A stretch of 64,000 nt of DNA, from positions 524,599 to 588,598 of the forward strand of contig KE159810.1 of NCBI GenBank assembly GCA_000403495.2, read 5' to 3'. Below, piece by piece: positions 1 through 64,000 of the stretch. A program made the translations under genes and the position numbers. How positions within the stretch are numbered: position 1 is the first letter of the stretch; the number at the start of each line of letters is the position of its first letter. Origin of the DNA: Lachnospiraceae bacterium 10-1 (lineage in GTDB: Bacteria > Bacillota > Clostridia > Lachnospirales > Lachnospiraceae). The notes beneath the pieces are model-generated. The model was not told the DNA's origin. It saw only the letters and a program-made list of their open reading frames with translations, and made no database searches.

Positions 1-1060
1 CGATGGTAAAATCATCCTTATATTTAGCTTTGATTCCCCGTTTTTCATTCAGGTCAATAAAGGGAGTAATCCCTTTGCGTTTACAGTATTTATAAATCGG
101 CATGGCATCATGGGCAGAATCAAGAAGCAGCTTGGAAATCTGAAATTCAGGCAGAAAACTTTTCATTCTAAAAAAAGTATGCAGGAATCCGTGAGAATCA
201 TGTCTTGAGGCAGGATTCAGCAAAGGAAAAACAGGAAGGTCACTTTCTGAATCAGAAGCAACCAGCATATATAAATCGAAACCATGATAAAAGCAGGAGC
301 GGGATGAATCCCATCCGATATCACAGTCGGGCTGGGAAAAGTAACGGTCGCAGGAGCAGTCATGAATACCTTTGGAGGGGCAGTCACAGACACGGTGTTT
401 CCGTTCTCTGGCAGATGTAATAACAGGAGTGCCGTCACCGGCAAGAGCCAGTGCATCAGGATTGATAAGTCCTTTAGAAACAGACTGCTGTAGGAATTCC
501 TGATTAAAAAGGTCAAAAAGAGAACCATAAGGCTGCTCAGAAACAGGGAGGGAAGTATTTTCCAGTTCCTGTAAGAGCTGCCCGACAGATATTTTTTCAA
601 CAGATTTTGCCTTGGCACCTTTGGCAGAAGGCTTTTTGACAGAAGCCTTAACGGGATGAATGTGGGGAGTCAGGTTATTTTCATCAGAATCCCAAAGACG
701 GTTCAAAAAATCATAGAAGGTACCAACACCGGGAGTGTCGCCGAATTCAAAACCGCTGAGAATGGCATAAAGAGGGTTGATTTTGAGTTGTGCAGCCCAC
801 TCAGTCAGGGAAGTGACTTTAAAATCCAAGGACAACAGGTAAGAACGGTGCATGCAGGAAGGGGTTCTTGGCTCAGGTCCAAAGACAGAATATGTGCTTT
901 TCAGTTTTTCATCGGTGTAGGAAAGGTCAAGATTCCAAAAGCGGTCAATGATATCCCATGTGGAACAGGCGATGGAATCAGGATTCGGATAATATTTACG
1001 TAAGTTTTCAACAACAAAGTTTTGGTAGTCAGAATGACTGCCGCAGTTAACAGGTAACAA
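1..1060 (-). CDS. DDE transposase (IS4/IS1182-like), partial at window edge
   Basis: The minus strand is open from a TTG codon at 1060 to the window edge and reads as a transposase of about 353 residues so far. The TTG is chosen because a GGAGG ribosome site lies eight bases upstream and no ATG fits. A catalytic-site pattern is visible: LALAGDGTPVIT (first Asp) and, later, LLLDSAHDAMPIYKY (second Asp). A Cys-rich insert (CDCPSKGIHDCSCDRYF) sits between them. The C-terminal Glu region lies outside the window. It belongs to an insertion sequence that interrupts the frl permease gene to its right. The exact IS family is uncertain; the IYKY motif is shared with the IS1182-type transposase at 61398-62855, but the proteins are otherwise different. 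Confidence 0.85.
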   Translation of the reverse strand, partial: MLPVNCGSHSDYQNFVVENLRKYYPNPDSIACSTWDIIDRFWNLDLSYTDEKLKSTYSVFGPEPRTPSCMHRSYLLSLDFKVTSLTEWAAQLKINPLYAILSGFEFGDTPGVGTFYDFLNRLWDSDENNLTPHIHPVKASVKKPSAKGAKAKSVEKISVGQLLQELENTSLPVSEQPYGSLFDLFNQEFLQQSVSKGLINPDALALAGDGTPVITSARERKHRVCDCPSKGIHDCSCDRYFSQPDCDIGWDSSRSCFYHGFDLYMLVASDSESDLPVFPLLNPASRHDSHGFLHTFFRMKSFLPEFQISKLLLDSAHDAMPIYKYCKRKGITPFIDLNEKRGIKAKYKDDFTI

Positions 1061-1175
1061 ATGAAATCGCCTCCAATCGAAAAATATGTCTTATAAATAA
1101 GGGCGCGAAGCGCCGCATTTTTCGATTGAATTGTCAAGTGTTTTGACAAAAAAAGTGGGGGATTTTAATAAAAAA

Positions 1176-1214
1176 GGAATCTGAAAGCCTTATATTTACT
1201 GGCTTAAAGATTCC
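1176..1214. terminator. Stem-loop at IS end
   Basis: GGAATCTGAAAGCC (1176-1189) pairs with GGCTTAAAGATTCC (1201-1214), twelve of fourteen positions, around an 11-base loop. It sits at the IS/permease junction and may block read-through between the frl operon and the transposase. Confidence 0.5.
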
Positions 1215-1431
1215 GAGAGATTATATTATTTTTAAATGCTACCCAAAAGCCATCACTGCCAAAAAGTTTCATATAATTTTTCAGCCCTACAAACTTCTTT
1301 GAGCCGGAAAATAATTCCCAGTTAAGAAAGCCATAACGCAGATTCTGAAAAATAGGATAATAGACAAAAAACAGCAATAAAACAAGCCCAGGAATGATAA
1401 AAAGATAAGGCGTAATTTTATTTTTTTTCAT
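1204..1431 (-). pseudogene. frlN: Sugar ABC transporter permease, truncated by IS (FrlN-like)
   Basis: Only the first ~70 residues of a MalF/UgpA-type carbohydrate permease remain: a cytoplasmic start, one membrane segment (PYLFIIPGLVLLLFFVYYP), and the conserved start of the periplasmic-loop region (GLKNYMKLF...FWVAFKNNII). Intact family members are about 290 residues with six membrane segments. The frame runs into the IS end and stops. A GGAGG site precedes the ATG. It follows the binding-protein gene directly, the order expected for frlO-frlN. No second permease (frlM) is in the window. The transporter is therefore non-functional unless another permease pair substitutes. The gene symbol is inferred from context. 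Confidence 0.8.
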
Positions 1432-1459
1432 GCTTGCCTCCTTTAAAATGTCTCCTGTT

Positions 1460-1498
1460 AAGGAACAGGAACCTTTTAATGATCAGTCCCTGTTCCTT
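1460..1498 (-). terminator. Intercistronic stem-loop between binding protein and permease
   Basis: AAGGAACAGG (1460-1469) and CCTGTTCCTT (1489-1498) form a perfect 10-bp stem between frlO and frlN. Such hairpins commonly follow binding-protein genes and raise their transcript level relative to the permease genes. It has no U-run in the minus direction, so partial attenuation or mRNA stabilisation is more likely than full termination. Confidence 0.55.
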
Positions 1499-1515
1499 TC
1501 AAATTTACCGTAAAT

Positions 1516-2859
1516 TTATTCAGCTTTTAAATCTCCCGCTGTCTTTTGCACATCAGCCATTACTTCTTCCGGTGTCATGCCTCCGCCTACCATCCGCTGA
1601 ATGTCAGCTAAGTAAGCTGTTACCAGTTCACTGTCCATTGCATTATCAAGCCAAAGGTTAATACTGGATGCAACCTTGATTGTCTCTGCAATCTCTACCA
1701 CCTTTTCATCGGCTGTGTCAGCATTAATTGCTCCGTCTACACAACTGATCATCTGTGTATCCTTTACCATTTTTGCTGCAACTTCTTTTGATGTGAGATA
1801 TTTCAAAAATTCCACTGCTTCATCAGGATGTGCCGTATCTGCCGATACCATAAAGCCCTGGGGTGCACCGGTAAGTGCGTTTTGATCTCCGTCGCCTTCT
1901 TTGATATCCGGGAAATCAAACCATGACCATTCAAACTCTGCCGGCTGAATGTACTGTACCTGATTAAACTGTTCATAATAAATTGCTGCTTTTCCTGTAA
2001 TAAAATCATTAATACCTGTATCGTAAGAGGTAGAATTAAAATCAGGAGTAAAGTATGGCGTCATCTCATTTAGGCGTTTAAGTGCCTCTACATACTGTGC
2101 ATCACTGAAATCACCTTCCATCGCGTAGTCTGCTGCAAGAGTATCCGCACTCACCATGCGCTGGTTCAATGTAGTCATATAATGTCCTGTTGCCCAGTCT
2201 TCCTGATTTCCAAGTGAAATAGGAATATAATCTGTCTTACTGATTGCATCTAAAACTGTCATAAAGTCTTCCCAGGTTTCCGGCACCTGAAGATTAAGTT
2301 CGCTGAAAATTTCTTTATTATAATAGAAAGCTTTCCCATCCATTACAATTGGAATACCATAAATTTTACCGTCAAAGGTAAAAGGCCCAAACTGATTTGC
2401 TATGATTCCCTCTGACCACGCCTTATCTCCACTGATATAACTGCTTAAATCCAGCGCCCTGCCTCCGTCTGCAAAATTCTGGGCATATACGCCGCTCCAT
2501 GCAAAATAAATATCGGGAGATTCATTACTCGCCAGCTTTACGCTGATCTCCTGCTTGTAATTGGCATTATCCGCACTGGTCATCACAACCTTTACCCCGG
2601 GATGGGCTTCCTCAAAGGATGCTGCTGCCTCATCAAAAAACTGCTTGGATGCCCCGTCAGAAAATCTGTGGAATACCGTAATTTGAATATCCCCCTCTGA
2701 TGTACTTTCTGTTTTTGCTTCTGTGGTATTATCCGCAGCACTTTCCGTGCTTTCCGCATTTTCCACTTTTTCTGTTTTTTCAGAACTGCCACAGCCTGCC
2801 AAAAGTCCCACTACCATAAATCCTGCCAGCAATAAACTCATTAATTTTTTGCTCTTCAT
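1516..2859 (-). CDS. frlO: Extracellular sugar-binding lipoprotein of ABC transporter (FrlO-like)
   Basis: This 447-residue protein has a lipoprotein signal peptide with lipobox LLAGC (Cys23), a Thr/Glu/Ser-rich linker to about residue 55, and a solute-binding domain of the family-1 (MalE/UgpB) type, with HRFSDGASKQFFDEAAASFE at the start and a Trp-rich binding face. It is expected to be anchored outside the membrane and deliver a sugar derivative to the permease. Its place between frlB and a permease gene mirrors Bacillus subtilis frlB-frlO-frlN, so a fructosamine such as fructoselysine is the likely ligand. The substrate assignment rests on neighbours, not on binding residues. Confidence 0.85.
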   Translation of the reverse strand: MKSKKLMSLLLAGFMVVGLLAGCGSSEKTEKVENAESTESAADNTTEAKTESTSEGDIQITVFHRFSDGASKQFFDEAAASFEEAHPGVKVVMTSADNANYKQEISVKLASNESPDIYFAWSGVYAQNFADGGRALDLSSYISGDKAWSEGIIANQFGPFTFDGKIYGIPIVMDGKAFYYNKEIFSELNLQVPETWEDFMTVLDAISKTDYIPISLGNQEDWATGHYMTTLNQRMVSADTLAADYAMEGDFSDAQYVEALKRLNEMTPYFTPDFNSTSYDTGINDFITGKAAIYYEQFNQVQYIQPAEFEWSWFDFPDIKEGDGDQNALTGAPQGFMVSADTAHPDEAVEFLKYLTSKEVAAKMVKDTQMISCVDGAINADTADEKVVEIAETIKVASSINLWLDNAMDSELVTAYLADIQRMVGGGMTPEEVMADVQKTAGDLKAE

Positions 2860-2878
2860 AATAACCCTCTCTTTCCCT

Positions 2879-3865
2879 TTAATACTCTACTAAATGCATA
2901 TATCTTCTGATGTCCAGTGAATGATCCCGCTCTTTTGCAATTGCTTTGGAAAACATGCGGCAGATATTGTTAATCACAAGTGCGCCCAAGTATCCTTTAT
3001 AGTCTTCCTCCACATCCATAAAATCTACATCCTTCATATCAATTTTAAAAATTCTGTCCGTATACTTTTCAAGGAAGGTAAGTGCACGCTCTTCCAAAAA
3101 TCTTGTCTGATCCAATCCCATCAGCATAATAACCGGACTGTTCTTTTCAATGATTTCAAAGGGCCCATGGAAAAATTCCCCTGCATGAATGGGAATTGCA
3201 TTGATCCACTGCATCTCCATCATATAGCAGTTGCAAAATACGTAAGCCTGTGAGTAAGCGCTTCCACTTCCAAGAGAGTATAAAACCTTATCCTCCCTGC
3301 AGGCACGTCCAAATTCTGCTGCCTTGTCCGCATACTGCTCCTTTGCCCGGTCAATCACTTTCTTTAATGCTTCCAGGTTCTTTACCATGCTGTCAAAAAT
3401 TTGAATTCCTTCCTGGGCCTGTAAGATTCCGGCAGTTAAGAGATACATCACTCCATAACTGGTATCAATAGGATCTGCTGTCTCATAATATCCATACTTT
3501 ACAAAAAATTCCCCTTCCTTTTGAAGCACGGAATCATCCACCATTGCAATTGTGATAACAGTTGCGCCTTTTCCCTTTGCATATCTGGCTGCTGCAACTG
3601 TCTCCGGCGTCATTCCCTCCTGGGAACACAAAATCACTACTGCATCCGCATTCACAGCCGGGGAATTGCGGTAAATAAATTCATTGGAGTTTAAGTACTC
3701 ACATGCAAAATTTTCTGCTTTGGTATCAACCAAAAACTGGCTGGGATACATAAGTGCGGAAGAACCGCCGCAGGCAATCACATACATTCTCTTGAATTTG
3801 CGGTCCTCTATCCCTTTTAATACTTCTTTCACATTTTCTAATACTTTTACTTCAGGGTAATTCAT
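2879..3865 (-). CDS. frlB: Fructosamine-6-phosphate deglycase (SIS-domain)
   Basis: This 328-residue protein has two sugar isomerase (SIS) domains at about residues 20-140 and 185-300, with sugar-phosphate loops ACGGSSALMYPS and SLGSGSAYSQAYVF. The C-terminus (DHSLDIRRYMHLVEY) has the form seen in FrlB proteins. FrlB cleaves fructoselysine 6-phosphate, made by the FrlD kinase, to glucose 6-phosphate and lysine in the cytosol. A GAGGAG site precedes the ATG by a few bases. It is the first gene after its own operator-bearing promoter and a ~195-base structured leader. A related glucosamine-type isomerase is possible, but frlD nearby supports FrlB. Confidence 0.85.
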   Translation of the reverse strand: MNYPEVKVLENVKEVLKGIEDRKFKRMYVIACGGSSALMYPSQFLVDTKAENFACEYLNSNEFIYRNSPAVNADAVVILCSQEGMTPETVAAARYAKGKGATVITIAMVDDSVLQKEGEFFVKYGYYETADPIDTSYGVMYLLTAGILQAQEGIQIFDSMVKNLEALKKVIDRAKEQYADKAAEFGRACREDKVLYSLGSGSAYSQAYVFCNCYMMEMQWINAIPIHAGEFFHGPFEIIEKNSPVIMLMGLDQTRFLEERALTFLEKYTDRIFKIDMKDVDFMDVEEDYKGYLGALVINNICRMFSKAIAKERDHSLDIRRYMHLVEY

Positions 3866-3895
3866 TTTCTCCTCATTTCTACGCCGCTTTTTACT

Positions 3896-3999
3896 AAACC
3901 GTACATGATGAGATCATATATGGTTTAAAAGTTTGTGGATGCAGCGTTGACACAAACTTTTTCTTTTCACATAAGAATGACTCTCAAAGCGCAGCATCC
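3896..3999 (-). promoter_or_regulatory. Structured 5' leader of frlB
   Basis: Three inverted repeats lie between the promoter and the frlB start. AAACC..ATGAT/ATCAT..GGTTT spans 3896-3926 with one mismatch. AAAAGTTTGTG/CACAAACTTTT is a perfect 11-bp stem at 3927-3937 and 3951-3961. A long-range pair, near-complementary with one mismatch, joins about 3936-3945 to 3990-3999. The second and third pairings involve overlapping bases, so they could be alternatives or form a pseudoknot. No known riboswitch class was recognised. Confidence 0.5.
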
Positions 4000-4042
4000 T
4001 TTGTTTTTCTTACTTGTGTCATGACTTTTATTTTGGTTCAAC

Positions 4043-4053
4043 CGGTAGTACCA
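4043..4053. promoter_or_regulatory. GntR/FadR-type operator upstream of frlB
   Basis: CGGTAGTACCA matches the FadR-subfamily operator pattern TNGTNNNACNA except for the first base. It lies just downstream of the frlB -10 box, where a bound repressor would block transcription. The same element occurs at 5787-5797. Confidence 0.7.
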
Positions 4054-4067
4054 GTGCTGTTATAAAT

Positions 4068-4096
4068 AAAATAACATGCACAGGAATAAATGTCAA
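4068..4096 (-). promoter_or_regulatory. Promoter of frlB-frlO-frlN
   Basis: On the minus strand TTGACA (4091-4096) and TATTTT (4068-4073) are spaced by 17 bases, a good sigma-A promoter. The GntR operator follows within about 20 bases of the predicted start site. Confidence 0.7.
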
Positions 4097-4212
4097 TATT
4101 TTTCATTAAAAAGATTTTCAGGAATTATTGTTCCTTCTTAGACAGGCTTTTTATCCTCTAATATGAAAAACAGTTGCCTGTAAGAGCACGCGGATAAAAA
4201 AGAACCTCTATC

Positions 4213-4247
4213 AAATGGGGAGCTGCCTAAAAAACAGCTCCCCATTT
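4213..4247 (-). terminator. Rho-independent terminator after the GntR gene
   Basis: AAATGGGGAGCTG and CAGCTCCCCATTT form a perfect 13-bp stem with a 9-base loop, 20 bases beyond the regulator stop codon. It separates the frlD-regulator transcript from the frlB promoter. Confidence 0.8.
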
Positions 4248-4266
4248 TTGCAAATTAGATATTGCA

Positions 4267-4956
4267 TTATACTTTTATATCCTTGATTTTGCTTTGGCTG
4301 ATTAAAATATCCTGGATGTCGAAATGTTTGCCGGCAATGGCTTTGATACTTTTTCTATCCTGATCCCTTATGGCTTCAATTAAAGCTTTATGCTCCTTTT
4401 GGGCAGAATCCACACGAGTAGGGTATATTTCCGTAATCATGAAAAATTTACGTTCAGATATGGCATACAGGGAACTTAAAAGTGCCGGATAGATGCTGTT
4501 ATGGCTTGCCTTTGCAATCTGCAAGTGAAATGCCACATCACATTCGTTAAATTTCTTTACGTGTTTACGGTAGGTTTCCATCTGCTCATAGATAGCTTCC
4601 AGTTCACAGATGTCTTCTTTTGTGGCTACTTTTGCCGCCTTAAGACAGACCTCCATTTCAAGAACGGACCGTACTTCCACAATATCCATTAAATAGTTAT
4701 GGTTGTCAAATACTACGCTTTCCAGATAATCCGCCAGTTTTTCATCCTGCCTGTTGGATACATATGCACCTTTTCCCGGAATCACCTCAATCAATCCTTT
4801 ATCACTTAAAACGCGCAGTGACTCCCTCAGCATATTTCTGCTGATCCCAAACTCCTCCGCCATTTTGCGCTCTGAAGGAAACTTTTCTCCAACTTCCATT
4901 TCTCGAATCCTGCCTTCCAGCTTTTCCAATATTTCACTGCTTAATAATGTTGCCAT
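4267..4956 (-). CDS. GntR family (FadR subfamily, FCD domain) transcriptional regulator
   Basis: This 229-residue regulator has an N-terminal winged helix at about residues 8-68 (GEKFPSERKMAEEFGISRNM, then RESLRVLSDKGLIEVIPGKG) and an all-helical FCD ligand-binding domain from about residue 80 to 215. The FCD domain keeps the typical His pattern (FHLQIAKASHN, KEHKALIEAI, KHF). It lies 26 bases after frlD in the same transcript. Its operator consensus appears at both the frlD and frlB promoters, so it probably represses the locus and is released by a pathway intermediate. The frl regulators known in E. coli and B. subtilis are, as I recall, of the HutC GntR subfamily, so this is a different subfamily doing the same job. 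Confidence 0.88.
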   Translation of the reverse strand: MATLLSSEILEKLEGRIREMEVGEKFPSERKMAEEFGISRNMLRESLRVLSDKGLIEVIPGKGAYVSNRQDEKLADYLESVVFDNHNYLMDIVEVRSVLEMEVCLKAAKVATKEDICELEAIYEQMETYRKHVKKFNECDVAFHLQIAKASHNSIYPALLSSLYAISERKFFMITEIYPTRVDSAQKEHKALIEAIRDQDRKSIKAIAGKHFDIQDILISQSKIKDIKV

Positions 4957-4982
4957 ATATCACTCTCTTCCCTCATTAGTTA

Positions 4983-5762
4983 TCAAAATGCCCCAAAATG
5001 CTGAATTGTTTCCTCTGCCTTGGCAGCGCCTGCCCAAAGACAGGATAAAATATCTTCTCCGTTCATTTTTGCGTACATGAATCCCGCAATAAATGAATCA
5101 CCTGCCCCAATGGTATCTACAGTCTCTACCTTTCTTATTCCATGCCTGTAAAACTTTTCTCCATCATAGGCAATACTGCCATTTTCCCCCAAGGTTGCAA
5201 TCACACATTTGATAGAATTCCTGTATGCATTTTTCAGATAGTCCAAAATAAATTCATCCTCTTTTGTGTAAGAAAAAAAGGCGTACTGTACTGCGTTTAA
5301 TACCTGTTCCCGATTTTGATAATCCAGCTTGTTCCCAAAATCATAGCATAAAACAGCATTCCTGGATAAATCAGCCACCTTTTCGTCAATATTTCCGTAT
5401 ACGGAAGTATGTATCAAATCTACTCTCTGAATAAGATCCTCATCTGTCTTATTTAATTTAAATTGTTTTAGCACCCCTTCACGGTAAGCAAGAAATTTCC
5501 TGTCATTTCCCTCTAAATCAACTTCTGTGACCGCAGTCTCTCCCTCCATCACATGAACCTTGCTTACATCAACCTTTGCATTTTGTAGTTCCTTTAAGAC
5601 AAGCCTGCCATTTTCATCATTTCCAACTGCTCCAAGATAAGCAGATTCGGCTCCAAGCTGGCACATATACACCGCAAAATTTACAGAGCATCCGCCAACA
5701 TATTTTTCTCCACGATTCACATAATGATCAATGCAGTTATCACCAATTGCCAATGTTTTCAT
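4983..5762 (-). CDS. frlD: Fructoselysine 6-kinase (PfkB/ribokinase family)
   Basis: This 259-residue PfkB-type sugar kinase opens with MKTLAIGDNCIDHYVNRGEK and GGCSVNFAVYM, carries VIATLGENGSIAYDGEKF, and ends with the ATP/anion-hole and catalytic-base motif DTIGAGDSFIAGFMYAK (Asp base in GAGD) and ETIQHFGAF. These segments closely parallel E. coli FrlD, which phosphorylates fructoselysine at C6 before FrlB cleaves it. An AGGAG site lies eight bases before the ATG. It is the first gene of the frlD-regulator transcript, with a canonical promoter and an operator just upstream. Confidence 0.88.
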   Translation of the reverse strand: MKTLAIGDNCIDHYVNRGEKYVGGCSVNFAVYMCQLGAESAYLGAVGNDENGRLVLKELQNAKVDVSKVHVMEGETAVTEVDLEGNDRKFLAYREGVLKQFKLNKTDEDLIQRVDLIHTSVYGNIDEKVADLSRNAVLCYDFGNKLDYQNREQVLNAVQYAFFSYTKEDEFILDYLKNAYRNSIKCVIATLGENGSIAYDGEKFYRHGIRKVETVDTIGAGDSFIAGFMYAKMNGEDILSCLWAGAAKAEETIQHFGAF

Positions 5763-5786
5763 ATACCATCTCCTACAGCTAAGATT

Positions 5787-5797
5787 TGGTACTACCA
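5787..5797. promoter_or_regulatory. GntR/FadR-type operator upstream of frlD
   Basis: TGGTACTACCA is an exact TGGTNNNACCA palindrome. It lies immediately downstream of the frlD -10 box and matches the site at 4043-4053 in sequence and position. Confidence 0.75.
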
Positions 5798-5806
5798 GTT
5801 ATGCCA

Positions 5807-5836
5807 ATTATAAAATAGCAATCGTAATTTTGTCAA
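5807..5836 (-). promoter_or_regulatory. Promoter of frlD-regulator transcript
   Basis: On the minus strand TTGACA (5831-5836) and TATAAT (5807-5812), spaced by 18 bases, give consensus -35 and -10 boxes. Confidence 0.8.
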
Positions 5837-5878
5837 TTATATTTTACCCGGCAGCCATCCTTATGTTAAAAAGAAGAA

Positions 5879-5905
5879 GCAGGACTTTCAAAATGAAAGT
5901 CCTGC
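5879..5905 (-). terminator. Terminator of the glutamate synthase-like gene
   Basis: GCAGGACTTTC and GAAAGTCCTGC form a perfect 11-bp stem with a 5-base loop. On the minus strand it is followed by a T-rich tract. It lies 38 bases after the stop codon of the gene ending at 5943. Confidence 0.8.
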
Positions 5906-5942
5906 CACAGTAAAAAACTTTTAAATTACATTTTAAATCAAT

Positions 5943-7343
5943 TTATTTTCCACCTGCATGTGGAATATTTGTATGCTCTGATATTTCCCTGCTGATTGTA
6001 CAAAGGTCATCCGTTGAAAGGCTGTGTATATCCGCATTTCCGGTAATTCTTGCAAATGTTCTTAATTCCTCCGCAGAACACTTCAAATAATTCTCTACTC
6101 TCTTTGCAGCAGTGTCAATATGTAATCTTTCACGCAGTTTTTCATCCTGGGTAGCCACACCTACCGGACACATTCCGGTGCCGCAAATACGATATTGCTG
6201 ACAGGCTGCCGCCACCATAGCTGCAGAAGCAACAGCCACAGCATCTGCACCCATGGCAATTGCCTTTGCAAAATCAGAAGATACCCTGAGTCCTCCTGTG
6301 ATTACCAGATCAATCTCTGATCCAATGGAATCAAGATATTTTCTTGCACGATAAAGTGCATAGATTGTAGGAACGCTGGTGGAATCCCTTATAATGGCAG
6401 GAGATGCTCCTGTTGCACCGCCCCGTCCATCTATGGTAATAAAATCAGGCTCTGCATAAACGCAGAATTCCAAATCCTTCTCAATACGTCCAGCAGCAAT
6501 CTTAATGCCTATCGGTCTGCCATCACTTAACATACGCAGATCATTTACCAGCCTTTTTAAATCCTCCGCACTGTTTATTCCCGGAAATTTGGAAGGACTG
6601 ATGACATCTTTTCCCAGAGGTTTGTTTCTTATTTTTGCAATTTCAGGAGTAACTTTTTCTCCTGGCAGGTGGCCGCCCATCCCCGGTTTGGTTCCCTGCC
6701 CGATTTTAATTTCAATGGCATCGGAGGTTTTCAGATTTTCTTCCGTCACACTGTACAAATTCGGCACATATTCAAAAATATACTTATGTGCCGCTTCCTT
6801 TTCCTCCGGAAGGATGCCTCCCTCCCCACTGCACATGGCTGTACCGGCGGCGGCACTTCCTTTGGCCAGTGCAATTTTTGTTTCTCTGGAAAGTGCACCA
6901 AAAGACATATGCGAAATGTAAACCGGCATATCAAGAACCATAGGCTTTTTTGCATGTTTTCCAATTACAGTTTTCAAAGACACTTCTGCGTGTTCATCTA
7001 AAGGCATGGGATTTAACTGTGCGCCAAGTACAAGCACATCATCCCAGTTTGGCATTTTTCTCTGTGTTCCCATCGCCTCAATTGCTGACTTTCCGGTAAC
7101 AGCCATTTCGTGGATTTCTTTCATATACCGGTAATCACTGTCCATCTTCCGGGTTTCTTTGGGATAGCTTAAGTCCAGGTTCTCAACATTTACGGAAACA
7201 GGCTTCTTTTCGGATTCCGGCTGGGCTTCAAACTTCTCCGGCGGCTGTTTACAGATGGGGCATTCCGTCAATTGGGAAACTGGTTTTCCCTCTTTTTCCT
7301 CATCATACACATATCCACAGATACTGCATTTGTAGATCATCAT
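5943..7343 (-). CDS. Rubredoxin-glutamate synthase (FMN-binding GltB2-type) fusion
   Basis: The first ~40 residues form a rubredoxin-like iron site (CSICGYVYDEEKEG then CPICKQPPEKF). After a linker, residues ~70-466 make the FMN-binding glutamate-synthase barrel, with MSFGALSRETKIALAKGSA, IGQGTKPGMGGHLPG, DGRGGATGASP and CGTGMCPVGVATQ. This stand-alone synthase domain is the kind found in anaerobes that lack a fused glutaminase; it binds FMN and an Fe-S cluster and may form glutamate from 2-oxoglutarate with ferredoxin or rubredoxin electrons. No glutamine amidotransferase domain or gene lies beside it, so the physiological reaction is uncertain. It appears monocistronic with its own terminator. 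Confidence 0.85.
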   Translation of the reverse strand: MMIYKCSICGYVYDEEKEGKPVSQLTECPICKQPPEKFEAQPESEKKPVSVNVENLDLSYPKETRKMDSDYRYMKEIHEMAVTGKSAIEAMGTQRKMPNWDDVLVLGAQLNPMPLDEHAEVSLKTVIGKHAKKPMVLDMPVYISHMSFGALSRETKIALAKGSAAAGTAMCSGEGGILPEEKEAAHKYIFEYVPNLYSVTEENLKTSDAIEIKIGQGTKPGMGGHLPGEKVTPEIAKIRNKPLGKDVISPSKFPGINSAEDLKRLVNDLRMLSDGRPIGIKIAAGRIEKDLEFCVYAEPDFITIDGRGGATGASPAIIRDSTSVPTIYALYRARKYLDSIGSEIDLVITGGLRVSSDFAKAIAMGADAVAVASAAMVAAACQQYRICGTGMCPVGVATQDEKLRERLHIDTAAKRVENYLKCSAEELRTFARITGNADIHSLSTDDLCTISREISEHTNIPHAGGK

Positions 7344-7497
7344 AAGTACCTCCTTTTTATTTTTCTTATCTGCATTTTTGGCAAAAATCGTATCCTTTTA
7401 AGCCTATCATAACAGTCAGGAAGGTCTTCTACAAGCATTTTTCATATAATTGTTCTTTAGACCGGTTTATACCACCTACCCGGCAATTCGTCAACCT

Positions 7498-8373
7498 TCA
7501 AAGGTTCCAAAGACTTAATTGCTCCGCAGGATTCTTTTCTTCAAAAGTGTGAAGATACTGGAAAATCTGCTCATTATTATGAACAATCCCATTTTCTGAA
7601 CATTTCTGGGTAAATAATTTCATCAGCCGGTCATTTTCCGGACTCCCAACGATATACTGATTTCCGTACATTCGTATATATTTTTCTTTTAACCCTGGAA
7701 ACAGACGGTCTAACTGCTCATAAAAATACTCTCTGTTTCCCTCCCGGAGCGTCAGCCCCATGCCAAAACAAATGATTCCATAAACCTTTGCCTCAATACA
7801 TAAATCTAAAATTCCGGAAATATTCTCCTTAGTGTCATTGATAAAAGGTAAAATCGGAGTTAACCACACCACGGTTGGTATTCCTGCATCCCGAAGCGTT
7901 TTCAATACCTGAAAACGCTCTTTTGTGGTACATACATTTGGCTCAATTTTTCTGCACAAATCTTCATCACAGGTAGTCAGCGTCATTTGCACAACGCATT
8001 TTGTCTTTTCATTTATTTTCTGCAAAAGGTCCAGATCCCGCATAATACAATTTGACTTTGTGATAACTGTAAATCCAAATCCATACTGATAAATCAGCTG
8101 CAGTGCTTTTCTTACATTTCCAATTTCCATCTCCAAAGGGATATAGGGATCTGTCATGGAACCTGTGCCAATCATACATTTTTTCCGCTTATGCTTAAGA
8201 GCATGTTCCAATAATTCTATGGCATTTTCTTTCACTTCAATATCCTCAAAAGCATGTTCCATATGATAACACTTACTTCTGGAATCGCAGTAAATGCAGC
8301 CATGCAGGCAGCCCCAGTATAAGTTCATTCCGTTGTTTGATGATAAGATTCCTTTGGCTTTTACAAAATGCAT
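7498..8373 (-). CDS. SPL-family radical SAM protein
   Basis: This 291-residue protein carries an early radical SAM cluster motif, C22-x3-C26-x2-C29 (WGCLHGCIYCD), and the SPL-like pattern (GTGSMTDPYIPLE, ITKSNCIMRDLDLL, MTLTTCDEDLCRKIEP, VVWLTPILPFINDT). It is expected to bind a 4Fe-4S cluster and cleave S-adenosylmethionine in the cytosol. The spore photoproduct lyase itself is longer and has an extra C-terminal Cys; this shorter subgroup is common in Clostridia and its substrate is unknown. It follows the YciI gene by 45 bases, suggesting co-transcription. An AAGGAG site precedes the ATG. Confidence 0.82.
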   Translation of the reverse strand: MHFVKAKGILSSNNGMNLYWGCLHGCIYCDSRSKCYHMEHAFEDIEVKENAIELLEHALKHKRKKCMIGTGSMTDPYIPLEMEIGNVRKALQLIYQYGFGFTVITKSNCIMRDLDLLQKINEKTKCVVQMTLTTCDEDLCRKIEPNVCTTKERFQVLKTLRDAGIPTVVWLTPILPFINDTKENISGILDLCIEAKVYGIICFGMGLTLREGNREYFYEQLDRLFPGLKEKYIRMYGNQYIVGSPENDRLMKLFTQKCSENGIVHNNEQIFQYLHTFEEKNPAEQLSLWNL

Positions 8374-8418
8374 ATGACGCTCCTTTTCTTACCTGCATTT
8401 TTTCTGCATTTTCCTGTC

Positions 8419-8718
8419 TTAAAGAAGGTAATTGTTCTCCTTGTCCGCCACCTGCAGCGCTTTTAATTTATATGTGGCATACCCTTCCGCCACAAGAGGT
8501 TCCGCTTTACAAAATTCTTCTGCCTGTTCATAGTTTTCTGTTTTCAAAATATACATTCCGGCAACCCCGGGCCATCCTTTAAAAACACCGCAAAGCTCCA
8601 GGTATCCTTTATCATCCAGATCTTTAATGTTGGCAACGTGCCTTTCGATTACAGCTTTTGTAACCTTGTTAAATGATTTGTTTTTTTCAATCATCATAAC
8701 ATACAACCATTTTTCCAT
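8419..8718 (-). CDS. YciI-like protein
   Basis: This 99-residue ferredoxin-fold protein has the YCII pattern: an N-terminal strand (EKWLYVMMIEKN), the helix with RHVANIKDLDDKGYLELCGVF, and EEFCKAEPLVAEGYATYKLKAL, where the His and Asp conserved in the family can be seen. YciI proteins are small putative enzymes or ligand-binding proteins of unclear role. It is the first gene of a probable two-gene operon with the radical SAM protein, behind a palindromic site at 8764-8787. Confidence 0.8.
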   Translation of the reverse strand: MEKWLYVMMIEKNKSFNKVTKAVIERHVANIKDLDDKGYLELCGVFKGWPGVAGMYILKTENYEQAEEFCKAEPLVAEGYATYKLKALQVADKENNYLL

Positions 8719-8763
8719 GCGCTTATCTCCTTTATTTTTTCTTACTTATAGAATAGCATCTTT

Positions 8764-8787
8764 AATATGACATATAGCTGTCATATT
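8764..8787. promoter_or_regulatory. Palindrome in divergent intergenic region
   Basis: AATATGACA and TGTCATATT form a perfect 9-bp inverted repeat around TATAGC, 46 bases before the YciI start and about 145 bases before the divergent gene at 8933. Its form (TGACA-N6-TGTCA) suggests a dimeric repressor site; the regulator is not identifiable here. Confidence 0.45.
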
Positions 8788-8932
8788 CTTATCATATTTA
8801 TTATAAAATAAAAGTATTTGCACATTTTAGTCTCATACATTATAATTTTATACATGCAGCCCGAACATAAAATAATATACATGCTTTAAATTGTCCGCAT
8901 TCTTACTATCGGCTGAAACAGAGGAAAATAAA

Positions 8933-9478
8933 ATGTATGCTTACCATGTTGTAACCGAAAAACCCATGTACATAGGACAGCAAATTATATTTGATGACAA
9001 CCATCATAATGGTGTTTTCCAGAGAGTATATGATAAAATAAATATTGTGAATGATATATATGCAAATCCGTCCAAATATAACGCTGAAACATTAGAGCAT
9101 CACACATCAGTTGCATTAAGAGAACTTGCTTTAGAAGAAGTCCGGCAGAAAAAATATCCTCAGTATCCATCACGTATGAGTTGTTTATATGTTTCCAGGA
9201 CATTTGAAGAAGCAAACAACTGGGGAAATTATTTTGCTGAAATTGGACGTCCCACATATCATATTGTTAAGCTGCATATAGACGGAAACTGTTTTATAGG
9301 TGATGCTTCAAAATGCTTTGCAGGTCAGTTGACAAAAGAAGCTAATATAAAATCAGCTGAACTTTATTGGCAAAATAAACAGGATCCTGCCAGTCAACCC
9401 TCTATATGTGAAATGCTGGTAAATGGAAAAATAGAGGTCATTGAAATAGTAAAAGAAATAAACATCAATATAAATTGA
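8933..9478 (+). CDS. DUF2441-like protein
   Basis: I place the start at the ATG at 8933, preceded by GAGG seven bases upstream, rather than at the upstream TTG at 8891. The resulting 181 residues begin MYAYHVVTEKPMYIGQ and contain GNYFAEIGRPTYHIVKLHIDG and CFAGQLTKEANIKSAELYW. The pattern resembles DUF2441 proteins, which look like ADP-ribosyltransferase-related folds, but the function is unknown. No signal peptide or membrane segment is visible. It is one of few plus-strand genes here. A hairpin (AAGGGCTGT/ACAGCCCTT, 9491-9512) follows it. Confidence 0.6.
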   Translation: MYAYHVVTEKPMYIGQQIIFDDNHHNGVFQRVYDKINIVNDIYANPSKYNAETLEHHTSVALRELALEEVRQKKYPQYPSRMSCLYVSRTFEEANNWGNYFAEIGRPTYHIVKLHIDGNCFIGDASKCFAGQLTKEANIKSAELYWQNKQDPASQPSICEMLVNGKIEVIEIVKEINININ

Positions 9479-9488
9479 AACGGTCTTC

Positions 9489-9668
9489 CTAAGGGCTGTA
9501 AAAACAGCCCTTCCCGCTTACAGTCTTAACTTCCTTGATTCCATATTGCCTCCGAATCGTATCAATTTCGTCTAAAGTAAACAGTTCTTTGCGCAGTGAG
9601 TTATCTTCGTTTAATACAAAGCCATCTTTTAATATATCTCCGACAATGGTATTGCCACGTGTTCCTGT
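9489..9668 (-). pseudogene. Gene fragment, C-terminal remnant
   Basis: A 59-codon open stretch with no start codon ends in a stop at 9489. It reads protein-like (GNTIVGDILKDGFVLNEDNS, then LRKELFTLDEIDTIRRQYGI), and an in-frame stop lies just upstream at 9669. It looks like the C-terminus of a larger protein, possibly an accessory gene of a mobile element, but I cannot name the family. Confidence 0.4.
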
Positions 9669-9697
9669 TCATCTACCGGAACCAGGTATGCTTACAT

Positions 9698-10183
9698 TCA
9701 TGTTATGTCTGCCTCCTTCTTTTCATAAAATGTTAATGTAAGTCTTTCGTTAATGACCTTTGTTTTGCCTGTTTGACGATATCCCATTTTTTCATATAGA
9801 TGACAGTTTTTAGGCTCCTGCAAAATGGTGTCCAGCTCCCAATTATCGTTTCCGTGAATTTCTTCACACAGCCGGATTGCTTTCTGCGCAATTCCTTTCC
9901 CTTGAAATTCCGGCAATATAAATATCGGGGAAATTCTTTTGTTTTTTCTGTTTTCCTTTATATCAACAATGCGGATAGCTCCGGCTTTTTGCTGTCCTAT
10001 GCAGATAAAATAGTAAAAAGTAAAATCCTGTTTTAAGCGTTCTTCTATTTTTTCCACGCTTTCATTTCCAGGACTTGTATCATAATCCTGATATTTCTCC
10101 AATAATTCTTTAAAAGCTTCAACCTGCATAGCGTGTAGTTCTTTTGCGTTGTCAATGTTTGCCCTTAATAATGTTACTTCCAT
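9698..10183 (-). CDS. GNAT family N-acetyltransferase
   Basis: This 161-residue protein has the GNAT fold with the acetyl-CoA loop FILPEFQGKGIAQKAIRLCEE (around residues 89-109) and a C-terminal EPKNCHLYEKMGYRQTGKT, the usual substrate-side motif before the last strand. It begins MEVTLLRANIDNAKELHAMQ with GGAGG upstream. The substrate is unknown. It is followed by another GNAT gene upstream (10277-10789), but the two are less similar to each other than recent duplicates would be. Confidence 0.85.
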   Translation of the reverse strand: MEVTLLRANIDNAKELHAMQVEAFKELLEKYQDYDTSPGNESVEKIEERLKQDFTFYYFICIGQQKAGAIRIVDIKENRKNKRISPIFILPEFQGKGIAQKAIRLCEEIHGNDNWELDTILQEPKNCHLYEKMGYRQTGKTKVINERLTLTFYEKKEADIT

Positions 10184-10276
10184 AATATAGCCTCCGTGTT
10201 AAATTAAATCAATCCTTTTGAGTTGGTGTATATACCTTTTCAAAATCTTCGATATTCATTGTCCTAATTGTCATTA

Positions 10277-10789
10277 TCACCATTCCTCCTGACTAATCTT
10301 TTTGAATTTTTCCAACCGATAATGCTGCTCATAATCCAGCTCTTTTATTCCATTTTTATACTCATATCCCTTTTTCCGATAAAATTCTACCGCAGTAATA
10401 GATGCGGGAATTTCTATTCTTTCTGCTCTTAAGAATAATTCATCGGCTTCAAGGGTATCAATGATCTGGCTGCCAATCCCCTGCCCATGAAATTCCGGCA
10501 ACACAAAAATAGTAAGTAATATACTTTCCGTGGGGCTCCCCCAAAAACTTGATATGGAACCAACACCCACAATTTTATCTTCATTCCAAAATACATACAC
10601 ATGTGCGTATTCCGCCACTCCTTTGAACCAATTTACATCATGGGAGGCAGCAAGAGCAGCCACAGCTTCCTCTCCATAATCTTTCACATTGACTTCTTTA
10701 AAATTTCTGATAATCAGCTTGACAATTTCTTCCGCATCTTCTTCCCTGTAGGGCCTTACAATAATTTCGATTCCATTTGATAATTTCAT
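10277..10789 (-). CDS. GNAT family N-acetyltransferase
   Basis: The start is placed at the ATG at 10789 because AAGGAG lies seven bases upstream; the open frame extends 23 codons further without a ribosome site. The 170-residue protein has the GNAT acetyl-CoA signature (FVLPEFHGQGIGSQIIDTLE) and PASITAVEFYRKKGYEYKNG near the C-terminus. The acceptor substrate is not predictable. Confidence 0.85.
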   Translation of the reverse strand: MKLSNGIEIIVRPYREEDAEEIVKLIIRNFKEVNVKDYGEEAVAALAASHDVNWFKGVAEYAHVYVFWNEDKIVGVGSISSFWGSPTESILLTIFVLPEFHGQGIGSQIIDTLEADELFLRAERIEIPASITAVEFYRKKGYEYKNGIKELDYEQHYRLEKFKKISQEEW

Positions 10790-10858
10790 AAAAAACTCCT
10801 TTCTAAACAATGGGTGCCAGGCTTCCCCAGCTATCCTTATGTGAACAAAAAAATACAC

Positions 10859-11255
10859 TAAACATACAATATGTCCAGTGCACTCTTAAAACAATCGGCT
10901 ATTACAGGCATTCCGCCATAATTACAACTTACACCTTCCGATTTATATGCACAGACATATCAGACCTGCCTGCGTAACTGTGCATCCAATCGAAACACAA
11001 TTACTACTAAGTACGTCTGTAATACATGTACATATAATTCATTGTAAAATGTAAGTTCTGCATTTTTATGTTCTCCTAAACTTTTTAATAAACTACCATA
11101 ATTCTATTTATATGTCAAGAAATATTTGCTTTGAAACGCGAAATATTAGAACTTCGGCAATTCAGTTTCTTTTTACCAAAGTTCTAATATTGACTGCCAT
11201 TCTAGCATTATTATCACAGATGGGGCAAGAACCATAAACGATAGATAATGCGTGC
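10859..11255. other. Non-coding interval with a long inverted repeat
   Basis: No credible gene is seen in this 397-base AT-rich interval. It holds a 16-bp inverted repeat, AATATTAGAACTTCGG (11142-11157) and CCAAAGTTCTAATATT (11176-11191), with one mismatch and an 18-base loop. The repeat could be the terminator of the superoxide reductase gene (minus strand) or a small mobile-element relic. Confidence 0.5.
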
Positions 11256-11636
11256 CTATCCAATCTCCGTCTTCCAGAACCCATGCAGGTTACAGTAGGC
11301 ATAGGCTGCCACTGCCTCATCCGACTTTGCCATTACAAACTCCGCTGTGGGCTCATCATCAGGACACAGTTTTACAAACTGTCCGCCTTTTTTGGTTTCA
11401 AGATAAATCCAGCCAATGCTGTGCTCCTGCGTCATGGGATGAAAAACGCTTCCCACTGACACTGTAATTTTGTCTCCGTCCTTTTCAACCACCGGCAGGT
11501 GTTTCTCTCCGGCGCCTTCTGCTGTACTGCTGTCTAAAATGGAAAATCCCTGACAGGTACAACTATTTAAGTTGCTTTCTTTCCCTTCTACTAAAAATAA
11601 AATTTCTTCCTCTTTCTTTAGAAATACCGGTTTCAT
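11256..11636 (-). CDS. Superoxide reductase (desulfoferrodoxin/neelaredoxin family)
   Basis: The ATG at 11636 is chosen because AAGGA lies just upstream. The 126-residue protein carries the full ligand set of the SOR iron centre: the EKH motif (His46), HPMTQEH (His66 and His72), and CNLH (Cys115, His118). It reduces superoxide to hydrogen peroxide without making oxygen, a typical oxidative defence of anaerobes. The N-terminal Cys pair (SCTCQG) is not the complete four-Cys centre of two-iron desulfoferrodoxins, so it is a one-iron type. Confidence 0.9.
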   Translation of the reverse strand: MKPVFLKKEEEILFLVEGKESNLNSCTCQGFSILDSSTAEGAGEKHLPVVEKDGDKITVSVGSVFHPMTQEHSIGWIYLETKKGGQFVKLCPDDEPTAEFVMAKSDEAVAAYAYCNLHGFWKTEIG

Positions 11637-11768
11637 AATCTTTTCCTTTCTTTTCATTAAATATTTCAAATCATTTCCTGTTTGCCAAAGTTAAATACCC
11701 TGCCGCAGGCTGACGGGCATCAAACTTGTAACTCAGCAGGCAGTGGGGGTATTTTACCCTCGCGGCAT

Positions 11769-13991
11769 TTACAAAATCGGATTTGCCGCCTTTTCCTTCA
11801 AACGGTTAAATCTTGTATCCACTTCTGTCTGCAGCTCCTTTACAATATCTGCATAAATATCCTTTTTAAGATGCTTTGTTCTTCCCATCATGGAAAGCCA
11901 GTCAATCACAGGAATTTTCTTATTCTGTTTTTCCGGATCATAATTTAAAGTGGTTTTCCCTTTTTCCACCTCGTATAGAGGAAAATAACAGCAGTTTACA
12001 GCCGCCTCAATTACCTTCCGTTCCGTAGATGGCACATCATTCCAATTTAAGGGACAGGCAGATAATGCCTTTACATAAGCAGTTCCCGTGGTTTTGGCAT
12101 AATACGCTGCCTTGGCCGCTTTTTTGATAAAGTCTATGGGATTGCTTTCCGCCATAGTTGCCACATAAGGAATGCCTGTTGCCGCCATAATCTGAGGCAT
12201 ATCCTTGTGGAAAAAGGTTTTACCATATTGGTTTTTACCAACATGGGAGGTAGAACTTCTTGCTCCCTTTGGCGTGGAATAGGAAAGCTGATATCCGGTA
12301 TTCATATAGCCGCCATTATCGTATTCAAATAGAATCAGCCTATGTCCCCGAAGGGCGGTTCCTATGGCAGAGCCCATGCCGATATCCATACCTCCGTCTC
12401 CACTTACCATAATGAATATAATATCTCCGGGAGGTATTTCTCCTTTTTTCTGTTTTCGGTAACAGATTTCAGCTACACCGCTTAAAGTAGCAGCGCCATT
12501 TTGAAACAGATTGTGAAGGTAAGGAACCTTAAAGCTGGTTCGGGGATAAGCAGTGGTTACGATCATCCCACAGCCAGTTTGAAACAAAAGGACTACGGGA
12601 TCTTCTATGGCTTTTAAAAGAAGATTAATATTTACCGGTATTCCACAGCCTGGGCAGGCGCCATGTCCCGGAGCCAGCCTTTTAGGCATTGCCGTAGCCG
12701 CATTTAAATTCCCGATTGTCATCTGAACCTTCCCATCCTCAGTTTTTTCCACCTTTGTAAGACCAAGCTTTGTTTCTTTTTCTGTTAAGGGAGCGTAAAA
12801 ATTATTTTCCTCAAAGTCTTCACCCGGCTCAACTCCATAATATTCAAAATCTGAGGTATCCGGATTTTTTGCCCACTCATACATTTTTAATGCGTCTTCT
12901 GCAAAAAAATCCTTTCCGCCAAGACCGTAAACCAGACTTTTAACTCTTGCAGTGCCTCCATACTTCTGCATTGCGGAACGCACCTCTATGGAAAGATTTC
13001 CTCCTCCGGCGCCATAGCTGTCCTGCCTGTCCGCCACAAGCAGAACTTTTGCGTTTTTACAAAGACTGAACAGTTCTTTTGCGGGAAAAGGTCTTAATGT
13101 ATGAATGGTAACTGCTCCGGCCTTTTGCCCCTGCTTCCTTAAATCATCTATTGCTTCCAGAGAAGTATCATAGGAAGAGCCCAGAAAAATTAAAATAGTT
13201 TCCGCATCCTCCGCCTGATAGCCTTCTGCTTTTTCATAGACGCGTCCGGAAAGCTTTCCATATTCTTCAAACAATTCCGGCAGCAAACGGTCTGCCCTCT
13301 CCATTGCAAGATGAAGCTGATATCTGTTGTTGATCAGATCCGGTTCATTCATGTAGGAACCTACCGTAATAGGATGCTCCAAATCAAGAAAAGGATACAT
13401 TTCCTTTTTGGCGCCTAAAAATTTCTTTACCGTCTGATCCTCTTTAAAACGCAGGCACCTTCTCTTCTGATGGCTGGTAAAAAATCCATCATAAGCCACA
13501 ATTACCGGAAGCAGAACTGTCTCTGCCAGTTTTAACGCAATCAAATTAAAATCATATACTTCCTGCACGGTATGGGCAAACAAAATAGGCCATCCCGCAT
13601 TCAGCATAAACATAATATCACTATGATCTCCCTTAATGGACAAGGGCCCCGATACGGTTCTGCACACCACATTCATCACCATAGGATACCTGGTTCCTGA
13701 CTGTACAGGAAACTGTTCAATGGCATACAAAAGTCCGTTGGCGCTGGTGGCATTAATTACCCTTCCGCCTCCTACAGCCGCCCCATAGCATATTCCTGCC
13801 GCACTGTGCTCCCCTTCCGCTGCAATCATAATCAGGTCTGTTTCTCCCTTAGCCCTCATAATATCCAGATTCTCTGCAATCTGTGTGGATGGAGTGATAG
13901 GATAGTACCCCATCAGATCATAGCCTATCTGTTTGATTGCAATTGCCGCAATCTCATTTCCGCTTGCAAATTCTACTACCTGATCTCTCAT
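11769..13991 (-). CDS. 2-oxoacid:ferredoxin oxidoreductase, fused alpha and beta subunits
   Basis: This 740-residue protein joins two subunits usually made separately. Residues 1-~400 are the alpha (pyrimidine/transketolase C-like) subunit with GYYPITPSTQIAE and KGDHSDIMF. Residues ~435-740 are the TPP-binding beta subunit with HGACPGCGIPVN and VSGDGGMDIG (the TPP/Mg motif). With the gamma-delta protein encoded just upstream it would oxidatively decarboxylate a 2-oxoacid to an acyl-CoA and reduce ferredoxin. VorB/KorA-like features are visible but the substrate (branched-chain 2-oxoacid, 2-oxoglutarate or aryl pyruvate) cannot be fixed. Its ATG overlaps the stop of the gamma-delta gene (ATGA), indicating translational coupling. 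Confidence 0.85.
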   Translation of the reverse strand: MRDQVVEFASGNEIAAIAIKQIGYDLMGYYPITPSTQIAENLDIMRAKGETDLIMIAAEGEHSAAGICYGAAVGGGRVINATSANGLLYAIEQFPVQSGTRYPMVMNVVCRTVSGPLSIKGDHSDIMFMLNAGWPILFAHTVQEVYDFNLIALKLAETVLLPVIVAYDGFFTSHQKRRCLRFKEDQTVKKFLGAKKEMYPFLDLEHPITVGSYMNEPDLINNRYQLHLAMERADRLLPELFEEYGKLSGRVYEKAEGYQAEDAETILIFLGSSYDTSLEAIDDLRKQGQKAGAVTIHTLRPFPAKELFSLCKNAKVLLVADRQDSYGAGGGNLSIEVRSAMQKYGGTARVKSLVYGLGGKDFFAEDALKMYEWAKNPDTSDFEYYGVEPGEDFEENNFYAPLTEKETKLGLTKVEKTEDGKVQMTIGNLNAATAMPKRLAPGHGACPGCGIPVNINLLLKAIEDPVVLLFQTGCGMIVTTAYPRTSFKVPYLHNLFQNGAATLSGVAEICYRKQKKGEIPPGDIIFIMVSGDGGMDIGMGSAIGTALRGHRLILFEYDNGGYMNTGYQLSYSTPKGARSSTSHVGKNQYGKTFFHKDMPQIMAATGIPYVATMAESNPIDFIKKAAKAAYYAKTTGTAYVKALSACPLNWNDVPSTERKVIEAAVNCCYFPLYEVEKGKTTLNYDPEKQNKKIPVIDWLSMMGRTKHLKKDIYADIVKELQTEVDTRFNRLKEKAANPIL

Positions 13992-15055
13992 ACTTCTCCA
14001 CCCTCCATTCTTTTTTCCGTCAGGTAAGACTCCGAAGTAATATATCCGTCAGCTCCGGCCTTAATATAGTACTCCGGTTTTCGTATGATATCCTGATTAG
14101 GAAGAAAATAATCTTTATCCGGATGCTCTGCTTCCAGTCCCTGTACCAGCGCATTTACAGGACATACATCCACACATCTTAAACATCCTTTACAATGATA
14201 GTAATCCAATCCCTGATTTACCATCATTTCCTTGCCCTTGTACACTCCCTTTTTAAACTGAAAAACCATATCCGGACAGGTAGAATCGCACAACCCGCAG
14301 TTAATGCACCTTTCCTTAATAAAAACAGGAATATATCCCTGTCTGGAAGGGGAAAGATCTGCCGCAACACTGCTGCCAAACCTGGGATTGATTCCGCCTA
14401 TGGGAGCTGTAATATAACCCCATTTCTTAGAAGATTCCCCGCTTATTAACTTTCTATCTGATGTTGATCTAAGACCGGATACTTTTACACTACTGACTTC
14501 CTCATATCCCCTGCGGATGCCCTCAAGATTGCCTTTTAAGGCATCAGGATATTTGCTTCCCAAAGCATCTTCACAAATCTGATTTAAATCAGAAAGTTTG
14601 ACAAATCCCATTACTTTGCCGATTGCCCCCAGCATTACCATGTTAATTCGGGAACGAGTTTCAATTGCAATTTGCTGTGCATCTATGATATGGCAGGCTT
14701 TTACCGATACAGGAACCTGAAATTCCTCTGCTGCCTGCCCACTGTCAATGCTTACAATCACCTCCGTATTTTCATCACACCCTTCCCACACTCCTATATC
14801 TTTTAAAAGTGCCTGATGAAAAACCGCCAAAAGGTCAGGATGGATGATCGGAGAATGAATCCTGATCTCCTTTTCCTTATCGCAGTATCGTATATATCCT
14901 TTTACCGGCGTCCCTGTTTTTTCCGAACCGTAACTGGAAAAGCTGGTACTGTTTCTTCCCAGGTATTTTATCCCCAGTTCTCCCAGCATTTTGCCACATA
15001 GATTGGCGCCCAGGCCGCCAATACTTTCCAGCCTGATCTCATAATACTTCTCCAT
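13988..15055 (-). CDS. 2-oxoacid:ferredoxin oxidoreductase, fused gamma and ferredoxin (delta) subunits
   Basis: The start at 15055 has AGAGG in the right place. The 355-residue protein has an N-terminal gamma domain (IRLESIGGLGANLCGKML, residues 5-22) and a C-terminal ferredoxin domain with two 4Fe-4S motifs, CINCGLCDSTCP and CKGCLRCVDVCP. It completes the oxidoreductase with the following alpha-beta gene: gamma closes the active complex and the ferredoxin domain passes electrons out. Four functional subunits in two polypeptides suggest an alpha-beta/gamma-delta assembly. Confidence 0.85.
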   Translation of the reverse strand: MEKYYEIRLESIGGLGANLCGKMLGELGIKYLGRNSTSFSSYGSEKTGTPVKGYIRYCDKEKEIRIHSPIIHPDLLAVFHQALLKDIGVWEGCDENTEVIVSIDSGQAAEEFQVPVSVKACHIIDAQQIAIETRSRINMVMLGAIGKVMGFVKLSDLNQICEDALGSKYPDALKGNLEGIRRGYEEVSSVKVSGLRSTSDRKLISGESSKKWGYITAPIGGINPRFGSSVAADLSPSRQGYIPVFIKERCINCGLCDSTCPDMVFQFKKGVYKGKEMMVNQGLDYYHCKGCLRCVDVCPVNALVQGLEAEHPDKDYFLPNQDIIRKPEYYIKAGADGYITSESYLTEKRMEGGEV

Positions 15056-15133
15056 CACATACCTCTTTATCTGATAACATTTTTTCTTCATTTTCTAAAG
15101 TCAGTATGTTCTTTTTTGTGAGAAATATTCTTT

Positions 15134-15919
15134 TTATGACAAATCTCTTTTCTGATAAATCACTGCTGCCAAACCAGTTGCCAGAACTATAACCCAGACA
15201 GCAAGCCAGAGCATGGTTCCATCCACACTTTCCTTAACAAAGATATCCGCTGCATTGGAAAAATAATAAGGCGTTACATATTTTAAATTTTCAATATCCG
15301 GTACAATTCTGCACATCAAATCCGCAACATACAAAAGCACTGCAAATCCAAGGGCTGCACCGGTCTGTTTTCTTTTACAGCAGGCAGATATCAAAAAACA
15401 TACGCTCCCCACTTCCAAGTGCATCAAAAATTGTGCTCCATGAAAAAGCAGCAATTCTCTGCCTGGAGGCATTTCTCCTGCTATCGCAAATCCAGAAAGG
15501 CATAAGCAGATGCATCCAAAATTAAACAGAAAAATCTGAACCGCCACTGATAAGTATTTCCAAAATACAATTACAAATCTTCCTAATGGCAGGGTATATA
15601 AAAACTCTGCGGTATGACCTTCTTCCTCTTTTGACAGTACCATAACTCCTGCCATAGCTGCAAACATCGCTCCGCCAATGGCAAAAATAATTGCAACTTC
15701 CGTGGCATAAAAACCTTCCATTGTACTGACATTCATTTTATCCAGCCCAAGCGCTGTGGAAAAAGTTCCCATCTGTGCATAGGCTAAAGCCATTTCTTCC
15801 ATGCTCTCCTTAAGTCCGTTAAATAATAAAATACATCCCAGACAGGAAGCGCCTACGCAGATCATCCAGATAAAAAGCAGCTTTATATTCATTTTTAATT
15901 CGTGTTTTAAAATAGCCAT
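15134..15919 (-). CDS. ABC-2 type transporter permease
   Basis: The start at 15919 is set by GGAGG five bases upstream; the open frame otherwise runs into the ATPase gene. About 261 residues contain six hydrophobic segments, beginning with LLFIWMICVGASCLGCILLF and ending with LAVWVIVLATGLAAVIY. A short motif LSKEEEGHTAEFLYTLPLGR, typical of ABC-2 permeases, lies between segments. It forms an exporter with the ATPase upstream in the same operon; the exported substrate is unknown. Confidence 0.82.
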   Translation of the reverse strand: MAILKHELKMNIKLLFIWMICVGASCLGCILLFNGLKESMEEMALAYAQMGTFSTALGLDKMNVSTMEGFYATEVAIIFAIGGAMFAAMAGVMVLSKEEEGHTAEFLYTLPLGRFVIVFWKYLSVAVQIFLFNFGCICLCLSGFAIAGEMPPGRELLLFHGAQFLMHLEVGSVCFLISACCKRKQTGAALGFAVLLYVADLMCRIVPDIENLKYVTPYYFSNAADIFVKESVDGTMLWLAVWVIVLATGLAAVIYQKRDLS

Positions 15920-15941
15920 TATTTCCTCCATTCTGAAACGT

Positions 15942-16808
15942 TTAATGCTTCGTTTCACTGCCTTCCTGATTATTTTCTTTGCTCTGTTCATAATAATGCA
16001 TAAAAATCTCTTCTAAAGAAGGCTCCCTGATTAATACATCCTCTACTTCCATGCCATCCAGCTTATGAATCAGTTCTTTCATATCACCAGTATATGAAAA
16101 CTCCTTCTCCTGTCCATTTGCACGGACAAAAATTTTTCGCATATTTGATTGGGATAAATTACTTACGGTGTCTTTTTTTATGATTTTTCCTTCTTTTATG
16201 ATGGCAGCATTTTTACAGTAGCTTTTCACCTCTGAAAGTACATGGGAAGATAAAAAGCAGGTACACCCCTGTTTGTTATATTCCATAATCAATTGAAAAA
16301 ATGCTTCCTGCATCAAAGGATCCAGCCCGGAAGTGGGTTCATCCAAAATAAGGATTTCAGGCTTATGCTGCATAGCACATACAATGCTTACCTTTTTTCT
16401 GTTTCCCAATGACAATTCCTCTATTTTCTTTTCCCCATCCACCTCAAGAATTCCGCAGAGCTTTTCCGCCTCCTTAGTGCAATCCATATTCCTTGCCTTT
16501 GCAGCAAACCTGATCACTTCTTTTACTTTCATGGAAGGATAAAACATTGCTTCTGAGGGCATGTATCCCACCTGCTTTAAAATTTCCGTCTGCTGCTTTA
16601 CTGTATCCATCTGTAAAAGCCTGATTTCTCCTTCCTGAAACCGAATCAGCCCCAGCATACTTCGTATAGTAGTTGATTTTCCCGCTCCATTGGGCCCTAA
16701 AAATCCAAAAATGTCTCCTTTCTCCACAGAAAGGGAAATATGGTCAACCCCTCTTTTCTTTCCATAGGATTTCGTAAGGTTTTTAATCTCAATTACTTTA
16801 TCTTTCAA
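15942..16808 (-). CDS. ABC transporter ATP-binding protein
   Basis: This 288-residue ATPase has Walker A GPNGAGKST, the signature LSLGNRKKV and Walker B with switch (EILILDEPTSGLDP, SSH). The C-terminal ~70 residues form the extension common to ABC-2 exporter ATPases. It overlaps the DUF3021 gene by four bases and is followed by its permease, so DUF3021, ATPase and permease are coupled. Confidence 0.9.
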   Translation of the reverse strand: MKDKVIEIKNLTKSYGKKRGVDHISLSVEKGDIFGFLGPNGAGKSTTIRSMLGLIRFQEGEIRLLQMDTVKQQTEILKQVGYMPSEAMFYPSMKVKEVIRFAAKARNMDCTKEAEKLCGILEVDGEKKIEELSLGNRKKVSIVCAMQHKPEILILDEPTSGLDPLMQEAFFQLIMEYNKQGCTCFLSSHVLSEVKSYCKNAAIIKEGKIIKKDTVSNLSQSNMRKIFVRANGQEKEFSYTGDMKELIHKLDGMEVEDVLIREPSLEEIFMHYYEQSKENNQEGSETKH

Positions 16809-17266
16809 TCTTCTCCCCCACCTTTCTTAAATTCTGTAAGCATTCCATTTAATTTTTCCGTATCAACCATTCTTTTTGCCTTATTAATTAAATAAATGCA
16901 AAAAAACAGCAATAACATATAACCGGCAAAAAAGATCTGCGCTATCAGGTTTCTTTCAAACCAGTTAAGCAGCAGGGAAACTATTGTGTAGATGCCAGTG
17001 CACAGTATTGCCCCCCAAATACAGTGGACATCCAGTTGTTCCGCCTCATCAAAATTATGGAAAAAATAAACCTGAAGGTAACCCACAAAATAAGCTGTCA
17101 TCATAATTTCAAATAAATGTACAATTTTGACATAAAAAGTTCCCTGGCATAAATAATATAAGCAGGCAAATGTTAATATACACCCAAAATAAATACACGC
17201 CTTATATTCAATCATAACCTCTGCACTCAGCCAGATTTTAAATTTCTCTTTAAAGTTCGTAAACAT
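16805..17266 (-). CDS. DUF3021-type membrane protein
   Basis: Starting at the ATG at 17266 (AGGAGG ten bases upstream), this ~153-residue protein has four hydrophobic segments (CIYFGCILTFACLYYL; LFEIMMTAYFVGYLQVYFF; IWGAILCTGIYTIVSLLL; IFFAGYMLLLFFCIYLI). DUF3021 proteins are regularly encoded right after a LytTR-type DNA-binding protein, as here, and are thought to sense at the membrane and restrain that regulator. The pair probably controls the ABC exporter that follows. Confidence 0.75.
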   Translation of the reverse strand: MFTNFKEKFKIWLSAEVMIEYKACIYFGCILTFACLYYLCQGTFYVKIVHLFEIMMTAYFVGYLQVYFFHNFDEAEQLDVHCIWGAILCTGIYTIVSLLLNWFERNLIAQIFFAGYMLLLFFCIYLINKAKRMVDTEKLNGMLTEFKKGGGED

Positions 17267-17711
17267 CTTCTTCTGCACCTCCTTTTAAAATCTGCCGCAG
17301 ACCTTTTGCATATTTTCTGGATATCATTACTTTTTCTCCATTTTCCATCGTTGCAAGAATGCGATTGCCCGGCTCACTTTTCAGATGATCAATTCTGTAA
17401 ATATTAATTACCATAGATTTCGCACATCGAAAAAAACCTCTGTCTCCATAGCAGACTGACGCCTCTAAAAGGCTCATTTGCACTTTGCAGACCTTGTCTT
17501 TCAAATAAGCAAAGGTAATCCCATCCACACTTTCCAGATAGTAAATATGTTCCGGCAAAACCAGATACATCTGTCCATTTTCATATGCGCATATTTTACA
17601 GCCATTCCCCTGAACCATACCCGCTATAGCTTCAATTCTTTCATTCATCTCCCTGAATTTAATGATCACCTCATCTTCTCCCTGAGTGATTCTGTTCATT
17701 GTCAGCTTCAT
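17250..17711 (-). CDS. LytTR DNA-binding regulator
   Basis: This 153-residue protein lacks a receiver domain. Residues ~50-150 form a LytTR domain (QMYLVLPEHIYYLESVDGIT, FFRCAKSMVINIYRID, ENGEKVMISRKYAKGLRQIL). The N-terminus is a short helical segment. It overlaps the DUF3021 gene by 17 bases. It likely autoregulates the operon with the ABC exporter. Confidence 0.85.
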   Translation of the reverse strand: MKLTMNRITQGEDEVIIKFREMNERIEAIAGMVQGNGCKICAYENGQMYLVLPEHIYYLESVDGITFAYLKDKVCKVQMSLLEASVCYGDRGFFRCAKSMVINIYRIDHLKSEPGNRILATMENGEKVMISRKYAKGLRQILKGGAEEDVYEL

Positions 17712-17969
17712 TTATTTTACCTGCCCTTTATATCTGTGCCAGCGCCTGCCCTTTTTTCCGTATCTGCTTGTATTGTATCAGACTTTTTTTATTATGTAAT
17801 ACTTATTTGATTAGGATGCACTTTTGTACGGCTGAGATGCATGGAAATTGAAATGGATGAAATGTACCTGTTCAGTTTATTAATCCATAAAGGCATGTGA
17901 TACAAAATAACCCGGAAGGTCCATCCTTCCGGGTTATCTATATATTATATAAAACACAACCTACAGCCT
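17712..17969 (-). terminator. Intergenic region with terminator of the AgrC/AgrA-like operon
   Basis: ATAACCCGGAAGG and CCTTCCGGGTTAT (17907-17937) form a perfect 13-bp stem with a 5-base loop, and the minus strand continues with TTTTG. It lies 33 bases after the stop of the unrecognised gene at 17970. The rest of the interval holds the promoter region of the LytTR gene, without a clear operator. Confidence 0.8.
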
Positions 17970-18707
17970 TTATCCTCTGGCATTATACTTGCCGCCATTG
18001 CTTATATAATCAAAAATATCGCTTCCATACCTGTTGTAGGTGTAATTTCCTGCATATTGGTTTTTATTGATCACTACCAGATTTGTTTCCGCATTTGAAA
18101 TAATGTCCTCTGCTTTCTTACTCACCCGGTCTGAAAAACCTCCTGCTGTGCAGAAAACATCCCTCAGCTTCTTGGCATCTGCTGTCTTTAATGTTTCATA
18201 ATTAACTTCCAAAGTTCCATCCTTACTTTGTGTGATACCCATTTCCTCTAAATCAGCCTTAGAACTTTTAAAGTAATTCTTCACCTGATCTAAATACAGC
18301 TCGTTAACCCTGCCGCCTTCCTTGGTCATGCTTTTGATCATTTTGTTATAGTCTTCAATCATAGAAGCGACTTCTGAAACTGCTTTTTCCTTAAATCCGG
18401 AAATTTCGTCTTCCGTCAGCTCATCCCAATCTTTTCCGGGCATAAGCAGGAGCTTTTTTGTATGCCCCTTAAGATCTTCTGCTGCATCCCTGATGTTGGT
18501 AAAGTTAGTCTTCGCCTGCATATCGGCTTTACTCAATTCTTTATTATTCTGGGTTGCCTGATTCTTGATCGCCTTAGACGTATTGTTGCCATTATTTGAA
18601 CTGTTATTCAGCACTTTTCCAATGTTAGTGCTCTGCGTTCTGGCACGTGACTTTGCCCGGCTGATCAGTCTGTTTTGAGTGATAATTGAATTGATTCTAC
18701 TTCGCAT
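17970..18707 (-). CDS. Unrecognised helical protein downstream of AgrC-like kinase
   Basis: I do not recognise this 245-residue protein. It has no signal peptide or membrane segment. The first ~55 residues are rich in Ser, Asn, Gln and Arg and look disordered; the centre (DWDELTEDEISGFKEKAVSE) is strongly helical; the C-terminus (NLVVINKNQYAGNYTYNRYG, SDIFDYISNGGKYNARG) is Tyr/Gly/Asn rich. A TGGAGG site precedes the ATG, and the start overlaps the stop of the sensor kinase gene by 11 bases, so it is translated as part of the regulator-kinase operon. It is too long for an Agr autoinducer peptide. Confidence 0.75.
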   Translation of the reverse strand: MRSRINSIITQNRLISRAKSRARTQSTNIGKVLNNSSNNGNNTSKAIKNQATQNNKELSKADMQAKTNFTNIRDAAEDLKGHTKKLLLMPGKDWDELTEDEISGFKEKAVSEVASMIEDYNKMIKSMTKEGGRVNELYLDQVKNYFKSSKADLEEMGITQSKDGTLEVNYETLKTADAKKLRDVFCTAGGFSDRVSKKAEDIISNAETNLVVINKNQYAGNYTYNRYGSDIFDYISNGGKYNARG

Positions 18708-20184
18708 ACTTTTCCTCCATTCCCTGAAGCATAATAGTTAATAAAAACTCCCCATTACTGCTTTTCCATTTCAGTGCGCCATAATATTTTTCCGCACACC
18801 GTTTCATGTTTTTCATTCCCATGCCGTGCAACGCTGCATCACTTTTAGTGGTATGCAGTCCCTCTCCGTTTTCCGGCAGGTTTCCAGTAAATGCATTTCT
18901 GATTTCTATAAAAAACATCCTTTCTCTCACATAAGAGTCCAAGCAGATGTATGGTTTTTGTTCTTTTTCCGATGCCTCCAGCGCATTGTCCAAGCCATTA
19001 TTCAAGAGAATGCTCAAGTCAAAAGCACTGATATTTAAGGCAGACGGATAAATAAAATTACATTCTATAGGTACCTTTTCTTCTCCGGCTTTTCTGATCT
19101 TCCTGCTGATAACCACATCCGTAACCGGATTGCCTGTATTACAGCTCATATCCAGTTCCTCCATGGTATTGCACATGCCATCCAGGTATTTTTGCATTTC
19201 TATTTTATATTCCCCGTCTGATGTATGGTTTTGCTTTAACAAAATTTCCAAATCTGCCACGTGGTTTTTCATATCATGACGGATTCCTCTGATCCCGTCA
19301 TAAAGATGCTCCACATCTTTCATATGTTCTTCCATATCATTCAGCCGGTTTTGATAGACCTCTACCAGTACTTCATTTTCACTACTCTCCACCAGCTTTT
19401 TCAATATCACCGCACTTAAGATGATTAAAAGCAGGCTTAAGGAAGATACCAGTGGAATCAGTACATTTGTTTCCGGATATTCGTCAATTAAAAATCTGAT
19501 CTGCTTTCCATGATAAGCATATAAAATACTTCGAAGCAGAATACACAGACAAAGCCCCATTGCACTGGGCACTGCAAGAAACAGCTCCTGCACCCTGTTT
19601 ATTTTTTTCCCTACATAGCTTAAGTTGTTCTTTAAAGCCTTAACGGAATAATAATATACAAGTAAAAAAACTACCTGAAAGGACAAATTCCAAAGAATTT
19701 GAATCACATATAATATAATTACAAAGTTTTTCAGTATAAACTCATTTGCATCCATTGCAAGACGAAGCATTAAATCAGAGGTTACCCTGAAAAGCAATGT
19801 AAAAAACGTATGCAGGGTAAACATGGTCAGCTCATTTATTGTATATGCAGTAAATATCAGGTAACTAATCCTTCTCCTTTTCCCATCATAGAAGTAAAGA
19901 CAATATGCCAGCATGACCAGCATACTGAGAAACATGGGAAAAATGCTTCCTCTGCTCTCCACAATCCCTTCTTCATTTCCATAAAGCAGCTTTTTCAAAA
20001 CAGGCAGATAATTAACTGCCGCATAATAGGAAGTGGTTATAATCAAAAATCCAGCTTCTACTAAGCGTTCCCGCCTGATATATCTTTGCTTTACTGCCAA
20101 AAGACCATGAAGTAAATATATAATCAAACATCTTTTTAAAAGATGTTCCACCAGATCTATAACAATATCAAAGACTTCCTTCAA
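18697..20184 (-). CDS. AgrC-type sensor histidine kinase (GHKL ATPase)
   Basis: The N-terminal ~270 residues contain about six hydrophobic segments, followed by a coiled linker and a kinase core. The phosphoacceptor His lies in IRGIRHDMKNHVADLE, the N box in LLNNGLDNALEASE, and the G box in HGMGMKNMKRCAEKYYG. This layout is that of quorum-sensing or peptide-sensing kinases of the AgrC/ComD type. The start is a TTG at 20184 with GGAAG upstream; no internal ATG is well placed. It pairs with the LytTR response regulator 16 bases upstream. Confidence 0.85.
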   Translation of the reverse strand: MKEVFDIVIDLVEHLLKRCLIIYLLHGLLAVKQRYIRRERLVEAGFLIITTSYYAAVNYLPVLKKLLYGNEEGIVESRGSIFPMFLSMLVMLAYCLYFYDGKRRRISYLIFTAYTINELTMFTLHTFFTLLFRVTSDLMLRLAMDANEFILKNFVIILYVIQILWNLSFQVVFLLVYYYSVKALKNNLSYVGKKINRVQELFLAVPSAMGLCLCILLRSILYAYHGKQIRFLIDEYPETNVLIPLVSSLSLLLIILSAVILKKLVESSENEVLVEVYQNRLNDMEEHMKDVEHLYDGIRGIRHDMKNHVADLEILLKQNHTSDGEYKIEMQKYLDGMCNTMEELDMSCNTGNPVTDVVISRKIRKAGEEKVPIECNFIYPSALNISAFDLSILLNNGLDNALEASEKEQKPYICLDSYVRERMFFIEIRNAFTGNLPENGEGLHTTKSDAALHGMGMKNMKRCAEKYYGALKWKSSNGEFLLTIMLQGMEEKYAK

Positions 20185-20199
20185 TACTCTTCTTCCATC

Positions 20200-20898
20200 C
20201 TATTTTCTGCGCAGAAACTCCATGTATGCCGCTACAAAAGCACTGTATTTTTGCTTGGCCATCAAAATAACTTCTCCGTTTTTCAACTGTATATTTCCTG
20301 TATCATACCCTTTCACTGCATTTAAATTCACCAGATATCCTCTGTGGCAGCGAAAAAAATGTTCTCCAAGCATACCCTCCAATTCACTCATTTTAGCATA
20401 AAAGGAAATTTGCTCGTCCTTTAAATGTAAAACTATTTTTCTGGCTTCATTTTCTGCATATAAAATATTATTTTTGGGTATATTTCGATAAGTGCCATTT
20501 ACACGGATTAAAAGCGGCTCTGACTGTTTTTTTAAGCGGCATTCCAAAAGGGCTTTATCCAATACTTTAAAAAACTGTGTTTCATCTACCGGCTTAAACA
20601 AATATTGAAACGCCTGCAGATCAAATGCGTCAAAAACATATTCCTTTAGTGCTGTTACAAATATGATTACTGCCTCTTTTTCTTTTCTGAGGCATCTTGC
20701 CATGTCAATTCCGCTCATATCCTTTAAATCAATGTCCAGAAAAAAAATATCGAAGTTCTTGCCCTCCTTAAGCAGCTCTGTACCGGATGAAAACACCATA
20801 ACACTGCAGTCTTTCTCTCGTTCAAGTCTTTTTTCTACCAATTGCTTCAGATATTCTGCCATACTCTTTTCATCATCACAAATTGCTATTTGAAGCAT
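20200..20898 (-). CDS. LytTR response regulator (AgrA-like)
   Basis: The ATG at 20898 has GGAGG at the correct distance and gives the usual receiver start MLQIAICDDEKSM. Residues 1-120 form the receiver with phosphoacceptor Asp in FDIFFLDIDLKDMSGID, Thr in IFVTAL and Lys in LFKPVDE. Residues ~145-232 form the LytTR DNA-binding domain (NILYAENEARKIVLHL, FFRCHRGYLVNLNAVK). It is the first gene of the regulator-kinase-unknown operon and has direct repeats of LytTR type upstream. Confidence 0.9.
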   Translation of the reverse strand: MLQIAICDDEKSMAEYLKQLVEKRLEREKDCSVMVFSSGTELLKEGKNFDIFFLDIDLKDMSGIDMARCLRKEKEAVIIFVTALKEYVFDAFDLQAFQYLFKPVDETQFFKVLDKALLECRLKKQSEPLLIRVNGTYRNIPKNNILYAENEARKIVLHLKDEQISFYAKMSELEGMLGEHFFRCHRGYLVNLNAVKGYDTGNIQLKNGEVILMAKQKYSAFVAAYMEFLRRK

Positions 20899-21009
20899 CC
20901 AAACAGCCTCCCTCCGGAACAAATGCCACTGCTCCACTGTATAGATAAAGTTATTGTTTATCAATTCATCTATATTTATATCGGTAAAAAATTGAAAAAA
21001 TAAATTTTC

Positions 21010-21037
21010 TTGTAATGAAAAGAAGCATTTTTGTAAT
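21010..21037 (-). promoter_or_regulatory. Candidate LytTR binding boxes
   Basis: Two direct ATTACAA repeats on the minus strand (21010-21016 and 21031-21037) start exactly 21 bases apart, the two-helical-turn spacing used by AgrA/ComE-type dimers. They lie upstream of the LytTR response regulator gene and could mediate autoregulation. Confidence 0.55.
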
Positions 21038-21052
21038 CAGCGTTTCTTTCAT

Positions 21053-21088
21053 GCAAAAACACCGGCAGGAGGACTGCCGATGCTTTGC
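21053..21088 (-). terminator. Terminator of chemoreceptor gene
   Basis: A stem with core CGGCAG/CTGCCG (21063-21079) and outer GCAAA/TTTGC pairing lies 20 bases after the chemoreceptor stop codon. The minus strand continues with GTGTTTTTGC. Confidence 0.65.
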
Positions 21089-21107
21089 AAAACATTATGC
21101 CATACGG

Positions 21108-23306
21108 TTAAACGGTAAATATGCTTATTGACTGATCCAAAGCGTCTGCTTCCTGCCTGAGCTGCTCTACCCCCTGGGCCAGATCAGATATGATCTGTAC
21201 CTGATTTTCCAGGGTTGCGGTAACCTCCTGGGTGGCTGCTGCCGCCTGCTCGGAAACTACGGAAATGTTGCTAATAGAATCCTGAATCTGTTCTTTTTCC
21301 GCATCAATTGTCTGCATACTGTCAGCAATTTCCTTTAGTCCATTTACAAGGACTTCAACGCATTGATCTATTTCTCCAAATACATGAATTGTTTCTTCTA
21401 AAGATGTTGCCTGTGCATGAACGATCATTTCCGCTTCTTTTGCAGAATCTGTGGTTTTCTGTGTTGTATCAACAATATTTTCCACTATCTTCTTTATATT
21501 CTTACCTGCCTGAATTGTTTCATCCGCAAGTTTTCTGATTTCTTCCGCAACCACTGCAAAGCCTCGTCCATGCTCACCGGCTCTGGCTGCTTCAATGGAA
21601 GCATTGAGAGAGAGCAGATTGGTTTGCTGGGCAATGCTGTTTACTGTATCTATAAATGCCTCAATTTCTGAAGACCTCTCCTGCACATCATTAATATTAT
21701 CTACAAGTATCTTGGTAATCTCCACCGTAGTACCTGATTTTTTACTTAATTCATCAACAATGATACGTCCCTGTTCCACTGCTGCAGTAGCTTTATCCAC
21801 AGTATTTCCCATATTTTCCGTTCCGGAACACACATTATCAATCTTACCTGCAAAGCCACTCATCTTCGTCTTGCTGGCATCTGCTTCCTGAGCCTGTGTC
21901 TGTGCGCCTGTAGCCACCTCATCTACCGCAATGGATATTTCCCTGACGGCTGTGTTGATATTCTGGGACTTTTCGGCAACCCCATCTGCCATTTCCTTTA
22001 CTTCATTGCCAAACCGCTTCATATCTGTCATGATCATACGCATACCTGTGATCATTTCATTTAATCCCTTGGCTAAGGTTCCAAATTCATCCTTACGCTT
22101 AATGTCAAAATTCTGTGTAAGATCCCCGGCAGCCACCTGATCCATGGATTTAACCATAACCTTAACTGCTTTTCCCATGCCGGTTGCAATCCAGTTTCCA
22201 ATCAGAAAGGCAATAATACATGCAAAAATAATCATTGCAATACACAGATTACGGATAAAGCTGACTTCCTTAACAATATTGTCCTGTGGAATGAGTCCAC
22301 AAAGCATAATTCCGGATTCTCCCACCGGTGAATAGACATACAGATACGTCTCTCCATCATAGCGTACGTACCGGCCGTCTGCTTCACTTGCCTGAAGGCT
22401 CTTTGTAAAAAATTCCTTATCACTAAATATTGGGGTTTCCCCTGACACAGTAACATTTCCATCTTTCTTTGAAATGCGGACAATCTCACGTCCATCCTGA
22501 GAAACCATCGCCTTAATACAGTTCTCGCCAAAATCCATTTCATCCAGCATCTCTTCTATCGTCCCGGTAGTAATATCAAGCACCAGATAGGTATTAACAC
22601 TGAAAAACTTTTGGAAATAAGCAATTCCATACTGATTAGGAGAAATTTTAAGATCCTCATCAAGCGCACTGTGATACCCAAGCCATGCATTTCTCAAACC
22701 ATTGTCTGCAAGATATTTCCCCTCGGCGCTTTCTGCAAATTTTGAATAAATTCCTTCACTCATGCTTCCGCTTCCGGCTGTGGAGGTAATTGAAATTCCA
22801 TTTTCAGGTATTACATTATAACTGTACAAATAAGATACGCTTGATTTAAGCTGAAGCAGGTCTTCTTTTGCATTGCGCCAGCACTGCATAGCCATACCGT
22901 CGTTTCTTTTATAGTAAGACTCGTAATAGGAGGACATATCATTACCCATAACCATTTCCTGGGCTTTAGATGCCACAGTACTGGTCAGCAGTTCAAAATA
23001 CATTGCCATAGCCGATATGGTATTTTCAGAAGATTCCTCCACTTTGTTTTTAATTGTTTTTGATGCTGTTATGTATGATACAACTCCCAAAATAATAATC
23101 AATATAATGGGCACAAGAAAAGCTTTGATCAGGGTTCCCTTAATATTGGATTTCATTGATAACTTAAAATTAATTTTCTTATTCCCTAAACCCTTACCTT
23201 TTGACTTTTTTACTTTCTTTGTTTTTTCTTTTTTTATCTTAGGTTCCTTTTTCAGAAGGTCTTTCTTTTTTTCTTTCTTATTACTAAATACCATTCTCTT
23301 CTCCAT
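21108..23306 (-). CDS. Methyl-accepting chemotaxis protein
   Basis: This 732-residue receptor has an unusual, very Lys-rich cytoplasmic N-terminus (residues 1-57), a first membrane segment at ~59-82, an extracellular dCache-like sensor domain to about residue 335, a second membrane segment ([17 protein letters not shown]), a HAMP domain, and a signalling domain. The signalling domain has the invariant hairpin tip [20 protein letters not shown]. It should cluster at the membrane and signal to CheA. No other chemotaxis gene is in the window. The ligand is unknown. A terminator follows. Confidence 0.9.
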
Positions 23307-23496
23307 TCCTGTGATGTCAAATAATATTTCTAATAAGGTAACGCCCCCGCATCACCAAACCCATACACTTATTTTACACTTTTTATTTGAATCAGTCCAT
23401 CTTTTTATATGCTTTTATCTATATTTTTCGTTTTTTTTCGATCCGTACATCAAAAAACTTTATTTCTTTTACAGTGTTCAGCATTTCCACAAACAA

Positions 23497-23519
23497 AAAG
23501 GAACCCAAAGGATTCCTTT
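23497..23519 (-). terminator. Terminator after bioY
   Basis: AAAGGAA and TTCCTTT form a stem around a 9-base loop, followed on the minus strand by TTTGTTTG. It is 38 bases past the bioY stop. Confidence 0.65.
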
Positions 23520-23557
23520 CTGCTTAAGAAGATGATGTTGTTGACTGAGTATATATT

Positions 23558-24145
23558 TTATTCCCTTTTACTCTCATTTAATCCGGCAGCATATAGTCTT
23601 TTTCTGATCTGTGGTCCTACCATCACTGCAAGTAATATCTTCACAATATCTCCCGGGATAAAAGGAATCACACCTGCCAGTGCTGCTGCCTGAATGCTCA
23701 TACCGGCCTGATAGGCAAGCCAAACTGTTCCAAACAAATAGCATACAATCGTTCCAAGCACCATGCCTATAAAATGTAAATATAACTTTGAAGGCCATTT
23801 TTCAATAAAAATTCCACAAATCACAGCCATAAAAATGAAGCCGATCAAATAGCCTCCGGTTGCACCAAGCAGTTTTCCCGGCCCGCTTGTAAATGCGGAA
23901 AAAACAGGAACTCCTACAAATCCAATCAGTAAATAGATCAGATAGCTCATTGTTCCCCGCTTTGTTCCGATCACATAGACAGTAAAATATATCGCCAGAT
24001 TTGTCAGTGAAATGGGAACCGGACTAAAGGGCAACGGAACAGATAAAGGACCTAACACACAAGTTACTGCCGTCATAAGTCCAATTAATACAATCGTTTT
24101 TACTTTAAATCCTGATGAAGTTTTTGCCAATGTTGATTCACTCAT
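23558..24145 (-). CDS. bioY: BioY biotin transporter substrate-binding component
   Basis: The ATG at 24145 follows AAGGAATGG and starts MSESTLAK. The ~195-residue membrane protein has about six hydrophobic segments and the BioY signature (LGPLSVPLPFSPVPISLTNL; RGTMSYLIYLLIGFVGVPVF; LGATGGYLIGF). BioY is the S component of an ECF transporter and captures biotin; it works with a shared ECF module not present here. It lies 25 bases after bioB, so synthesis and uptake of biotin are co-transcribed. Confidence 0.92.
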   Translation of the reverse strand: MSESTLAKTSSGFKVKTIVLIGLMTAVTCVLGPLSVPLPFSPVPISLTNLAIYFTVYVIGTKRGTMSYLIYLLIGFVGVPVFSAFTSGPGKLLGATGGYLIGFIFMAVICGIFIEKWPSKLYLHFIGMVLGTIVCYLFGTVWLAYQAGMSIQAAALAGVIPFIPGDIVKILLAVMVGPQIRKRLYAAGLNESKRE

Positions 24146-24170
24146 ATTTTTCCATTCCTTTCTCACACAT

Positions 24171-25127
24171 TCAAGCAAACGTGTATCCGATTTCAGCCAG
24201 CATTTGTCTATCCTGTGCCGTCTTACTACCCGTAGTTGTCAGCATGTCACCGGTCAGTACTGCATTTGCACCTGCGCAAAACAAAGCTTTTCCGCTGTTA
24301 TCAAAGTAATTTCTTCCTGCTGCAATCCGAATAAATGCAGTGGGATTTAAATAGCGGAAAATTGCAACAATCCGAAGAATCTCCTCCTGCGTCAAAGGCT
24401 CATTGTTTTCCAGCGGCGTACCTTTAATGGGAATCAGAAAATTCAATGGAATGGAACTGACCTTAAATCTTGCAAGCAAAGCTGCCATATCTAAGCGGTC
24501 CTGCCAGTTCTCCCCCATCCCAAAAATGCCTCCACTGCAGACTTCCAGCCCTGCATTTCTTGCCAAACGGATCTCTTCCAGTTTATCAGCATATGTATGA
24601 GTGGTGCAGATTTCCGGAAAAAAGCGTTCTGAAGTTTCTACATTGGTATGATACATGGTAACTCCTGCCTCATGGAGACGTTTTAAATCATTTTCTTTTA
24701 CCAGTCCATGAGAAGCACACAAAATCATATCCGGATAAGCCTTATGCATACTCTGATAGGCTTCTATTGCTTTCTCTAAATCCTCTCCCTCCATGCTGCG
24801 CCCGGCAGTAACAATGGAATAGCGGCTGATTCCCTGCTGTAAGGCATGTCCACATTCCTTCAAAAGAATATCCTTCTCCAAAAATCCATATACTTCGCAG
24901 TCCGTAGAATTATGAGAGGACTGGGCGCAAAATTTACAATTTTCACTGCACCGCCCGCTACGCCCGTTTATAATGCTGCAAAGATCTGCCTTATGGCCGC
25001 AAAGAGCCTTTCTGATCTTATCCGCTCCCTTACAAAGCTCTTTTAAATCAGCCTTCAATAATATAGATAAATCTTCTTCCTCTGTTAACCGCCTTCCTTC
25101 AATAATTTCATCAGCCAGCCTGTTCAT
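24171..25127 (-). CDS. bioB: Biotin synthase
   Basis: This 318-residue radical SAM enzyme has the cluster motif C60-x3-C64-x2-C67 (GRCSENCKFCAQSSHN) and later conserved stretches CSGGIFGMGENWQDR and IRIAAGRNYF, the latter giving the Arg ligand of the auxiliary 2Fe-2S cluster. It inserts sulfur into dethiobiotin, the last step of biotin synthesis. No bioA, bioD or bioF is nearby, so the cell may convert imported or scavenged dethiobiotin. A canonical promoter lies about 90 bases upstream. I see no clear BirA operator there. Confidence 0.93.
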   Translation of the reverse strand: MNRLADEIIEGRRLTEEEDLSILLKADLKELCKGADKIRKALCGHKADLCSIINGRSGRCSENCKFCAQSSHNSTDCEVYGFLEKDILLKECGHALQQGISRYSIVTAGRSMEGEDLEKAIEAYQSMHKAYPDMILCASHGLVKENDLKRLHEAGVTMYHTNVETSERFFPEICTTHTYADKLEEIRLARNAGLEVCSGGIFGMGENWQDRLDMAALLARFKVSSIPLNFLIPIKGTPLENNEPLTQEEILRIVAIFRYLNPTAFIRIAAGRNYFDNSGKALFCAGANAVLTGDMLTTTGSKTAQDRQMLAEIGYTFA

Positions 25128-25214
25128 TTTCCTATGTACCTTTCTAATTTTCCTTTTTGCAGATCTTTATAATATAAATCCGCTTTCCTTTTCTTTTGCA
25201 ACTGTACAAATAGA

Positions 25215-25243
25215 AGTTTAAATCTAAAAAGGTATATTGTCAA
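25215..25243 (-). promoter_or_regulatory. Promoter of bioB-bioY
   Basis: On the minus strand TTGACA (25238-25243) and TAAACT (25215-25220) are spaced 17 bases apart. Confidence 0.65.
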
Positions 25244-25261
25244 CTATTTTTTATTTCTAGT

Positions 25262-26083
25262 TTACAATTTGATTGTATCCCCGCTGTGCACATATATGAT
25301 CTGGCTGCCCATAATCTCTTTCAAAACTTCATAAGGCCTTTCTCCCGTGCAATGACCTGTGTAATAGACTGTATCTGTTTTTTTAAGCTCCCTGCCGATT
25401 TTTTGAATCATTTCCATATCTTCCCCGGTATAGCCGGATTTCTTCCCCATATGAAAGCCGCTGATCACCGCATCAGGATCTGTTTTATATATCTCACGGA
25501 ATTTTTCAAGAATATTCAAAATACCATTGTGGGCACAGCCTGACAGTAAAATCCTCTTCCCATTTTCCATAAGCACAAGATACTGCTCATGAATAAACTC
25601 ATCCTGATAAAAGCAGCCTTCTTTTTTCACCTTTAGCTCTTTATTTCCCAAAGGCCATAATTTTCTTTCAGTTACACCGCTAAACAGAAAAATCTCCTCA
25701 TCTATTTTTTTGTTTCCTTCTATAAGCTCTACCTGGGAAAGTTCCATAATCCGGGGATCAATGCCTATATATTTTTCAATTTCATCGTTTTTGTGATAGT
25801 ATTCTCCATCTGCATTTTGCTGCATCAAAATCCCTGCTCCGGGATTTACTTTTGCAAAACTTAAAACCCCTCCTGCATGGTCATAATGTCCATGACTTAA
25901 AATCAGTGCATCCACCTGGGATAAATCTACCCCAAGATTATCCGCATTTTCCATGAAAGCGCTTGTGGCGCCTGTGTCCACAAGCAGTTTGTGATTAGCA
26001 GTTTCCACATAAAAACTAAGGCCATGCTCAAAAAGGCATTCTTTGTTTCCCTTTGTATTTTCAATTAAATTTACAATTTTCAC
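25262..26083 (-). CDS. MBL-fold metallo-hydrolase
   Basis: This 273-residue protein shows the metallo-beta-lactamase motif HGHYDHAGG (His64, His66, Asp68, His69), a further His in SGCAHNGILN, SGFHMGKKSG, and YYTGHCTGERPYEVL near the end. This pattern matches the subgroup annotated as 7,8-dihydropterin-6-methyl-4-(ribofuranosyl)-aminobenzene-phosphate synthase-like hydrolases, also found in Clostridia that do not make methanopterin. The real substrate is unknown. It is spaced 16 bases after the YbaK gene and probably co-transcribed with it. Confidence 0.82.
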   Translation of the reverse strand: MKIVNLIENTKGNKECLFEHGLSFYVETANHKLLVDTGATSAFMENADNLGVDLSQVDALILSHGHYDHAGGVLSFAKVNPGAGILMQQNADGEYYHKNDEIEKYIGIDPRIMELSQVELIEGNKKIDEEIFLFSGVTERKLWPLGNKELKVKKEGCFYQDEFIHEQYLVLMENGKRILLSGCAHNGILNILEKFREIYKTDPDAVISGFHMGKKSGYTGEDMEMIQKIGRELKKTDTVYYTGHCTGERPYEVLKEIMGSQIIYVHSGDTIKL

Positions 26084-26099
26084 TTTATATCTCCCTTTA

Positions 26100-26573
26100 T
26101 TAGCCTTCTACCAGCTTACACACATCCACCCAGCCTTCTTCTTTCGCATATTTTTCCAGCTCCGGTATGGTAAGCTCAATGGCGCTGTTACTGCTGCCAC
26201 AGGCTGGAAACACCGTATCAAACCGCTTTAAGGATTCATCCAGATAGACCTTAACTCCCCGATTTACTGCAAAAGGACAGACACCGCCGATCTGATGGCC
26301 TGTCATCTCTGATACCTGATCGGGAGAAAGCATCTTTGCTTTCGTTCCAAACTGCTTTTTATATTTGGAATTATCAATTTTTACATCTCCCGCCGCCACA
26401 ATCAGGACGGGGGATTCCTGTACCAGAAAAGAAAGCGTCTTTGCAATCCTCTCCGGTCCGCATCCAAGCGCCTGGGCTGCCAATGCTACTGTTGCGCTGG
26501 ATACCGAAAACTCTCTGATACGAGCTTCTATTCCATAGCCTTTAAAATATTCCCGTACTTTATCAATTGCCAT
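26100..26573 (-). CDS. YbaK/EbsC family aminoacyl-tRNA deacylase
   Basis: With the ATG at 26573 (AGGAG upstream) the protein has 157 residues and begins MAIDKVREYFKGYG. It has the YbaK fold features RIAKTLSFLVQESPVLIVAAGDVKID, KAKMLSPDQVSEMTGHQIGGVCPFA, and GSSNSAIELTIPEL. The Lys of the first segment and the Gly/Cys/Pro loop are typical of INS-class trans-editing enzymes, which hydrolyse mischarged tRNAs such as Cys- or Ala-tRNA(Pro). The exact tRNA specificity is not predictable. Confidence 0.88.
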   Translation of the reverse strand: MAIDKVREYFKGYGIEARIREFSVSSATVALAAQALGCGPERIAKTLSFLVQESPVLIVAAGDVKIDNSKYKKQFGTKAKMLSPDQVSEMTGHQIGGVCPFAVNRGVKVYLDESLKRFDTVFPACGSSNSAIELTIPELEKYAKEEGWVDVCKLVEG

Positions 26574-26634
26574 ATTTTCTCCTGTTCTTCGCAATACACC
26601 GCGTGTCTGATTTTCTTTTTAAAAATATTATCAC

Positions 26635-26660
26635 AAAAGCCGCTTATACAAGCGGCTTTT
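26635..26660 (-). terminator. Bidirectional terminator
   Basis: AAAAGCCGCTT (26635-26645) and AAGCGGCTTTT (26650-26660) form a perfect 11-bp stem with a 4-base loop and T-runs on both sides. It separates the lipoprotein gene from the YbaK operon. Confidence 0.85.
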
Positions 26661-26707
26661 CGTTACTCATTATGTACATTAAAAATTCATCTTATCAGTT
26701 TCCTGAT

Positions 26708-27235
26708 TTACTGAGCTGTCTCCTTAAAGGATGCACATACATTGTTGAAATACGTTACCTTTGCATCATTAAGCTTGGGAGATGCATACAGAATACTGTA
26801 ATATGCATAGTCTGTCTCGCCATATACAACACGTCCGGCACCTGTTACACCCTCGGCAGTAACTGTACAGCTATAAGTTCCTGCAATGTTCATGCCCGGA
26901 ATGGAAGGATTTGTTTCTTCCTTTAAGTCTGACATGGGGTAGGAACTTTCAATTACGCTCTTCCATGTGTCCATATCCGGAATGTTAGCGCCATACAGTT
27001 CCTTTGACATCTGCATAACAAGGATTCCCTCGGAACCATCTTCAGTAAATGCTGCCACCCAGCCTTCACTTCCAACGCCCATATCCTCAAGCTGCCATTT
27101 CTCATCCATGCTGATTGTTACAGTTCCGTCTGAAGAAGCAAACTCCTTCATTGTTACTTCTTTGCTGCCGCAGCCTGCCAGAACCAGTGCCAGCATCATA
27201 ACAAGCATCAGCATTGCTTTTGTTGATTTTTTCAT
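26708..27235 (-). CDS. Small secreted lipoprotein, unknown function
   Basis: This 175-residue protein has a signal peptide with lipobox VLAGC (Cys22) and a ~150-residue domain starting FASSDGTVTISMDEKWQLED and ending NNVCASFKE. The pattern of short beta strands resembles PsbP/DUF1795-type small domains, but I cannot assign it firmly. It is monocistronic, with a promoter at 27279-27307 and a strong terminator. Confidence 0.8.
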   Translation of the reverse strand: MKKSTKAMLMLVMMLALVLAGCGSKEVTMKEFASSDGTVTISMDEKWQLEDMGVGSEGWVAAFTEDGSEGILVMQMSKELYGANIPDMDTWKSVIESSYPMSDLKEETNPSIPGMNIAGTYSCTVTAEGVTGAGRVVYGETDYAYYSILYASPKLNDAKVTYFNNVCASFKETAQ

Positions 27236-27278
27236 ACTCTCCTTTTCCCTCCTGAAAAAATATATACTCTGATATATA

Positions 27279-27307
27279 CATATATTACTTTATCCCGTAT
27301 TTGTCAA
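27279..27307 (-). promoter_or_regulatory. Promoter of the lipoprotein gene
   Basis: On the minus strand TTGACA (27302-27307) and TATATG (27279-27284) are spaced 17 bases apart, 44 bases before the start codon. Confidence 0.65.
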
Positions 27308-27495
27308 CTAAATTTTATCTTAATTCCGGCAGTTACCAAATATGGCAGTTCCACCGGCATACTCATTCTTTCAAAAATCTTCCCTCACTTAATATATCAT
27401 GGGCAGAACCAGATGAAAACTCATTCCTGTGTCATCTCTCTGTCAGATTTTTTGTCTGATAAAAGGAGGCATTTATGATTTATAAAATATCGTAT

Positions 27496-28602
27496 TTATT
27501 CTACAGATTCCCCTGCGGAAAATCCTGCATAGGGATCACGGGGAACCTGATTGTAGCGGAGCTGAAGGAAATTCTGATAATCGCCTGAAAACATCTTATT
27601 CAAATCATTATTGTATCCTACTACCACCCAGGGCATTGCTTCAACAATATACTGTAGAATTTCCTGTCCGGTCTGTTCGTTGGGAACTGAAACCTGAAAA
27701 TTCTTTTTCTCATAATTTTTTAAGGCTATCTCATAGGTAGTTCCTGTTTTGATTCCGTTTGTCCGGTGTGTGGTGGTTCTCTGGAAAGCCCACACAATTT
27801 TTTCATTAGACAGCACATGAGGATTGGTGCCTAAAACAAAAAAGGTAAGGCGTCTGCCGATTCGTATTTCTGTTTTTTTACCAAATGTACGTGCGCCAGC
27901 ATACTCGCTTTCCAGTTCATGTTCCCCGATGCCGATTGTTTCCAGCTCTTTTTTAAAGTTTTTCAGACATCCACCACGCAATACGTAGATAAGACGCAGC
28001 ACGCCTGAAAGAAATAATACCACGCCTATTCCAAGGATAACCCATGCTGAAACAGCAGCACCCCCGGTCAACGCCCCTACATTAATATAATAAGGAAGAG
28101 TATACTCCGCAATTTCCTCATCGCTCCATCCTGCTTCCTTAAAGTAATCTTCAAAATACTCCCGCTCTTTAACAGACATCCTTCTGATAGCGCCGGTATA
28201 TTCAACAGGATCTATGTATTCTTCATAATAGGTTGCATCTGCAACCTTTTCCATTGCAGACTCCTGTGACGCAGGTACTTTCAGCCCCATATACTTGTAT
28301 TCTTCCGCGTAAGCGTCTCCGGTCCATATCACATAGTATACGTCCGTTGTCCTTGAATAATGAGTTTTTGTGTTGGTCTCATACCGCTCCATAAATGCAC
28401 CAAAATTGGTATCAATGGATGCATTCACCAGATAGCTGCTGTTGATCTCATCCGGCTCTAAACTTTCAAATACAACAGGTCCGCGTATCATTGCCACAGC
28501 ACCTGAAAATTCTATCCCAATCAATACAGCACCTATTCCGATCAGGATAATCACTAAAAATAGTGATCTTTTAATACTCTTTTTTTTCAGTTCTTCTAAC
28601 AT
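27496..28602 (-). CDS. Two-segment membrane protein, unknown function
   Basis: This 368-residue protein has a membrane segment near the N-terminus (LFLVIILIGIGAVLIGIEF), an extracellular Tyr/Glu-rich domain (residues ~40-180), a second membrane segment (VSAWVILGIGVVLFLSGVLRL), and a cytoplasmic C-terminal domain with GRRLTFFVLGTNPHVLSNEK, IVWAFQRTTTHRTNGIKTGT and EILQYIVEAMPWVVVGYNND. The cytoplasmic part recalls PH-like domains (DUF6709-type proteins), but the assignment is tentative. It ends 260 bases upstream of the lipoprotein gene and is likely monocistronic. Confidence 0.7.
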   Translation of the reverse strand: MLEELKKKSIKRSLFLVIILIGIGAVLIGIEFSGAVAMIRGPVVFESLEPDEINSSYLVNASIDTNFGAFMERYETNTKTHYSRTTDVYYVIWTGDAYAEEYKYMGLKVPASQESAMEKVADATYYEEYIDPVEYTGAIRRMSVKEREYFEDYFKEAGWSDEEIAEYTLPYYINVGALTGGAAVSAWVILGIGVVLFLSGVLRLIYVLRGGCLKNFKKELETIGIGEHELESEYAGARTFGKKTEIRIGRRLTFFVLGTNPHVLSNEKIVWAFQRTTTHRTNGIKTGTTYEIALKNYEKKNFQVSVPNEQTGQEILQYIVEAMPWVVVGYNNDLNKMFSGDYQNFLQLRYNQVPRDPYAGFSAGESVE

Positions 28603-28734
28603 GGTCTCCCTCCCATATGATTTGTATAGTAGACAGGCTGACTCTTATTTGCCCAGCCTGCCTAAATAGATTTTAACATATGGAAAGGAAAATTGCACCT
28701 GTAAGGATTTAACTTTTATTGCGGGAATCTGTCG

Positions 28735-31155
28735 TCAATCCACTTTTAGGATCAATTCCAGCACGCGCCCTGCGCATCTTTCCAGATCCTGTCTTGAAAG
28801 GGCGCCCTTTTCTATTGCTTCTTTTACTCTCTCTGGAAAGCCTGTTGCCATTTTCACATCATTGCCGGCCTTAATTTCCTTATAGTGCTCCCCTCTGGTC
28901 CACCAGTCGCTGGTAACCATCCCTTTAAAGCCCCATTCGCCCCGCAGAATATCCTCAAGAAGTTCTTTATTTTCCGACGCTCTATGTCCGTTAATCACAT
29001 TGTAAGCAGACATAATTACCCAGGGATCAGCTTCCTTAACAATCATTTCAAATCCCTTCAAATATATTTCCCGAAGGGCGCGTTCTGACACTCTGGAATC
29101 ACAATGCTTCCGGTTGGTTTCTTTATTATTGCAGGCAAAGTGTTTTACTGCTGCTGCAATATGCTCTGACTGGATGCCTCTTACCATTGCCGCCGCCATT
29201 TTTCCAGTAAGATAGGGATCTTCCGAATAGTATTCAAAATTTCTGCCGCAAAGAGGATTTCTGTGAATGTTGACCGCAGGAGTCAGCCACACTGCAATGT
29301 TATTTTCCTTTACTTCCTCTCCTCCGGCCTTTCCAACTGCTTCCACCAGCTCCTGATTCCAGGTGGATGCAAGAAGTGTTGCACAGGGCCATGCCGTGGT
29401 ATGGATTCCATATTCCGGGTTAATCCGAAGCCCTGCCGGTCCGTCTGCGGTCATAAGATTAGGCACACCATATTCTGGCAGATTCCCATAGCCAAAAGTG
29501 TTTGCCACTGAGGTATTAGGCTGTCCGCCAAGGAGACTTATCAAATCCTCGGTGGGCAACTGATCCATAAACTCTTCTATGGTCATTCTGCCCTCCGCTA
29601 CATCAATAAGCGGCCTTACGCCTTCCCCATAGGGTTTCATAAGAAGATAACGTCCTCTTGCCTTTATCTCCGGAACCAAGGCCTCCTCCGTACCGGGAAC
29701 CATCTTTTCAAGAACACATTCGTTGGGATCGTTAGCCTCTGTAAGCGGAAGTTCCTCAAAAGTTCCGTCGGAAAGCATACGTTTTTTCAAGCTGGTGGGC
29801 GCTGCTTTTCTGGTAAGCTTTCGCACCACTTCATCTGTCTCTACTGTGACTGTAAAATCAATTTTTTCGGCATCTCTTACTGAATTGCCCACATAAATTT
29901 CATAAATTCCCTTTTCCAATATGTATGCAGACTTTGCAATTTTGCCCAAATCGTCATAAGAGGCCATATCCGATTTTGCAAAGTCAAGAGTTACCACCTG
30001 CGCCTCTCCGGGAAGGAGCTTTCTTGTTTTGGCAAATGCGCTAAGCTCTCTGTAAGGCTTTTTCAGGCACCCCTGGGGAGCGCTGTAATATACCTGCACC
30101 ACTTCTTTTCCGGCCATTTTTCCGGTATTGGTAACCTGCACAAAAAGAGTAATCCTCCCCTGCTGTTCAAACGCCTTCTGCACCTTTAATTCAAATTGGG
30201 TATAGGATAGACCAAACCCAAAGGGATAGCAGACTTTCCCACCTGCTCCAGGAATAGTCTCAAAGTATCGGTATCCTACATAAATATCCTCCGTATAATC
30301 CACATATTGCAGTGATTCATGAAAGCCTTCTGTGGAAGGATAATCCTCCAGTTTTGCTGCAAAGCTGTCGGGCAGCTTCCCGGAAGGATTTTCTTTCCCT
30401 GTAAGCAGTTCCGCCATTGCCAGGCCGCCTTCCATTCCTCCCTGCCATGCTAAAAGCGCCGCCCCAATCCTGTCATCTTCTTTGATCCATGAGGTATCTA
30501 TTACTCCGCCTACATTTAATACCACAACAATTCTGTCAAATTTATTTTTTATCTGCTCTAATAGAGCTTTCTCTTCTCTGGTTAAATAAAAATCTCCGTC
30601 GGGAAATATATTTCCCGCAGTCTTTGGCATGGAAGTTTCGTCGCCCCAGGGGTTATATTCCCCATTATATTCAATGCTGGAGCGATCCCAGCCTTCTCCT
30701 GAAAAGCGGCTTAAAACAAAAATTGCTGTATCTGCACAGGCTGCCGCCCCCTCTAAAAGCTCCTTATCCAATTCCGGTTCCACAGTCATTCCCGGCGCTG
30801 AACCGTTTTCATACTGTTCTTTCACATTCTGCCGGTAAAAATCCGACAAAGGTTCATAAATACTGATTCCTCCCAAAAGCTTAAAGCCATCATACAAATT
30901 ATGTACATAGGCGCAGAATACGTCGCCGCTTCCGCCGCCGCCTTTTACATAATCAAAACTGCCCTTTCCAAAAAGAGCAATCCGGCTGCCCTCCTTAAGC
31001 GGCAAAAGGCCATTCTCATTTTTTAAAAGTACCATACCTTCACCGGCAGCTTCTTTTGAAAGTGAAATATGTTCTTTTGACGCAGTCACATACTTACCAT
31101 CCTTTAGAGGCAAATTAGGTTGATACATTACTCTGGTCCATTTTTTCATCTTCAT
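28735..31155 (-). CDS. Glycoside hydrolase family 3 beta-glucosidase, reversed domain order
   Basis: This ~806-residue cytosolic enzyme (no signal peptide) has its GH3 domains in inverted order. The C-terminal-type alpha/beta sandwich comes first (residues ~30-270: AAGEGMVLLKNENGLLPL, GKENPSGKLPDSFAAKLEDY), then a fibronectin-III-like domain (VQVTNTGKMAGKEVVQVYYS, ~320-405), and finally the TIM-barrel catalytic domain (~500-800: GVPNLMTADGPAGLR, GRNFEYYSEDPYLTGKMAAA, AAVKHFACNN). The nucleophile Asp is in MVTSDWWTRGEH. Such enzymes are known in Ruminococcus and Butyrivibrio. The start is uncertain: I use the ATG at 31155, which has only a weak ribosome site. Confidence 0.9.
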   Translation of the reverse strand: MKMKKWTRVMYQPNLPLKDGKYVTASKEHISLSKEAAGEGMVLLKNENGLLPLKEGSRIALFGKGSFDYVKGGGGSGDVFCAYVHNLYDGFKLLGGISIYEPLSDFYRQNVKEQYENGSAPGMTVEPELDKELLEGAAACADTAIFVLSRFSGEGWDRSSIEYNGEYNPWGDETSMPKTAGNIFPDGDFYLTREEKALLEQIKNKFDRIVVVLNVGGVIDTSWIKEDDRIGAALLAWQGGMEGGLAMAELLTGKENPSGKLPDSFAAKLEDYPSTEGFHESLQYVDYTEDIYVGYRYFETIPGAGGKVCYPFGFGLSYTQFELKVQKAFEQQGRITLFVQVTNTGKMAGKEVVQVYYSAPQGCLKKPYRELSAFAKTRKLLPGEAQVVTLDFAKSDMASYDDLGKIAKSAYILEKGIYEIYVGNSVRDAEKIDFTVTVETDEVVRKLTRKAAPTSLKKRMLSDGTFEELPLTEANDPNECVLEKMVPGTEEALVPEIKARGRYLLMKPYGEGVRPLIDVAEGRMTIEEFMDQLPTEDLISLLGGQPNTSVANTFGYGNLPEYGVPNLMTADGPAGLRINPEYGIHTTAWPCATLLASTWNQELVEAVGKAGGEEVKENNIAVWLTPAVNIHRNPLCGRNFEYYSEDPYLTGKMAAAMVRGIQSEHIAAAVKHFACNNKETNRKHCDSRVSERALREIYLKGFEMIVKEADPWVIMSAYNVINGHRASENKELLEDILRGEWGFKGMVTSDWWTRGEHYKEIKAGNDVKMATGFPERVKEAIEKGALSRQDLERCAGRVLELILKVD

Positions 31156-31327
31156 TTTAACCCATCTGCGCGTTGCGACGCGCATACAAATCAATAAGTT
31201 GAATACGCATTTTTATTCAACTTTCCTCCGTTACAAAGTAATTTCTCACTTTTCTTAATTGTATCCCCAATATGCTCTTAATTCTATGCCCAATCTTGGT
31301 TTATTTATAGGTCAATATTGATATTTT

Positions 31328-32013
31328 TTATAATAAACAAATATCTGAAAAGTGGCTGCTCTGAAAGCAGACCGCTCCGCAATAATCCTCAAAGCGATAT
31401 TCTTTAAAGTAGTATTTCCTGCGATCCACATTCTGGATAAGGTCAATTTGGCCATCTGTCATTATTTTAATCTCAAAAGAATTAAAGGGAAGCATAAGCC
31501 CGCTTCCCACCGCTTTTACAAAGCTTTCCTTTAACATCCATATGCGGTAAAAAGCCTCATCCCGCTTATTTTTTGTCTTTTGCCCTATAATATAATCGTA
31601 TTCTCCCTTCGTCAAAAACTCTTCCGCTAATGTCAAATCCGCTTTCTGCACCTTTTCAATATCGCCCCCACATCCACGCTGGAAAATACCGTCAGCGCCA
31701 TTTCCCCGGAATGAGACAGATTAAAATGGATATGAGGATATCTGGATAAACGGGGTTTCCCATTTTTCCCATAAGATATGGAAACTTCCCCCTCACTCAG
31801 TCCATAGGCGGACAATCCTTTATCCAGCAGAATTCCCGCCCCTAAAGACAAACGTCTATCTCTTCCAAATAAATAGGAATCTATCTTTTTACGTCTCTCA
31901 TCAGACAATCTTTTGTAACACCTGGAAAACAAATCCTTATCTTCCAGTTCCCTTACATCCATCCAATAAACACAGGCATTATATTCTTCCAGAGGAAGCT
32001 CCTGGAGTGTCAT
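31328..32013 (-). pseudogene. 4'-phosphopantetheinyl transferase (Sfp type), frameshifted
   Basis: Two overlapping frames together make one Sfp-type transferase of about 225 residues. The first (ATG at 32013) has the N-terminal half, with FGRDRRLSLGAGILLDKGLS and PHIHFNLSHSGEMALTVFSS, then VDVG, and loses frame in a run of five G/C bases near 31670. The second frame continues DIEKVQKADLTLAEEF (which carries the metal-binding D-x-E) and FYRIWMLKESFVKAVGSGL, ending at 31328. The enzyme would activate carrier domains of the adjacent synthetase. The shift makes the product inactive unless the assembly is wrong or slippage restores it. Its ATG lies inside the fused end of the MATE/ATPase remnant. 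Confidence 0.85.
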
Positions 32014-32856
32014 CCTGTATGGTAAAGCTCACATCCATATAATTCTTTTTATCAATCCGGTAACCATAGCGGACAATATTGGCGCAAATTTCTTCAAGTG
32101 CCAGCCCGATTAAATTGGCATCCTTTTCATCAATATGATTTTCCCTGCAAAAGGAGAACAAAGTATCCCGCAGTCTGATTACATCCTCCAAATGATTTTC
32201 TATGGAAAAGTCAAAGCACCTTTCCTCTTTTACCTTTGGAAGCATGTACCTGTCCCCTGAAGGAAACTTCCTGGTGCCCTGCCCCCATATCCGGAAAAGC
32301 ATTCCAAGCAAAATAGTCAATGCCTCGCTTAACGCGGCGGCAATGCATACTCCGGGCAGTCCCATCCAGAATATTCCAGCCAGAATAAAGGGTACCACCA
32401 CCACAAATCCCTGCAGCACTGTAATAAAGGTTGATAACCCCGGCTGCAAAATGGTCTGATAATAGGACATTAAAAACTTGTTATATACATAGAAGAGAAA
32501 ACTGCACGCAAAAATGCGCAGGGCCATTTTGCACATTATGAGCATTTCTCCCTCTGTAATGCCAAACAGCCCTGCAATTCCCTGTGGAAATCCAAAAAAT
32601 TAAAGCCCCAAAATGACAAGATAGCTGTAAATCAGTACTTTTTTGCAGAGCACCCGGATTCCATAATAATCCTTTCCTCCATAAAGAATTCCGGCAATGT
32701 TGGGAGCCAGCCCAATCACACCTCCCACGCACAGCTCTGCAATCAGCACCGCATTGGCGCAGACGGAATACACGCCATAGAATCATTTCCCAAAAGCACC
32801 GCAGCCTCCGCCGCGCCTCCCATTGCCAGCATCTGCAAAATTAAAAGCACCGGCAT
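31979..32856 (-). pseudogene. MATE-type transporter fused to anti-sigma-like ATPase, decayed
   Basis: The region reads as MATE-family membrane segments (PVLLILQMLAMGGAAEAAVL, VCANAVLIAELCVGGVIGLA, LIMCKMALRIFACSFLFYVY) followed by a HATPase/anti-sigma domain (LRDTLFSFCRENHIDEKDAN, LIGLALEEICANIVRYGYRI). It is broken by a frameshift near 32780, an in-frame stop near 32598, and a C-terminal truncation: after VSFTIQDD the frame runs straight into the start of the transferase gene. Its N-terminus is joined to the end of the synthetase reductase domain. A MATE carrier fused to an anti-sigma-like ATPase would have been the exporter/regulator of the natural-product locus. Only about half of the expected length remains. 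Confidence 0.7.
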
Positions 32857-35155
32857 GGGCCACTTAAAGGAAAGCCGGTAAAGGATTTTTGTGGTAAAGC
32901 TGTTATCCGCGTCAATATAAACGCCGCCTGCATCCTCATCTCCCGGCAGGTACGCAATCAGTCCCGAAATCAGCTCATTTTTGTTTTCATCTGCTCAATT
33001 ACATCCGCCATTTGAATTACATAGCTGCTGAAAGCATGAAATACATGAAAGTCTCCCTTTGCTCCGGCAAGCTTTACAATTGCCCCTGCTGTGGAATCAA
33101 TGGGTGAAAATTCCGCAGGCATATCCAGTCCGGATACAGGGAACTTGCCAAGAGCCACATACCCCCGTAGGGTGCGCATAAAGCCATTGGTAACGGAATT
33201 TATCTGAAACTCTCCGTTGCTGGAGCGGCTCATTAAGTTGCCTACTCTGATGACCTGCCCTTTCATCCCTTTTGCCACTGCTGTCAAAACTGCCTTTTCC
33301 GCCCGGAATTTGGTATCAATATATTTATTGGAAATATTCTGGCCAAAGTCCAGCTCGTTTTCGTGCAGCTTTTTTTCTTTGGGGATTTTTTCCCTGACAT
33401 TTTCTCCGGCAACACTTACGGCGGAGATTTGAATCAGCTCTCTTCCTGTTTCCCCACACAAATGAATTAAATTCAAAACCCCCTGGTAATTTACAATCTC
33501 CAGCGTATCATCTGCGGAAAAATGCTTTGCACAGGCCGCACAGTTGATTATCTTTTCAAAGTCATACTGCCCTAATTCATTCACCTTATCCGCATCTGTA
33601 ATATCACCCTCGATAACCATAATCTGGTGTTAGTATATAAATGTAGACAGAAAAAATTGAACAACCTTGCTTTCCGGCTGTAAGTCGTAATAGTTTTGAT
33701 ACCAATGGCAAAATGCCGCAAGATTTCCATGCTCCAGCATACATCCCTTTGGCACGCCGGTGGAGCCGGAAGTATAAAGAAGAATAAACAAATCCTCCGG
33801 TTTAGGCGCCCCAGGCAGCTTTTTTGCTTCAGGCAGAGCGCCAATTTCCTTTGTCAAAAGAATCTTTCCATCATAACCTTCTACCAAGGGCAAAAGGCTT
33901 TCCTCTGCAATCAAAAGCTGTGCATCTGCATCCTGAATCATAAAGGCAAGCCGCTCTTTGGGATAGCTGGGATCAAGAGGCTGATAGGCTGCTCCTGCTT
34001 TCAGCACCCCAAGAGACGCAATGGCCATATACTCGCATCGGGGAATTAATACGGATACCACCTGCTCCCTGAACAAATTCACAATGGTCTTTGTCCGGTC
34101 AAAGGGAACTTCTTTTCCATGAAAACTCTCCAGAATCTGTATATCCAGTTCCGAAGCCAGTGCAATCTGGTTCAGGCTCTGACAGGAAAGCATTCCCTTT
34201 AATGTCTGTACCAGCATTCTCTGTAAGCCTCTTGCTGTTTCCTCCTGGTACAGATCTTTACGGTAGTCCAGAGAAATTTCATAACTGCCCTTCCTCTTCA
34301 TCACCATAACGGAAATATCCGCCTGTACCTGGCCTGCCGGAAGGGGCTGCGCCGGGTAATGTTTTCCCTGTAAATACAGGCCATTCAACATTTCTCCCTG
34401 ATAAACAAACAAAATATCCGATGCAATTCCATATTCCTGTGCCAGTCCTACCGTATGCCTTCCATTATTTACCGTGCAGAACAGGCTTTTGTTTTCCCCT
34501 GTGTACTTTCCAAGAGCATAGGCAAAGGCGCCCAGAAACAGTGTATTTTCTGAAATTCCTTTCTGCTTTGCAAACTGTTCCACCAACATAACGGAAACTT
34601 CTTCTCCCAGCGCCATACGAACTGTTCCGCCTTCTGCGCTGACTGTCTTTGGCTTATAGTCCTTCAAAAGAATGTCCCCTGCTTCCGTATCCATAAGTTT
34701 ATTTTTAAAATATTCTCTGGCCTTTTGATATTTGGGAGTATCCTTTACTGTCTCCTCAAAAACAGCCATATCCAGCAGGGAAATAGCCTTTTTCACTGCC
34801 TGCAGGAATCTGTCTTTATCAATGTCTTTCGGAAGTTCACAGCACATGGGAATGTTGTACATCTTACTCGTTGGATCGTTTACACACTCTAAGTAAACCC
34901 CCATCTGGGAATCCGTAAGATTCCATTCTTTCCGTTCTGTCGAAGACTTTCGTATTTCCATGCAGCTTTCTTCTTTTTTGTTCTCTGCCTCTTCCTGCAA
35001 AAGAAGCTCAATTTTTTCCGGCGTTCTGCCCTTTAACGCCATCCCTAGCGAAAGAGGCGCACCTGAAAGATGCTCCTTGCACCTCCCATATCCACAATTG
35101 CAGTCTGATCCGGCATTTCCTGCACAGTCTTCCCAAACCCGTCTAAAAAATTCAT
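32857..35155 (-). pseudogene. Nonribosomal peptide synthetase remnant (A-T-C-A-R), collapsed by deletions
   Basis: The original start is the ATG at 35155 (GAGGAGG upstream), which gives MNFLDGFGKTVQEMPDQTAI, the N-terminus of an adenylation domain, and hits a stop after ~38 codons. From 35201 leftward another frame of 523 codons covers a carrier-domain tail (TPEKIELLLQEE), a condensation domain (LTDSQMGVYLECVNDP) without its HHxxxDG segment, and an adenylation domain with LLYTSGSTGVPKGCMLEHGN but lacking its early core. A TAA at 33630 and then, in the same frame, a thioester-reductase domain (VIEGDITDADKVNELGQYDF, VIRVGNLMSRSSNGEF) follow. The reductase loses frame near 32985 and ends in the MATE remnant. 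A functional two-module synthetase would be several times longer. Confidence 0.8.
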
Positions 35156-35393
35156 ACCCCAATCCTCCTCTGTCACTTGTTCTGTCATTGTGTCCTGTCA
35201 TTAGTCATGACTGATATTCATAATATTGATATGATACAAATGATATAGAAGAATAAAAAGAAAATCTGATTGGTATGATTTGATATGGAAATGGGACAAT
35301 TTGTGAAAATGCCATTACTCGTGTTTTCAACAAGTAATGGCATCATTAACATCCAATATTTTTTTCCATGCATTTTCAATCTGACAGACTTTC
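35156..35393. other. Intergenic region upstream of synthetase remnant
   Basis: Apart from the out-of-frame 5' end of the synthetase frame, no gene is seen. A stem-loop with arms ATGCCATTACT and AGTAATGGCAT (35309-35343) lies 50 bases after the stop of the MurA-like gene and is followed by TTTTCAC on the minus strand; it is a plausible terminator of that operon. Confidence 0.6.
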
Positions 35394-36500
35394 CTAGGAA
35401 TATTTTCGTTTTGCCTCTTCAGCTGCATGATCGTGTAAATCCTTTGTCTGATCAGTTCTGCCTGTAATAAATGCTCCAATGGAATTCAATTTTTGTACTA
35501 TCCTGCTAAAAGCAGAGTCCAGATCTTTACAATTACATAGAAAGTTTCTTCCGTTTATGGATAGCATAATAAGAATCAGTGCAATACAGCTGATAGCCCC
35601 TTCAGAGTATAGCATATCATCACTGAGAGGATACTTTTCCATCCCATCGATAACAGTGACGCACACTCCCCCATCCGCGCTAAACCCAATGCCCACCCCC
35701 ATATCCTTTAAGCATTTCAGAACAGAAAAATAATCCTGTAATCCATCATTGCAGAGCGTACCAGTACCTCTTGCCAGCCCTGAAACCACCAGAAAGAGAG
35801 GCGAATAGTAGTCCGGCAGGCAGGGAAACGGGCTAAAATCTATCCTTGCAGCCTTGGGGCGCTCATTCATTTCCACGATGACTGCATTATCCAGGACAGT
35901 AATTTCCGCACCTAATTCCTCACATTTATGAAGTACCGCCCTGAGATGGCACGGTATGATGTTTTTTATTTTGACATAGCCTTTTGTGACCATAGAGGCA
36001 AATATAAACACACTGGCCTCAATGTAATCCGGAATGTTTTCATAGACTGCCTCTCTAAAATTATTTCCTCCTGACACAGTGATCTTGTCAGTGCCCGCTC
36101 CTTTGGCGTAAATCCCTGCCGTATTTAGGAAATCAGCCAAGGCAACCACGCAAGGATCCCTGGACGCATTAATCAGTTCTGTCTGTACAGGAGTTGTAGC
36201 TGCCACAAGCAGAAGTTGGATCGTCAAGGTTATGGAAGGATCATTAAAAAATATTTTTTGTTTTTGTCTGTGCTCTATCTGTCCATTAATTCTTATTACG
36301 TTGTCCAGGGCATTACGTATTTCAGGATTTAACCTGGCATCAATAAATTGTCTGTCCCCGAATCTGGCATACAATGCAGAAAAAATATAACGGCGGATCT
36401 TGCTTTCTTCCACCCTTATACAGCTTAAATCATTGCAGTTCAATTTCCGGCAGTTTACTGACACGACATTTTTTCCTGAAAAAAAAGCTTCTCCACCCAA
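35394..36500 (-). CDS. Divergent MurA-like (enolpyruvyl transferase fold) protein
   Basis: Homology to MurA is clear in the second half: VQTELINASRDPCVVALADF, AGTDKITVSGGNN, NIPDYIEASVFIFASMVTKG, RPKAARIDFSPFPCLPD, RIVQKLNSIGAF. The N-terminal part is aberrant. The active-site loop PGG-C-xxGARP is replaced by a sequence without Cys, and the first ~25 residues with the catalytic Lys are absent, so normal UDP-GlcNAc enolpyruvyl transfer is unlikely. Length is 368 versus about 420. The start shown is a TTG, but MurA-like sequence (YIPDTNDVSAVLGIINILGG) continues upstream in the same frame to 36557, overlapping the preceding gene. It ends a three-gene operon. It may be a truncated or repurposed paralogue. 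Confidence 0.7.
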   Translation of the reverse strand: MGGEAFFSGKNVVSVNCRKLNCNDLSCIRVEESKIRRYIFSALYARFGDRQFIDARLNPEIRNALDNVIRINGQIEHRQKQKIFFNDPSITLTIQLLLVAATTPVQTELINASRDPCVVALADFLNTAGIYAKGAGTDKITVSGGNNFREAVYENIPDYIEASVFIFASMVTKGYVKIKNIIPCHLRAVLHKCEELGAEITVLDNAVIVEMNERPKAARIDFSPFPCLPDYYSPLFLVVSGLARGTGTLCNDGLQDYFSVLKCLKDMGVGIGFSADGGVCVTVIDGMEKYPLSDDMLYSEGAISCIALILIMLSINGRNFLCNCKDLDSAFSRIVQKLNSIGAFITGRTDQTKDLHDHAAEEAKRKYS

Positions 36501-36514
36501 GATGTTTATAATCC

Positions 36515-37087
36515 CTAAAACTGCGGAAACATCGTTTGTGTCAGGAATATAGGAGTTTTATCAGAATCACACCTATCTTCCAAACCACATATGTCTTTAT
36601 GCAATATCTCAAACACATTCTGACGTTCATATCTGATCCATCTGGCAAATTTACCAAATTTTTTAGGATCAATTTTATCCAAAACATCTCCCCATTCTTT
36701 TATCCTGCCTGTAAAGTAATACAATTCTTTCAGCTGAAACATCGCCTTTTCGTTATCAACAAATGGCTTTAGAAGATTCTTTTCTTCAATATACGCCTTT
36801 ACCTCCCTATATTCCCCACAAACATAACTCTCATCTGATGCAGCGTATGCATACAGCGCCTGTTGGTATACTTTTTTAAGGAAACTCGGAGAGTGTACAG
36901 AAATCACCGTCTTAAGATCATTCAGTGGAAGTTCCATTTTGACAAACATTATTATGGTATTCCCATCATCCAATATGGTTCTGTAAAGTTCTCCCGCATG
37001 TTCATATATCGGCGTAAGGAAGCTTGGGAATTCACCCGTTATACCCACTATATATTTTAGTTTATATAAATTTTGAATCATTTGCAC
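36515..37087 (-). CDS. Unrecognised protein in MurA-like cassette
   Basis: This 190-residue protein begins MQMIQNLYKLKYIVGITGEF, with mixed strands and helices and no signal peptide or membrane segment. Recognisable features are an aromatic-rich centre (SFLKKVYQQALYAYAASDES) and a helical end (GRIKEWGDVLDKIDPKKFGK). I cannot assign a family. It lies 13 bases after the 252-residue gene and its 3' end overlaps the upstream-extended frame of the MurA-like gene, so the three appear translationally linked. It is AT-rich compared with the flanking housekeeping genes. Confidence 0.65.
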   Translation of the reverse strand: MQMIQNLYKLKYIVGITGEFPSFLTPIYEHAGELYRTILDDGNTIIMFVKMELPLNDLKTVISVHSPSFLKKVYQQALYAYAASDESYVCGEYREVKAYIEEKNLLKPFVDNEKAMFQLKELYYFTGRIKEWGDVLDKIDPKKFGKFARWIRYERQNVFEILHKDICGLEDRCDSDKTPIFLTQTMFPQF

Positions 37088-37100
37088 TTGCTCTCTGATT

Positions 37101-37859
37101 TTATATAAAATAGCCGTTTGACTTCAGAAACTTGTACGCTATTTGGAGCAGACACGCTGTATATTCCCGAATTGTCATACTCCTGAAACATGCATATGTA
37201 AAATATGGTATTTGCCATTTGTCTACTATCAGGTTTCTTATTTCGTCTACTACCATTAATTCATCCGGCAGGATAATTCCTATTATAGCTTCTCCCAAAT
37301 CGCAGTTGTCTTTGCTTGATATTTCTATTGTCCTGCTTCTTTCATCATCTCGGTTACTTTCCACAATATTCAATAAACACCTGACTATTTTTTCATCAGG
37401 GCTGACTATTATATCCTTTTTGACGTTACCTATATAGTATCGTTCATTATTACCAAAAAATGTGCACACATACGAAGTGATGGAACTGACAGCATTATCC
37501 AGTTCAAAATCATCCAATCCAAATGGGCTGTATCTGTTCGCATTAAACATGTCATGCGCATATCCGCCGCTGTCAAAAGGAAATACTCTATACATATTTA
37601 TTTTCTCAGGATTCAATATCAGGCACACTGGAGCATAAAAATCTCCACAGTCCCCATCATTATGCGTGTTGATGATATAAGACGGTTTCCCATAAAAATA
37701 ATATGTCAAATCCTCGTCTAAAACGTTGCAGTGCGATTTATGTATTTCCCTGTCTTTTTCCAGCATGAACAAAAAGGAGGTCTCTGGTATATTATGCATG
37801 AACGGCAATACTTTTTCCTGTTCATGGAGTCTATTGATAAAATCTTTTATTTTGATCAT
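37101..37859 (-). CDS. Unrecognised protein, first gene of MurA-like cassette
   Basis: This 252-residue protein begins MIKIKDFINRLHEQEKVLPF. A central segment (YIINTHNDGDCGDFYAPVCL, VFPFDSGGYAHDMFN) is rich in Asp, Gly and His and looks like a possible metal or substrate site. A C-terminal helical part contains WQIPYFTYACFRSMTIREYT. No known domain was recognised. A consensus promoter is placed about 85 bases upstream, so this gene starts the three-gene operon. Confidence 0.7.
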   Translation of the reverse strand: MIKIKDFINRLHEQEKVLPFMHNIPETSFLFMLEKDREIHKSHCNVLDEDLTYYFYGKPSYIINTHNDGDCGDFYAPVCLILNPEKINMYRVFPFDSGGYAHDMFNANRYSPFGLDDFELDNAVSSITSYVCTFFGNNERYYIGNVKKDIIVSPDEKIVRCLLNIVESNRDDERSRTIEISSKDNCDLGEAIIGIILPDELMVVDEIRNLIVDKWQIPYFTYACFRSMTIREYTACLLQIAYKFLKSNGYFI

Positions 37860-37943
37860 AGCATCATGTTACACCTTTCTGAGAGCCAGCAGACAACACA
37901 TCATTATCATAATGTATGGAATATTGGAGTTTAATATATGGTT

Positions 37944-37972
37944 ATTTTATCACATCATATTTTGTATGGCAA
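37944..37972 (-). promoter_or_regulatory. Promoter of the MurA-like cassette
   Basis: On the minus strand TTGCCA (37967-37972) and TAAAAT (37944-37949) are spaced 17 bases apart. Confidence 0.6.
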
Positions 37973-38115
37973 GAATTCGGGTTGTTTGACCACGATATAC
38001 GCTGAATCTTTTTTCATCCTTATTACTAAAATCTATTTCTTTAAAAATTATGAACCTGCTCTAAAAATTCTGCCTCTTGGTATTACTTATATCCTGGTAT
38101 CCTGCGCCGCCCCTG

Positions 38116-39174
38116 CTATTTTCCACCTTTGATTCCTACCAGATTTCTTACCAATGGAATTTTCCTTATCAGGTGATATGCCAATATGGTTAATCCAAAG
38201 CTTCCGGTCCAAATACACACAACCTGAAGAAAAATACCTGTGATATTTTTCACCACATAATAAGCAAGCGCCACTAAAATTGACTGATGCAGAATATACA
38301 CCGGATAGGATGCCTGATTAAAATATACTGTAAATCCATTTGAATTATTTAAAAACTTTCTTGCCAGAATAAGCAGAACCAGAATCGAATTCCACCCAAT
38401 AAGATGAATCCATAAATCCCCGTAATAGGAGAATTTATAATAAAGTGCCGCTGACGCAATGGTTTCCATAAGGCAAAGCCCGAACAGCCATTTTATGTTT
38501 TTCTCCAGCTTTTCCAATATACTGTCATTACTTAATACATAATATCCTGCCAGATACAGAGCAAAATTCTTCCCAATACTAAAGCCTCCAAAGTTTCCCA
38601 GATAATACATCAGCCATACTGGGATAAATAAAAATAAAATGCCAAAAGCAGGCATCCGCTCCACTCTTTTTCTTACTCTTTCATATGGGTAAAAATGAAA
38701 GGGCGCCAGTGCCATAATTGAAATCAAAAACAAAAATAAAATAAACCACAAATGTCCTGGCGTGAAGGCGCCGTCATAACCGCTAAAATCCGTAAGATGA
38801 GTAAAATAATACTGCAGGTTTTCCAAAATGCCGCCTTCATATTGGTCAAAAAATTTTCTTGCATATAAGGTCTGAAGTGGCACAAGCGCCACCAATCCAA
38901 ATAAAAAAGGAATCAGCAGTTTTTTCACTCGCTGAATCAGAAACGCACTTACGGTATACTTTTTAAAAGCATATCTTGCGCTGATTCCGGCTAAAACAAA
39001 AAGTATGGGCATAAACCAGGGATTGACCAATACGATCAATGTACTTGGCACCTTTTCTTCTCCCTTCCAAATATAAAATCGGGAGCCAAAATCATTCCAG
39101 ATCATAAAGGTATGTACCGGAAATAAAAGCAGAATCGTCAGATTCCGCAGATTGTCAATATAGGGTTTTCTCAA
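38116..39174 (-). CDS. Membrane acyltransferase (acyltransferase-3 family)
   Basis: This 352-residue integral membrane protein has about ten hydrophobic segments and the family features RKPYIDNLRNLTILLLFPVH (His near the first membrane helix), FVLAGISARYAFKK, and GHLWFILFLFLISI. Such enzymes move acyl groups onto extracytoplasmic sugars or other surface molecules. The start is a TTG with GAGG upstream. It follows the NTF2-like gene by 26 bases and may be co-transcribed. Confidence 0.85.
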   Translation of the reverse strand: MRKPYIDNLRNLTILLLFPVHTFMIWNDFGSRFYIWKGEEKVPSTLIVLVNPWFMPILFVLAGISARYAFKKYTVSAFLIQRVKKLLIPFLFGLVALVPLQTLYARKFFDQYEGGILENLQYYFTHLTDFSGYDGAFTPGHLWFILFLFLISIMALAPFHFYPYERVRKRVERMPAFGILFLFIPVWLMYYLGNFGGFSIGKNFALYLAGYYVLSNDSILEKLEKNIKWLFGLCLMETIASAALYYKFSYYGDLWIHLIGWNSILVLLILARKFLNNSNGFTVYFNQASYPVYILHQSILVALAYYVVKNITGIFLQVVCIWTGSFGLTILAYHLIRKIPLVRNLVGIKGGK

Positions 39175-39200
39175 ATCTTTTTCCTCTTTATCCTGTCTGA

Positions 39201-39569
39201 TTATTTAATTACTGTTCCTAACTTTTTCTCTCTTCTCCACAAAGGCGCCGGACCATCATCTCCCCAGTATTCATCTAAAGAACTGATCAATCCCTCTTCT
39301 ATATGCATAAAAGATACCACATGAAAAGAACTTTCTTGGTCAGATGCAAACACACGGACTACTACGATTGTCAAATCTCCCATTGCTTCAATTCTTTCAA
39401 TCGTCCCCTCCCAAACTCCCGGGTACTCGCAATTTGCTCTTATATACTCTTCTACTGAAAAATGCTCATTGGTACAATGCCAGTTCACGTAAGCGCTTTC
39501 TTTAAAATAGGTTCTCATTTTTTCAGCATCCTGCGCAAGTACAGCCTTCCAAAAATTATGTATGTTCAT
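39201..39569 (-). CDS. SnoaL/NTF2-like protein
   Basis: This 122-residue protein has the cone-shaped NTF2-like pattern: FWKAVLAQDAEKMRTYFKES, then VEEYIRANCEYPGVWEGTIE, IVVVRVFASDQESSFHVVSF and ISSLDEYWGDDGPAPLWRRE. Members act as small ligand-binding proteins or enzymes; the EYWGDDG ending is common in gut Firmicutes. Its start overlaps the end of the broken ferredoxin gene by 14 bases, so it was probably translated with it. Confidence 0.82.
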   Translation of the reverse strand: MNIHNFWKAVLAQDAEKMRTYFKESAYVNWHCTNEHFSVEEYIRANCEYPGVWEGTIERIEAMGDLTIVVVRVFASDQESSFHVVSFMHIEEGLISSLDEYWGDDGPAPLWRREKKLGTVIK

Positions 39570-40228
39570 TGCCTGCCTCCTCTAAATATTTCTCGATCCT
39601 GCTCTGCCAGACTACTTTTTTCCCAAGCAATGTGATTGCCTGCCTTGGACAATAATTGATACATCGGTAACACATCGTACATCTGCTGCCTGCCTTTGCT
39701 TTTTCATCAGTCAATTCCAGGTTGTTCATAGGACACAGTCTGACACACTGGCCGCATCCAATACATTCTTCTTCATTGATCTTAAGCTTACTTGAATAAT
39801 GCCTGGTTTGATGCCCAAACCAAAGCCTTTGCCCAAAGAGTCCCGCCATACGCCAAAGTATGCCAAGCCCCTCTCTGGGCGGTTTCCCCGCCATATTTTT
39901 GCAGCAACCGCCCCAAGTTTCCTGCACCGTCACCGCTAAACAGCCCCATAGTGGCAATAATAAATATTTTTTTGTTTTTCCACAATTCCTGATTATCAAT
40001 CACAAAATCCCTTAAAATCTTTGGAACGGTGCTGTATTGCACGGGATAGCTGAATGCTATGGTATCATGCACTCTTACCGCATCAACCGCATTACCATCT
40101 TCAATGGAAAAGGCACCCCCAATGAAATCCGCGTCTCTTTGTGGCTCCACTTCCTTATTATATTCCTGTAAAAACAACTCCAACGCATACCTTGAATTGC
40201 CCGTTCCGCTAAAATATATTCCTACCAT
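39556..40228 (-). pseudogene. EFR1-type flavodoxin-ferredoxin protein, broken by deletion and frameshift
   Basis: The frame starting at 40228 gives MVGIYFSGTGNSRYALELFL and FSYPVQYSTVPKILRDFVID, up to LLQKYGGE near 39890, then goes out of frame. A second frame resumes with PREGLGILWRMAGLFGQRLW, then a two-cluster ferredoxin (CIGCGQCVRLCP, CTMCYRCINYCP). Comparison with the intact paralogue at 59108-59872 shows that about 45 residues between the flavodoxin-like and ferredoxin parts are missing and the frame is shifted. The product would be non-functional. Confidence 0.85.
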
Positions 40229-40747
40229 AATTAATCTCTTTTCTTAAAAAACATATAAATTTTTATTGCTATAATAACTATATATCATTATGATTTATAC
40301 AGCAAGCATCCCTATCCTCACAGTGCGAAAAATAAGATGAAACACCTTTGTTTATCTGATAAAATAATCACCAGAACAATTGCCGGATATGATTTGAAGA
40401 GCACTGCCTCATTGAATTCCATGAGGTGAAAGAAATAACTCCCCTTGCCTTTGAGCATCAGGGAAATATGAATGACTGGCTTATTCTGGAAAAAATTGAT
40501 GATGTTGTGGCCGGGACAAGTATTTCTTATAATTATGAAAAATCAAGGTTTCAGTAAACACAGTGGTGACAATGCTCAAGTATGGCAAAGAAGCTGGCGC
40601 TAAAAAAATCAGACAGCCAGTTTTGCACATTCCCACAAAAATCCCGTGAATTCCACAGTTTGCTTTATAAATGTAAAGTCATCTTGCTAGAGTGCAAATG
40701 AGGTTTTTGATATGATTAAGATACAAAAATCGAAAGGAGAAACATAT
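40229..40747. other. Intergenic region with gene remnant
   Basis: A 48-codon stretch at 40414-40557 (plus strand) reads EFHEVKEITPLAFEHQGNMN, then DWLILEKIDDVVAGTSISY, and ends in a stop, without a start codon. It looks like a degraded gene fragment of unknown family. Nothing else coding is seen. Confidence 0.35.
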
Positions 40748-41221
40748 ATGGAATTTTCAGAAAAACTGATAGCACTACGCAAAGGCAGGGAATTAACACA
40801 GGAACAATTAGCCGAACAATTAAATGTTTCAAGGCAGTCTGTCTCCAAATGGGAAAGCGGTCAGGTTATACCAGAAGTAGAGAAAATTATTGAATTAAGC
40901 AAAGCATTTAATGTTACTCTGGATTATCTGTTAAAACCGTCAGAAATAGATGAATTATCAGTTAAGACAGATATGCTGGAGCAGCAGCAAAAACAACTGT
41001 TAGCCAAAGAACAAACGCGTACGAAAGTTTATAAAAATATCTTATATTCGGCTGCTGTTTATTTGGTGTTCTTTGCTGTATGTTTTTTAGAACATTACTT
41101 CTTTTTCTCTTTTGAATGGGAAGCATTTGGAAAACCTGTGATTTTTGCAGAGTTTTTCATTGCAACTGCAATCCTTATAGTGATTTGGACAAAAAGCTTT
41201 ACTAACAAGCGGAAAAACTGA
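40748..41221 (+). CDS. XRE-family regulator with membrane anchor
   Basis: The ATG at 40748 has AAAGGAG upstream. The 157-residue protein has an N-terminal helix-turn-helix (LTQEQLAEQLNVSRQSVSKW), a short coiled linker (MLEQQQKQLLAKEQTRTK), and two C-terminal membrane segments (ILYSAAVYLVFFAVCFLEHY; VIFAEFFIATAILIVIW). Membrane-anchored XRE regulators often respond to envelope or small-molecule stress. It is alone on this strand between a broken gene and a spore-type protein. Confidence 0.88.
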   Translation: MEFSEKLIALRKGRELTQEQLAEQLNVSRQSVSKWESGQVIPEVEKIIELSKAFNVTLDYLLKPSEIDELSVKTDMLEQQQKQLLAKEQTRTKVYKNILYSAAVYLVFFAVCFLEHYFFFSFEWEAFGKPVIFAEFFIATAILIVIWTKSFTNKRKN

Positions 41222-41312
41222 TTTTTAAATCCAGTGAAAAGGGGAAGTAACTGTAATCGGCTTTCCTTCATATTTATATTGTATAGGAATTTGAAGGAGA
41301 AATCTATCATTT

Positions 41313-43142
41313 ATGGCTACCGGTTTTTTAATCATACAGGCACGTTTGGCTCACGACGCACTTCCCCTTGGCGGGGTACAAATCTGGATTACGGATGCCC
41401 GGGAGAAGCATGTTTATCATGTAACAACAGATGAAAGCGGAGAAACGAAGAGAATTGCTTTAGAAACGCTGGATAAATCCCTGTCCCTTGATCCGGATTT
41501 TTCGGGAACGCCTTTTATCGGTTATAATGTACTTGCATTTGCAAAAGGGTTTAATTCGATTCATATCACCGGCATACCAATTCTGGATGGTGAGACGGCT
41601 ATTCAGCCCCTTGAGTTTGTTCCAATGCGGGAAGGACAGCGCTCCCCTGCTTTAACAGAGATTCAAATTGATGCACCTGCTGTCTCCATGACAGATCAGC
41701 GTTATCAAAAAGGGCCTGACGGAGCACCAGAGGCGCCCCAGGTGCTCCGTCAGGTAGTCATTCCCAATCCAATTACAATACACCTGGGCAGCCCCAATGC
41801 ATCTGCAGCTAATGTTCAGGTATCTTTTCCCGATTATGTAAAGAATGTTGCCAGTAGTGAAATTTATCCCACATGGCCAGAGGCTGCTCTACGGGCAAAT
41901 ATCTATGCGATTATCACTTTTGCATTAAACAGGATTTTTACTGAATGGTACAGGAGCCGCGGCTACAGCTTTGACATAACCAACAATACCGCCTATGATC
42001 AATATTTTATATATGGCCGGAATATTTATCAGTCTATCAGTCTGATTGTTGACGAAATTTTTAACGAATATGTCCGCAGGCAGGGACAGATTTCACCTTA
42101 TTTCACCTCTTTTTGTAATGGAACTACTGTAACCTGCGCAGGTATGTCCCAATGGGGAACAGTTTCCCTGGCAAATCAGGGGCGCAGCCCCTTACAGATA
42201 CTGCGTTCCTATTACCCAAAGGATATTGAGATTGCGGAAACGAACATTATTACCGGAGTTCTCTCCTCCTATCCCGGCACTGTACTCCGGGAAGGTAATA
42301 CAGGACTTAACGTGCAGACGATTCAGACTTATCTGAAAAGAATTCGACGTAATTACCCTGCAATTCCTGCAATTACAGATAAAGAAGGGGTATTTGGAGA
42401 AAGCACAAAAGCGTCGGTTACCAAATTTCAAAATATTTTCAATCTGTCACCCGATGGGTTGGTAGGAAAAGCCACCTGGAATAAACTTTCCTATCTGTAT
42501 ACCTCCGTCACCAGGCTTGCCGAATTGGACAGTGAGGGGACTTCCTTAGGGATAGGAACCGTTCCGCCAAGTTCGATTCTGCGCCTGGGTTCCTCCGGGC
42601 AGGATGTGATTACCCTGCAATATCTTTTGAATGTGGCAGCCGAATTTAATTCTAAGATTCCTGCCCCCGTGCAGGACGGAATTTTCGGAAGCAAAACGCA
42701 ACAGTCGGTTGCCGCATTTCAGCATGCAGCAGGGCTTAACCCTGACGGCATAGTTGGCCCGCTCACATGGCAGGCACTATATAATACCTATCTGGGGGTT
42801 AATAATGTGATCCCGCCCGGCGTCGATACCGGAGTAATAGAATATGTTGTCCGTTCGGGGGATACTCTCTGGCTGCTGGCCCAAAGGTACCATACGACAA
42901 TTGACGCAATTAAAAATTTGAACGGACTGACCAGCGACAATCTAAGAATCGGTCAGGTGCTGAGAATTCCAGCATCAAATTCTGCTGACGAATCGTATTT
43001 TGAATATACTGTCCGCCCGGGAGATACCCTTTGGCTGCTGGCCCAAAGATATGGTACAACAGTTAACGCCATCAAAAACCTGAACGGATTAAGCAGCGAT
43101 ATTCTGAATATTGGTCAGGTGCTGCGGATTCCCAATGCCTGA
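41313..43142 (+). CDS. SpoIID/peptidoglycan-binding/LysM protein
   Basis: This 609-residue protein has no signal peptide. An N-terminal ~130-residue part of unknown fold is followed by a SpoIID-like domain (VQVSFPDYVKNVASSEIYPT, then CAGMSQWGTVSLANQGRSPL) at ~165-310, two peptidoglycan-binding-1 domains (GNTGLNVQTIQTYLKRIRRN; GSSGQDVITLQYLLNVAAEF, each ending in W..L), and two nearly identical LysM domains at the C-terminus (GDTLWLLAQRYHTTIDAIKN, GDTLWLLAQRYGTTVNAIKN). This layout suits a spore-coat or cortex protein built in the mother cell. A GGAG site precedes the ATG. Confidence 0.88.
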   Translation: MATGFLIIQARLAHDALPLGGVQIWITDAREKHVYHVTTDESGETKRIALETLDKSLSLDPDFSGTPFIGYNVLAFAKGFNSIHITGIPILDGETAIQPLEFVPMREGQRSPALTEIQIDAPAVSMTDQRYQKGPDGAPEAPQVLRQVVIPNPITIHLGSPNASAANVQVSFPDYVKNVASSEIYPTWPEAALRANIYAIITFALNRIFTEWYRSRGYSFDITNNTAYDQYFIYGRNIYQSISLIVDEIFNEYVRRQGQISPYFTSFCNGTTVTCAGMSQWGTVSLANQGRSPLQILRSYYPKDIEIAETNIITGVLSSYPGTVLREGNTGLNVQTIQTYLKRIRRNYPAIPAITDKEGVFGESTKASVTKFQNIFNLSPDGLVGKATWNKLSYLYTSVTRLAELDSEGTSLGIGTVPPSSILRLGSSGQDVITLQYLLNVAAEFNSKIPAPVQDGIFGSKTQQSVAAFQHAAGLNPDGIVGPLTWQALYNTYLGVNNVIPPGVDTGVIEYVVRSGDTLWLLAQRYHTTIDAIKNLNGLTSDNLRIGQVLRIPASNSADESYFEYTVRPGDTLWLLAQRYGTTVNAIKNLNGLSSDILNIGQVLRIPNA

Positions 43143-43171
43143 TCTTCCCGGTCTCTTGCCTTATTACCCAA

Positions 43172-44650
43172 TTACATGTCCTTCCTTTTTATGATACGCC
43201 AGGCTGCAAATTTCCCCATTGCAGCAGCAGTTGGAAGCCCGCCCGGCCCCATTAGCCACTGACTTGCAAGCAACACATTATCAAGCCCTTTTACCTTACC
43301 AGGTACCGTAATACTCTTTGCCTGCCTGGTCATCACAAAGCTCATATATGCTCCTTTGTAGGAATTACAATACCTGGTATAGGTCATCGGCGTCCATACA
43401 TCAAGAACACGAAGCTTTCCAGCCAAAAACGGATACTCCGTAACCACTCTTTCCATTGCAGCCCGGGCAGTTTTATTTTTTTGCTTCCTGTATGCCTCTT
43501 TATCGGCATACAGTACCTCCCAATACCTGTAATCTTCTTCTGTCTGTGAAAAATTGGACTGTAAAATCATTTTCCCTTCCGGTGCAAAATCCGGATCATA
43601 ATCATAGGACTGAACGCTCATGCAATACACACTCCGGCTTCCCACCTTTAATGGCTCGCAGGAAAATACCCTTGTTCCGGTAAGCTCCCCGAATCCCCCG
43701 TCTACTGCATAAGCAATCTGAAATCCGCTGTTGACTGGATATTTTTCCCTTTCCTCATACATTTTTTTAAGTCCCCCAGGCATATATGCTTCCGGTAGAA
43801 GCTTATGGAAAGTATAATTTGTATCACACGCACATATAACAAAATCAGCACTAACCTTTGCACCACTTTTCAGCAAAATTCCTTCCGCCCTTTTCCCCCT
43901 TAATATAATTTTCTCTACCTCTGCATTGGTATGGAGCACACCGCCATATTCTTTATATTTTTGGGCAACACGCAGTGACATTTTAAAGGATCCGCCTGCC
44001 GGAATATCCCCGTTTCCACCAGTTACTGTGGCATAGGAAACAAGAAAGGCATATGCCTGATATCCCCTGGGCATATAATCTGTAATTGCACGTCTGATTA
44101 ATGGATTCTTAAAGCGCATGGCAAGCTCTTTCATGTCCATATTTCCATAGGCTTTCATTACTTTTCCCATTTCTTTCATGGACATGCCAAGCTTTATAAA
44201 GTCAATAGGATTCATAGCGTCAAAAGGCTTCTCAACCGGAACCGTCATATTTTCCGCCATTGAAACATAATCAATTAATTTGTTAATTTCCTTTTCATCC
44301 TCCGGTGAAAGCTCTAACATCTCCTTTCGCGTTCTTTCCTTATCTCTCCAAAAGGTCAAAACCCGGCCATCCAATTTAGAGGAAAAGAACATCTCCTTTT
44401 TATGCAGTTCCACACCATCCCCTAAAGCTCCAATCTCTTTCCACAGCTCATGTAAGCCGCTGCCCGGCCTTGTTCCGGTTAACCAGTGGATACAGTTGTC
44501 AATAAAATAGCCCTCTCGCTTCCAGCCGGTACACAATCCGCCAGGCAGAGCATTCTTTTCATAAATCTCTGTCTGAAATCCAGCCTTCTGCAATAAGACT
44601 CCTGCTGTCATTCCGGCAATTCCGCCGCCGATAATTACCACCTTTTTCAT
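43172..44650 (-). CDS. FAD-dependent oxidoreductase, phytoene-desaturase (CrtI) family
   Basis: This 492-residue flavoprotein has the Rossmann FAD motif at the very N-terminus (VVIIGGGIAGMTAGVLLQKA) and the CrtI-like block PGGLCTGWKREGYFIDNCIH. The C-terminal FAD motif is LLASQWLMGPGGLPTAAAMG. No carotenoid synthesis gene is nearby, so the substrate is unknown; many gut Clostridia carry such oxidoreductases beside a TetR regulator. It follows the TetR gene by 12 bases in one operon. Confidence 0.85.
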   Translation of the reverse strand: MKKVVIIGGGIAGMTAGVLLQKAGFQTEIYEKNALPGGLCTGWKREGYFIDNCIHWLTGTRPGSGLHELWKEIGALGDGVELHKKEMFFSSKLDGRVLTFWRDKERTRKEMLELSPEDEKEINKLIDYVSMAENMTVPVEKPFDAMNPIDFIKLGMSMKEMGKVMKAYGNMDMKELAMRFKNPLIRRAITDYMPRGYQAYAFLVSYATVTGGNGDIPAGGSFKMSLRVAQKYKEYGGVLHTNAEVEKIILRGKRAEGILLKSGAKVSADFVICACDTNYTFHKLLPEAYMPGGLKKMYEEREKYPVNSGFQIAYAVDGGFGELTGTRVFSCEPLKVGSRSVYCMSVQSYDYDPDFAPEGKMILQSNFSQTEEDYRYWEVLYADKEAYRKQKNKTARAAMERVVTEYPFLAGKLRVLDVWTPMTYTRYCNSYKGAYMSFVMTRQAKSITVPGKVKGLDNVLLASQWLMGPGGLPTAAAMGKFAAWRIIKRKDM

Positions 44651-44662
44651 AGATGCTCCCCC

Positions 44663-45238
44663 TTATTTCTTCCTTACAATATCCACAATCCACTCCGGCT
44701 GTGGTAAATCAATCTCCTGATTTGTGGCGTAGCGCTCCGCAATTCCCTGAATACAACACCAAAAAGCATTGGAAAACACCCTGGGATCCCCATCTTTTAT
44801 GGTTCCCTCCTGCTGCCCCCATTCAACAATCGGTACAAACTGTTCAATTGTATTTACCTGCAGGGCTATTTTCCGAATATGCTCCGGTGTTGCTTCACTT
44901 CTCTGGGCCTGTGCCATAAGCACAAACATTTTGGCCGTAACAGGGTGTTTTTTCATGTACGCAAACAATTGCGTTGTAAATTGAACAAAGAAATCAATTG
45001 CGTGCTTACATTTTTGCTCTGCCGGATAAGCGGTTGCCTCCACCCCCATTCGTATTAACTCTTCATATAATTTTTCTTTGGATTCAAAATAATGAAACAT
45101 AAGTCCGGTACTCATGTTTGCCTGCGCTGCAATATCTGTTATCTTTGTGGCTGCATATCCCCTGCTTACAAATAATTCCAGCGCCGCACATAGAATTTCC
45201 TGCCTTCTTTTCTCTTTTTGCTCTTTTCTTGTTTCCAA
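44663..45238 (-). CDS. TetR/AcrR family regulator
   Basis: This 191-residue regulator has the N-terminal TetR helix-turn-helix (ILCAALELFVSRGYAATKIT, DIAAQANMSTGLMFHYFESK) and a helical ligand-binding domain. It is the first gene of the operon with the CrtI-like oxidoreductase and has a palindromic operator overlapping its own promoter, so autoregulation together with control of the oxidoreductase is likely. Confidence 0.9.
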   Translation of the reverse strand: METRKEQKEKRRQEILCAALELFVSRGYAATKITDIAAQANMSTGLMFHYFESKEKLYEELIRMGVEATAYPAEQKCKHAIDFFVQFTTQLFAYMKKHPVTAKMFVLMAQAQRSEATPEHIRKIALQVNTIEQFVPIVEWGQQEGTIKDGDPRVFSNAFWCCIQGIAERYATNQEIDLPQPEWIVDIVRKK

Positions 45239-45283
45239 TTTAAGCTCCTTATTTTTAACTGCTAATCCATTAAATTCTTATTC

Positions 45284-45330
45284 ATTGAATTTATATTCAA
45301 TATAATAACACGGAAATAGATATTTGTAAA
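45284..45330 (-). promoter_or_regulatory. TetR promoter and palindromic operator
   Basis: On the minus strand TTTACA (45325-45330) and TATTAT (45302-45307), spaced 17 bases, form the promoter. The perfect 7-bp palindrome ATTGAAT-N4-ATTCAAT (45284-45301) directly follows the -10 box, a typical TetR autoregulation arrangement. Confidence 0.6.
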
Positions 45331-45360
45331 CAACGGATGCCATCCTTATGTTAATAAAAA

Positions 45361-45394
45361 ATGTCCCACACCGTAATCAATACTGTTGGGACAT
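45361..45394 (-). terminator. Terminator of the histidine-phosphatase gene
   Basis: ATGTCCCA and TGGGACAT pair around an 18-base loop, followed on the minus strand by TTTTTTATT. It lies 36 bases past the stop of the phosphatase 3' fragment. Confidence 0.7.
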
Positions 45395-45429
45395 CCTTTT
45401 TCTCTTATTCCTTATATAAAATATTTTCT

Positions 45430-45657
45430 TCAAACAAATTGCAATACTCCATCTGTCTCAATCTCATACAGATTATATGACCGAATTTTCATACAGGTAT
45501 TATCCTCAAAAACAAATTCTACTATCCAGGGCATTAAATTTTTAATTCTTTCAAAATCAGAAAAGCCAAATGTTTTGTCATAATAATTAATGACAGTACT
45601 CAGTGCAGTCCCATGGCTTCCAATAACAACATTTTTCCCCTTAAAACCAGTTAACAC
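45430..45657 (-). pseudogene. Histidine phosphatase, 3' half (split by element)
   Basis: The 75 codons read LTGFKGKNVVIGSHGTALST (the second catalytic His in SHGTA) to the end of a phosphoglycerate-mutase-type phosphatase. The apparent GTG start is an artefact of element insertion. The 5' half is at 51871-52263, on the far side of the integrated element; joining the halves at the TGTT core gives continuous GEMLTGFKGKN. Confidence 0.92.
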
Positions 45658-45721
45658 TTGATTTTACGGTGATAAGGAAGTATTTACAACAACTATCATT
45701 AACGCTGACAAACAGAGTGCT

Positions 45722-45760
45722 AAAAGGACGAAAATCCCAAATAAAAATTTTCGTCCTTTT
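45722..45760 (-). terminator. Terminator of cargo operon
   Basis: AAAAGGACGAAAAT and ATTTTCGTCCTTTT form a perfect 14-bp stem with an 11-base loop, 28 bases past the stop of the second cargo gene. A T-run follows on the plus strand, protecting the cargo from the element end. Confidence 0.75.
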
Positions 45761-45787
45761 TATTATAAATTTGTTGTATTAATATAT

Positions 45788-46528
45788 TTAGGCTGACTTA
45801 TTCCAATTAGGATAGTCAATTAGAAGGACAATTTCTTGAACCGTTTGTCTTAATTCAAATTTGAATTTGTCAAAATCAGATTTGTGAGCAAAAAACCGCC
45901 TGTTATGAGCACTTAAATCACCATACTTTTTTACTTCCTTAATGTAGCTTGATAAATTTCTGCTTACATTCCATTTGTTAGAATTTATAAACTTAGGAAT
46001 TAAATCACTTAAATAAAAAAAGTTCCCGTTATTATCTTTTATTTCGTTTTCGATATTATATCTTTCAAAGCATTCGATAATGAGTGTTTCAAGTAATTTT
46101 CGCATCATAACCAAAGAAGCATCATATAAACCAGCTTCATAACATGCACACATTTGAAAACCGATTTTTTCAAGATAGTATTGTGTATTTCTTAATATGT
46201 CTAACGGAAATAATTCATCGGATACAGATATTGAAATACATTCACCCATAATATTAGATATTTCTTTTTGAGCTTGTCTGGTTAATTTGTATCCCAATTT
46301 ACTCTTAATAAATATAGCATTTTTACCAGAAGAAAATTTACTCATATATGATGATATATTAGAATAAGGCTGTAAGTGTAACTTATCAAAACAATTATTT
46401 ATATCCCTTGGAAGCACCCAACTGTCATCATTAATCGTTAAAAAGTATATAAAAAATTTTATTTGCTCACTGGCCTTCAAATTATCAAATCCATTTATTT
46501 TTTGAATAAAGCCTTCTAAGTTTTCCAT
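45788..46528 (-). CDS. Cargo protein B: winged-helix plus DUF4145-like domain
   Basis: I do not recognise this 246-residue protein as a named family. The first ~90 residues look like a winged helix (EQIKFFIYFLTINDDSWVLP, IKSKLGYKLTRQAQKEISNI). The second half recalls DUF4145-type helical domains: YDASLVMMRKLLETLIIECF, then VKKYGDLSAHNRRFFAHKSD with the usual AH ending. DUF4145 domains are often attached to restriction and defence proteins. The ATG shares its A with the stop of cargo gene A, so the two are translationally coupled. Base composition is AT-richer than the recombinase end of the element. Confidence 0.65.
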   Translation of the reverse strand: MENLEGFIQKINGFDNLKASEQIKFFIYFLTINDDSWVLPRDINNCFDKLHLQPYSNISSYMSKFSSGKNAIFIKSKLGYKLTRQAQKEISNIMGECISISVSDELFPLDILRNTQYYLEKIGFQMCACYEAGLYDASLVMMRKLLETLIIECFERYNIENEIKDNNGNFFYLSDLIPKFINSNKWNVSRNLSSYIKEVKKYGDLSAHNRRFFAHKSDFDKFKFELRQTVQEIVLLIDYPNWNKSA

Positions 46529-47424
46529 TATTTATTTTGCCCTTCCGATATAGTATGTTCAATCAAATTGATTCCCCTTATAGTAATGCTATAATTTCCA
46601 TTCTCAACATTTGCATAACCGTATCTTGAACTACAAACATCTCTTAAATTACCCGCTAAATCATTGGGGATTTTTGTTCCTAATTCTCTCCAACACGTAA
46701 ATATAATATCTCCATTTATATCTCCAGTATATTCATAAATTTGTTGCAGATAATAGATAATTGTTGCAGTAGTATTTATATTACTTGTAGGCTTTACTTC
46801 ATTTACAAAATCTTTCAAACCTTTTCTTGAAGTCGTAGTCGATAAATCTAAGTCTTTGATTAATTGAAATTGCTTACCTTTGGAAACCTTTTTTGTTTTT
46901 GCTTTATTTTCACTAGAATTTTCACGTGATAGTATTTCGTTTATTTTTATCTGTCCTTCTGATCGAACAGCATATTCATCATCATTTAAAGCAGATAAAT
47001 AATTATTTGAAACTACAGAAGTTAGGCTATTAAAAAAATTGTTGCTCCTACTGGTCGTCATGCGATTGGTAACATTATACATTTCTTTAATTTCTGTACG
47101 AGAGACAGACCTTGTTCCAAAATCGGATGCATAAAAAGCATACAATAATATCCATTCGGATTCCGACTTTGGCAAACACTTTAACGCAACTTCTTTTAAA
47201 GAAGGATAGTTATTATCAACGGTATTATTACACAATTCTTTATTATTTTGTGTAATCAAATTAGACTGATAACTTGACGCAGGAAAATGTGCTTTTGGAA
47301 TTTTACTTAACTCGCCAAGCCCATTCTCTCGCAACTCGTTTAACATAGTTTGAACTAACTCGCCATCCCCCTCTAGTTGAAGTGATAATTCACCGATTGA
47401 AAGGCTTAATTTTAAATTTGACAT
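46528..47424 (-). CDS. Cargo protein A: tandem winged-helix-like protein
   Basis: This 298-residue protein starts MSNLKLSLSIGELSLQLEGD, followed by a polar linker and two segments that resemble each other and the N-terminus of cargo protein B: SEWILLYAFYASDFGTRSVS with NNYLSALNDDEYAVRSEGQI, and TATIIYYLQQIYEYTGDING with YGYANVENGNYSITIRGINL. Both end in a strand plus helix typical of winged-helix folds. No catalytic motif is visible. AAGGAGG lies just upstream. It heads the two-gene cargo operon with a promoter embedded in an inverted repeat. Confidence 0.65.
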   Translation of the reverse strand: MSNLKLSLSIGELSLQLEGDGELVQTMLNELRENGLGELSKIPKAHFPASSYQSNLITQNNKELCNNTVDNNYPSLKEVALKCLPKSESEWILLYAFYASDFGTRSVSRTEIKEMYNVTNRMTTSRSNNFFNSLTSVVSNNYLSALNDDEYAVRSEGQIKINEILSRENSSENKAKTKKVSKGKQFQLIKDLDLSTTTSRKGLKDFVNEVKPTSNINTTATIIYYLQQIYEYTGDINGDIIFTCWRELGTKIPNDLAGNLRDVCSSRYGYANVENGNYSITIRGINLIEHTISEGQNK

Positions 47425-47445
47425 TTTCCGACCTCCTTTTTTACA

Positions 47446-47519
47446 ATCATAACATAACTTCCATTTATGTTCAATAATACATAAATAAAAATTTCATTGA
47501 TTTCAATGGTGTTGAACAT
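47446..47519 (-). promoter_or_regulatory. Cargo promoter with operator-like repeats
   Basis: On the minus strand TTGAAC (47469-47474) and TATGAT (47446-47451), spaced 17 bases, form the promoter. The -35 overlaps one arm of an inverted repeat, ATGTTCAA (47467-47474) / TTGAACAT (47512-47519), and between the arms lies a second palindrome CATTGA-N2-TCAATG (47495-47508). Confidence 0.6.
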
Positions 47520-47773
47520 TTGTTACGCTATAGAGCACCATTTTTGAGGACAGACGTATAAAACCCTTGCCCCGCCATTTCAACGCCCGCAAAGCCGCAT
47601 AAATTAAGGATAAAATAACCTCTACTGCGTAACAATCCCCATAATAAATTGAGGGCGCAAGCGGTCTATCCGATTGCACCCTCTTGATTACCCAAAAGCA
47701 AAGGCGGGAAAAGCTGTCAAGGGCGCGTAGCGCGAAGTTTACCCTTGACAGCTTTTCCCGTCTTTGCTACTTC
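47520..47773. repeat. Non-coding interval with a 27-bp near-perfect inverted repeat
   Basis: Arms at 47697-47723 and 47742-47768 (AGCAAAGGCGGGAAAAGCTG / CAGCTTTTCCCGTCTTTGCT and inner bases) pair over 27 positions with a single mismatch. The 18-base loop itself contains CGCG-TAG-CGCG. It sits just downstream of the HTH gene and may be a strong terminator or a DNA/RNA structure used by the element. The remainder of the interval shows no gene. Confidence 0.75.
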
Positions 47774-47977
47774 CTATCGGTCGAAGCGGAATTTCAATAT
47801 GGCTTCAACCAGTTTCGCCTTTAACCTATCCTGTGTATCGTCATTGATATGCCCCTTATACATAGACAGATATTTGATGTGTGCGGTGTAATATCGCAAT
47901 ACTGCGTCTACCGCTTCCGGCTCTCCGGCAACGGCTTCTTCGATTACCTCAAAAGGTATCAATTTTTTATTCCTCAT
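47774..47977 (-). CDS. Helix-turn-helix protein of conjugative-transposon type
   Basis: This 67-residue protein (IPFEVIEEAVAGEPEAVDAV, then LRYYTAHIKYLSMYKGHIND) matches the small HTH domain that accompanies sigma-like regulators in Tn916-type elements. It overlaps the end of the sigma-like gene by 11 bases and is translated after it. Confidence 0.85.
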   Translation of the reverse strand: MRNKKLIPFEVIEEAVAGEPEAVDAVLRYYTAHIKYLSMYKGHINDDTQDRLKAKLVEAILKFRFDR

Positions 47978-48407
47978 GTTTCAATCTCTCCCATTCTTTC
48001 CGTAACTGTTTCAGTGCAACATTTCTTCTGTGGTTTATCGTACTTCTGCAACGCCCGTACAGCCTGCCGATTGCTTTATCACGATAACCGATGAAGTAAT
48101 ATAGTAACAAAACTTCTTGCCTTAACTCCGGCAATTTTGATAATGCCGTTGCTAACCGTTCATCATCAACAATAACTTCCTTTCCCAACACAAGAAATGC
48201 GGTCGACTTGTCCTGCTTTTCAAAGTAACTGTCCATAACAGACGGTTCAAAATATCGTTCCGACATCAGATAGTCAAGGGATATTTCCCGTTCCATTTTC
48301 CGCTTCAAATCCCGCCATGCGTTTATGGCTTCATGGCGCAGGACAACCTTGCAGAACGCATGAAAAGCATATTCAATATGTTCCATGAATTGTTCAGAAT
48401 ATCTCAT
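47967..48407 (-). CDS. Sigma-70-like regulator of conjugative-transposon type
   Basis: This 146-residue protein has a short region-2-like part and a C-terminal region 4 (LSKLPELRQEVLLLYYFIGY, then RDKAIGRLYGRCRSTINHRR). Such proteins are found in Tn916/Tn1549-like elements, where they control excision and transfer gene expression. GGGGG(T)GAG precedes the ATG. It is co-transcribed with the small HTH gene. Confidence 0.85.
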   Translation of the reverse strand: MRYSEQFMEHIEYAFHAFCKVVLRHEAINAWRDLKRKMEREISLDYLMSERYFEPSVMDSYFEKQDKSTAFLVLGKEVIVDDERLATALSKLPELRQEVLLLYYFIGYRDKAIGRLYGRCRSTINHRRNVALKQLRKEWERLKHEE

Positions 48408-48756
48408 TTTCTCTCACCCCCTTTCTTCCCAGTAGGGGGCTATTACAACAAAACCTATGCAGAATATATCCGCATAGGTTCTTGGGTAATATGAGTTATT
48501 AAAACATACTAAATGATATGTGTATTCATATTCATAGGCGTAATAGTCCTTGTTAATTGTTTGGCTTTTTTTGACAGATAAATGACTATTCTATTTTGTT
48601 GCTGACATACTTTGCATTTCATCACGATTCCCCTTTGTTATCCGTAAAATAAGTCTGCTGACTTGATAGAAATTTCTTTATTGAACATAAAAAGAACCGA
48701 CAAACTGTGATTCTTATCACAAGTCTGTCGGCTCTGCGTCTTATGCGTCTGGCTCT
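48408..48756. other. Non-coding interval inside the element
   Basis: No gene is seen in these ~350 bases. The interval separates the sigma-like gene from the KTR gene and presumably holds the sigma-like gene promoter. A weak inverted pair (ACATACTAAATGATATGTGT) lies near 48505-48524. Confidence 0.4.
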
Positions 48757-48924
48757 TTATTGTTTTTGGATAACTGTTATTTGCAAATCCTTTACGTCAA
48801 TTAAATTTTCCTGTCTGCACTTCGGGCAGTAGAGAGGAAAGTTCTTTAACTCCGTATCTGTCCTAATTTTCAATCGTGTCTTATTGCCGCAAACAGGGCA
48901 TAATATCCATTTGACTTTATCCAT
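48757..48924 (-). CDS. Cysteine-rich KTR-domain protein
   Basis: This short gene encodes 55 residues, MDKVKWILCPVCGNKTRLKI and CPKCRQENLIDVKDLQITVI, with two CPxC pairs forming a zinc ribbon and the KTR motif. Such proteins are regular members of Tn916-like regulatory regions. It lies two bases from the XRE gene. Confidence 0.85.
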   Translation of the reverse strand: MDKVKWILCPVCGNKTRLKIRTDTELKNFPLYCPKCRQENLIDVKDLQITVIQKQ

Positions 48925-48926
48925 TT

Positions 48927-49139
48927 TTATTTCGATTTTTTCTCCTCCTCTACCGTAAATACTTCCTCAATCGTTACACCAAAAACTTTTGCTATATTCC
49001 ATGCCAAAACTAAAGAAGGGTTATATTTTCCTTTTTCAAGATTTCCGATAGTTTCACGACGCACACCCACTTTTGAAGCTAATTCCTCCTGCTTCATATC
49101 AAATCTCGCCCTATACTCCTTTATTCTGTTTTTAATCAT
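48927..49139 (-). CDS. XRE-family regulator
   Basis: The 70-residue HTH protein ([40 protein letters not shown]) is of the short single-domain type and overlaps the end of the DUF3796 gene. The pair XRE-DUF3796 is common in Clostridia and often autoregulates. Confidence 0.85.
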
Positions 49140-49482
49140 TTTTTGCATTTAACCTCTCTCTAATTTCCATTATAAAAGTTGAAAAAGCAAAAATGGCTAT
49201 TGATACTCCAAATCCCAATGCTGTTCCGGCTGCTAATGGATTGCTGCTAAGATTGAAATGTGACAGTATCAAGGTTGCGGATGTTGTAATTAAGAGGTTT
49301 GATACAAACGCAAAAGTAGCGCATTTCCTCATGTTTTCAATAAACATTTCATCGGGATTTACCCAGAAATATTCAAAGAATAGGGCAAACGCAAAAAAAC
49401 ATAGGAATAAGGGTTCCTCACCCAAAATCCCCCAAAATCCTAACAGAGAAAGAAAACCTATACAGCCATACCAATTTTTCAT
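49132..49482 (-). CDS. DUF3796-type membrane protein
   Basis: This 116-residue protein has four hydrophobic segments ([74 protein letters not shown]) and the central WVNPDEMF motif. Its function is unknown; it is paired with the XRE regulator. Confidence 0.8.
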
Positions 49483-49528
49483 CGTGTTACTCCTTTTTAT
49501 GTGGTGTATTTCGCACTTTGTGTTATAA

Positions 49529-49919
49529 ATATACCACGTTATTTTCGATATGTCAATCTCAAATAATGTGTTCTATTCTAGTTGACGAACAGAACTGTAC
49601 AGACATACTCTAAAACCACATTACAGCTCATAAAAACTTCGGTTTTTCTTTATCCATATTTGGCATTTTCCAAACTTCCCCGTATTAAGAAACAAGGAAA
49701 ACTTTTTGAAGAATTTTTCTCAAAACTCCGTCAAAACCGCCCTGTGCGGTGTTGTAGGTAGTGAGAGGGTTTTCAAAAGGGTTTGGGATTCTTCCCAACA
49801 AGCAAAATCTGTCCGGCAAGCCATAGCGCGGACGGGCAGATTTACGGAAATGGGTACCCGTTTCCTATGCTTGCTCCGAAACTTATCACTTTAGCAAATG
49901 CGGAAAGGAAGGGAAAAGA
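49529..49919. other. Non-coding interval within element, mobilisation-region scar
   Basis: No intact gene is seen over about 390 bases. The base composition rises toward the right, and inverted pairs (e.g. CGTCCGCGC-type, ATCTGTCCG/CGGACGGGCAGAT near 49808-49842) suggest the remains of an origin of transfer or relaxase gene lost by deletion. Confidence 0.35.
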
Positions 49920-50120
49920 ATGGATTGGGAACCAGAAATCAAGGACAGCGGCTATCTGCCGGAAAAAGGGAAACCGACAGAGGAAACCGTCTGCTACAAA
50001 ATCGGCGGCACATACTATGAAGTGTCTACCTCCTGCGGCGGCTCGGAACGGCTCCGCGACAAGATGATACGGCTCATAAAATCGGAAACCGTCAAACCGC
50101 CCAATGACAAACAGGGATAA
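49920..50120 (+). CDS. TnpW-like transposon protein
   Basis: This 66-residue protein (MDWEPEIKDSGYLPEKGKPT, then CYKIGGTYYEVSTSCGGSER and LRDKMIRLIKSE) matches the small TnpW-type proteins encoded before the large serine recombinases of Tn4451/Tn1549-like elements. GGAAGGG lies upstream of its ATG. Its biochemical role is unknown. Confidence 0.82.
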   Translation: MDWEPEIKDSGYLPEKGKPTEETVCYKIGGTYYEVSTSCGGSERLRDKMIRLIKSETVKPPNDKQG

Positions 50121-50182
50121 GTGCGCTATAATAAAGTTAGCACTACTGTTTGTCGGGCGTTCATTACAGGAGGAATGAACAT

Positions 50183-51814
50183 ATGACAGCAAATACATAT
50201 AAGCCCGGACAGATAACAGCATTATACGCCCGTCTTTCGCAGGAAGATACGTTAGAAGGCGACAGCAACAGCATTGTAAACCAGAAAGCAGTCCTTTCCA
50301 AATATGCGGCGGACAATGGCTTTTCCAATCCTGTTTTCTTCATTGACGACGGTGTATCGGGCGTGACGTTCGACAGACCCAATTTTAACCGCATGATTGC
50401 AGAGATTGAAGCCGGAAACGTGGCGACGGTTATTGTCAAGGATATGTCAAGGTTAGGGCGCGATTATCTGAAAGTCGGCTACTATACGGAAATCTTTTTC
50501 GTAGAGCGTGACGTTAGATATATCGCAATCAATGACGGTGTGGACAGCGCAAAGGGGGATAACGATTTTACCCCGTTCCGCAACCTGTTTAATGATTTTT
50601 ACGCCAAAGACACAAGCAAAAAGGTACGGGCAATCAAGCGGGCGCAAGGACAGGCGGGGGAACATCTGACAAAGCCGCCCTATGGCTACATGGTAAGCTC
50701 TGCGGACAAAAAGCTATGGATTGTGGACGAGGAAGCCGCCGCTGTGGTGAAACGGGTTTTTGATTTATGTATCGGTGGGAAAGGTCCCATGCAGATAGCA
50801 AAAATCCTCAAAGAAGATAAGGTACTGACTGCCAAAGCCCACTACGCAAAGAAAAAGGGGAAAGCACTTCCCGAAAATCCCTATGACTGGAGAGATAGTA
50901 CCATTGTCGGTATTTTGGAGCGTATGGACTACTGCGGGCATACGGTGAACTTCAAAAGCTATTCCAAATCCCACAAGCTGAAAAAGCGGATTCCTACCAC
51001 AAAGGAACAGCAGGCGGTTTTCTATAATACCCATGAAGCGATTGTGGAAGAGGCAGTTTTTGAACGGGTGCAGGAACTAAGGGCAAACAAACGCCGCCCC
51101 ACAAAAGCGGAAAGACAGGGATTGTTTTCTGGATTGGTATATTGTGCAGACTGTGGGAGTAAACTACACTTCGCCACTTGTAAGAGTTTTAACGGTTCAC
51201 AAGACCATTACCGCTGTGCAAAGTATAAGAGCAATACGGGAAGCTGTACGGCGCACTTTATCCGCGAAGAAGTGTTGAAGCAGATAGTATGGAGCAGGAT
51301 ATTTGATGTGACTGCCCTTTTCTTTGATGACATCATGGCTTTCCATGAAATGATGTACGCACAACGCTCTGCCGAAACGGAAAAGGAAATGAAGCGCAGA
51401 AAACGGGAAGTCGGACAGGCAAAAAAACGGATTGTAGAACTTGACCGTATCTTCAAGCGGATTTATGAGGACGACATAAGCGGCGCAATCAGTCACGACA
51501 GATTTTTGAAGCTGTCCGCAGAGTATGAAGCGGAACAGCGGGAACTGGAAGAAAAGGTCAAGGCAGACCAGCAGGAAGTCGATACCTACGAACAGAACAA
51601 AAGCGACTTTGACAGCTTCGCCGCGATTATCCGCAAGTATGTAGGGATAAAAGAACTCACTCCCACAATCGTCAATGAATTTATCAAGAAAATCATAGTC
51701 CATGCGCCGGAAAAGGTGGACGGGAAACGGGTACAGAAAGTAGATATTGTTTTCAATTTTGTAGGGGAAATCAATTTCCTTTCTGTCACGCAACCGAAAC
51801 GGCAAGGCGCATAG
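50183..51814 (+). CDS. Large serine recombinase (TnpX-like, DUF4368)
   Basis: The ATG at 50183 has AGGAGG upstream, giving 543 residues. The resolvase domain begins ITALYARLSQEDTLEGDSNS with catalytic Ser19 and continues with VKDMSRLGRDYLKVGYYTEI. The recombinase domain (PPYGYMVSSADKKLWIVDEE), a zinc ribbon (YCADCGSKLHFATCKSFNGS, CAKYKSNTGSC), a long coiled coil, and a C-terminal DUF4368 follow. It catalyses integration and excision of the element through a short core sequence. It reads outward toward the right end of the element. Confidence 0.95.
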   Translation: MTANTYKPGQITALYARLSQEDTLEGDSNSIVNQKAVLSKYAADNGFSNPVFFIDDGVSGVTFDRPNFNRMIAEIEAGNVATVIVKDMSRLGRDYLKVGYYTEIFFVERDVRYIAINDGVDSAKGDNDFTPFRNLFNDFYAKDTSKKVRAIKRAQGQAGEHLTKPPYGYMVSSADKKLWIVDEEAAAVVKRVFDLCIGGKGPMQIAKILKEDKVLTAKAHYAKKKGKALPENPYDWRDSTIVGILERMDYCGHTVNFKSYSKSHKLKKRIPTTKEQQAVFYNTHEAIVEEAVFERVQELRANKRRPTKAERQGLFSGLVYCADCGSKLHFATCKSFNGSQDHYRCAKYKSNTGSCTAHFIREEVLKQIVWSRIFDVTALFFDDIMAFHEMMYAQRSAETEKEMKRRKREVGQAKKRIVELDRIFKRIYEDDISGAISHDRFLKLSAEYEAEQRELEEKVKADQQEVDTYEQNKSDFDSFAAIIRKYVGIKELTPTIVNEFIKKIIVHAPEKVDGKRVQKVDIVFNFVGEINFLSVTQPKRQGA

Positions 51815-51870
51815 GAACTCGAAAAGACGGTACAGCCCTTGTAATTGGGGCTATACCGCCTAATCTGAAA

Positions 51871-52263
51871 TTACTTCCCTCTAACCGTAAACATTTCACC
51901 TAACGCTCTTATATTTCTGCTTTGCACTTCATTCAAACTTTCGCCATCAGTCAGCTTATAATCAAAATTTTCCCACTGTTTCCTGCTAAATGTATTAAAG
52001 TCATCTATCCATTCATTTCCTATTTTCCGTTCCCGAAAATCATCTATAATTTCTATTTCCAGATTTACCGATTCCGCAAAGTCAGCAATTGTATCAACTG
52101 CCCGTTTATACGGGCTTGATAATGCAGCATCAATACGCTTATCCAGCAAAAATTTCTTAACAAGTTTTCTGTCCTGTAATCCTTTATTTGAAAGTTCTCT
52201 CGATAGATCGTCATGATTATCATAATTGGGTTCAGCATGTCTGACAAAATATATGGTTGTCAT
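51871..52263 (-). pseudogene. Histidine phosphatase, 5' half (split by element)
   Basis: Starting at the ATG at 52263 (GGAGGG upstream) the frame gives MTTIYFVRHAEPNYDNHDDL with the RHA catalytic motif and continues to NEVQSRNIRALGEMF, where it enters the element and stops. Fused in silico to 45430-45657, it would be a phosphoglycerate-mutase-type phosphatase of roughly 200 residues. Confidence 0.92.
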
Positions 52264-52279
52264 TTTTCCCTCCATGCCT

Positions 52280-52423
52280 TTATCCTTTATCTTCTGTGTC
52301 AATTTGAAACTTGTCTTCCGGACGTTCGTATTCTATTTTAAATCCTAATACTTTCGTGTAGAATTCTCTGGATTTATTAATATCAGTGACAGTTAATTCC
52401 GGTATCAGTTTATTAAATTTCAT
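52280..52423 (-). pseudogene. VOC (glyoxalase/bleomycin-resistance) N-terminal stub
   Basis: Forty-seven codons, MKFNKLIPELTVTDINKSRE and FYTKVLGFKIEYERPEDKFQ, form the start of a VOC-fold protein that stops after about 40% of its usual length. The 3' part has been replaced by the phosphatase gene start. The product cannot form the paired VOC fold. Confidence 0.8.
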
Positions 52424-52445
52424 AATTAACCCACGCCTTCTTACT

Positions 52446-55043
52446 TTAACAATTCCTGCAGCCCAGATATTTTTTTAATTTGCGGACCACATCCTGAATA
52501 TCAATCGGTTTTGCCAAATGATCATTCATGCCACATTCTAAACATTTTTGAATATCTTCTGTAAAAGCATCAGCAGTCATTGCAATAATGGGAATTGCCG
52601 CATCTTCCCGTTCCAGCTTCCGAATAAAGCCGGTAGCTTCATATCCATTCATCACAGGCATCCGCACATCCATAAGAATTGCGTCGTAATATCCTATAGC
52701 GGAATTCTCAAATTTTTCAACGCAAAGCTGTCCATTTTCAGCCCAATCCAATTCTATTTCAAGAATGGAAAGCAGTTCCCTTGCAACTTCCCAGTTAAGT
52801 TCGTTATCCTCGGCCAGCAAAATGCGTTTTCCCTTAAGCTCCAAGTCAACTGTATTTGTGGTGTCCACAGTTTCTTCGCCTGGAGCACCGGCATATGCTT
52901 TTAATCCATCAACTAAAGCGGACTTGAACAAAGGCTGGGAAATAAAGCCGGAAATTCCTGCTTGTCTGGCTTCTTCTTCCACTCTGCTAAAATCATAGGA
53001 CGCAAGCAGCAATGCCGGACTGTTTTCTCCAAAGTGCATACGAATTTTTCGGGCTGCTTCAATCCCATTCATCCCCGGTATTTTCCATCCCAAAAGAATA
53101 ATATGATAAGCGTCATTCCTGTATAGGCGCTCATTGATTCTTTCTGTTGCGTCTTCAAGGCTAAGGCACCACTCGGCATAGATGCCAATTAAATTTAAAG
53201 AGTCAGCCACACTTCTGCACAACCGTTCATCTTCATCAACAATCAGCATGTTCCAGGCCGGAAGCGTCAAGTCAGGTTCCGGCTCATTTACCTTTGCCAG
53301 ATCAAGAATAACGTGGAACTCCGTACCTTTACCCTGCTCACTGCGTACAGAAATGTGACCCCCCATAGCGTCTACTATATACTTGGTAATTGCCATTCCC
53401 AGGCCGGAACCCTCTGTTTTCTGCACACGGGTGTTGTCCTCCCTGCTGAAAGAATCAAATATTTTCTCCTGATACTCCTTGGACATGCCAATTCCCGTAT
53501 CACTTACCATAAAATGGGTACGGACGCAGGAAGTATCCTCAGGCAAAACTTCCTGATACACAACTGCCTGAATCGTGCCCTGCTCCGGTGTAAATTTAAC
53601 AGCGTTCCCCAACAGATTAATCAATACCTGATTCAGACGTACACTGTCACAGCACACATTTTCCGAAATAATTTCATAAGCTGCCACATAAAACTGCTGA
53701 TTCTTTCCCTTAACCTGCGGCTGCATGATATTGACAATACTGTTCATAGTCTCCCTTAATGACATCTGCTCAATATTCAACGTCATTTTGCCGCTTTCAA
53801 TCTTCGATATATCCAGTACATCATTGATAAGCCCAAGCAAATGTTTGCTGGACAATTCAATTTTATGCAGATATCCTTTCGTTTGCTCCTGATTATTTAT
53901 ATTGGCTATGGCTAAGGATGTCATACCGATTATGGCATTCATGGGTGTGCGTATGTCGTGGCTCATACTGGACAGAAAATCCTGCTTGGCGGCATTTGCA
54001 TGTTCCGCTTCTTTCTGTGCTTTTTCTGCCTCTTTTCGTGCCGCATCCATTTCTGTATTCATTCGTTTCAATTCCGCTACCTGACCCCTGAACACCTTTA
54101 AATATTGTAAAAAAATGTAAAGAAGCATAGCAATTACAACAAAAGAAGCTGCATAAACCATGATAAGCCAATGGCTGCTCATACCTGAAATCTCATGATC
54201 CAGCTCGTCGAAAGGAAGCACTGTCACCAGATACCATTCACAATAAGGCAGATCCGTGCAATACAAATGGTAGCGGGATTCGCCGCTTTGCATAATAACG
54301 GAATAATCCCTGCCTGCATTCATAGCCGCCTTCATCTGCTCAACATAAAAATCCGCACCTTCATTCTGCCCTTCAAAAATGCTGTAAAAATTGTCAAAAT
54401 AATATTCGTCCTTATTGCTTTGGCCACTGACAACGTTACTGCCATCCTCACGTATCACATATGAGTAAGCCAGCGAGTCCTCTGAAGTGAGAAAAAGAAC
54501 CTCACTCATATATGCGGAAGAAAGACCTACAACAATGGCAAGGCTGCTGCTTCCATCGGACATGGGATATTCACAGGGAACACCGAACAATAACACACCG
54601 TTTCCATCGCTGCTTACCGCAGATGCTGCTTTACGTTCCCCATTTTTTAAACTCTCCAAAAAAGGTTCCGGATGGTTTAGTTCCACTGAGTCGCCAAAAA
54701 TCATTTCCATCCTGCCATCAGAGGAATATAATGCAGCACATAAAAAATGTCTTGCCTTTGCACCGTATTCTATTTCTTCTTTTGAACCGTAACCGGAATC
54801 TTCTTTACCTGTTGCAATATGAGCTATGGATTCTGCCATTGTAAGGCGCAGATCAATAATCGTTTCAAAATGAAGCGATACCTGCTCATTCATTCCAGAC
54901 ATATAAGTAGTACCTATATTCTCAATTGTGCCTTCACTCATTTTGTTAATGGACATTCCTAAGAACAAAAATACGAAAATATTCAGGCAAATGATTATTG
55001 TCGTGTTGATTTTTAAAGAACGCGGCAAAGCTATGTTTTTCAT
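52446..55043 (-). CDS. Hybrid sensor histidine kinase with two receiver domains
   Basis: This 865-residue kinase has a first membrane segment at ~14-31, an extracellular sensor region to ~285, a second membrane segment at ~292-311, a coiled coil, HisKA with His362 (FLSSMSHDIRTPMNAIIGMT), and HATPase motifs (NQVLINLLGNAVKFT, DTGIGM, GSGLGMAI). Two receivers follow. The first (~598-710) has Gly652 where the phosphoacceptor Asp should be (IILLGWKIPGMNG) and lacks the conserved Lys-Pro. The second (~739-860) is canonical with Asp792 (AILMDVRMPVMNGYEA). It is adjacent and parallel to another hybrid kinase. Confidence 0.92.
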   Translation of the reverse strand: MKNIALPRSLKINTTIIICLNIFVFLFLGMSINKMSEGTIENIGTTYMSGMNEQVSLHFETIIDLRLTMAESIAHIATGKEDSGYGSKEEIEYGAKARHFLCAALYSSDGRMEMIFGDSVELNHPEPFLESLKNGERKAASAVSSDGNGVLLFGVPCEYPMSDGSSSLAIVVGLSSAYMSEVLFLTSEDSLAYSYVIREDGSNVVSGQSNKDEYYFDNFYSIFEGQNEGADFYVEQMKAAMNAGRDYSVIMQSGESRYHLYCTDLPYCEWYLVTVLPFDELDHEISGMSSHWLIMVYAASFVVIAMLLYIFLQYLKVFRGQVAELKRMNTEMDAARKEAEKAQKEAEHANAAKQDFLSSMSHDIRTPMNAIIGMTSLAIANINNQEQTKGYLHKIELSSKHLLGLINDVLDISKIESGKMTLNIEQMSLRETMNSIVNIMQPQVKGKNQQFYVAAYEIISENVCCDSVRLNQVLINLLGNAVKFTPEQGTIQAVVYQEVLPEDTSCVRTHFMVSDTGIGMSKEYQEKIFDSFSREDNTRVQKTEGSGLGMAITKYIVDAMGGHISVRSEQGKGTEFHVILDLAKVNEPEPDLTLPAWNMLIVDEDERLCRSVADSLNLIGIYAEWCLSLEDATERINERLYRNDAYHIILLGWKIPGMNGIEAARKIRMHFGENSPALLLASYDFSRVEEEARQAGISGFISQPLFKSALVDGLKAYAGAPGEETVDTTNTVDLELKGKRILLAEDNELNWEVARELLSILEIELDWAENGQLCVEKFENSAIGYYDAILMDVRMPVMNGYEATGFIRKLEREDAAIPIIAMTADAFTEDIQKCLECGMNDHLAKPIDIQDVVRKLKKYLGCRNC

Positions 55044-55143
55044 ACTTTTTACATCTCCATTTTCCAGTCTTTATTCCCAACGTAAATCAAAAAGGGCAGG
55101 ACATTAGCAAAATGTCACAAGTACAATACACTTTTGAAAATAA

Positions 55144-57726
55144 TCAGGGGCGCAGCCTGCCCATAACCTTAAACATTTTTCTGATATCCACCGGCTTCGC
55201 TAAATGTTCATTCATTCCGGCATCCTTCGCCAGCGCAACATCCTCTTCAAATGCGTTAGCCGATAGTGCAATAATAGGAACGGATTCTGCGTCTGGCCGG
55301 TCCAGACCGCGGATCACACGTGTTGCTTCATATCCGCTCATAACCGGCATCATCAAATCCATAAGCACGCAGTCAAATGTCCCCGGTTCAGAGGCTGCAA
55401 ACGCATCCACAGCCGCTTTTCCGTCATTTGCGGTTACAACCTCCGCCCCTGCCTCCGTAAGCATGAACTCCATTGTTTCACAGTTAATCTCATTATCCTC
55501 CACTAAAAGAACTTTCATGCCGGCAATATTGTCCCACAAATTCAGCTCCTCTTCCACAGGTTTTGAATCCCATGTTCCATCAACTTGTAAAGGCAGGGTA
55601 ATCATAAATACGCTTCCCTTACCGATCTGGCTGTCTATCTCAATGCTCCCTTTCATTTGGTCAACCAGTTCCTTCACTATAGACATACCAAGTCCGACAC
55701 CATTATAGTTGGTTCTTGCCCCCTGATTCTCCTGTGTAAACAGCTCGAAAATATGCTTTTTGAATTCCTCTCTGATACCAATCCCGGTATCTTCAATCAC
55801 AAACTGACAGGTCGCAATCCCATCCTGACAGGAAATTTCCTTTGCCTGTATAAATACAAAACCCTGAGGATGGTTATATTTGAGCGCATTGTCAATGATA
55901 TTCATCAAAATCTGCTGCACATGCAATGGATTTCCAATCAGTCTGCTGTGCTGCAAATCAACTTCCCTAAGCGTCAGCTGAACCTCCCTTTCTTCCGCCT
56001 TGGCAGATAAGAGCGCGATGCTGTTTTCCAAAATATCATGAAGGTCAAAGGGTTCCTCCACCACCGCTTTTCTTCCGCTTTCCTGTTTACTGACCTGAAG
56101 TACATCATTGACTAAAGACAAAAGGTGCTCCGTTGACACACGGATTTTCTTCCGGCACTCACTCTGCCTGTCCGGATCATTCTGGCTTTTCTCCATGATA
56201 CCCAGCATTCCCAGAATCCCATTGATGGGTGTACGAAGATCATGGGACATATGAGAAAGGAATTCGCTTTTTGCCGAATTTGCCCGTCTGACCTTTTCCA
56301 GCAGTTCCATAATAGACTGCTCCTGTTTATTCTTTGCAACCATCGTATCTGTGATGTCCTGATGATAGCCATTCAGACTGGTGCCCGGTTTTTTAAATGT
56401 TTTGTCCGGCACACCGCCGCAGCGGACATATATTTTGCCCAGCTTAGGATGATTCCAGGGATAAATCACCTCAGAGCGTCCGTTTTCCAGAATCTCCCGC
56501 ACTGCGTCCTGTACCATCTCAACATAATCCGGATCAATGTTTTGAAACCAGTGCTGATAACACTTCTCCGGTTCTATATCATCCGGTACTCCCAATAAGA
56601 TCCGCATAGTCCGATTCCCATACATCCTGGGCTGGCACCCATCCTCCAGCTCAATCGTCCAGATCCCGGTCCTTGCTTCTTCCAGAATATCCTCCAGCTT
56701 CTGTCTTACTTCCAGCTTATATTTCTCTTCTTTCTCCACCACTGCATTGACATCCCTCTGGGCAACAATTGCACAGTTCTTTTCCTTCGTCTCCCCTGTA
56801 GTGGAAAAATGAATCTCCATATGCTTCAATCCATAAGAATTATCTTTTACCTGATACCGGACATAGAATTTCTTCTTTGTCCTGAGCTGATCCAACACAT
56901 AATTCTTCTTCGTCAGGTCACGGAGTCTTTCCTGGTCCCGTGGAACTACACACATGGAAATATACCGCTCCATAGTTGTCTGATAGTCGTATTCAAACTT
57001 GACACCCCAGTCCTTACTCATCTGATCACTGTTTCGGTATATCTCATATTTTCCCGTATCAAAATCCACCTGACAAATACTCAGATAATCCACACTGAGA
57101 GCATGGAGCACATTATAACTCCGCTTCTGAAGCTCGCGGAACAAGTTGCGCCTCTTCAAAGATGATACAATAAAATATGCCGCAGTCTGGAGCATATTTG
57201 ATGCGTATTCCAGTAGTTTCATCGGAGGATTATCCACGCCGTAAAATCCAATAAATTTTTCTCCATTATAAAGAGGAACCACCACAAGAGAGTGTATCCC
57301 CTGTCTTTTCAGATTCTCATACTGAAGAGGTTCCGCCTCCCTAATATCTTCCAGCCTCTCAATAACAATATGTTTGCCGATGCTGAAATTGCGATACCAG
57401 CCTGCACATACCTCAGGAGGCACATTTTGGAGATTCTCCTTTTCCGGTTCCACCCCTTCAGCCACCCATTCATATGTATTATCATCGCCGCCGGACTCAT
57501 TTTGTTCAAATATATAGGTTCTCTCTCCGTTAAGCGCTCTGCCCAAGTGCTCCAGCAGCACCTGCAGAGACTGATCCGGGGTTTCCTCCAGCAAGGCAAC
57601 GCGAAGCCCCTCATTAATGACGGTCTCCAAATGCTGAACACTGCGCATATCACTACGCTGCTTACGCTCCCCCTCAGCCAAAGCACTTTCACCAGCCCGT
57701 TCAAAAAACTCCCTTGAATAATCCAT
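55144..57726 (-). CDS. Soluble hybrid histidine kinase (GAF, PAS, receiver)
   Basis: The ATG at 57726 follows GGAGGG. The 860-residue protein has no membrane segment: a GAF-like domain (~30-190, ALLEETPDQSLQVLLEHLGR, LVVVPLYNGEKFIGFYGVDN), two PAS-like parts, HisKA (EFLSHMSHDLRTPINGILGM), HATPase (QQILMNIIDNALKYN, DTGIGI, GVGLGMSIV), and one canonical receiver (VLLVEDNEIN, CVLMDLMMPVMSGYEATRV). It should sense a cytoplasmic signal. It lies 100 bases upstream of the membrane hybrid kinase and may be co-transcribed with it. Confidence 0.9.
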   Translation of the reverse strand: MDYSREFFERAGESALAEGERKQRSDMRSVQHLETVINEGLRVALLEETPDQSLQVLLEHLGRALNGERTYIFEQNESGGDDNTYEWVAEGVEPEKENLQNVPPEVCAGWYRNFSIGKHIVIERLEDIREAEPLQYENLKRQGIHSLVVVPLYNGEKFIGFYGVDNPPMKLLEYASNMLQTAAYFIVSSLKRRNLFRELQKRSYNVLHALSVDYLSICQVDFDTGKYEIYRNSDQMSKDWGVKFEYDYQTTMERYISMCVVPRDQERLRDLTKKNYVLDQLRTKKKFYVRYQVKDNSYGLKHMEIHFSTTGETKEKNCAIVAQRDVNAVVEKEEKYKLEVRQKLEDILEEARTGIWTIELEDGCQPRMYGNRTMRILLGVPDDIEPEKCYQHWFQNIDPDYVEMVQDAVREILENGRSEVIYPWNHPKLGKIYVRCGGVPDKTFKKPGTSLNGYHQDITDTMVAKNKQEQSIMELLEKVRRANSAKSEFLSHMSHDLRTPINGILGMLGIMEKSQNDPDRQSECRKKIRVSTEHLLSLVNDVLQVSKQESGRKAVVEEPFDLHDILENSIALLSAKAEEREVQLTLREVDLQHSRLIGNPLHVQQILMNIIDNALKYNHPQGFVFIQAKEISCQDGIATCQFVIEDTGIGIREEFKKHIFELFTQENQGARTNYNGVGLGMSIVKELVDQMKGSIEIDSQIGKGSVFMITLPLQVDGTWDSKPVEEELNLWDNIAGMKVLLVEDNEINCETMEFMLTEAGAEVVTANDGKAAVDAFAASEPGTFDCVLMDLMMPVMSGYEATRVIRGLDRPDAESVPIIALSANAFEEDVALAKDAGMNEHLAKPVDIRKMFKVMGRLRP

Positions 57727-58495
57727 ACGCACGCCCTCCATGCAGACCTCTTCCAGTTCGTATTATTTCTATATAACTACGCCACGAAAACCAGCTACGC
57801 CCGTATCAGAATACCATATGCCCCCAGTCACGTCAATGTGATCTAATCAGCAAATTGGAGGCTATCAAAATCAAATATCTGTAAAGTCTATGTCATATCT
57901 GGTTCCATGTGAAAAAAGAATGCCGTCCGTTAATTGAATACATAAAATAATTGTATTTTTATCATCAAAGTTATTATGCCCATTCAATATGCATTAACAG
58001 TCCGTACATTTGGTATCTTATCATCGATTGTTGCCAAACCCAAACCGTTCATTCATTATTTCTTGTGCTTCTTGTGAAAAAGTTTCATTCATAAACCGCC
58101 CTCCAACTAATCTCATCCCTCTGTCATCTAATAACATTGATATTTTGATTATATCACACTTATCCACCTGTTTTATTGTAAAGTTTATAAATCACACAAG
58201 GAAATATAATAAAACCTGGATTTACCGCTTCTTCCAGCATTCCAATCCAGTTGCAATAGCAAACACTGTTAAAATCCCTCTTTAGTTTTTCGCTTTCTCT
58301 GAAATATTTCTATATTTTAAAGTTCTTCAGATCCTATTGTGTAAGCCTTTACAAACCCTCGTAAGGAAAAAATATGGGTAGAATACAGGAAGTATGTGTG
58401 GTACTATAGGAAGTGAAATATTTGAGGCATCATGTTACAGGTTACATATTGAGTGAAAAACCTGAAGCTGTACTTAAGTCAGGAGAATAAAACAG
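57727..58495. other. Long intergenic region with decayed PNPOx-family gene
   Basis: Apart from the short pseudogene at 57984-58092, no gene is seen in about 770 bases. The AT-rich parts presumably hold promoters for the kinase gene (minus) and the tyrosine phosphatase gene (plus). Confidence 0.5.
57984..58092 (-). pseudogene. Pyridoxamine 5'-phosphate oxidase-like gene stub
   Basis: Behind a good GGAGGG site, the ATG at 58092 opens MNETFSQEAQEIMNERFGFG, then a frameshift leads to LATIDDKIPNVRTVNAY and a stop. These are the first ~40 residues of a PNPOx-fold flavoprotein; the rest is lost. Confidence 0.65.
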
Positions 58496-59059
58496 ATGGG
58501 TTCATTATTGAAATCAACATTAAACACACGTGCTTTACCTGTAGGCGGAATGCGATACATAAGAAGTGATGCTCCGCTTTCTTTGACAGAAAAAGAAATT
58601 CAGTGGCTATTGGATAATGATATATCCACTCTTGTAGATTTGCGTTCGGCAGAGGAACTAAAACGCACGCCATGTCCGTTACAGAATATGGCCGGATTTA
58701 CTTATTATCATCTTCCTGTGGCTGGTGGTGGAAATACGCCAAAGTCAAGGGAACATCTTCATATGGTTTACCGTGGAATGATAGACGAACAAATGAACAT
58801 CATTCTTGAAACTATATTAAATACCACATCAAATGTGATGTATTTTTGCACAGCAGGAAAAGATAGAACGGGCGTCGTATCCGCATTGCTTTTAAAACGT
58901 TTAGGGGTTTCAGAAAATATCATTGTAGAAGATTACATGAAGTCCAAAGAAAATTTATTGGATATGCTTACCTCATACGTTAAGGATCACCCGGAAGTAG
59001 ATATAAATATCATTATTCCTCAGGAAGAAAATATAAGGAAAGTTTTATCATATACCTAA
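58496..59059 (+). CDS. Tyrosine-protein phosphatase (CX5R)
   Basis: This 187-residue protein has the phosphatase loop CTAGKDRTG with Cys118 and Arg124, preceded by ISTLVDLRSAEEL and followed by ENLLDMLTSY. It resembles the bacterial Tyr/Ser phosphatase family that includes IphP. Its N-terminus (LNTRALPVGGMRYIRSDAPL) appears slightly shortened relative to the family NFRDLGG start. AGGAG precedes the ATG. Confidence 0.87.
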   Translation: MGSLLKSTLNTRALPVGGMRYIRSDAPLSLTEKEIQWLLDNDISTLVDLRSAEELKRTPCPLQNMAGFTYYHLPVAGGGNTPKSREHLHMVYRGMIDEQMNIILETILNTTSNVMYFCTAGKDRTGVVSALLLKRLGVSENIIVEDYMKSKENLLDMLTSYVKDHPEVDINIIIPQEENIRKVLSYT

Positions 59060-59107
59060 GGATATTTAATTATAAATTTATTGGCTTTTTCACATCGTCC
59101 TTAATCC

Positions 59108-59872
59108 TTATCGTATATATTTTTCAATTACACTCTGCTCCACCACCCTTTTTCCAAGCAATGTAATTGCCTGCATCGGACAATTATTAATACACCTATA
59201 GCACATGGTGCACTGATTCTTCTGCACCACTTTTTTATCAACAACCTTTATATTATTCATAGGGCATAATTTCTCACACTTGCCACAGCCTATACACTTA
59301 TCTTCATCTATCCGCAGTTTATCTGAATAATTCTTTGTTTTATGCCCAAAATACAGCCTTTGCCCAAAGAAACCAGCCATACGATATAAGACGCCTATTC
59401 CCTCCTGCGTTGGATTTCCTGATTTCAAATGTGAAACCGCCTTCCTGATTTTCTGCTCTGCTGCATTTACAAGCTCCCTGTTCTTCTCAAGCGAACGTTT
59501 CAATATTTTTTCATCGCTTATACTATCCGGCATTTTCAAATGCAGGCCGCCAAGTATTTCTGCTCCATATTTCTGTAAAATCCGCCCCATAATACCAGCT
59601 CCATCACCGCTAAACAAGCCCTGTGTGGCAATGATAAAAATCTTCTTATCTTTCCACACTTCTTTATTACTAATGATAAAATCACGCAGTATTTTCGGCA
59701 CAGTGCTATATTGCACTGGATATGCAAATACAAGCATATCCTCATTTTTCACAGCCTCAATGACATTATCGTCTTCTATCGAAAATGCCTTAGCAGTTTC
59801 ATCATATTCATTACAAAACAATTCTGCCGCATATCTGGAATTGCCCGTTCCGCTAAAATATATTCCTACCAT
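59108..59872 (-). CDS. EFR1-type flavodoxin-ferredoxin protein
   Basis: This intact 254-residue protein has an N-terminal flavodoxin-like fold (MVGIYFSGTGNSRYAAELFC with the FMN-type GTGNS loop; FAYPVQYSTVPKILRDFII) and a C-terminal two-cluster ferredoxin (CIGCGKCEKLCP, CTMCYRCINNCP). It probably shuttles electrons from reduced ferredoxin in the cytosol. It is the paralogue of the broken gene at 39556-40228. The next gene upstream (PNPOx-like) abuts it without a gap. Confidence 0.88.
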   Translation of the reverse strand: MVGIYFSGTGNSRYAAELFCNEYDETAKAFSIEDDNVIEAVKNEDMLVFAYPVQYSTVPKILRDFIISNKEVWKDKKIFIIATQGLFSGDGAGIMGRILQKYGAEILGGLHLKMPDSISDEKILKRSLEKNRELVNAAEQKIRKAVSHLKSGNPTQEGIGVLYRMAGFFGQRLYFGHKTKNYSDKLRIDEDKCIGCGKCEKLCPMNNIKVVDKKVVQKNQCTMCYRCINNCPMQAITLLGKRVVEQSVIEKYIR

Positions 59873-60289
59873 TTATACCTCAAAACTCTCCGTCTTTAAA
59901 TCACAATAATATCTGCCGCACTCCGCAGTAAATTTCAACACACAATAGTCCGGATCCGTTACCCCCTTTTTATAAAACATGGTGTCCCCTCTTTCCCAAA
60001 TCATATCCTTTGTTTCCTGGTCTATTAATACTTCCATCCTTCCCACCAGCATAATGCCCGTGTATTTTATCAGCCCTTTACGATAAAAATATATACTGGC
60101 ATTAGGATTGCTTCGAAACTGCTTCACCCTGAGTGATGACGTATTTGTAGAAAAATAAAATTCCTTTAAGCCATTCACCTTCCTTGGTTTCAACATTGCT
60201 TTTACATTAGGAAAACCATTCTCGTCAATAGAACATATGAAGCTTACTTTTTGTCTATTTACAAATTTTTCTATTACCCTTAAATCCAT
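59873..60289 (-). CDS. Pyridoxamine 5'-phosphate oxidase family protein
   Basis: This 138-residue FMN-binding split-barrel protein begins MDLRVIEKFVNRQKVSFICS and contains GFPNVKAMLKPRK and VLKFTAECGRYYCDL. Members include general stress flavoproteins that reduce small substrates. It abuts the EFR1 gene, which could supply electrons. AGGAG precedes the ATG. Confidence 0.83.
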   Translation of the reverse strand: MDLRVIEKFVNRQKVSFICSIDENGFPNVKAMLKPRKVNGLKEFYFSTNTSSLRVKQFRSNPNASIYFYRKGLIKYTGIMLVGRMEVLIDQETKDMIWERGDTMFYKKGVTDPDYCVLKFTAECGRYYCDLKTESFEV

Positions 60290-60351
60290 GTCCCATATCT
60301 CCTATACCAAGTGCTGTAATCTAATATCCAGCCAGCAACCTTGTCCAACAG

Positions 60352-61230
60352 CTATTTCTTCCAATAAGTCCATTTCACTGCCGGTTTGTAACCGATTGCC
60401 TTGTAGAAATCATTAACTCCTCCTGTCATATGCGTTGCACCCAATGCTTTTGTTCTTCGATACAATTCAGACAATGCCGCCGAAGCAAGTCCTCTGTGGC
60501 GATATTCCGGAATTGTGCAAAGTGGTTCCATATAAGCCAGTTTATTTTCGGGAGTCCACCACATTCCTGCATAACATGCATATTCTTCTTTTTCATCGGC
60601 AATGATAACTGCCAGATCCATCGTTGCATGTGGTGCTTCCTCTAATAAATAATTATTTTGCTCGTATTGGTGATTCCATACCCCTTCATTTTGTTCATGA
60701 TCAAATCCTTTCCAACAGCACTTACTTATCTTGTCCATATCACACTCCTTGGGACTAACGAAATGGAATCCCTCCGGCAAAGAATAATCCAATTCGTCAT
60801 CAAAATCAAACTGCATATCCCAAATTTCTGATTTTTGATCATATCCTGCCTGTTTTGCAGCATTCATCAATGCGTTCTGCCCTTCAAAGAGAATCAGTTG
60901 TATCTCCCCGTTTTTTATCGGCATATGGGCATCCGCATATGCGATCATTTCTGATGCCAATTCCTCATATCCGGGCTTTAGGCTGAAATAAATATCCGTC
61001 ACAGGCGATTCATTAAAGCAAAATGCTACAATCTTGCCGTTATCTTCCCAAATGCGGTTCTTGTAAGAATAAGTGATATCCATCCAATAGGAGAAAGAGG
61101 AAAAAGCATATTCAAAAAATGGGGCAGGCACACCATTTCTCCAGTCACGTTCATAAATATCCAGCATAAACTGATAGATTTTGCCACAATCTGCTAATAC
61201 GCTAAATTGCCTTGTTGTTATATGTTTCAT
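60352..61230 (-). CDS. GNAT family acetyltransferase
   Basis: With the ATG at 61230 (AAAGGAG upstream) the protein has ~292 residues. The first ~170 residues form a degenerate GNAT-like repeat (EDNGKIVAFCFNESPVTDIY); the C-terminal part has the complete acetyl-CoA motif (EPLCTIPEYRHRGLASAALS) and ends KAIGYKPAVKWTYWKK. It is a tandem-GNAT type with an unknown acceptor. Confidence 0.87.
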   Translation of the reverse strand: MKHITTRQFSVLADCGKIYQFMLDIYERDWRNGVPAPFFEYAFSSFSYWMDITYSYKNRIWEDNGKIVAFCFNESPVTDIYFSLKPGYEELASEMIAYADAHMPIKNGEIQLILFEGQNALMNAAKQAGYDQKSEIWDMQFDFDDELDYSLPEGFHFVSPKECDMDKISKCCWKGFDHEQNEGVWNHQYEQNNYLLEEAPHATMDLAVIIADEKEEYACYAGMWWTPENKLAYMEPLCTIPEYRHRGLASAALSELYRRTKALGATHMTGGVNDFYKAIGYKPAVKWTYWKK

Positions 61231-61260
61231 TTCGTTCTCCTTTCGCATGAACTTTACTTA

Positions 61261-62960
61261 GGCGTTTGCGAAACGCCAGAACCCACATAAATACGGGATT
61301 CTTTTTGTTACAAAATAAAACAACTCCTCACTGGTTTGTGGTAAAATTGAGATGTCGAGTAACAATCAACCATCCACCAGAAAGGAGTTGTACCTACATG
61401 ATACCATACAAACAGCTCTCTTTGGCAGATATTTTTACCGATTGCCAAAATAAATTTGATAATGATAAATATCAGTTCCTTGCACTTCTCGAAAATACCA
61501 TCAACTTAGATGAAATTGTCCCAGTGTCCTTTATTTCTCATTTCCATGCCGCCACTGGCAGGCCCCGTAAGCATCTGCTTTATCCAATGCTCAGGGCTCT
61601 GTTATTACAGCTTATCTTCTCAATCCCAACAACATCCCTGCTGATTGTATTCCTGAAATACTCCCAGGAACTGCGGGACTTCTGCGGGTTTGATGTTGTC
61701 CCGGATGCCTCTAAATTCACCCGGTTCAAACAGAATTTTTTATCGGACTTACAAGCCATGTTCGATCATCTTGTTGACTTGACCGAACCGATTTGCCATT
61801 GCATTGATACACAGAAAGCTTCCATGCTTCTTTTTGACACATCCGGCATTGAGGCATGGGTTACAGAAAACAATCCCAAATATGCCAACCGTATCATCAA
61901 ACAGCTTAAAGCCTTCAAAAAAGCAAAAGGGATGGACGATTCCTTTGACCCTTATAAAGCCGCCTACGGCTCCATGCCTTCCCATGCTGCCGCCAATTCA
62001 GCCATTCAGCAGATGTACATTAACGGGCATTTCTGTTATGCTTATAAATTCGGTATTATTACCAACGGTCTCGGCATTGTCCGGGATATTTCCTTTTATA
62101 GCAAGGATTTTCTTGAGGCTCATCCTGACATCATTGTTGGAAAAAAATCTGATTCCCCGGATGAAAATAAGAGTCTTGCCGATTCCAAGGCATTGATTCC
62201 CACTTTAAAGGATTTCTTTCGGAAGCATCCGCTTTTCAATCCGAAAACTTTTCTGGGAGACGCTGCATTTGATTCCATTGAAATCTACAAATACCTGTTA
62301 CAGGAAGCTTCCTTTGAGCAGGCTTACATTCCCCTCAACGGCAGAATCTCCCTTCCGAAATCCGACTGCCCGCTGAATAAGGACGGCGTCCCCTGCTGTC
62401 CTAAAGACCCGTCTCTTCCAATGAAACGCGAAGGAAGCAGGTCCCATCTCCGCTGCGGGCTGCCAACCATGAAGTTTGTATGCCCAAAAATGAAATGGGA
62501 ATATGATAAAACAACCAATAAAAGCAAACGTGTCTGCCACTGTGAAAATCCCTGTACTGAATCCCCCTGCGGCAGGATGTTTTATATTTATCCCGAGAAA
62601 AACCTGCGCGCCTATCCTGGTACGCTCCGTGGTACGGCCCAATGGGATTCCACCTATAAGCTCAGGGTAAATGTTGAGAAAGCAATCAACCATTTCAAGG
62701 ACAGCTTCTGTGTTGCGGGGCGTAAAACGCAGAATGAAAAAACGCTTCACGCTGACCTGCTTCTCGCCGGGATTACCCAGCTTATTACTGTAATGGCGGC
62801 TGATAAACTGCACAGGCATCAATATATCCGCAGTTTAAAACCTCTGATTGCATAACCTTACATACCTCATACCATTTCACGGGCAGATATCCTTATCTGC
62901 TTTGTTTTCATATCTTAAAACTCTTGTTATCCACATCCACCTCCTGTAAGTCTGGCTCAA
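61261..62960 (+). mobile_element. IS1182-type insertion sequence
   Basis: A single transposase gene (61398-62855) is flanked on the left by a GGCGTTT-GCG-AAACGCC hairpin (61261-61277) and on the right by a terminator-like hairpin at 62883-62900. The precise terminal inverted repeats were not delimited, so the boundaries are approximate. Confidence 0.6.
61398..62855 (+). CDS. IS1182-family transposase
   Basis: The ATG at 61398 is set by AAAGGAG ten bases upstream, giving 485 residues. It has the IS1182 pattern: an N-terminal DUF772-like domain (ALLLQLIFSIPTTSLLIVFL, LRDFCGFDVVPDASKFTRFK), catalytic Asp in LLFDTSGIEAWVTENN, second Asp in FLGDAAFDSIEIYKYL, a Cys-rich insert (CHCENPCTESPCGRMF), and catalytic Glu in VNVEKAINHFKD. 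The reading frame is intact, so the element may be active. Confidence 0.92.
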   Translation: MIPYKQLSLADIFTDCQNKFDNDKYQFLALLENTINLDEIVPVSFISHFHAATGRPRKHLLYPMLRALLLQLIFSIPTTSLLIVFLKYSQELRDFCGFDVVPDASKFTRFKQNFLSDLQAMFDHLVDLTEPICHCIDTQKASMLLFDTSGIEAWVTENNPKYANRIIKQLKAFKKAKGMDDSFDPYKAAYGSMPSHAAANSAIQQMYINGHFCYAYKFGIITNGLGIVRDISFYSKDFLEAHPDIIVGKKSDSPDENKSLADSKALIPTLKDFFRKHPLFNPKTFLGDAAFDSIEIYKYLLQEASFEQAYIPLNGRISLPKSDCPLNKDGVPCCPKDPSLPMKREGSRSHLRCGLPTMKFVCPKMKWEYDKTTNKSKRVCHCENPCTESPCGRMFYIYPEKNLRAYPGTLRGTAQWDSTYKLRVNVEKAINHFKDSFCVAGRKTQNEKTLHADLLLAGITQLITVMAADKLHRHQYIRSLKPLIA

Positions 62961-63200
62961 CTGGGCCTTTTCCCTATTGGAATCAAGATTTTGAACTTGT
63001 TTCGCAATTACCTAGAACTTTACTCTTTAAACTTATTGTAAAAAATATTGGGCTGTCATGCAAGCAGCAAGAACAATTATAATTAACATGAAACCATTCT
63101 GCCGAAATCTGGTCCACAAAATAATTCTCCTAACCTAAACTTTTTGATTGTATTACTCATTTTACTCTCCATTTCAAATAACCTTATTATAGTCTAGTAT
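62856..63200. other. Intergenic region with IS end and terminator
   Basis: GCAGATA-TCCT-TATCTGC (62883-62900) followed by TTTGTTTTC is a likely terminator of the transposase gene. The remainder shows no gene; it contains the IS right end and the downstream region of the AbiEii-type gene. Confidence 0.55.
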
Positions 63201-64000
63201 CTAATCCCACTTGCCTTCATTCGCATTCCACATTTTTTCAAATATATGTCCATTTATGACATTCGTATATGGTTCGCACAAAAAAACATTAATACCATGC
63301 AAAACCGTTGAAAATCCATCTATTTTAACATCAATTTTCTTTGTAAATGCTTTCCATTTCTTCTGCATCCCATCATCAGAAGCAAATGTCATAATTTGCT
63401 GAAACTGTTCTAATGAAAAAGCATGCTCGCGATTCGTAAATGTTCTATCTAATGCTTCACATAAAACCTTCCCATCAAAATCAAATTTATGTGAAAGATA
63501 ATAGATATCATAGTAATCTTTCATTCTGCTGGAAAATTCCATCAAAGAAAGAATTGCATCTATTTTTTCTGCTATTGTAGTCTCAATAGAATATGTATTA
63601 ATAATAGGCGCCTCAAAATCATCCAGTTGTGTAGGTATTCTACGTTTTTCCTGTTTAGGGACAATAACATCACCCACCCCAAAATCAATACTAAATTGTG
63701 TCCGCGTATTCTTGATCACTGACTGTATTGTCACCCCAATACCAGCATATTTTTTAGCCACAGCAATCGGTGCAACATCCTTTATTTCAAAGGATATAAA
63801 ATCGTTGCCCGTTCTAACTGCTATAATTTCTTCAACAACACCCCTTAATTGCTCTGGAGTGTTAGGTATTTTCTTTAACAAAAAATCTATATCTACGGTT
63901 ACTCTGCTGTCAAACTCTGTCAATGAATATATAAATAAGCCGCCTTTTAAAACCAAATTATCTACATATCTTGATTTTTCAAGTCTTCTCAAAAATTCCT
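63201..64000 (-). CDS. AbiEii/AbiGii-type nucleotidyltransferase toxin, partial
   Basis: The frame is open to the right window edge; the first visible residues EFLRRLEKSRYVDNLVLKGG show that the N-terminus is outside. Motifs of the AbiEii nucleotidyltransferase are present: LKGGLFIYSLTEFDSRVTVD with the DIDFLL metal-binding pair (TVDIDF), then IETTIAEKIDAILSLMEFSS and RMKDYYDIYYLS. The cognate antitoxin AbiEi would be upstream, beyond the window. AbiE-type systems act in phage abortive infection by nucleotidylating targets. Confidence 0.85.
   Translation of the reverse strand, partial: EFLRRLEKSRYVDNLVLKGGLFIYSLTEFDSRVTVDIDFLLKKIPNTPEQLRGVVEEIIAVRTGNDFISFEIKDVAPIAVAKKYAGIGVTIQSVIKNTRTQFSIDFGVGDVIVPKQEKRRIPTQLDDFEAPIINTYSIETTIAEKIDAILSLMEFSSRMKDYYDIYYLSHKFDFDGKVLCEALDRTFTNREHAFSLEQFQQIMTFASDDGMQKKWKAFTKKIDVKIDGFSTVLHGINVFLCEPYTNVINGHIFEKMWNANEGKWD

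Follow-up and report, generated by a model that had tools for sequence, protein, structure and literature searches.

A pair of adjoining genes, P1 and P2, of Lachnospiraceae bacterium 10-1 would, at a probability that we put at about one half, form a rare two-gene defence module resembling abortive infection, with P1 as the sensor or adaptor and P2 as the effector, often acting as a back-up of restriction-modification (R-M). Relatives of the two genes recur together in distantly related bacteria, in some cases next to known anti-virus genes, and for this reason the genes may belong to a bacterial immune module about which little is known. In the mechanism that we infer, which comprises sensing, complex formation, attack on RNA and protection from phage, the variable N-terminus and the winged helices of P1 would bind either nucleic acid or a partner specific to infection, and P1 would hold P2 through winged-helix contacts. 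The trigger could be either a breach of the R-M barrier or the sensing of phage DNA or of its replication, upon which P1 would release or recruit P2, and the HEPN/DUF4145 bundle of the latter would attack or bind RNA, so that the cell stops. The window is the whole stretch of 64,000 nucleotides of contig KE159810.1 that was analysed, and coordinates refer to it unless another locus is named.

The gene pair and its host element

Both genes lie on the minus strand: gene 1 (46528..47424) encodes P1 of 298 aa, the proposed sensor/adaptor, and gene 2 (45788..46528) encodes P2 of 246 aa, the proposed effector. The preliminary description of this DNA reported a one-base overlap between them, and our check of the sequence and of the open reading frames (ORFs) found this single shared base in TAATG at 46528. 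The composition of the pair was also said to differ from that of the element backbone, as it indeed does: its G+C was 0.297, in comparison to 0.427 for the remainder of the element and 0.406 for the window outside it, and none of 1179 sampled windows of the same length (step 50, none covering the pair) had a G+C as low as these 29.7%.

The pair is located at the left end of an element of about 6.2 kb, of the serine-recombinase type, which interrupts a histidine-phosphatase gene and of which the pair is the sole recognisable cargo. The large serine recombinase is encoded on the plus strand (50150..51814; Resolvase, Recombinase, zinc ribbon and DUF4368 by Pfam). The backbone includes, on the minus strand and likewise by Pfam, an HTH_16 protein (47774-47977), a sigma-70-region-4-like protein (47967-48407), an HTH_3 regulator (48927-49148) and a DUF3796 protein (49132-49482). 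A recognised defence gene was not found in the element by Pfam (the PADLOC scan covered P1 and P2 only). The phosphatase gene is split into a 5' part (51871..52302) and a 3' part (45430..45663), both on the minus strand. Each of three same-genus genomes has one uninterrupted locus, with open frames of 202-283 aa, to adjoining stretches of which both pieces match; four of the 20 genomes in this search gave a match, the window's own included. The exact ends of the element were sought within the window and were not found.

Upstream of gene 1, we read from the sequence a Shine-Dalgarno-like AAGGAGG on the minus strand (47432..47438), 7 nt from the ATG. It is preceded by a promoter-like site on the same strand, TTGAAC-17-TATGAT with TG before the -10 (47446..47474). 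At 9/12 matching positions the site is weak by itself, and 17 sites of that grade occurred in the region that holds it, compared to 10.1 +/- 3.4 expected. Overlapping or nested inverted repeats, to which no strand is assigned, occupy 47463..47519: ATTTATGT/ACATAAAT, ATGTTCAA/TTGAACAT and CATTGA/TCAATG, with arms at 47463-47470/47479-47486, 47467-47474/47512-47519 and 47495-47500/47503-47508. The -35 hexamer overlaps one of these arms. Thus, of the promoter embedded in nested inverted repeats that had been proposed for the pair, a promoter-like site and repeats are present, but the former is weak and the latter are within chance, as 8.75% of 2000 dinucleotide shuffles attained two 8-mer repeat pairs as well; the fold z of the region was -0.89. 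For this reason the repeats were dropped as a candidate operator.

A terminator-like hairpin (45722..45760, strand not assigned) follows gene 2. Its arms of 14 nt are perfect (45722-45735/45747-45760), its fold z is -6.6, and none of 200 shuffles was equally stable. The strong terminator described earlier is therefore retained as a very stable hairpin, but on the genes' strand the stem ends in only UUUU, the longer T run being on the opposite strand, and a terminator scan, which reported 0 sites, did not list this hairpin. We dropped the designation of a proven terminator on these two grounds.

P1 and P2 form a conserved pair that diverges together

The search for further copies covered whole genomes in family, order, class and phylum samples, and an alignment scan of named-genome contigs (at least 12 loci). 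At least 21 loci were found outside the window, in Clostridia-type genomes and in Bacteroidota (G080, G107, G373, G856, G865, G839, G792, G851, G716, G1168, L026 and L028-L037; L027 and G865/L020 are one contig and enter the count as a single locus). P1 and P2 lie next to each other on the same strand in 20 of the 21 listed loci, two of these pairs being decayed (G107 and G792), and the remaining locus (G716) has a P2-type protein without P1. The earlier suggestion of a self-standing pair is hence borne out: at least 20 adjacent copies exist beyond the element of the window, whereas a lack of such co-occurrence had been named beforehand as a refutation. P1 precedes P2 (order A) in the window and in 15 other loci, including those of Aquimarina, Lacihabitans, Leeuwenhoekiella, Flavobacterium and Chitinophaga, and P2 precedes P1 (order B) in G080, G839, G792, G851 and G1168. 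The distance between the genes in 14 measured order-A pairs ranged from an overlap of 14 nt to a gap of 10 nt.

Each of seven pair-bearing genomes had a single P1 locus, the known one, and P1 was found in one of 236 further genomes (G856), where it is paired; a P1 homologue without an adjoining P2 occurred in none of these genomes. The distances among P1 and among P2 sequences were correlated, with a Mantel r of 0.70 for 12 order-A pairs and 0.75 for 16 pairs (p 0.0002, the floor of 5000 permutations; L026, L033, L037 and the decayed G107 and G792 were left out). P1 diverges faster than P2, with a mean identity of 26% versus 47%.

The distribution is patchy: the pair was found in 3/299 genomes of the family, with two chance matches dropped, and in 2/344, 7/391 and 2/398 genomes of further samples, which overlap and each of which takes in the window's genome. 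Two candidate homologues were rejected as chance matches, one lying inside an ORF of another kind (G297, E 5e-4) and one being an ORF without a partner (G207, E 3e-4). Neither tblastn of plasmids and phages with P1, P2 and their homologues, nor single-sequence and alignment scans of viral (IMG/VR) contigs gave a match, a result that counts against a defence module. A structure search among viral proteins reached at best E 0.82, which we regard as no result, and the single-sequence scan of the named-genome contigs had no match.

Since the genes are small and coupled, have a promoter-like site and a terminator-like hairpin and reside in a mobile element, they could also be a toxin-antitoxin or element-stability module. 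P2 would then be a HEPN-type toxin and P1, which has DNA-binding-type folds, an antitoxin that represses its own promoter, and the pair would keep the element in the population rather than fight phage; HEPN toxins of such operons are known (PMC3710099, in the portion consulted). However, the order-B clade has the genes in the opposite order, the operator-like repeats are within chance, the plasmid searches gave no plasmid-borne copy, and some pairs adjoin R-M or AbiL genes. P1 also exceeds in size and modularity the usual antitoxins, which are smaller and less modular. We consider this explanation rather unlikely, bearing in mind that the categories of toxin-antitoxin and defence can overlap.

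Domain architecture of P1 and P2

P1 and P2 of the window had no significant match in Pfam, NCBIfam or PDB sequences, the PDB sequence searches reaching at best E 0.12, which we took as chance. A housekeeping family, a match to which had been named beforehand as an argument against a defence role, was accordingly not indicated for either protein by Pfam or NCBIfam. P1 had no match in PADLOC.

The AlphaFold model of P1 (mean pLDDT 75.7) contains an N-terminal domain of a beta-hairpin and a helix (aa 4-35, modelled with low confidence) followed by a disordered linker, a first winged helix (about aa 76-165) followed by a Lys-rich linker, and a second winged helix (about aa 203-296). The pLDDT of the winged-helix regions was about 79-94 per 10 residues, with 66 for the last block. 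The two winged helices ascribed to gene 1 in the preliminary description are thus borne out by the model and by the homologues. The first of them is absent from P1 of G856 and from four short forms, and the second from P1 of L026. The N-terminus of P1 is interchangeable: many homologues have a domain of the beta-hairpin type, four (L030, L031, L033 and L037) have a short helix-like segment, and three have a double zinc ribbon, which scores above the Pfam cut-off in L028 and L034 but below it in L035. A distant P1 homologue in G080 had a weak match to DnaD_N (E 4e-4, under the cut-off), and the P1 and P2 profiles weakly cross-matched a few members of the opposite family (1e-5 to 7e-5). In a Clostridia MAG (L033, 5416-7330), P1 and P2 are followed by a second, different P1-like gene.

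The model of P2, made with homologues in the alignment, had a mean pLDDT of 89.4 and consists of a winged helix (about aa 19-93) and then a bundle of long helices (about aa 117-237) of the DUF4145/HEPN-like type, with the motif KKYGDLSAHNRRF. In the Foldseek search Csx1/Csm6 proteins were on top (best E 0.16), followed by the HEPN protein 2hsb (prob 1.00, TMt 0.74), and 1ufb, 4nqf and 6m6w were matched as well. As all Foldseek HEPN matches had E > 0.1, P2 is predicted to carry the HEPN helical-bundle fold by fold only. The assignment to DUF4145 (PF13643) comes only via a homologue, since P2 of the window had no Pfam match at E<=1 and hence none above the gathering cut-off. Among six P2-type homologues, one scored above the cut-off (L023, 26.2 versus 23.1), four scored below it and one had no match, and in scans of further homologues the family was below the cut-off or absent. 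The reading of gene 2 as a winged helix with a DUF4145-like tail is upheld by the AlphaFold model and the homologues, and we regard the initial domain reading of both genes as right on account of the models, the Foldseek and PADLOC matches and the homologue that passes for DUF4145.

Csm6/Csx1 of type III CRISPR, which share the HEPN bundle, are the best matches of P2 in both PADLOC and Foldseek, and in these proteins the bundle sits behind a winged-helix-like part. However, both matches are weak (E 5e-5, partial, for the PADLOC Csx1 model and 0.16 for Foldseek), and P2 with its 246 aa has no room for a CARF/Rossmann domain; its model consists of the winged helix and the HEPN-like bundle, with no CARF sensor domain. 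P2 also differs from Csm6/Csx1 in having no Rx4-6H motif.

According to the rule given in the portion consulted of PMC3710099, catalytic HEPN domains have an Rx4-6H motif. In P2 of the window we found K200-x7-H208, with G203 at the position of the arginine. The Rx4-6H motif was present in one of the 20 P2 rows (L037, RNSYAH), and the catalytic arginine was missing in the other 19, with G, or A in L034, where it is expected. K-x7-H occurred in 14 of the 15 order-A rows, most of them with GDLSAHNRR, and the five order-B-type rows had R- or K-x7-H with GN. Catalysis by P2 is hence doubtful. The canonical motif RNSYAH of L037 (9983-10765) stands behind a winged helix of the P2 family, and we read this, from the sequence, as a putative active effector domain that was swapped in or is ancestral.

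Neighbourhoods and known defence systems

R-M or AbiL-type genes directly adjoin eight of the 21 listed loci, two of which are decayed and one of which has gene 2 alone. The R-M genes were of type I in G373, of type II in G080, G1168 and the decayed G792, and of type III in G851 and G716 (P2 alone); AbiLi/AbiLii-type genes, which we take to be the same as RloA/RloB, directly adjoin the pair in L036 and, in G107, the decayed one, which also has a HerA-like gene nearby. The ORF names HsdR, BsuBI/PstI, RloA/RloB, guaA and those of prophage genes are presumed from our own reading unless PADLOC or Pfam supports them. Two C5 methyltransferases lie one ORF away from the pair in L030. In L031 the pair faces an AAA ATPase and a Cas3/DpdF-like helicase, but the controls gave matches to broad models as well, DpdF among them.

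As a control, 207 ORFs in 15 stretches of the same genomes were compared with 16 neighbour proteins (1e-8), and none matched any of them. With own-locus queries excluded, six ORFs in 3/10 near-pair regions matched these proteins, and none did among 192 ORFs at 12 named-genome loci or among 60 ORFs of the window. For the remaining 11 of the 21 loci, a bulk PADLOC scan of the neighbours gave no enrichment over the control: 115 neighbour ORFs matched 13 families, one member each, and 115 control ORFs matched 111 families, the control being longer (39,844 versus 30,648 residues) and without Bacteroidota, and the best 25 of its 111 families being displayed. The 13 families included a methyl-directed restriction enzyme (7e-101). 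PADLOC matches alone discriminate poorly, and the bulk scan was dropped as proof of a defence island because the control was richer in families. An association with defence is thus apparent for order B and for a small number of order-A loci, with no excess in the remaining 11, and the defence role suggested for the pair at the outset is supported only by this association, in the former but not in the latter.

Many neighbourhoods, especially in Bacteroidota, are unremarkable, and together with the multiple winged helices this would fit ordinary regulatory genes, i.e. transcription factors of the element or of the host with no role in conflict. We find this distinctly improbable, as the patchy distribution, the fast divergence of P1, the R-M and AbiL neighbours and the HEPN-like domain all argue against it.

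Five of the six order-B-type loci (G080, G792, G851, G1168 and G716, but not G839) directly adjoin R-M genes. This, the missing catalytic arginine in 19/20 P2 rows and the fusion of DUF4145 to type I restriction subunits (PMC3506569 and PMC3710099, in the portions consulted) would agree with accessory subunits of restriction, which help R-M complexes find or hold DNA and have no effector activity, the HEPN bundle being a scaffold for dimerisation or nucleic-acid binding. However, G373 is the only order-A locus that directly adjoins R-M genes (the methyltransferases of L030 being one ORF off), the R-M types beside the pair differ (I, II and III), and the canonical HEPN motif in the L037 sequence suggests a catalytic role. 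We regard the accessory function as quite improbable.

The reading of the pair as a defence module can be compared with described systems. DUF4145-family HEPN proteins (PF13643) share with P2 a bundle of helices in which a G-(N/D)-x3-H core is conserved; in the consulted parts of PMC3710099 and PMC3506569, these domains occur in R-M contexts, with fusions to restriction subunits and a coupling of R-M to suicide. P2 differs from them in that a winged helix precedes the bundle and that P1 is its partner; this pairing is absent from the portions of the literature searched (PMC10799925, PMC12839542 and PMC13092281 among it; preprints and most subscription papers were outside its scope). In CoCoNuT systems of type IV restriction, CnuE consists of a winged helix and a C-terminal nuclease, often HEPN, is encoded beside a partner, and has its effectors swapped (PMC11090510, portion consulted). 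P2, a winged helix-HEPN protein encoded beside a partner, may work similarly. However, CnuE follows the CnuH helicase (same portion of PMC11090510), whereas the partner of P2 is P1, in which we found no enzymatic domain; Pfam detected no helicase domain in the element ORFs scanned, and only the recombinase is longer than the genes of the pair. We did not file the pair as CoCoNuT because the helicase is lacking and Rx4-6H is missing in most copies. PD-Lambda-5 and other R-M+Abi hybrids couple an Abi-type part to restriction (PMC9519451, portion consulted), and one P2 homologue had a weak model match of this kind (E 8e-4), but we found no methyltransferase domain in P1 or P2. AbiL genes and the L036 pair form one operon with overlaps, and in G107 AbiL adjoins the decayed pair, but this concerns only 2/21 listed loci, and P1 and P2 had no match to AbiLi/AbiLii of PADLOC.

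A broader and more tentative proposal, which we hold to be less likely than not, is that the pair belongs to a family of modular immune systems, each of two proteins and so far undescribed, which would stand as a second line behind restriction. In P1 the winged helices would be the core to which interchangeable N-terminal detectors are attached; in P2 the winged helix would be constant and the HEPN-type effector exchangeable. One branch of this effector would be a DUF4145 active site that lacks the arginine (K/R-x7-H with a GD/GN core) and that differs in its nucleic-acid chemistry or in its target. If true, this would be a defence module that is rare, spans phyla, has exchangeable parts for sensing and for effect, and is not recognised by a 2023 defence database (PADLOC gave nothing for P1 and a weak partial Csx1 match for P2). 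It would also offer a minimal two-gene case for a HEPN/DUF4145 back-up when restriction fails, and a case for asking whether the arginine-less HEPN form is catalytic.

Several loci show further features of arrangement. In L036 (7164-10744) a single operon holds the pair and the AbiLi/AbiLii-type genes, which overlap it, and in L009 (10348-12722), from the relative genome G107, these genes are open and the pair has collapsed by an internal deletion. A solitary HEPN protein of the P2 type, whose N-terminal region differs, adjoins a type III R-M system in L024 (9245-14350). In L008 (about 2321-12923), the island of G080, in which R-M genes accompany an order-B pair, is flanked on one side by a guaA-like ORF and on the other by a shorter one of the same kind, and by our reading of the ORFs it looks as if it had integrated there; the order-B pair of L021 (905-4422) likewise follows what we read as a guaA-like ORF. 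The pair of G856 (L019, 9574-19583) adjoins ORFs which, as we read them, resemble phage structural and lysis genes, and it may be located in a prophage.
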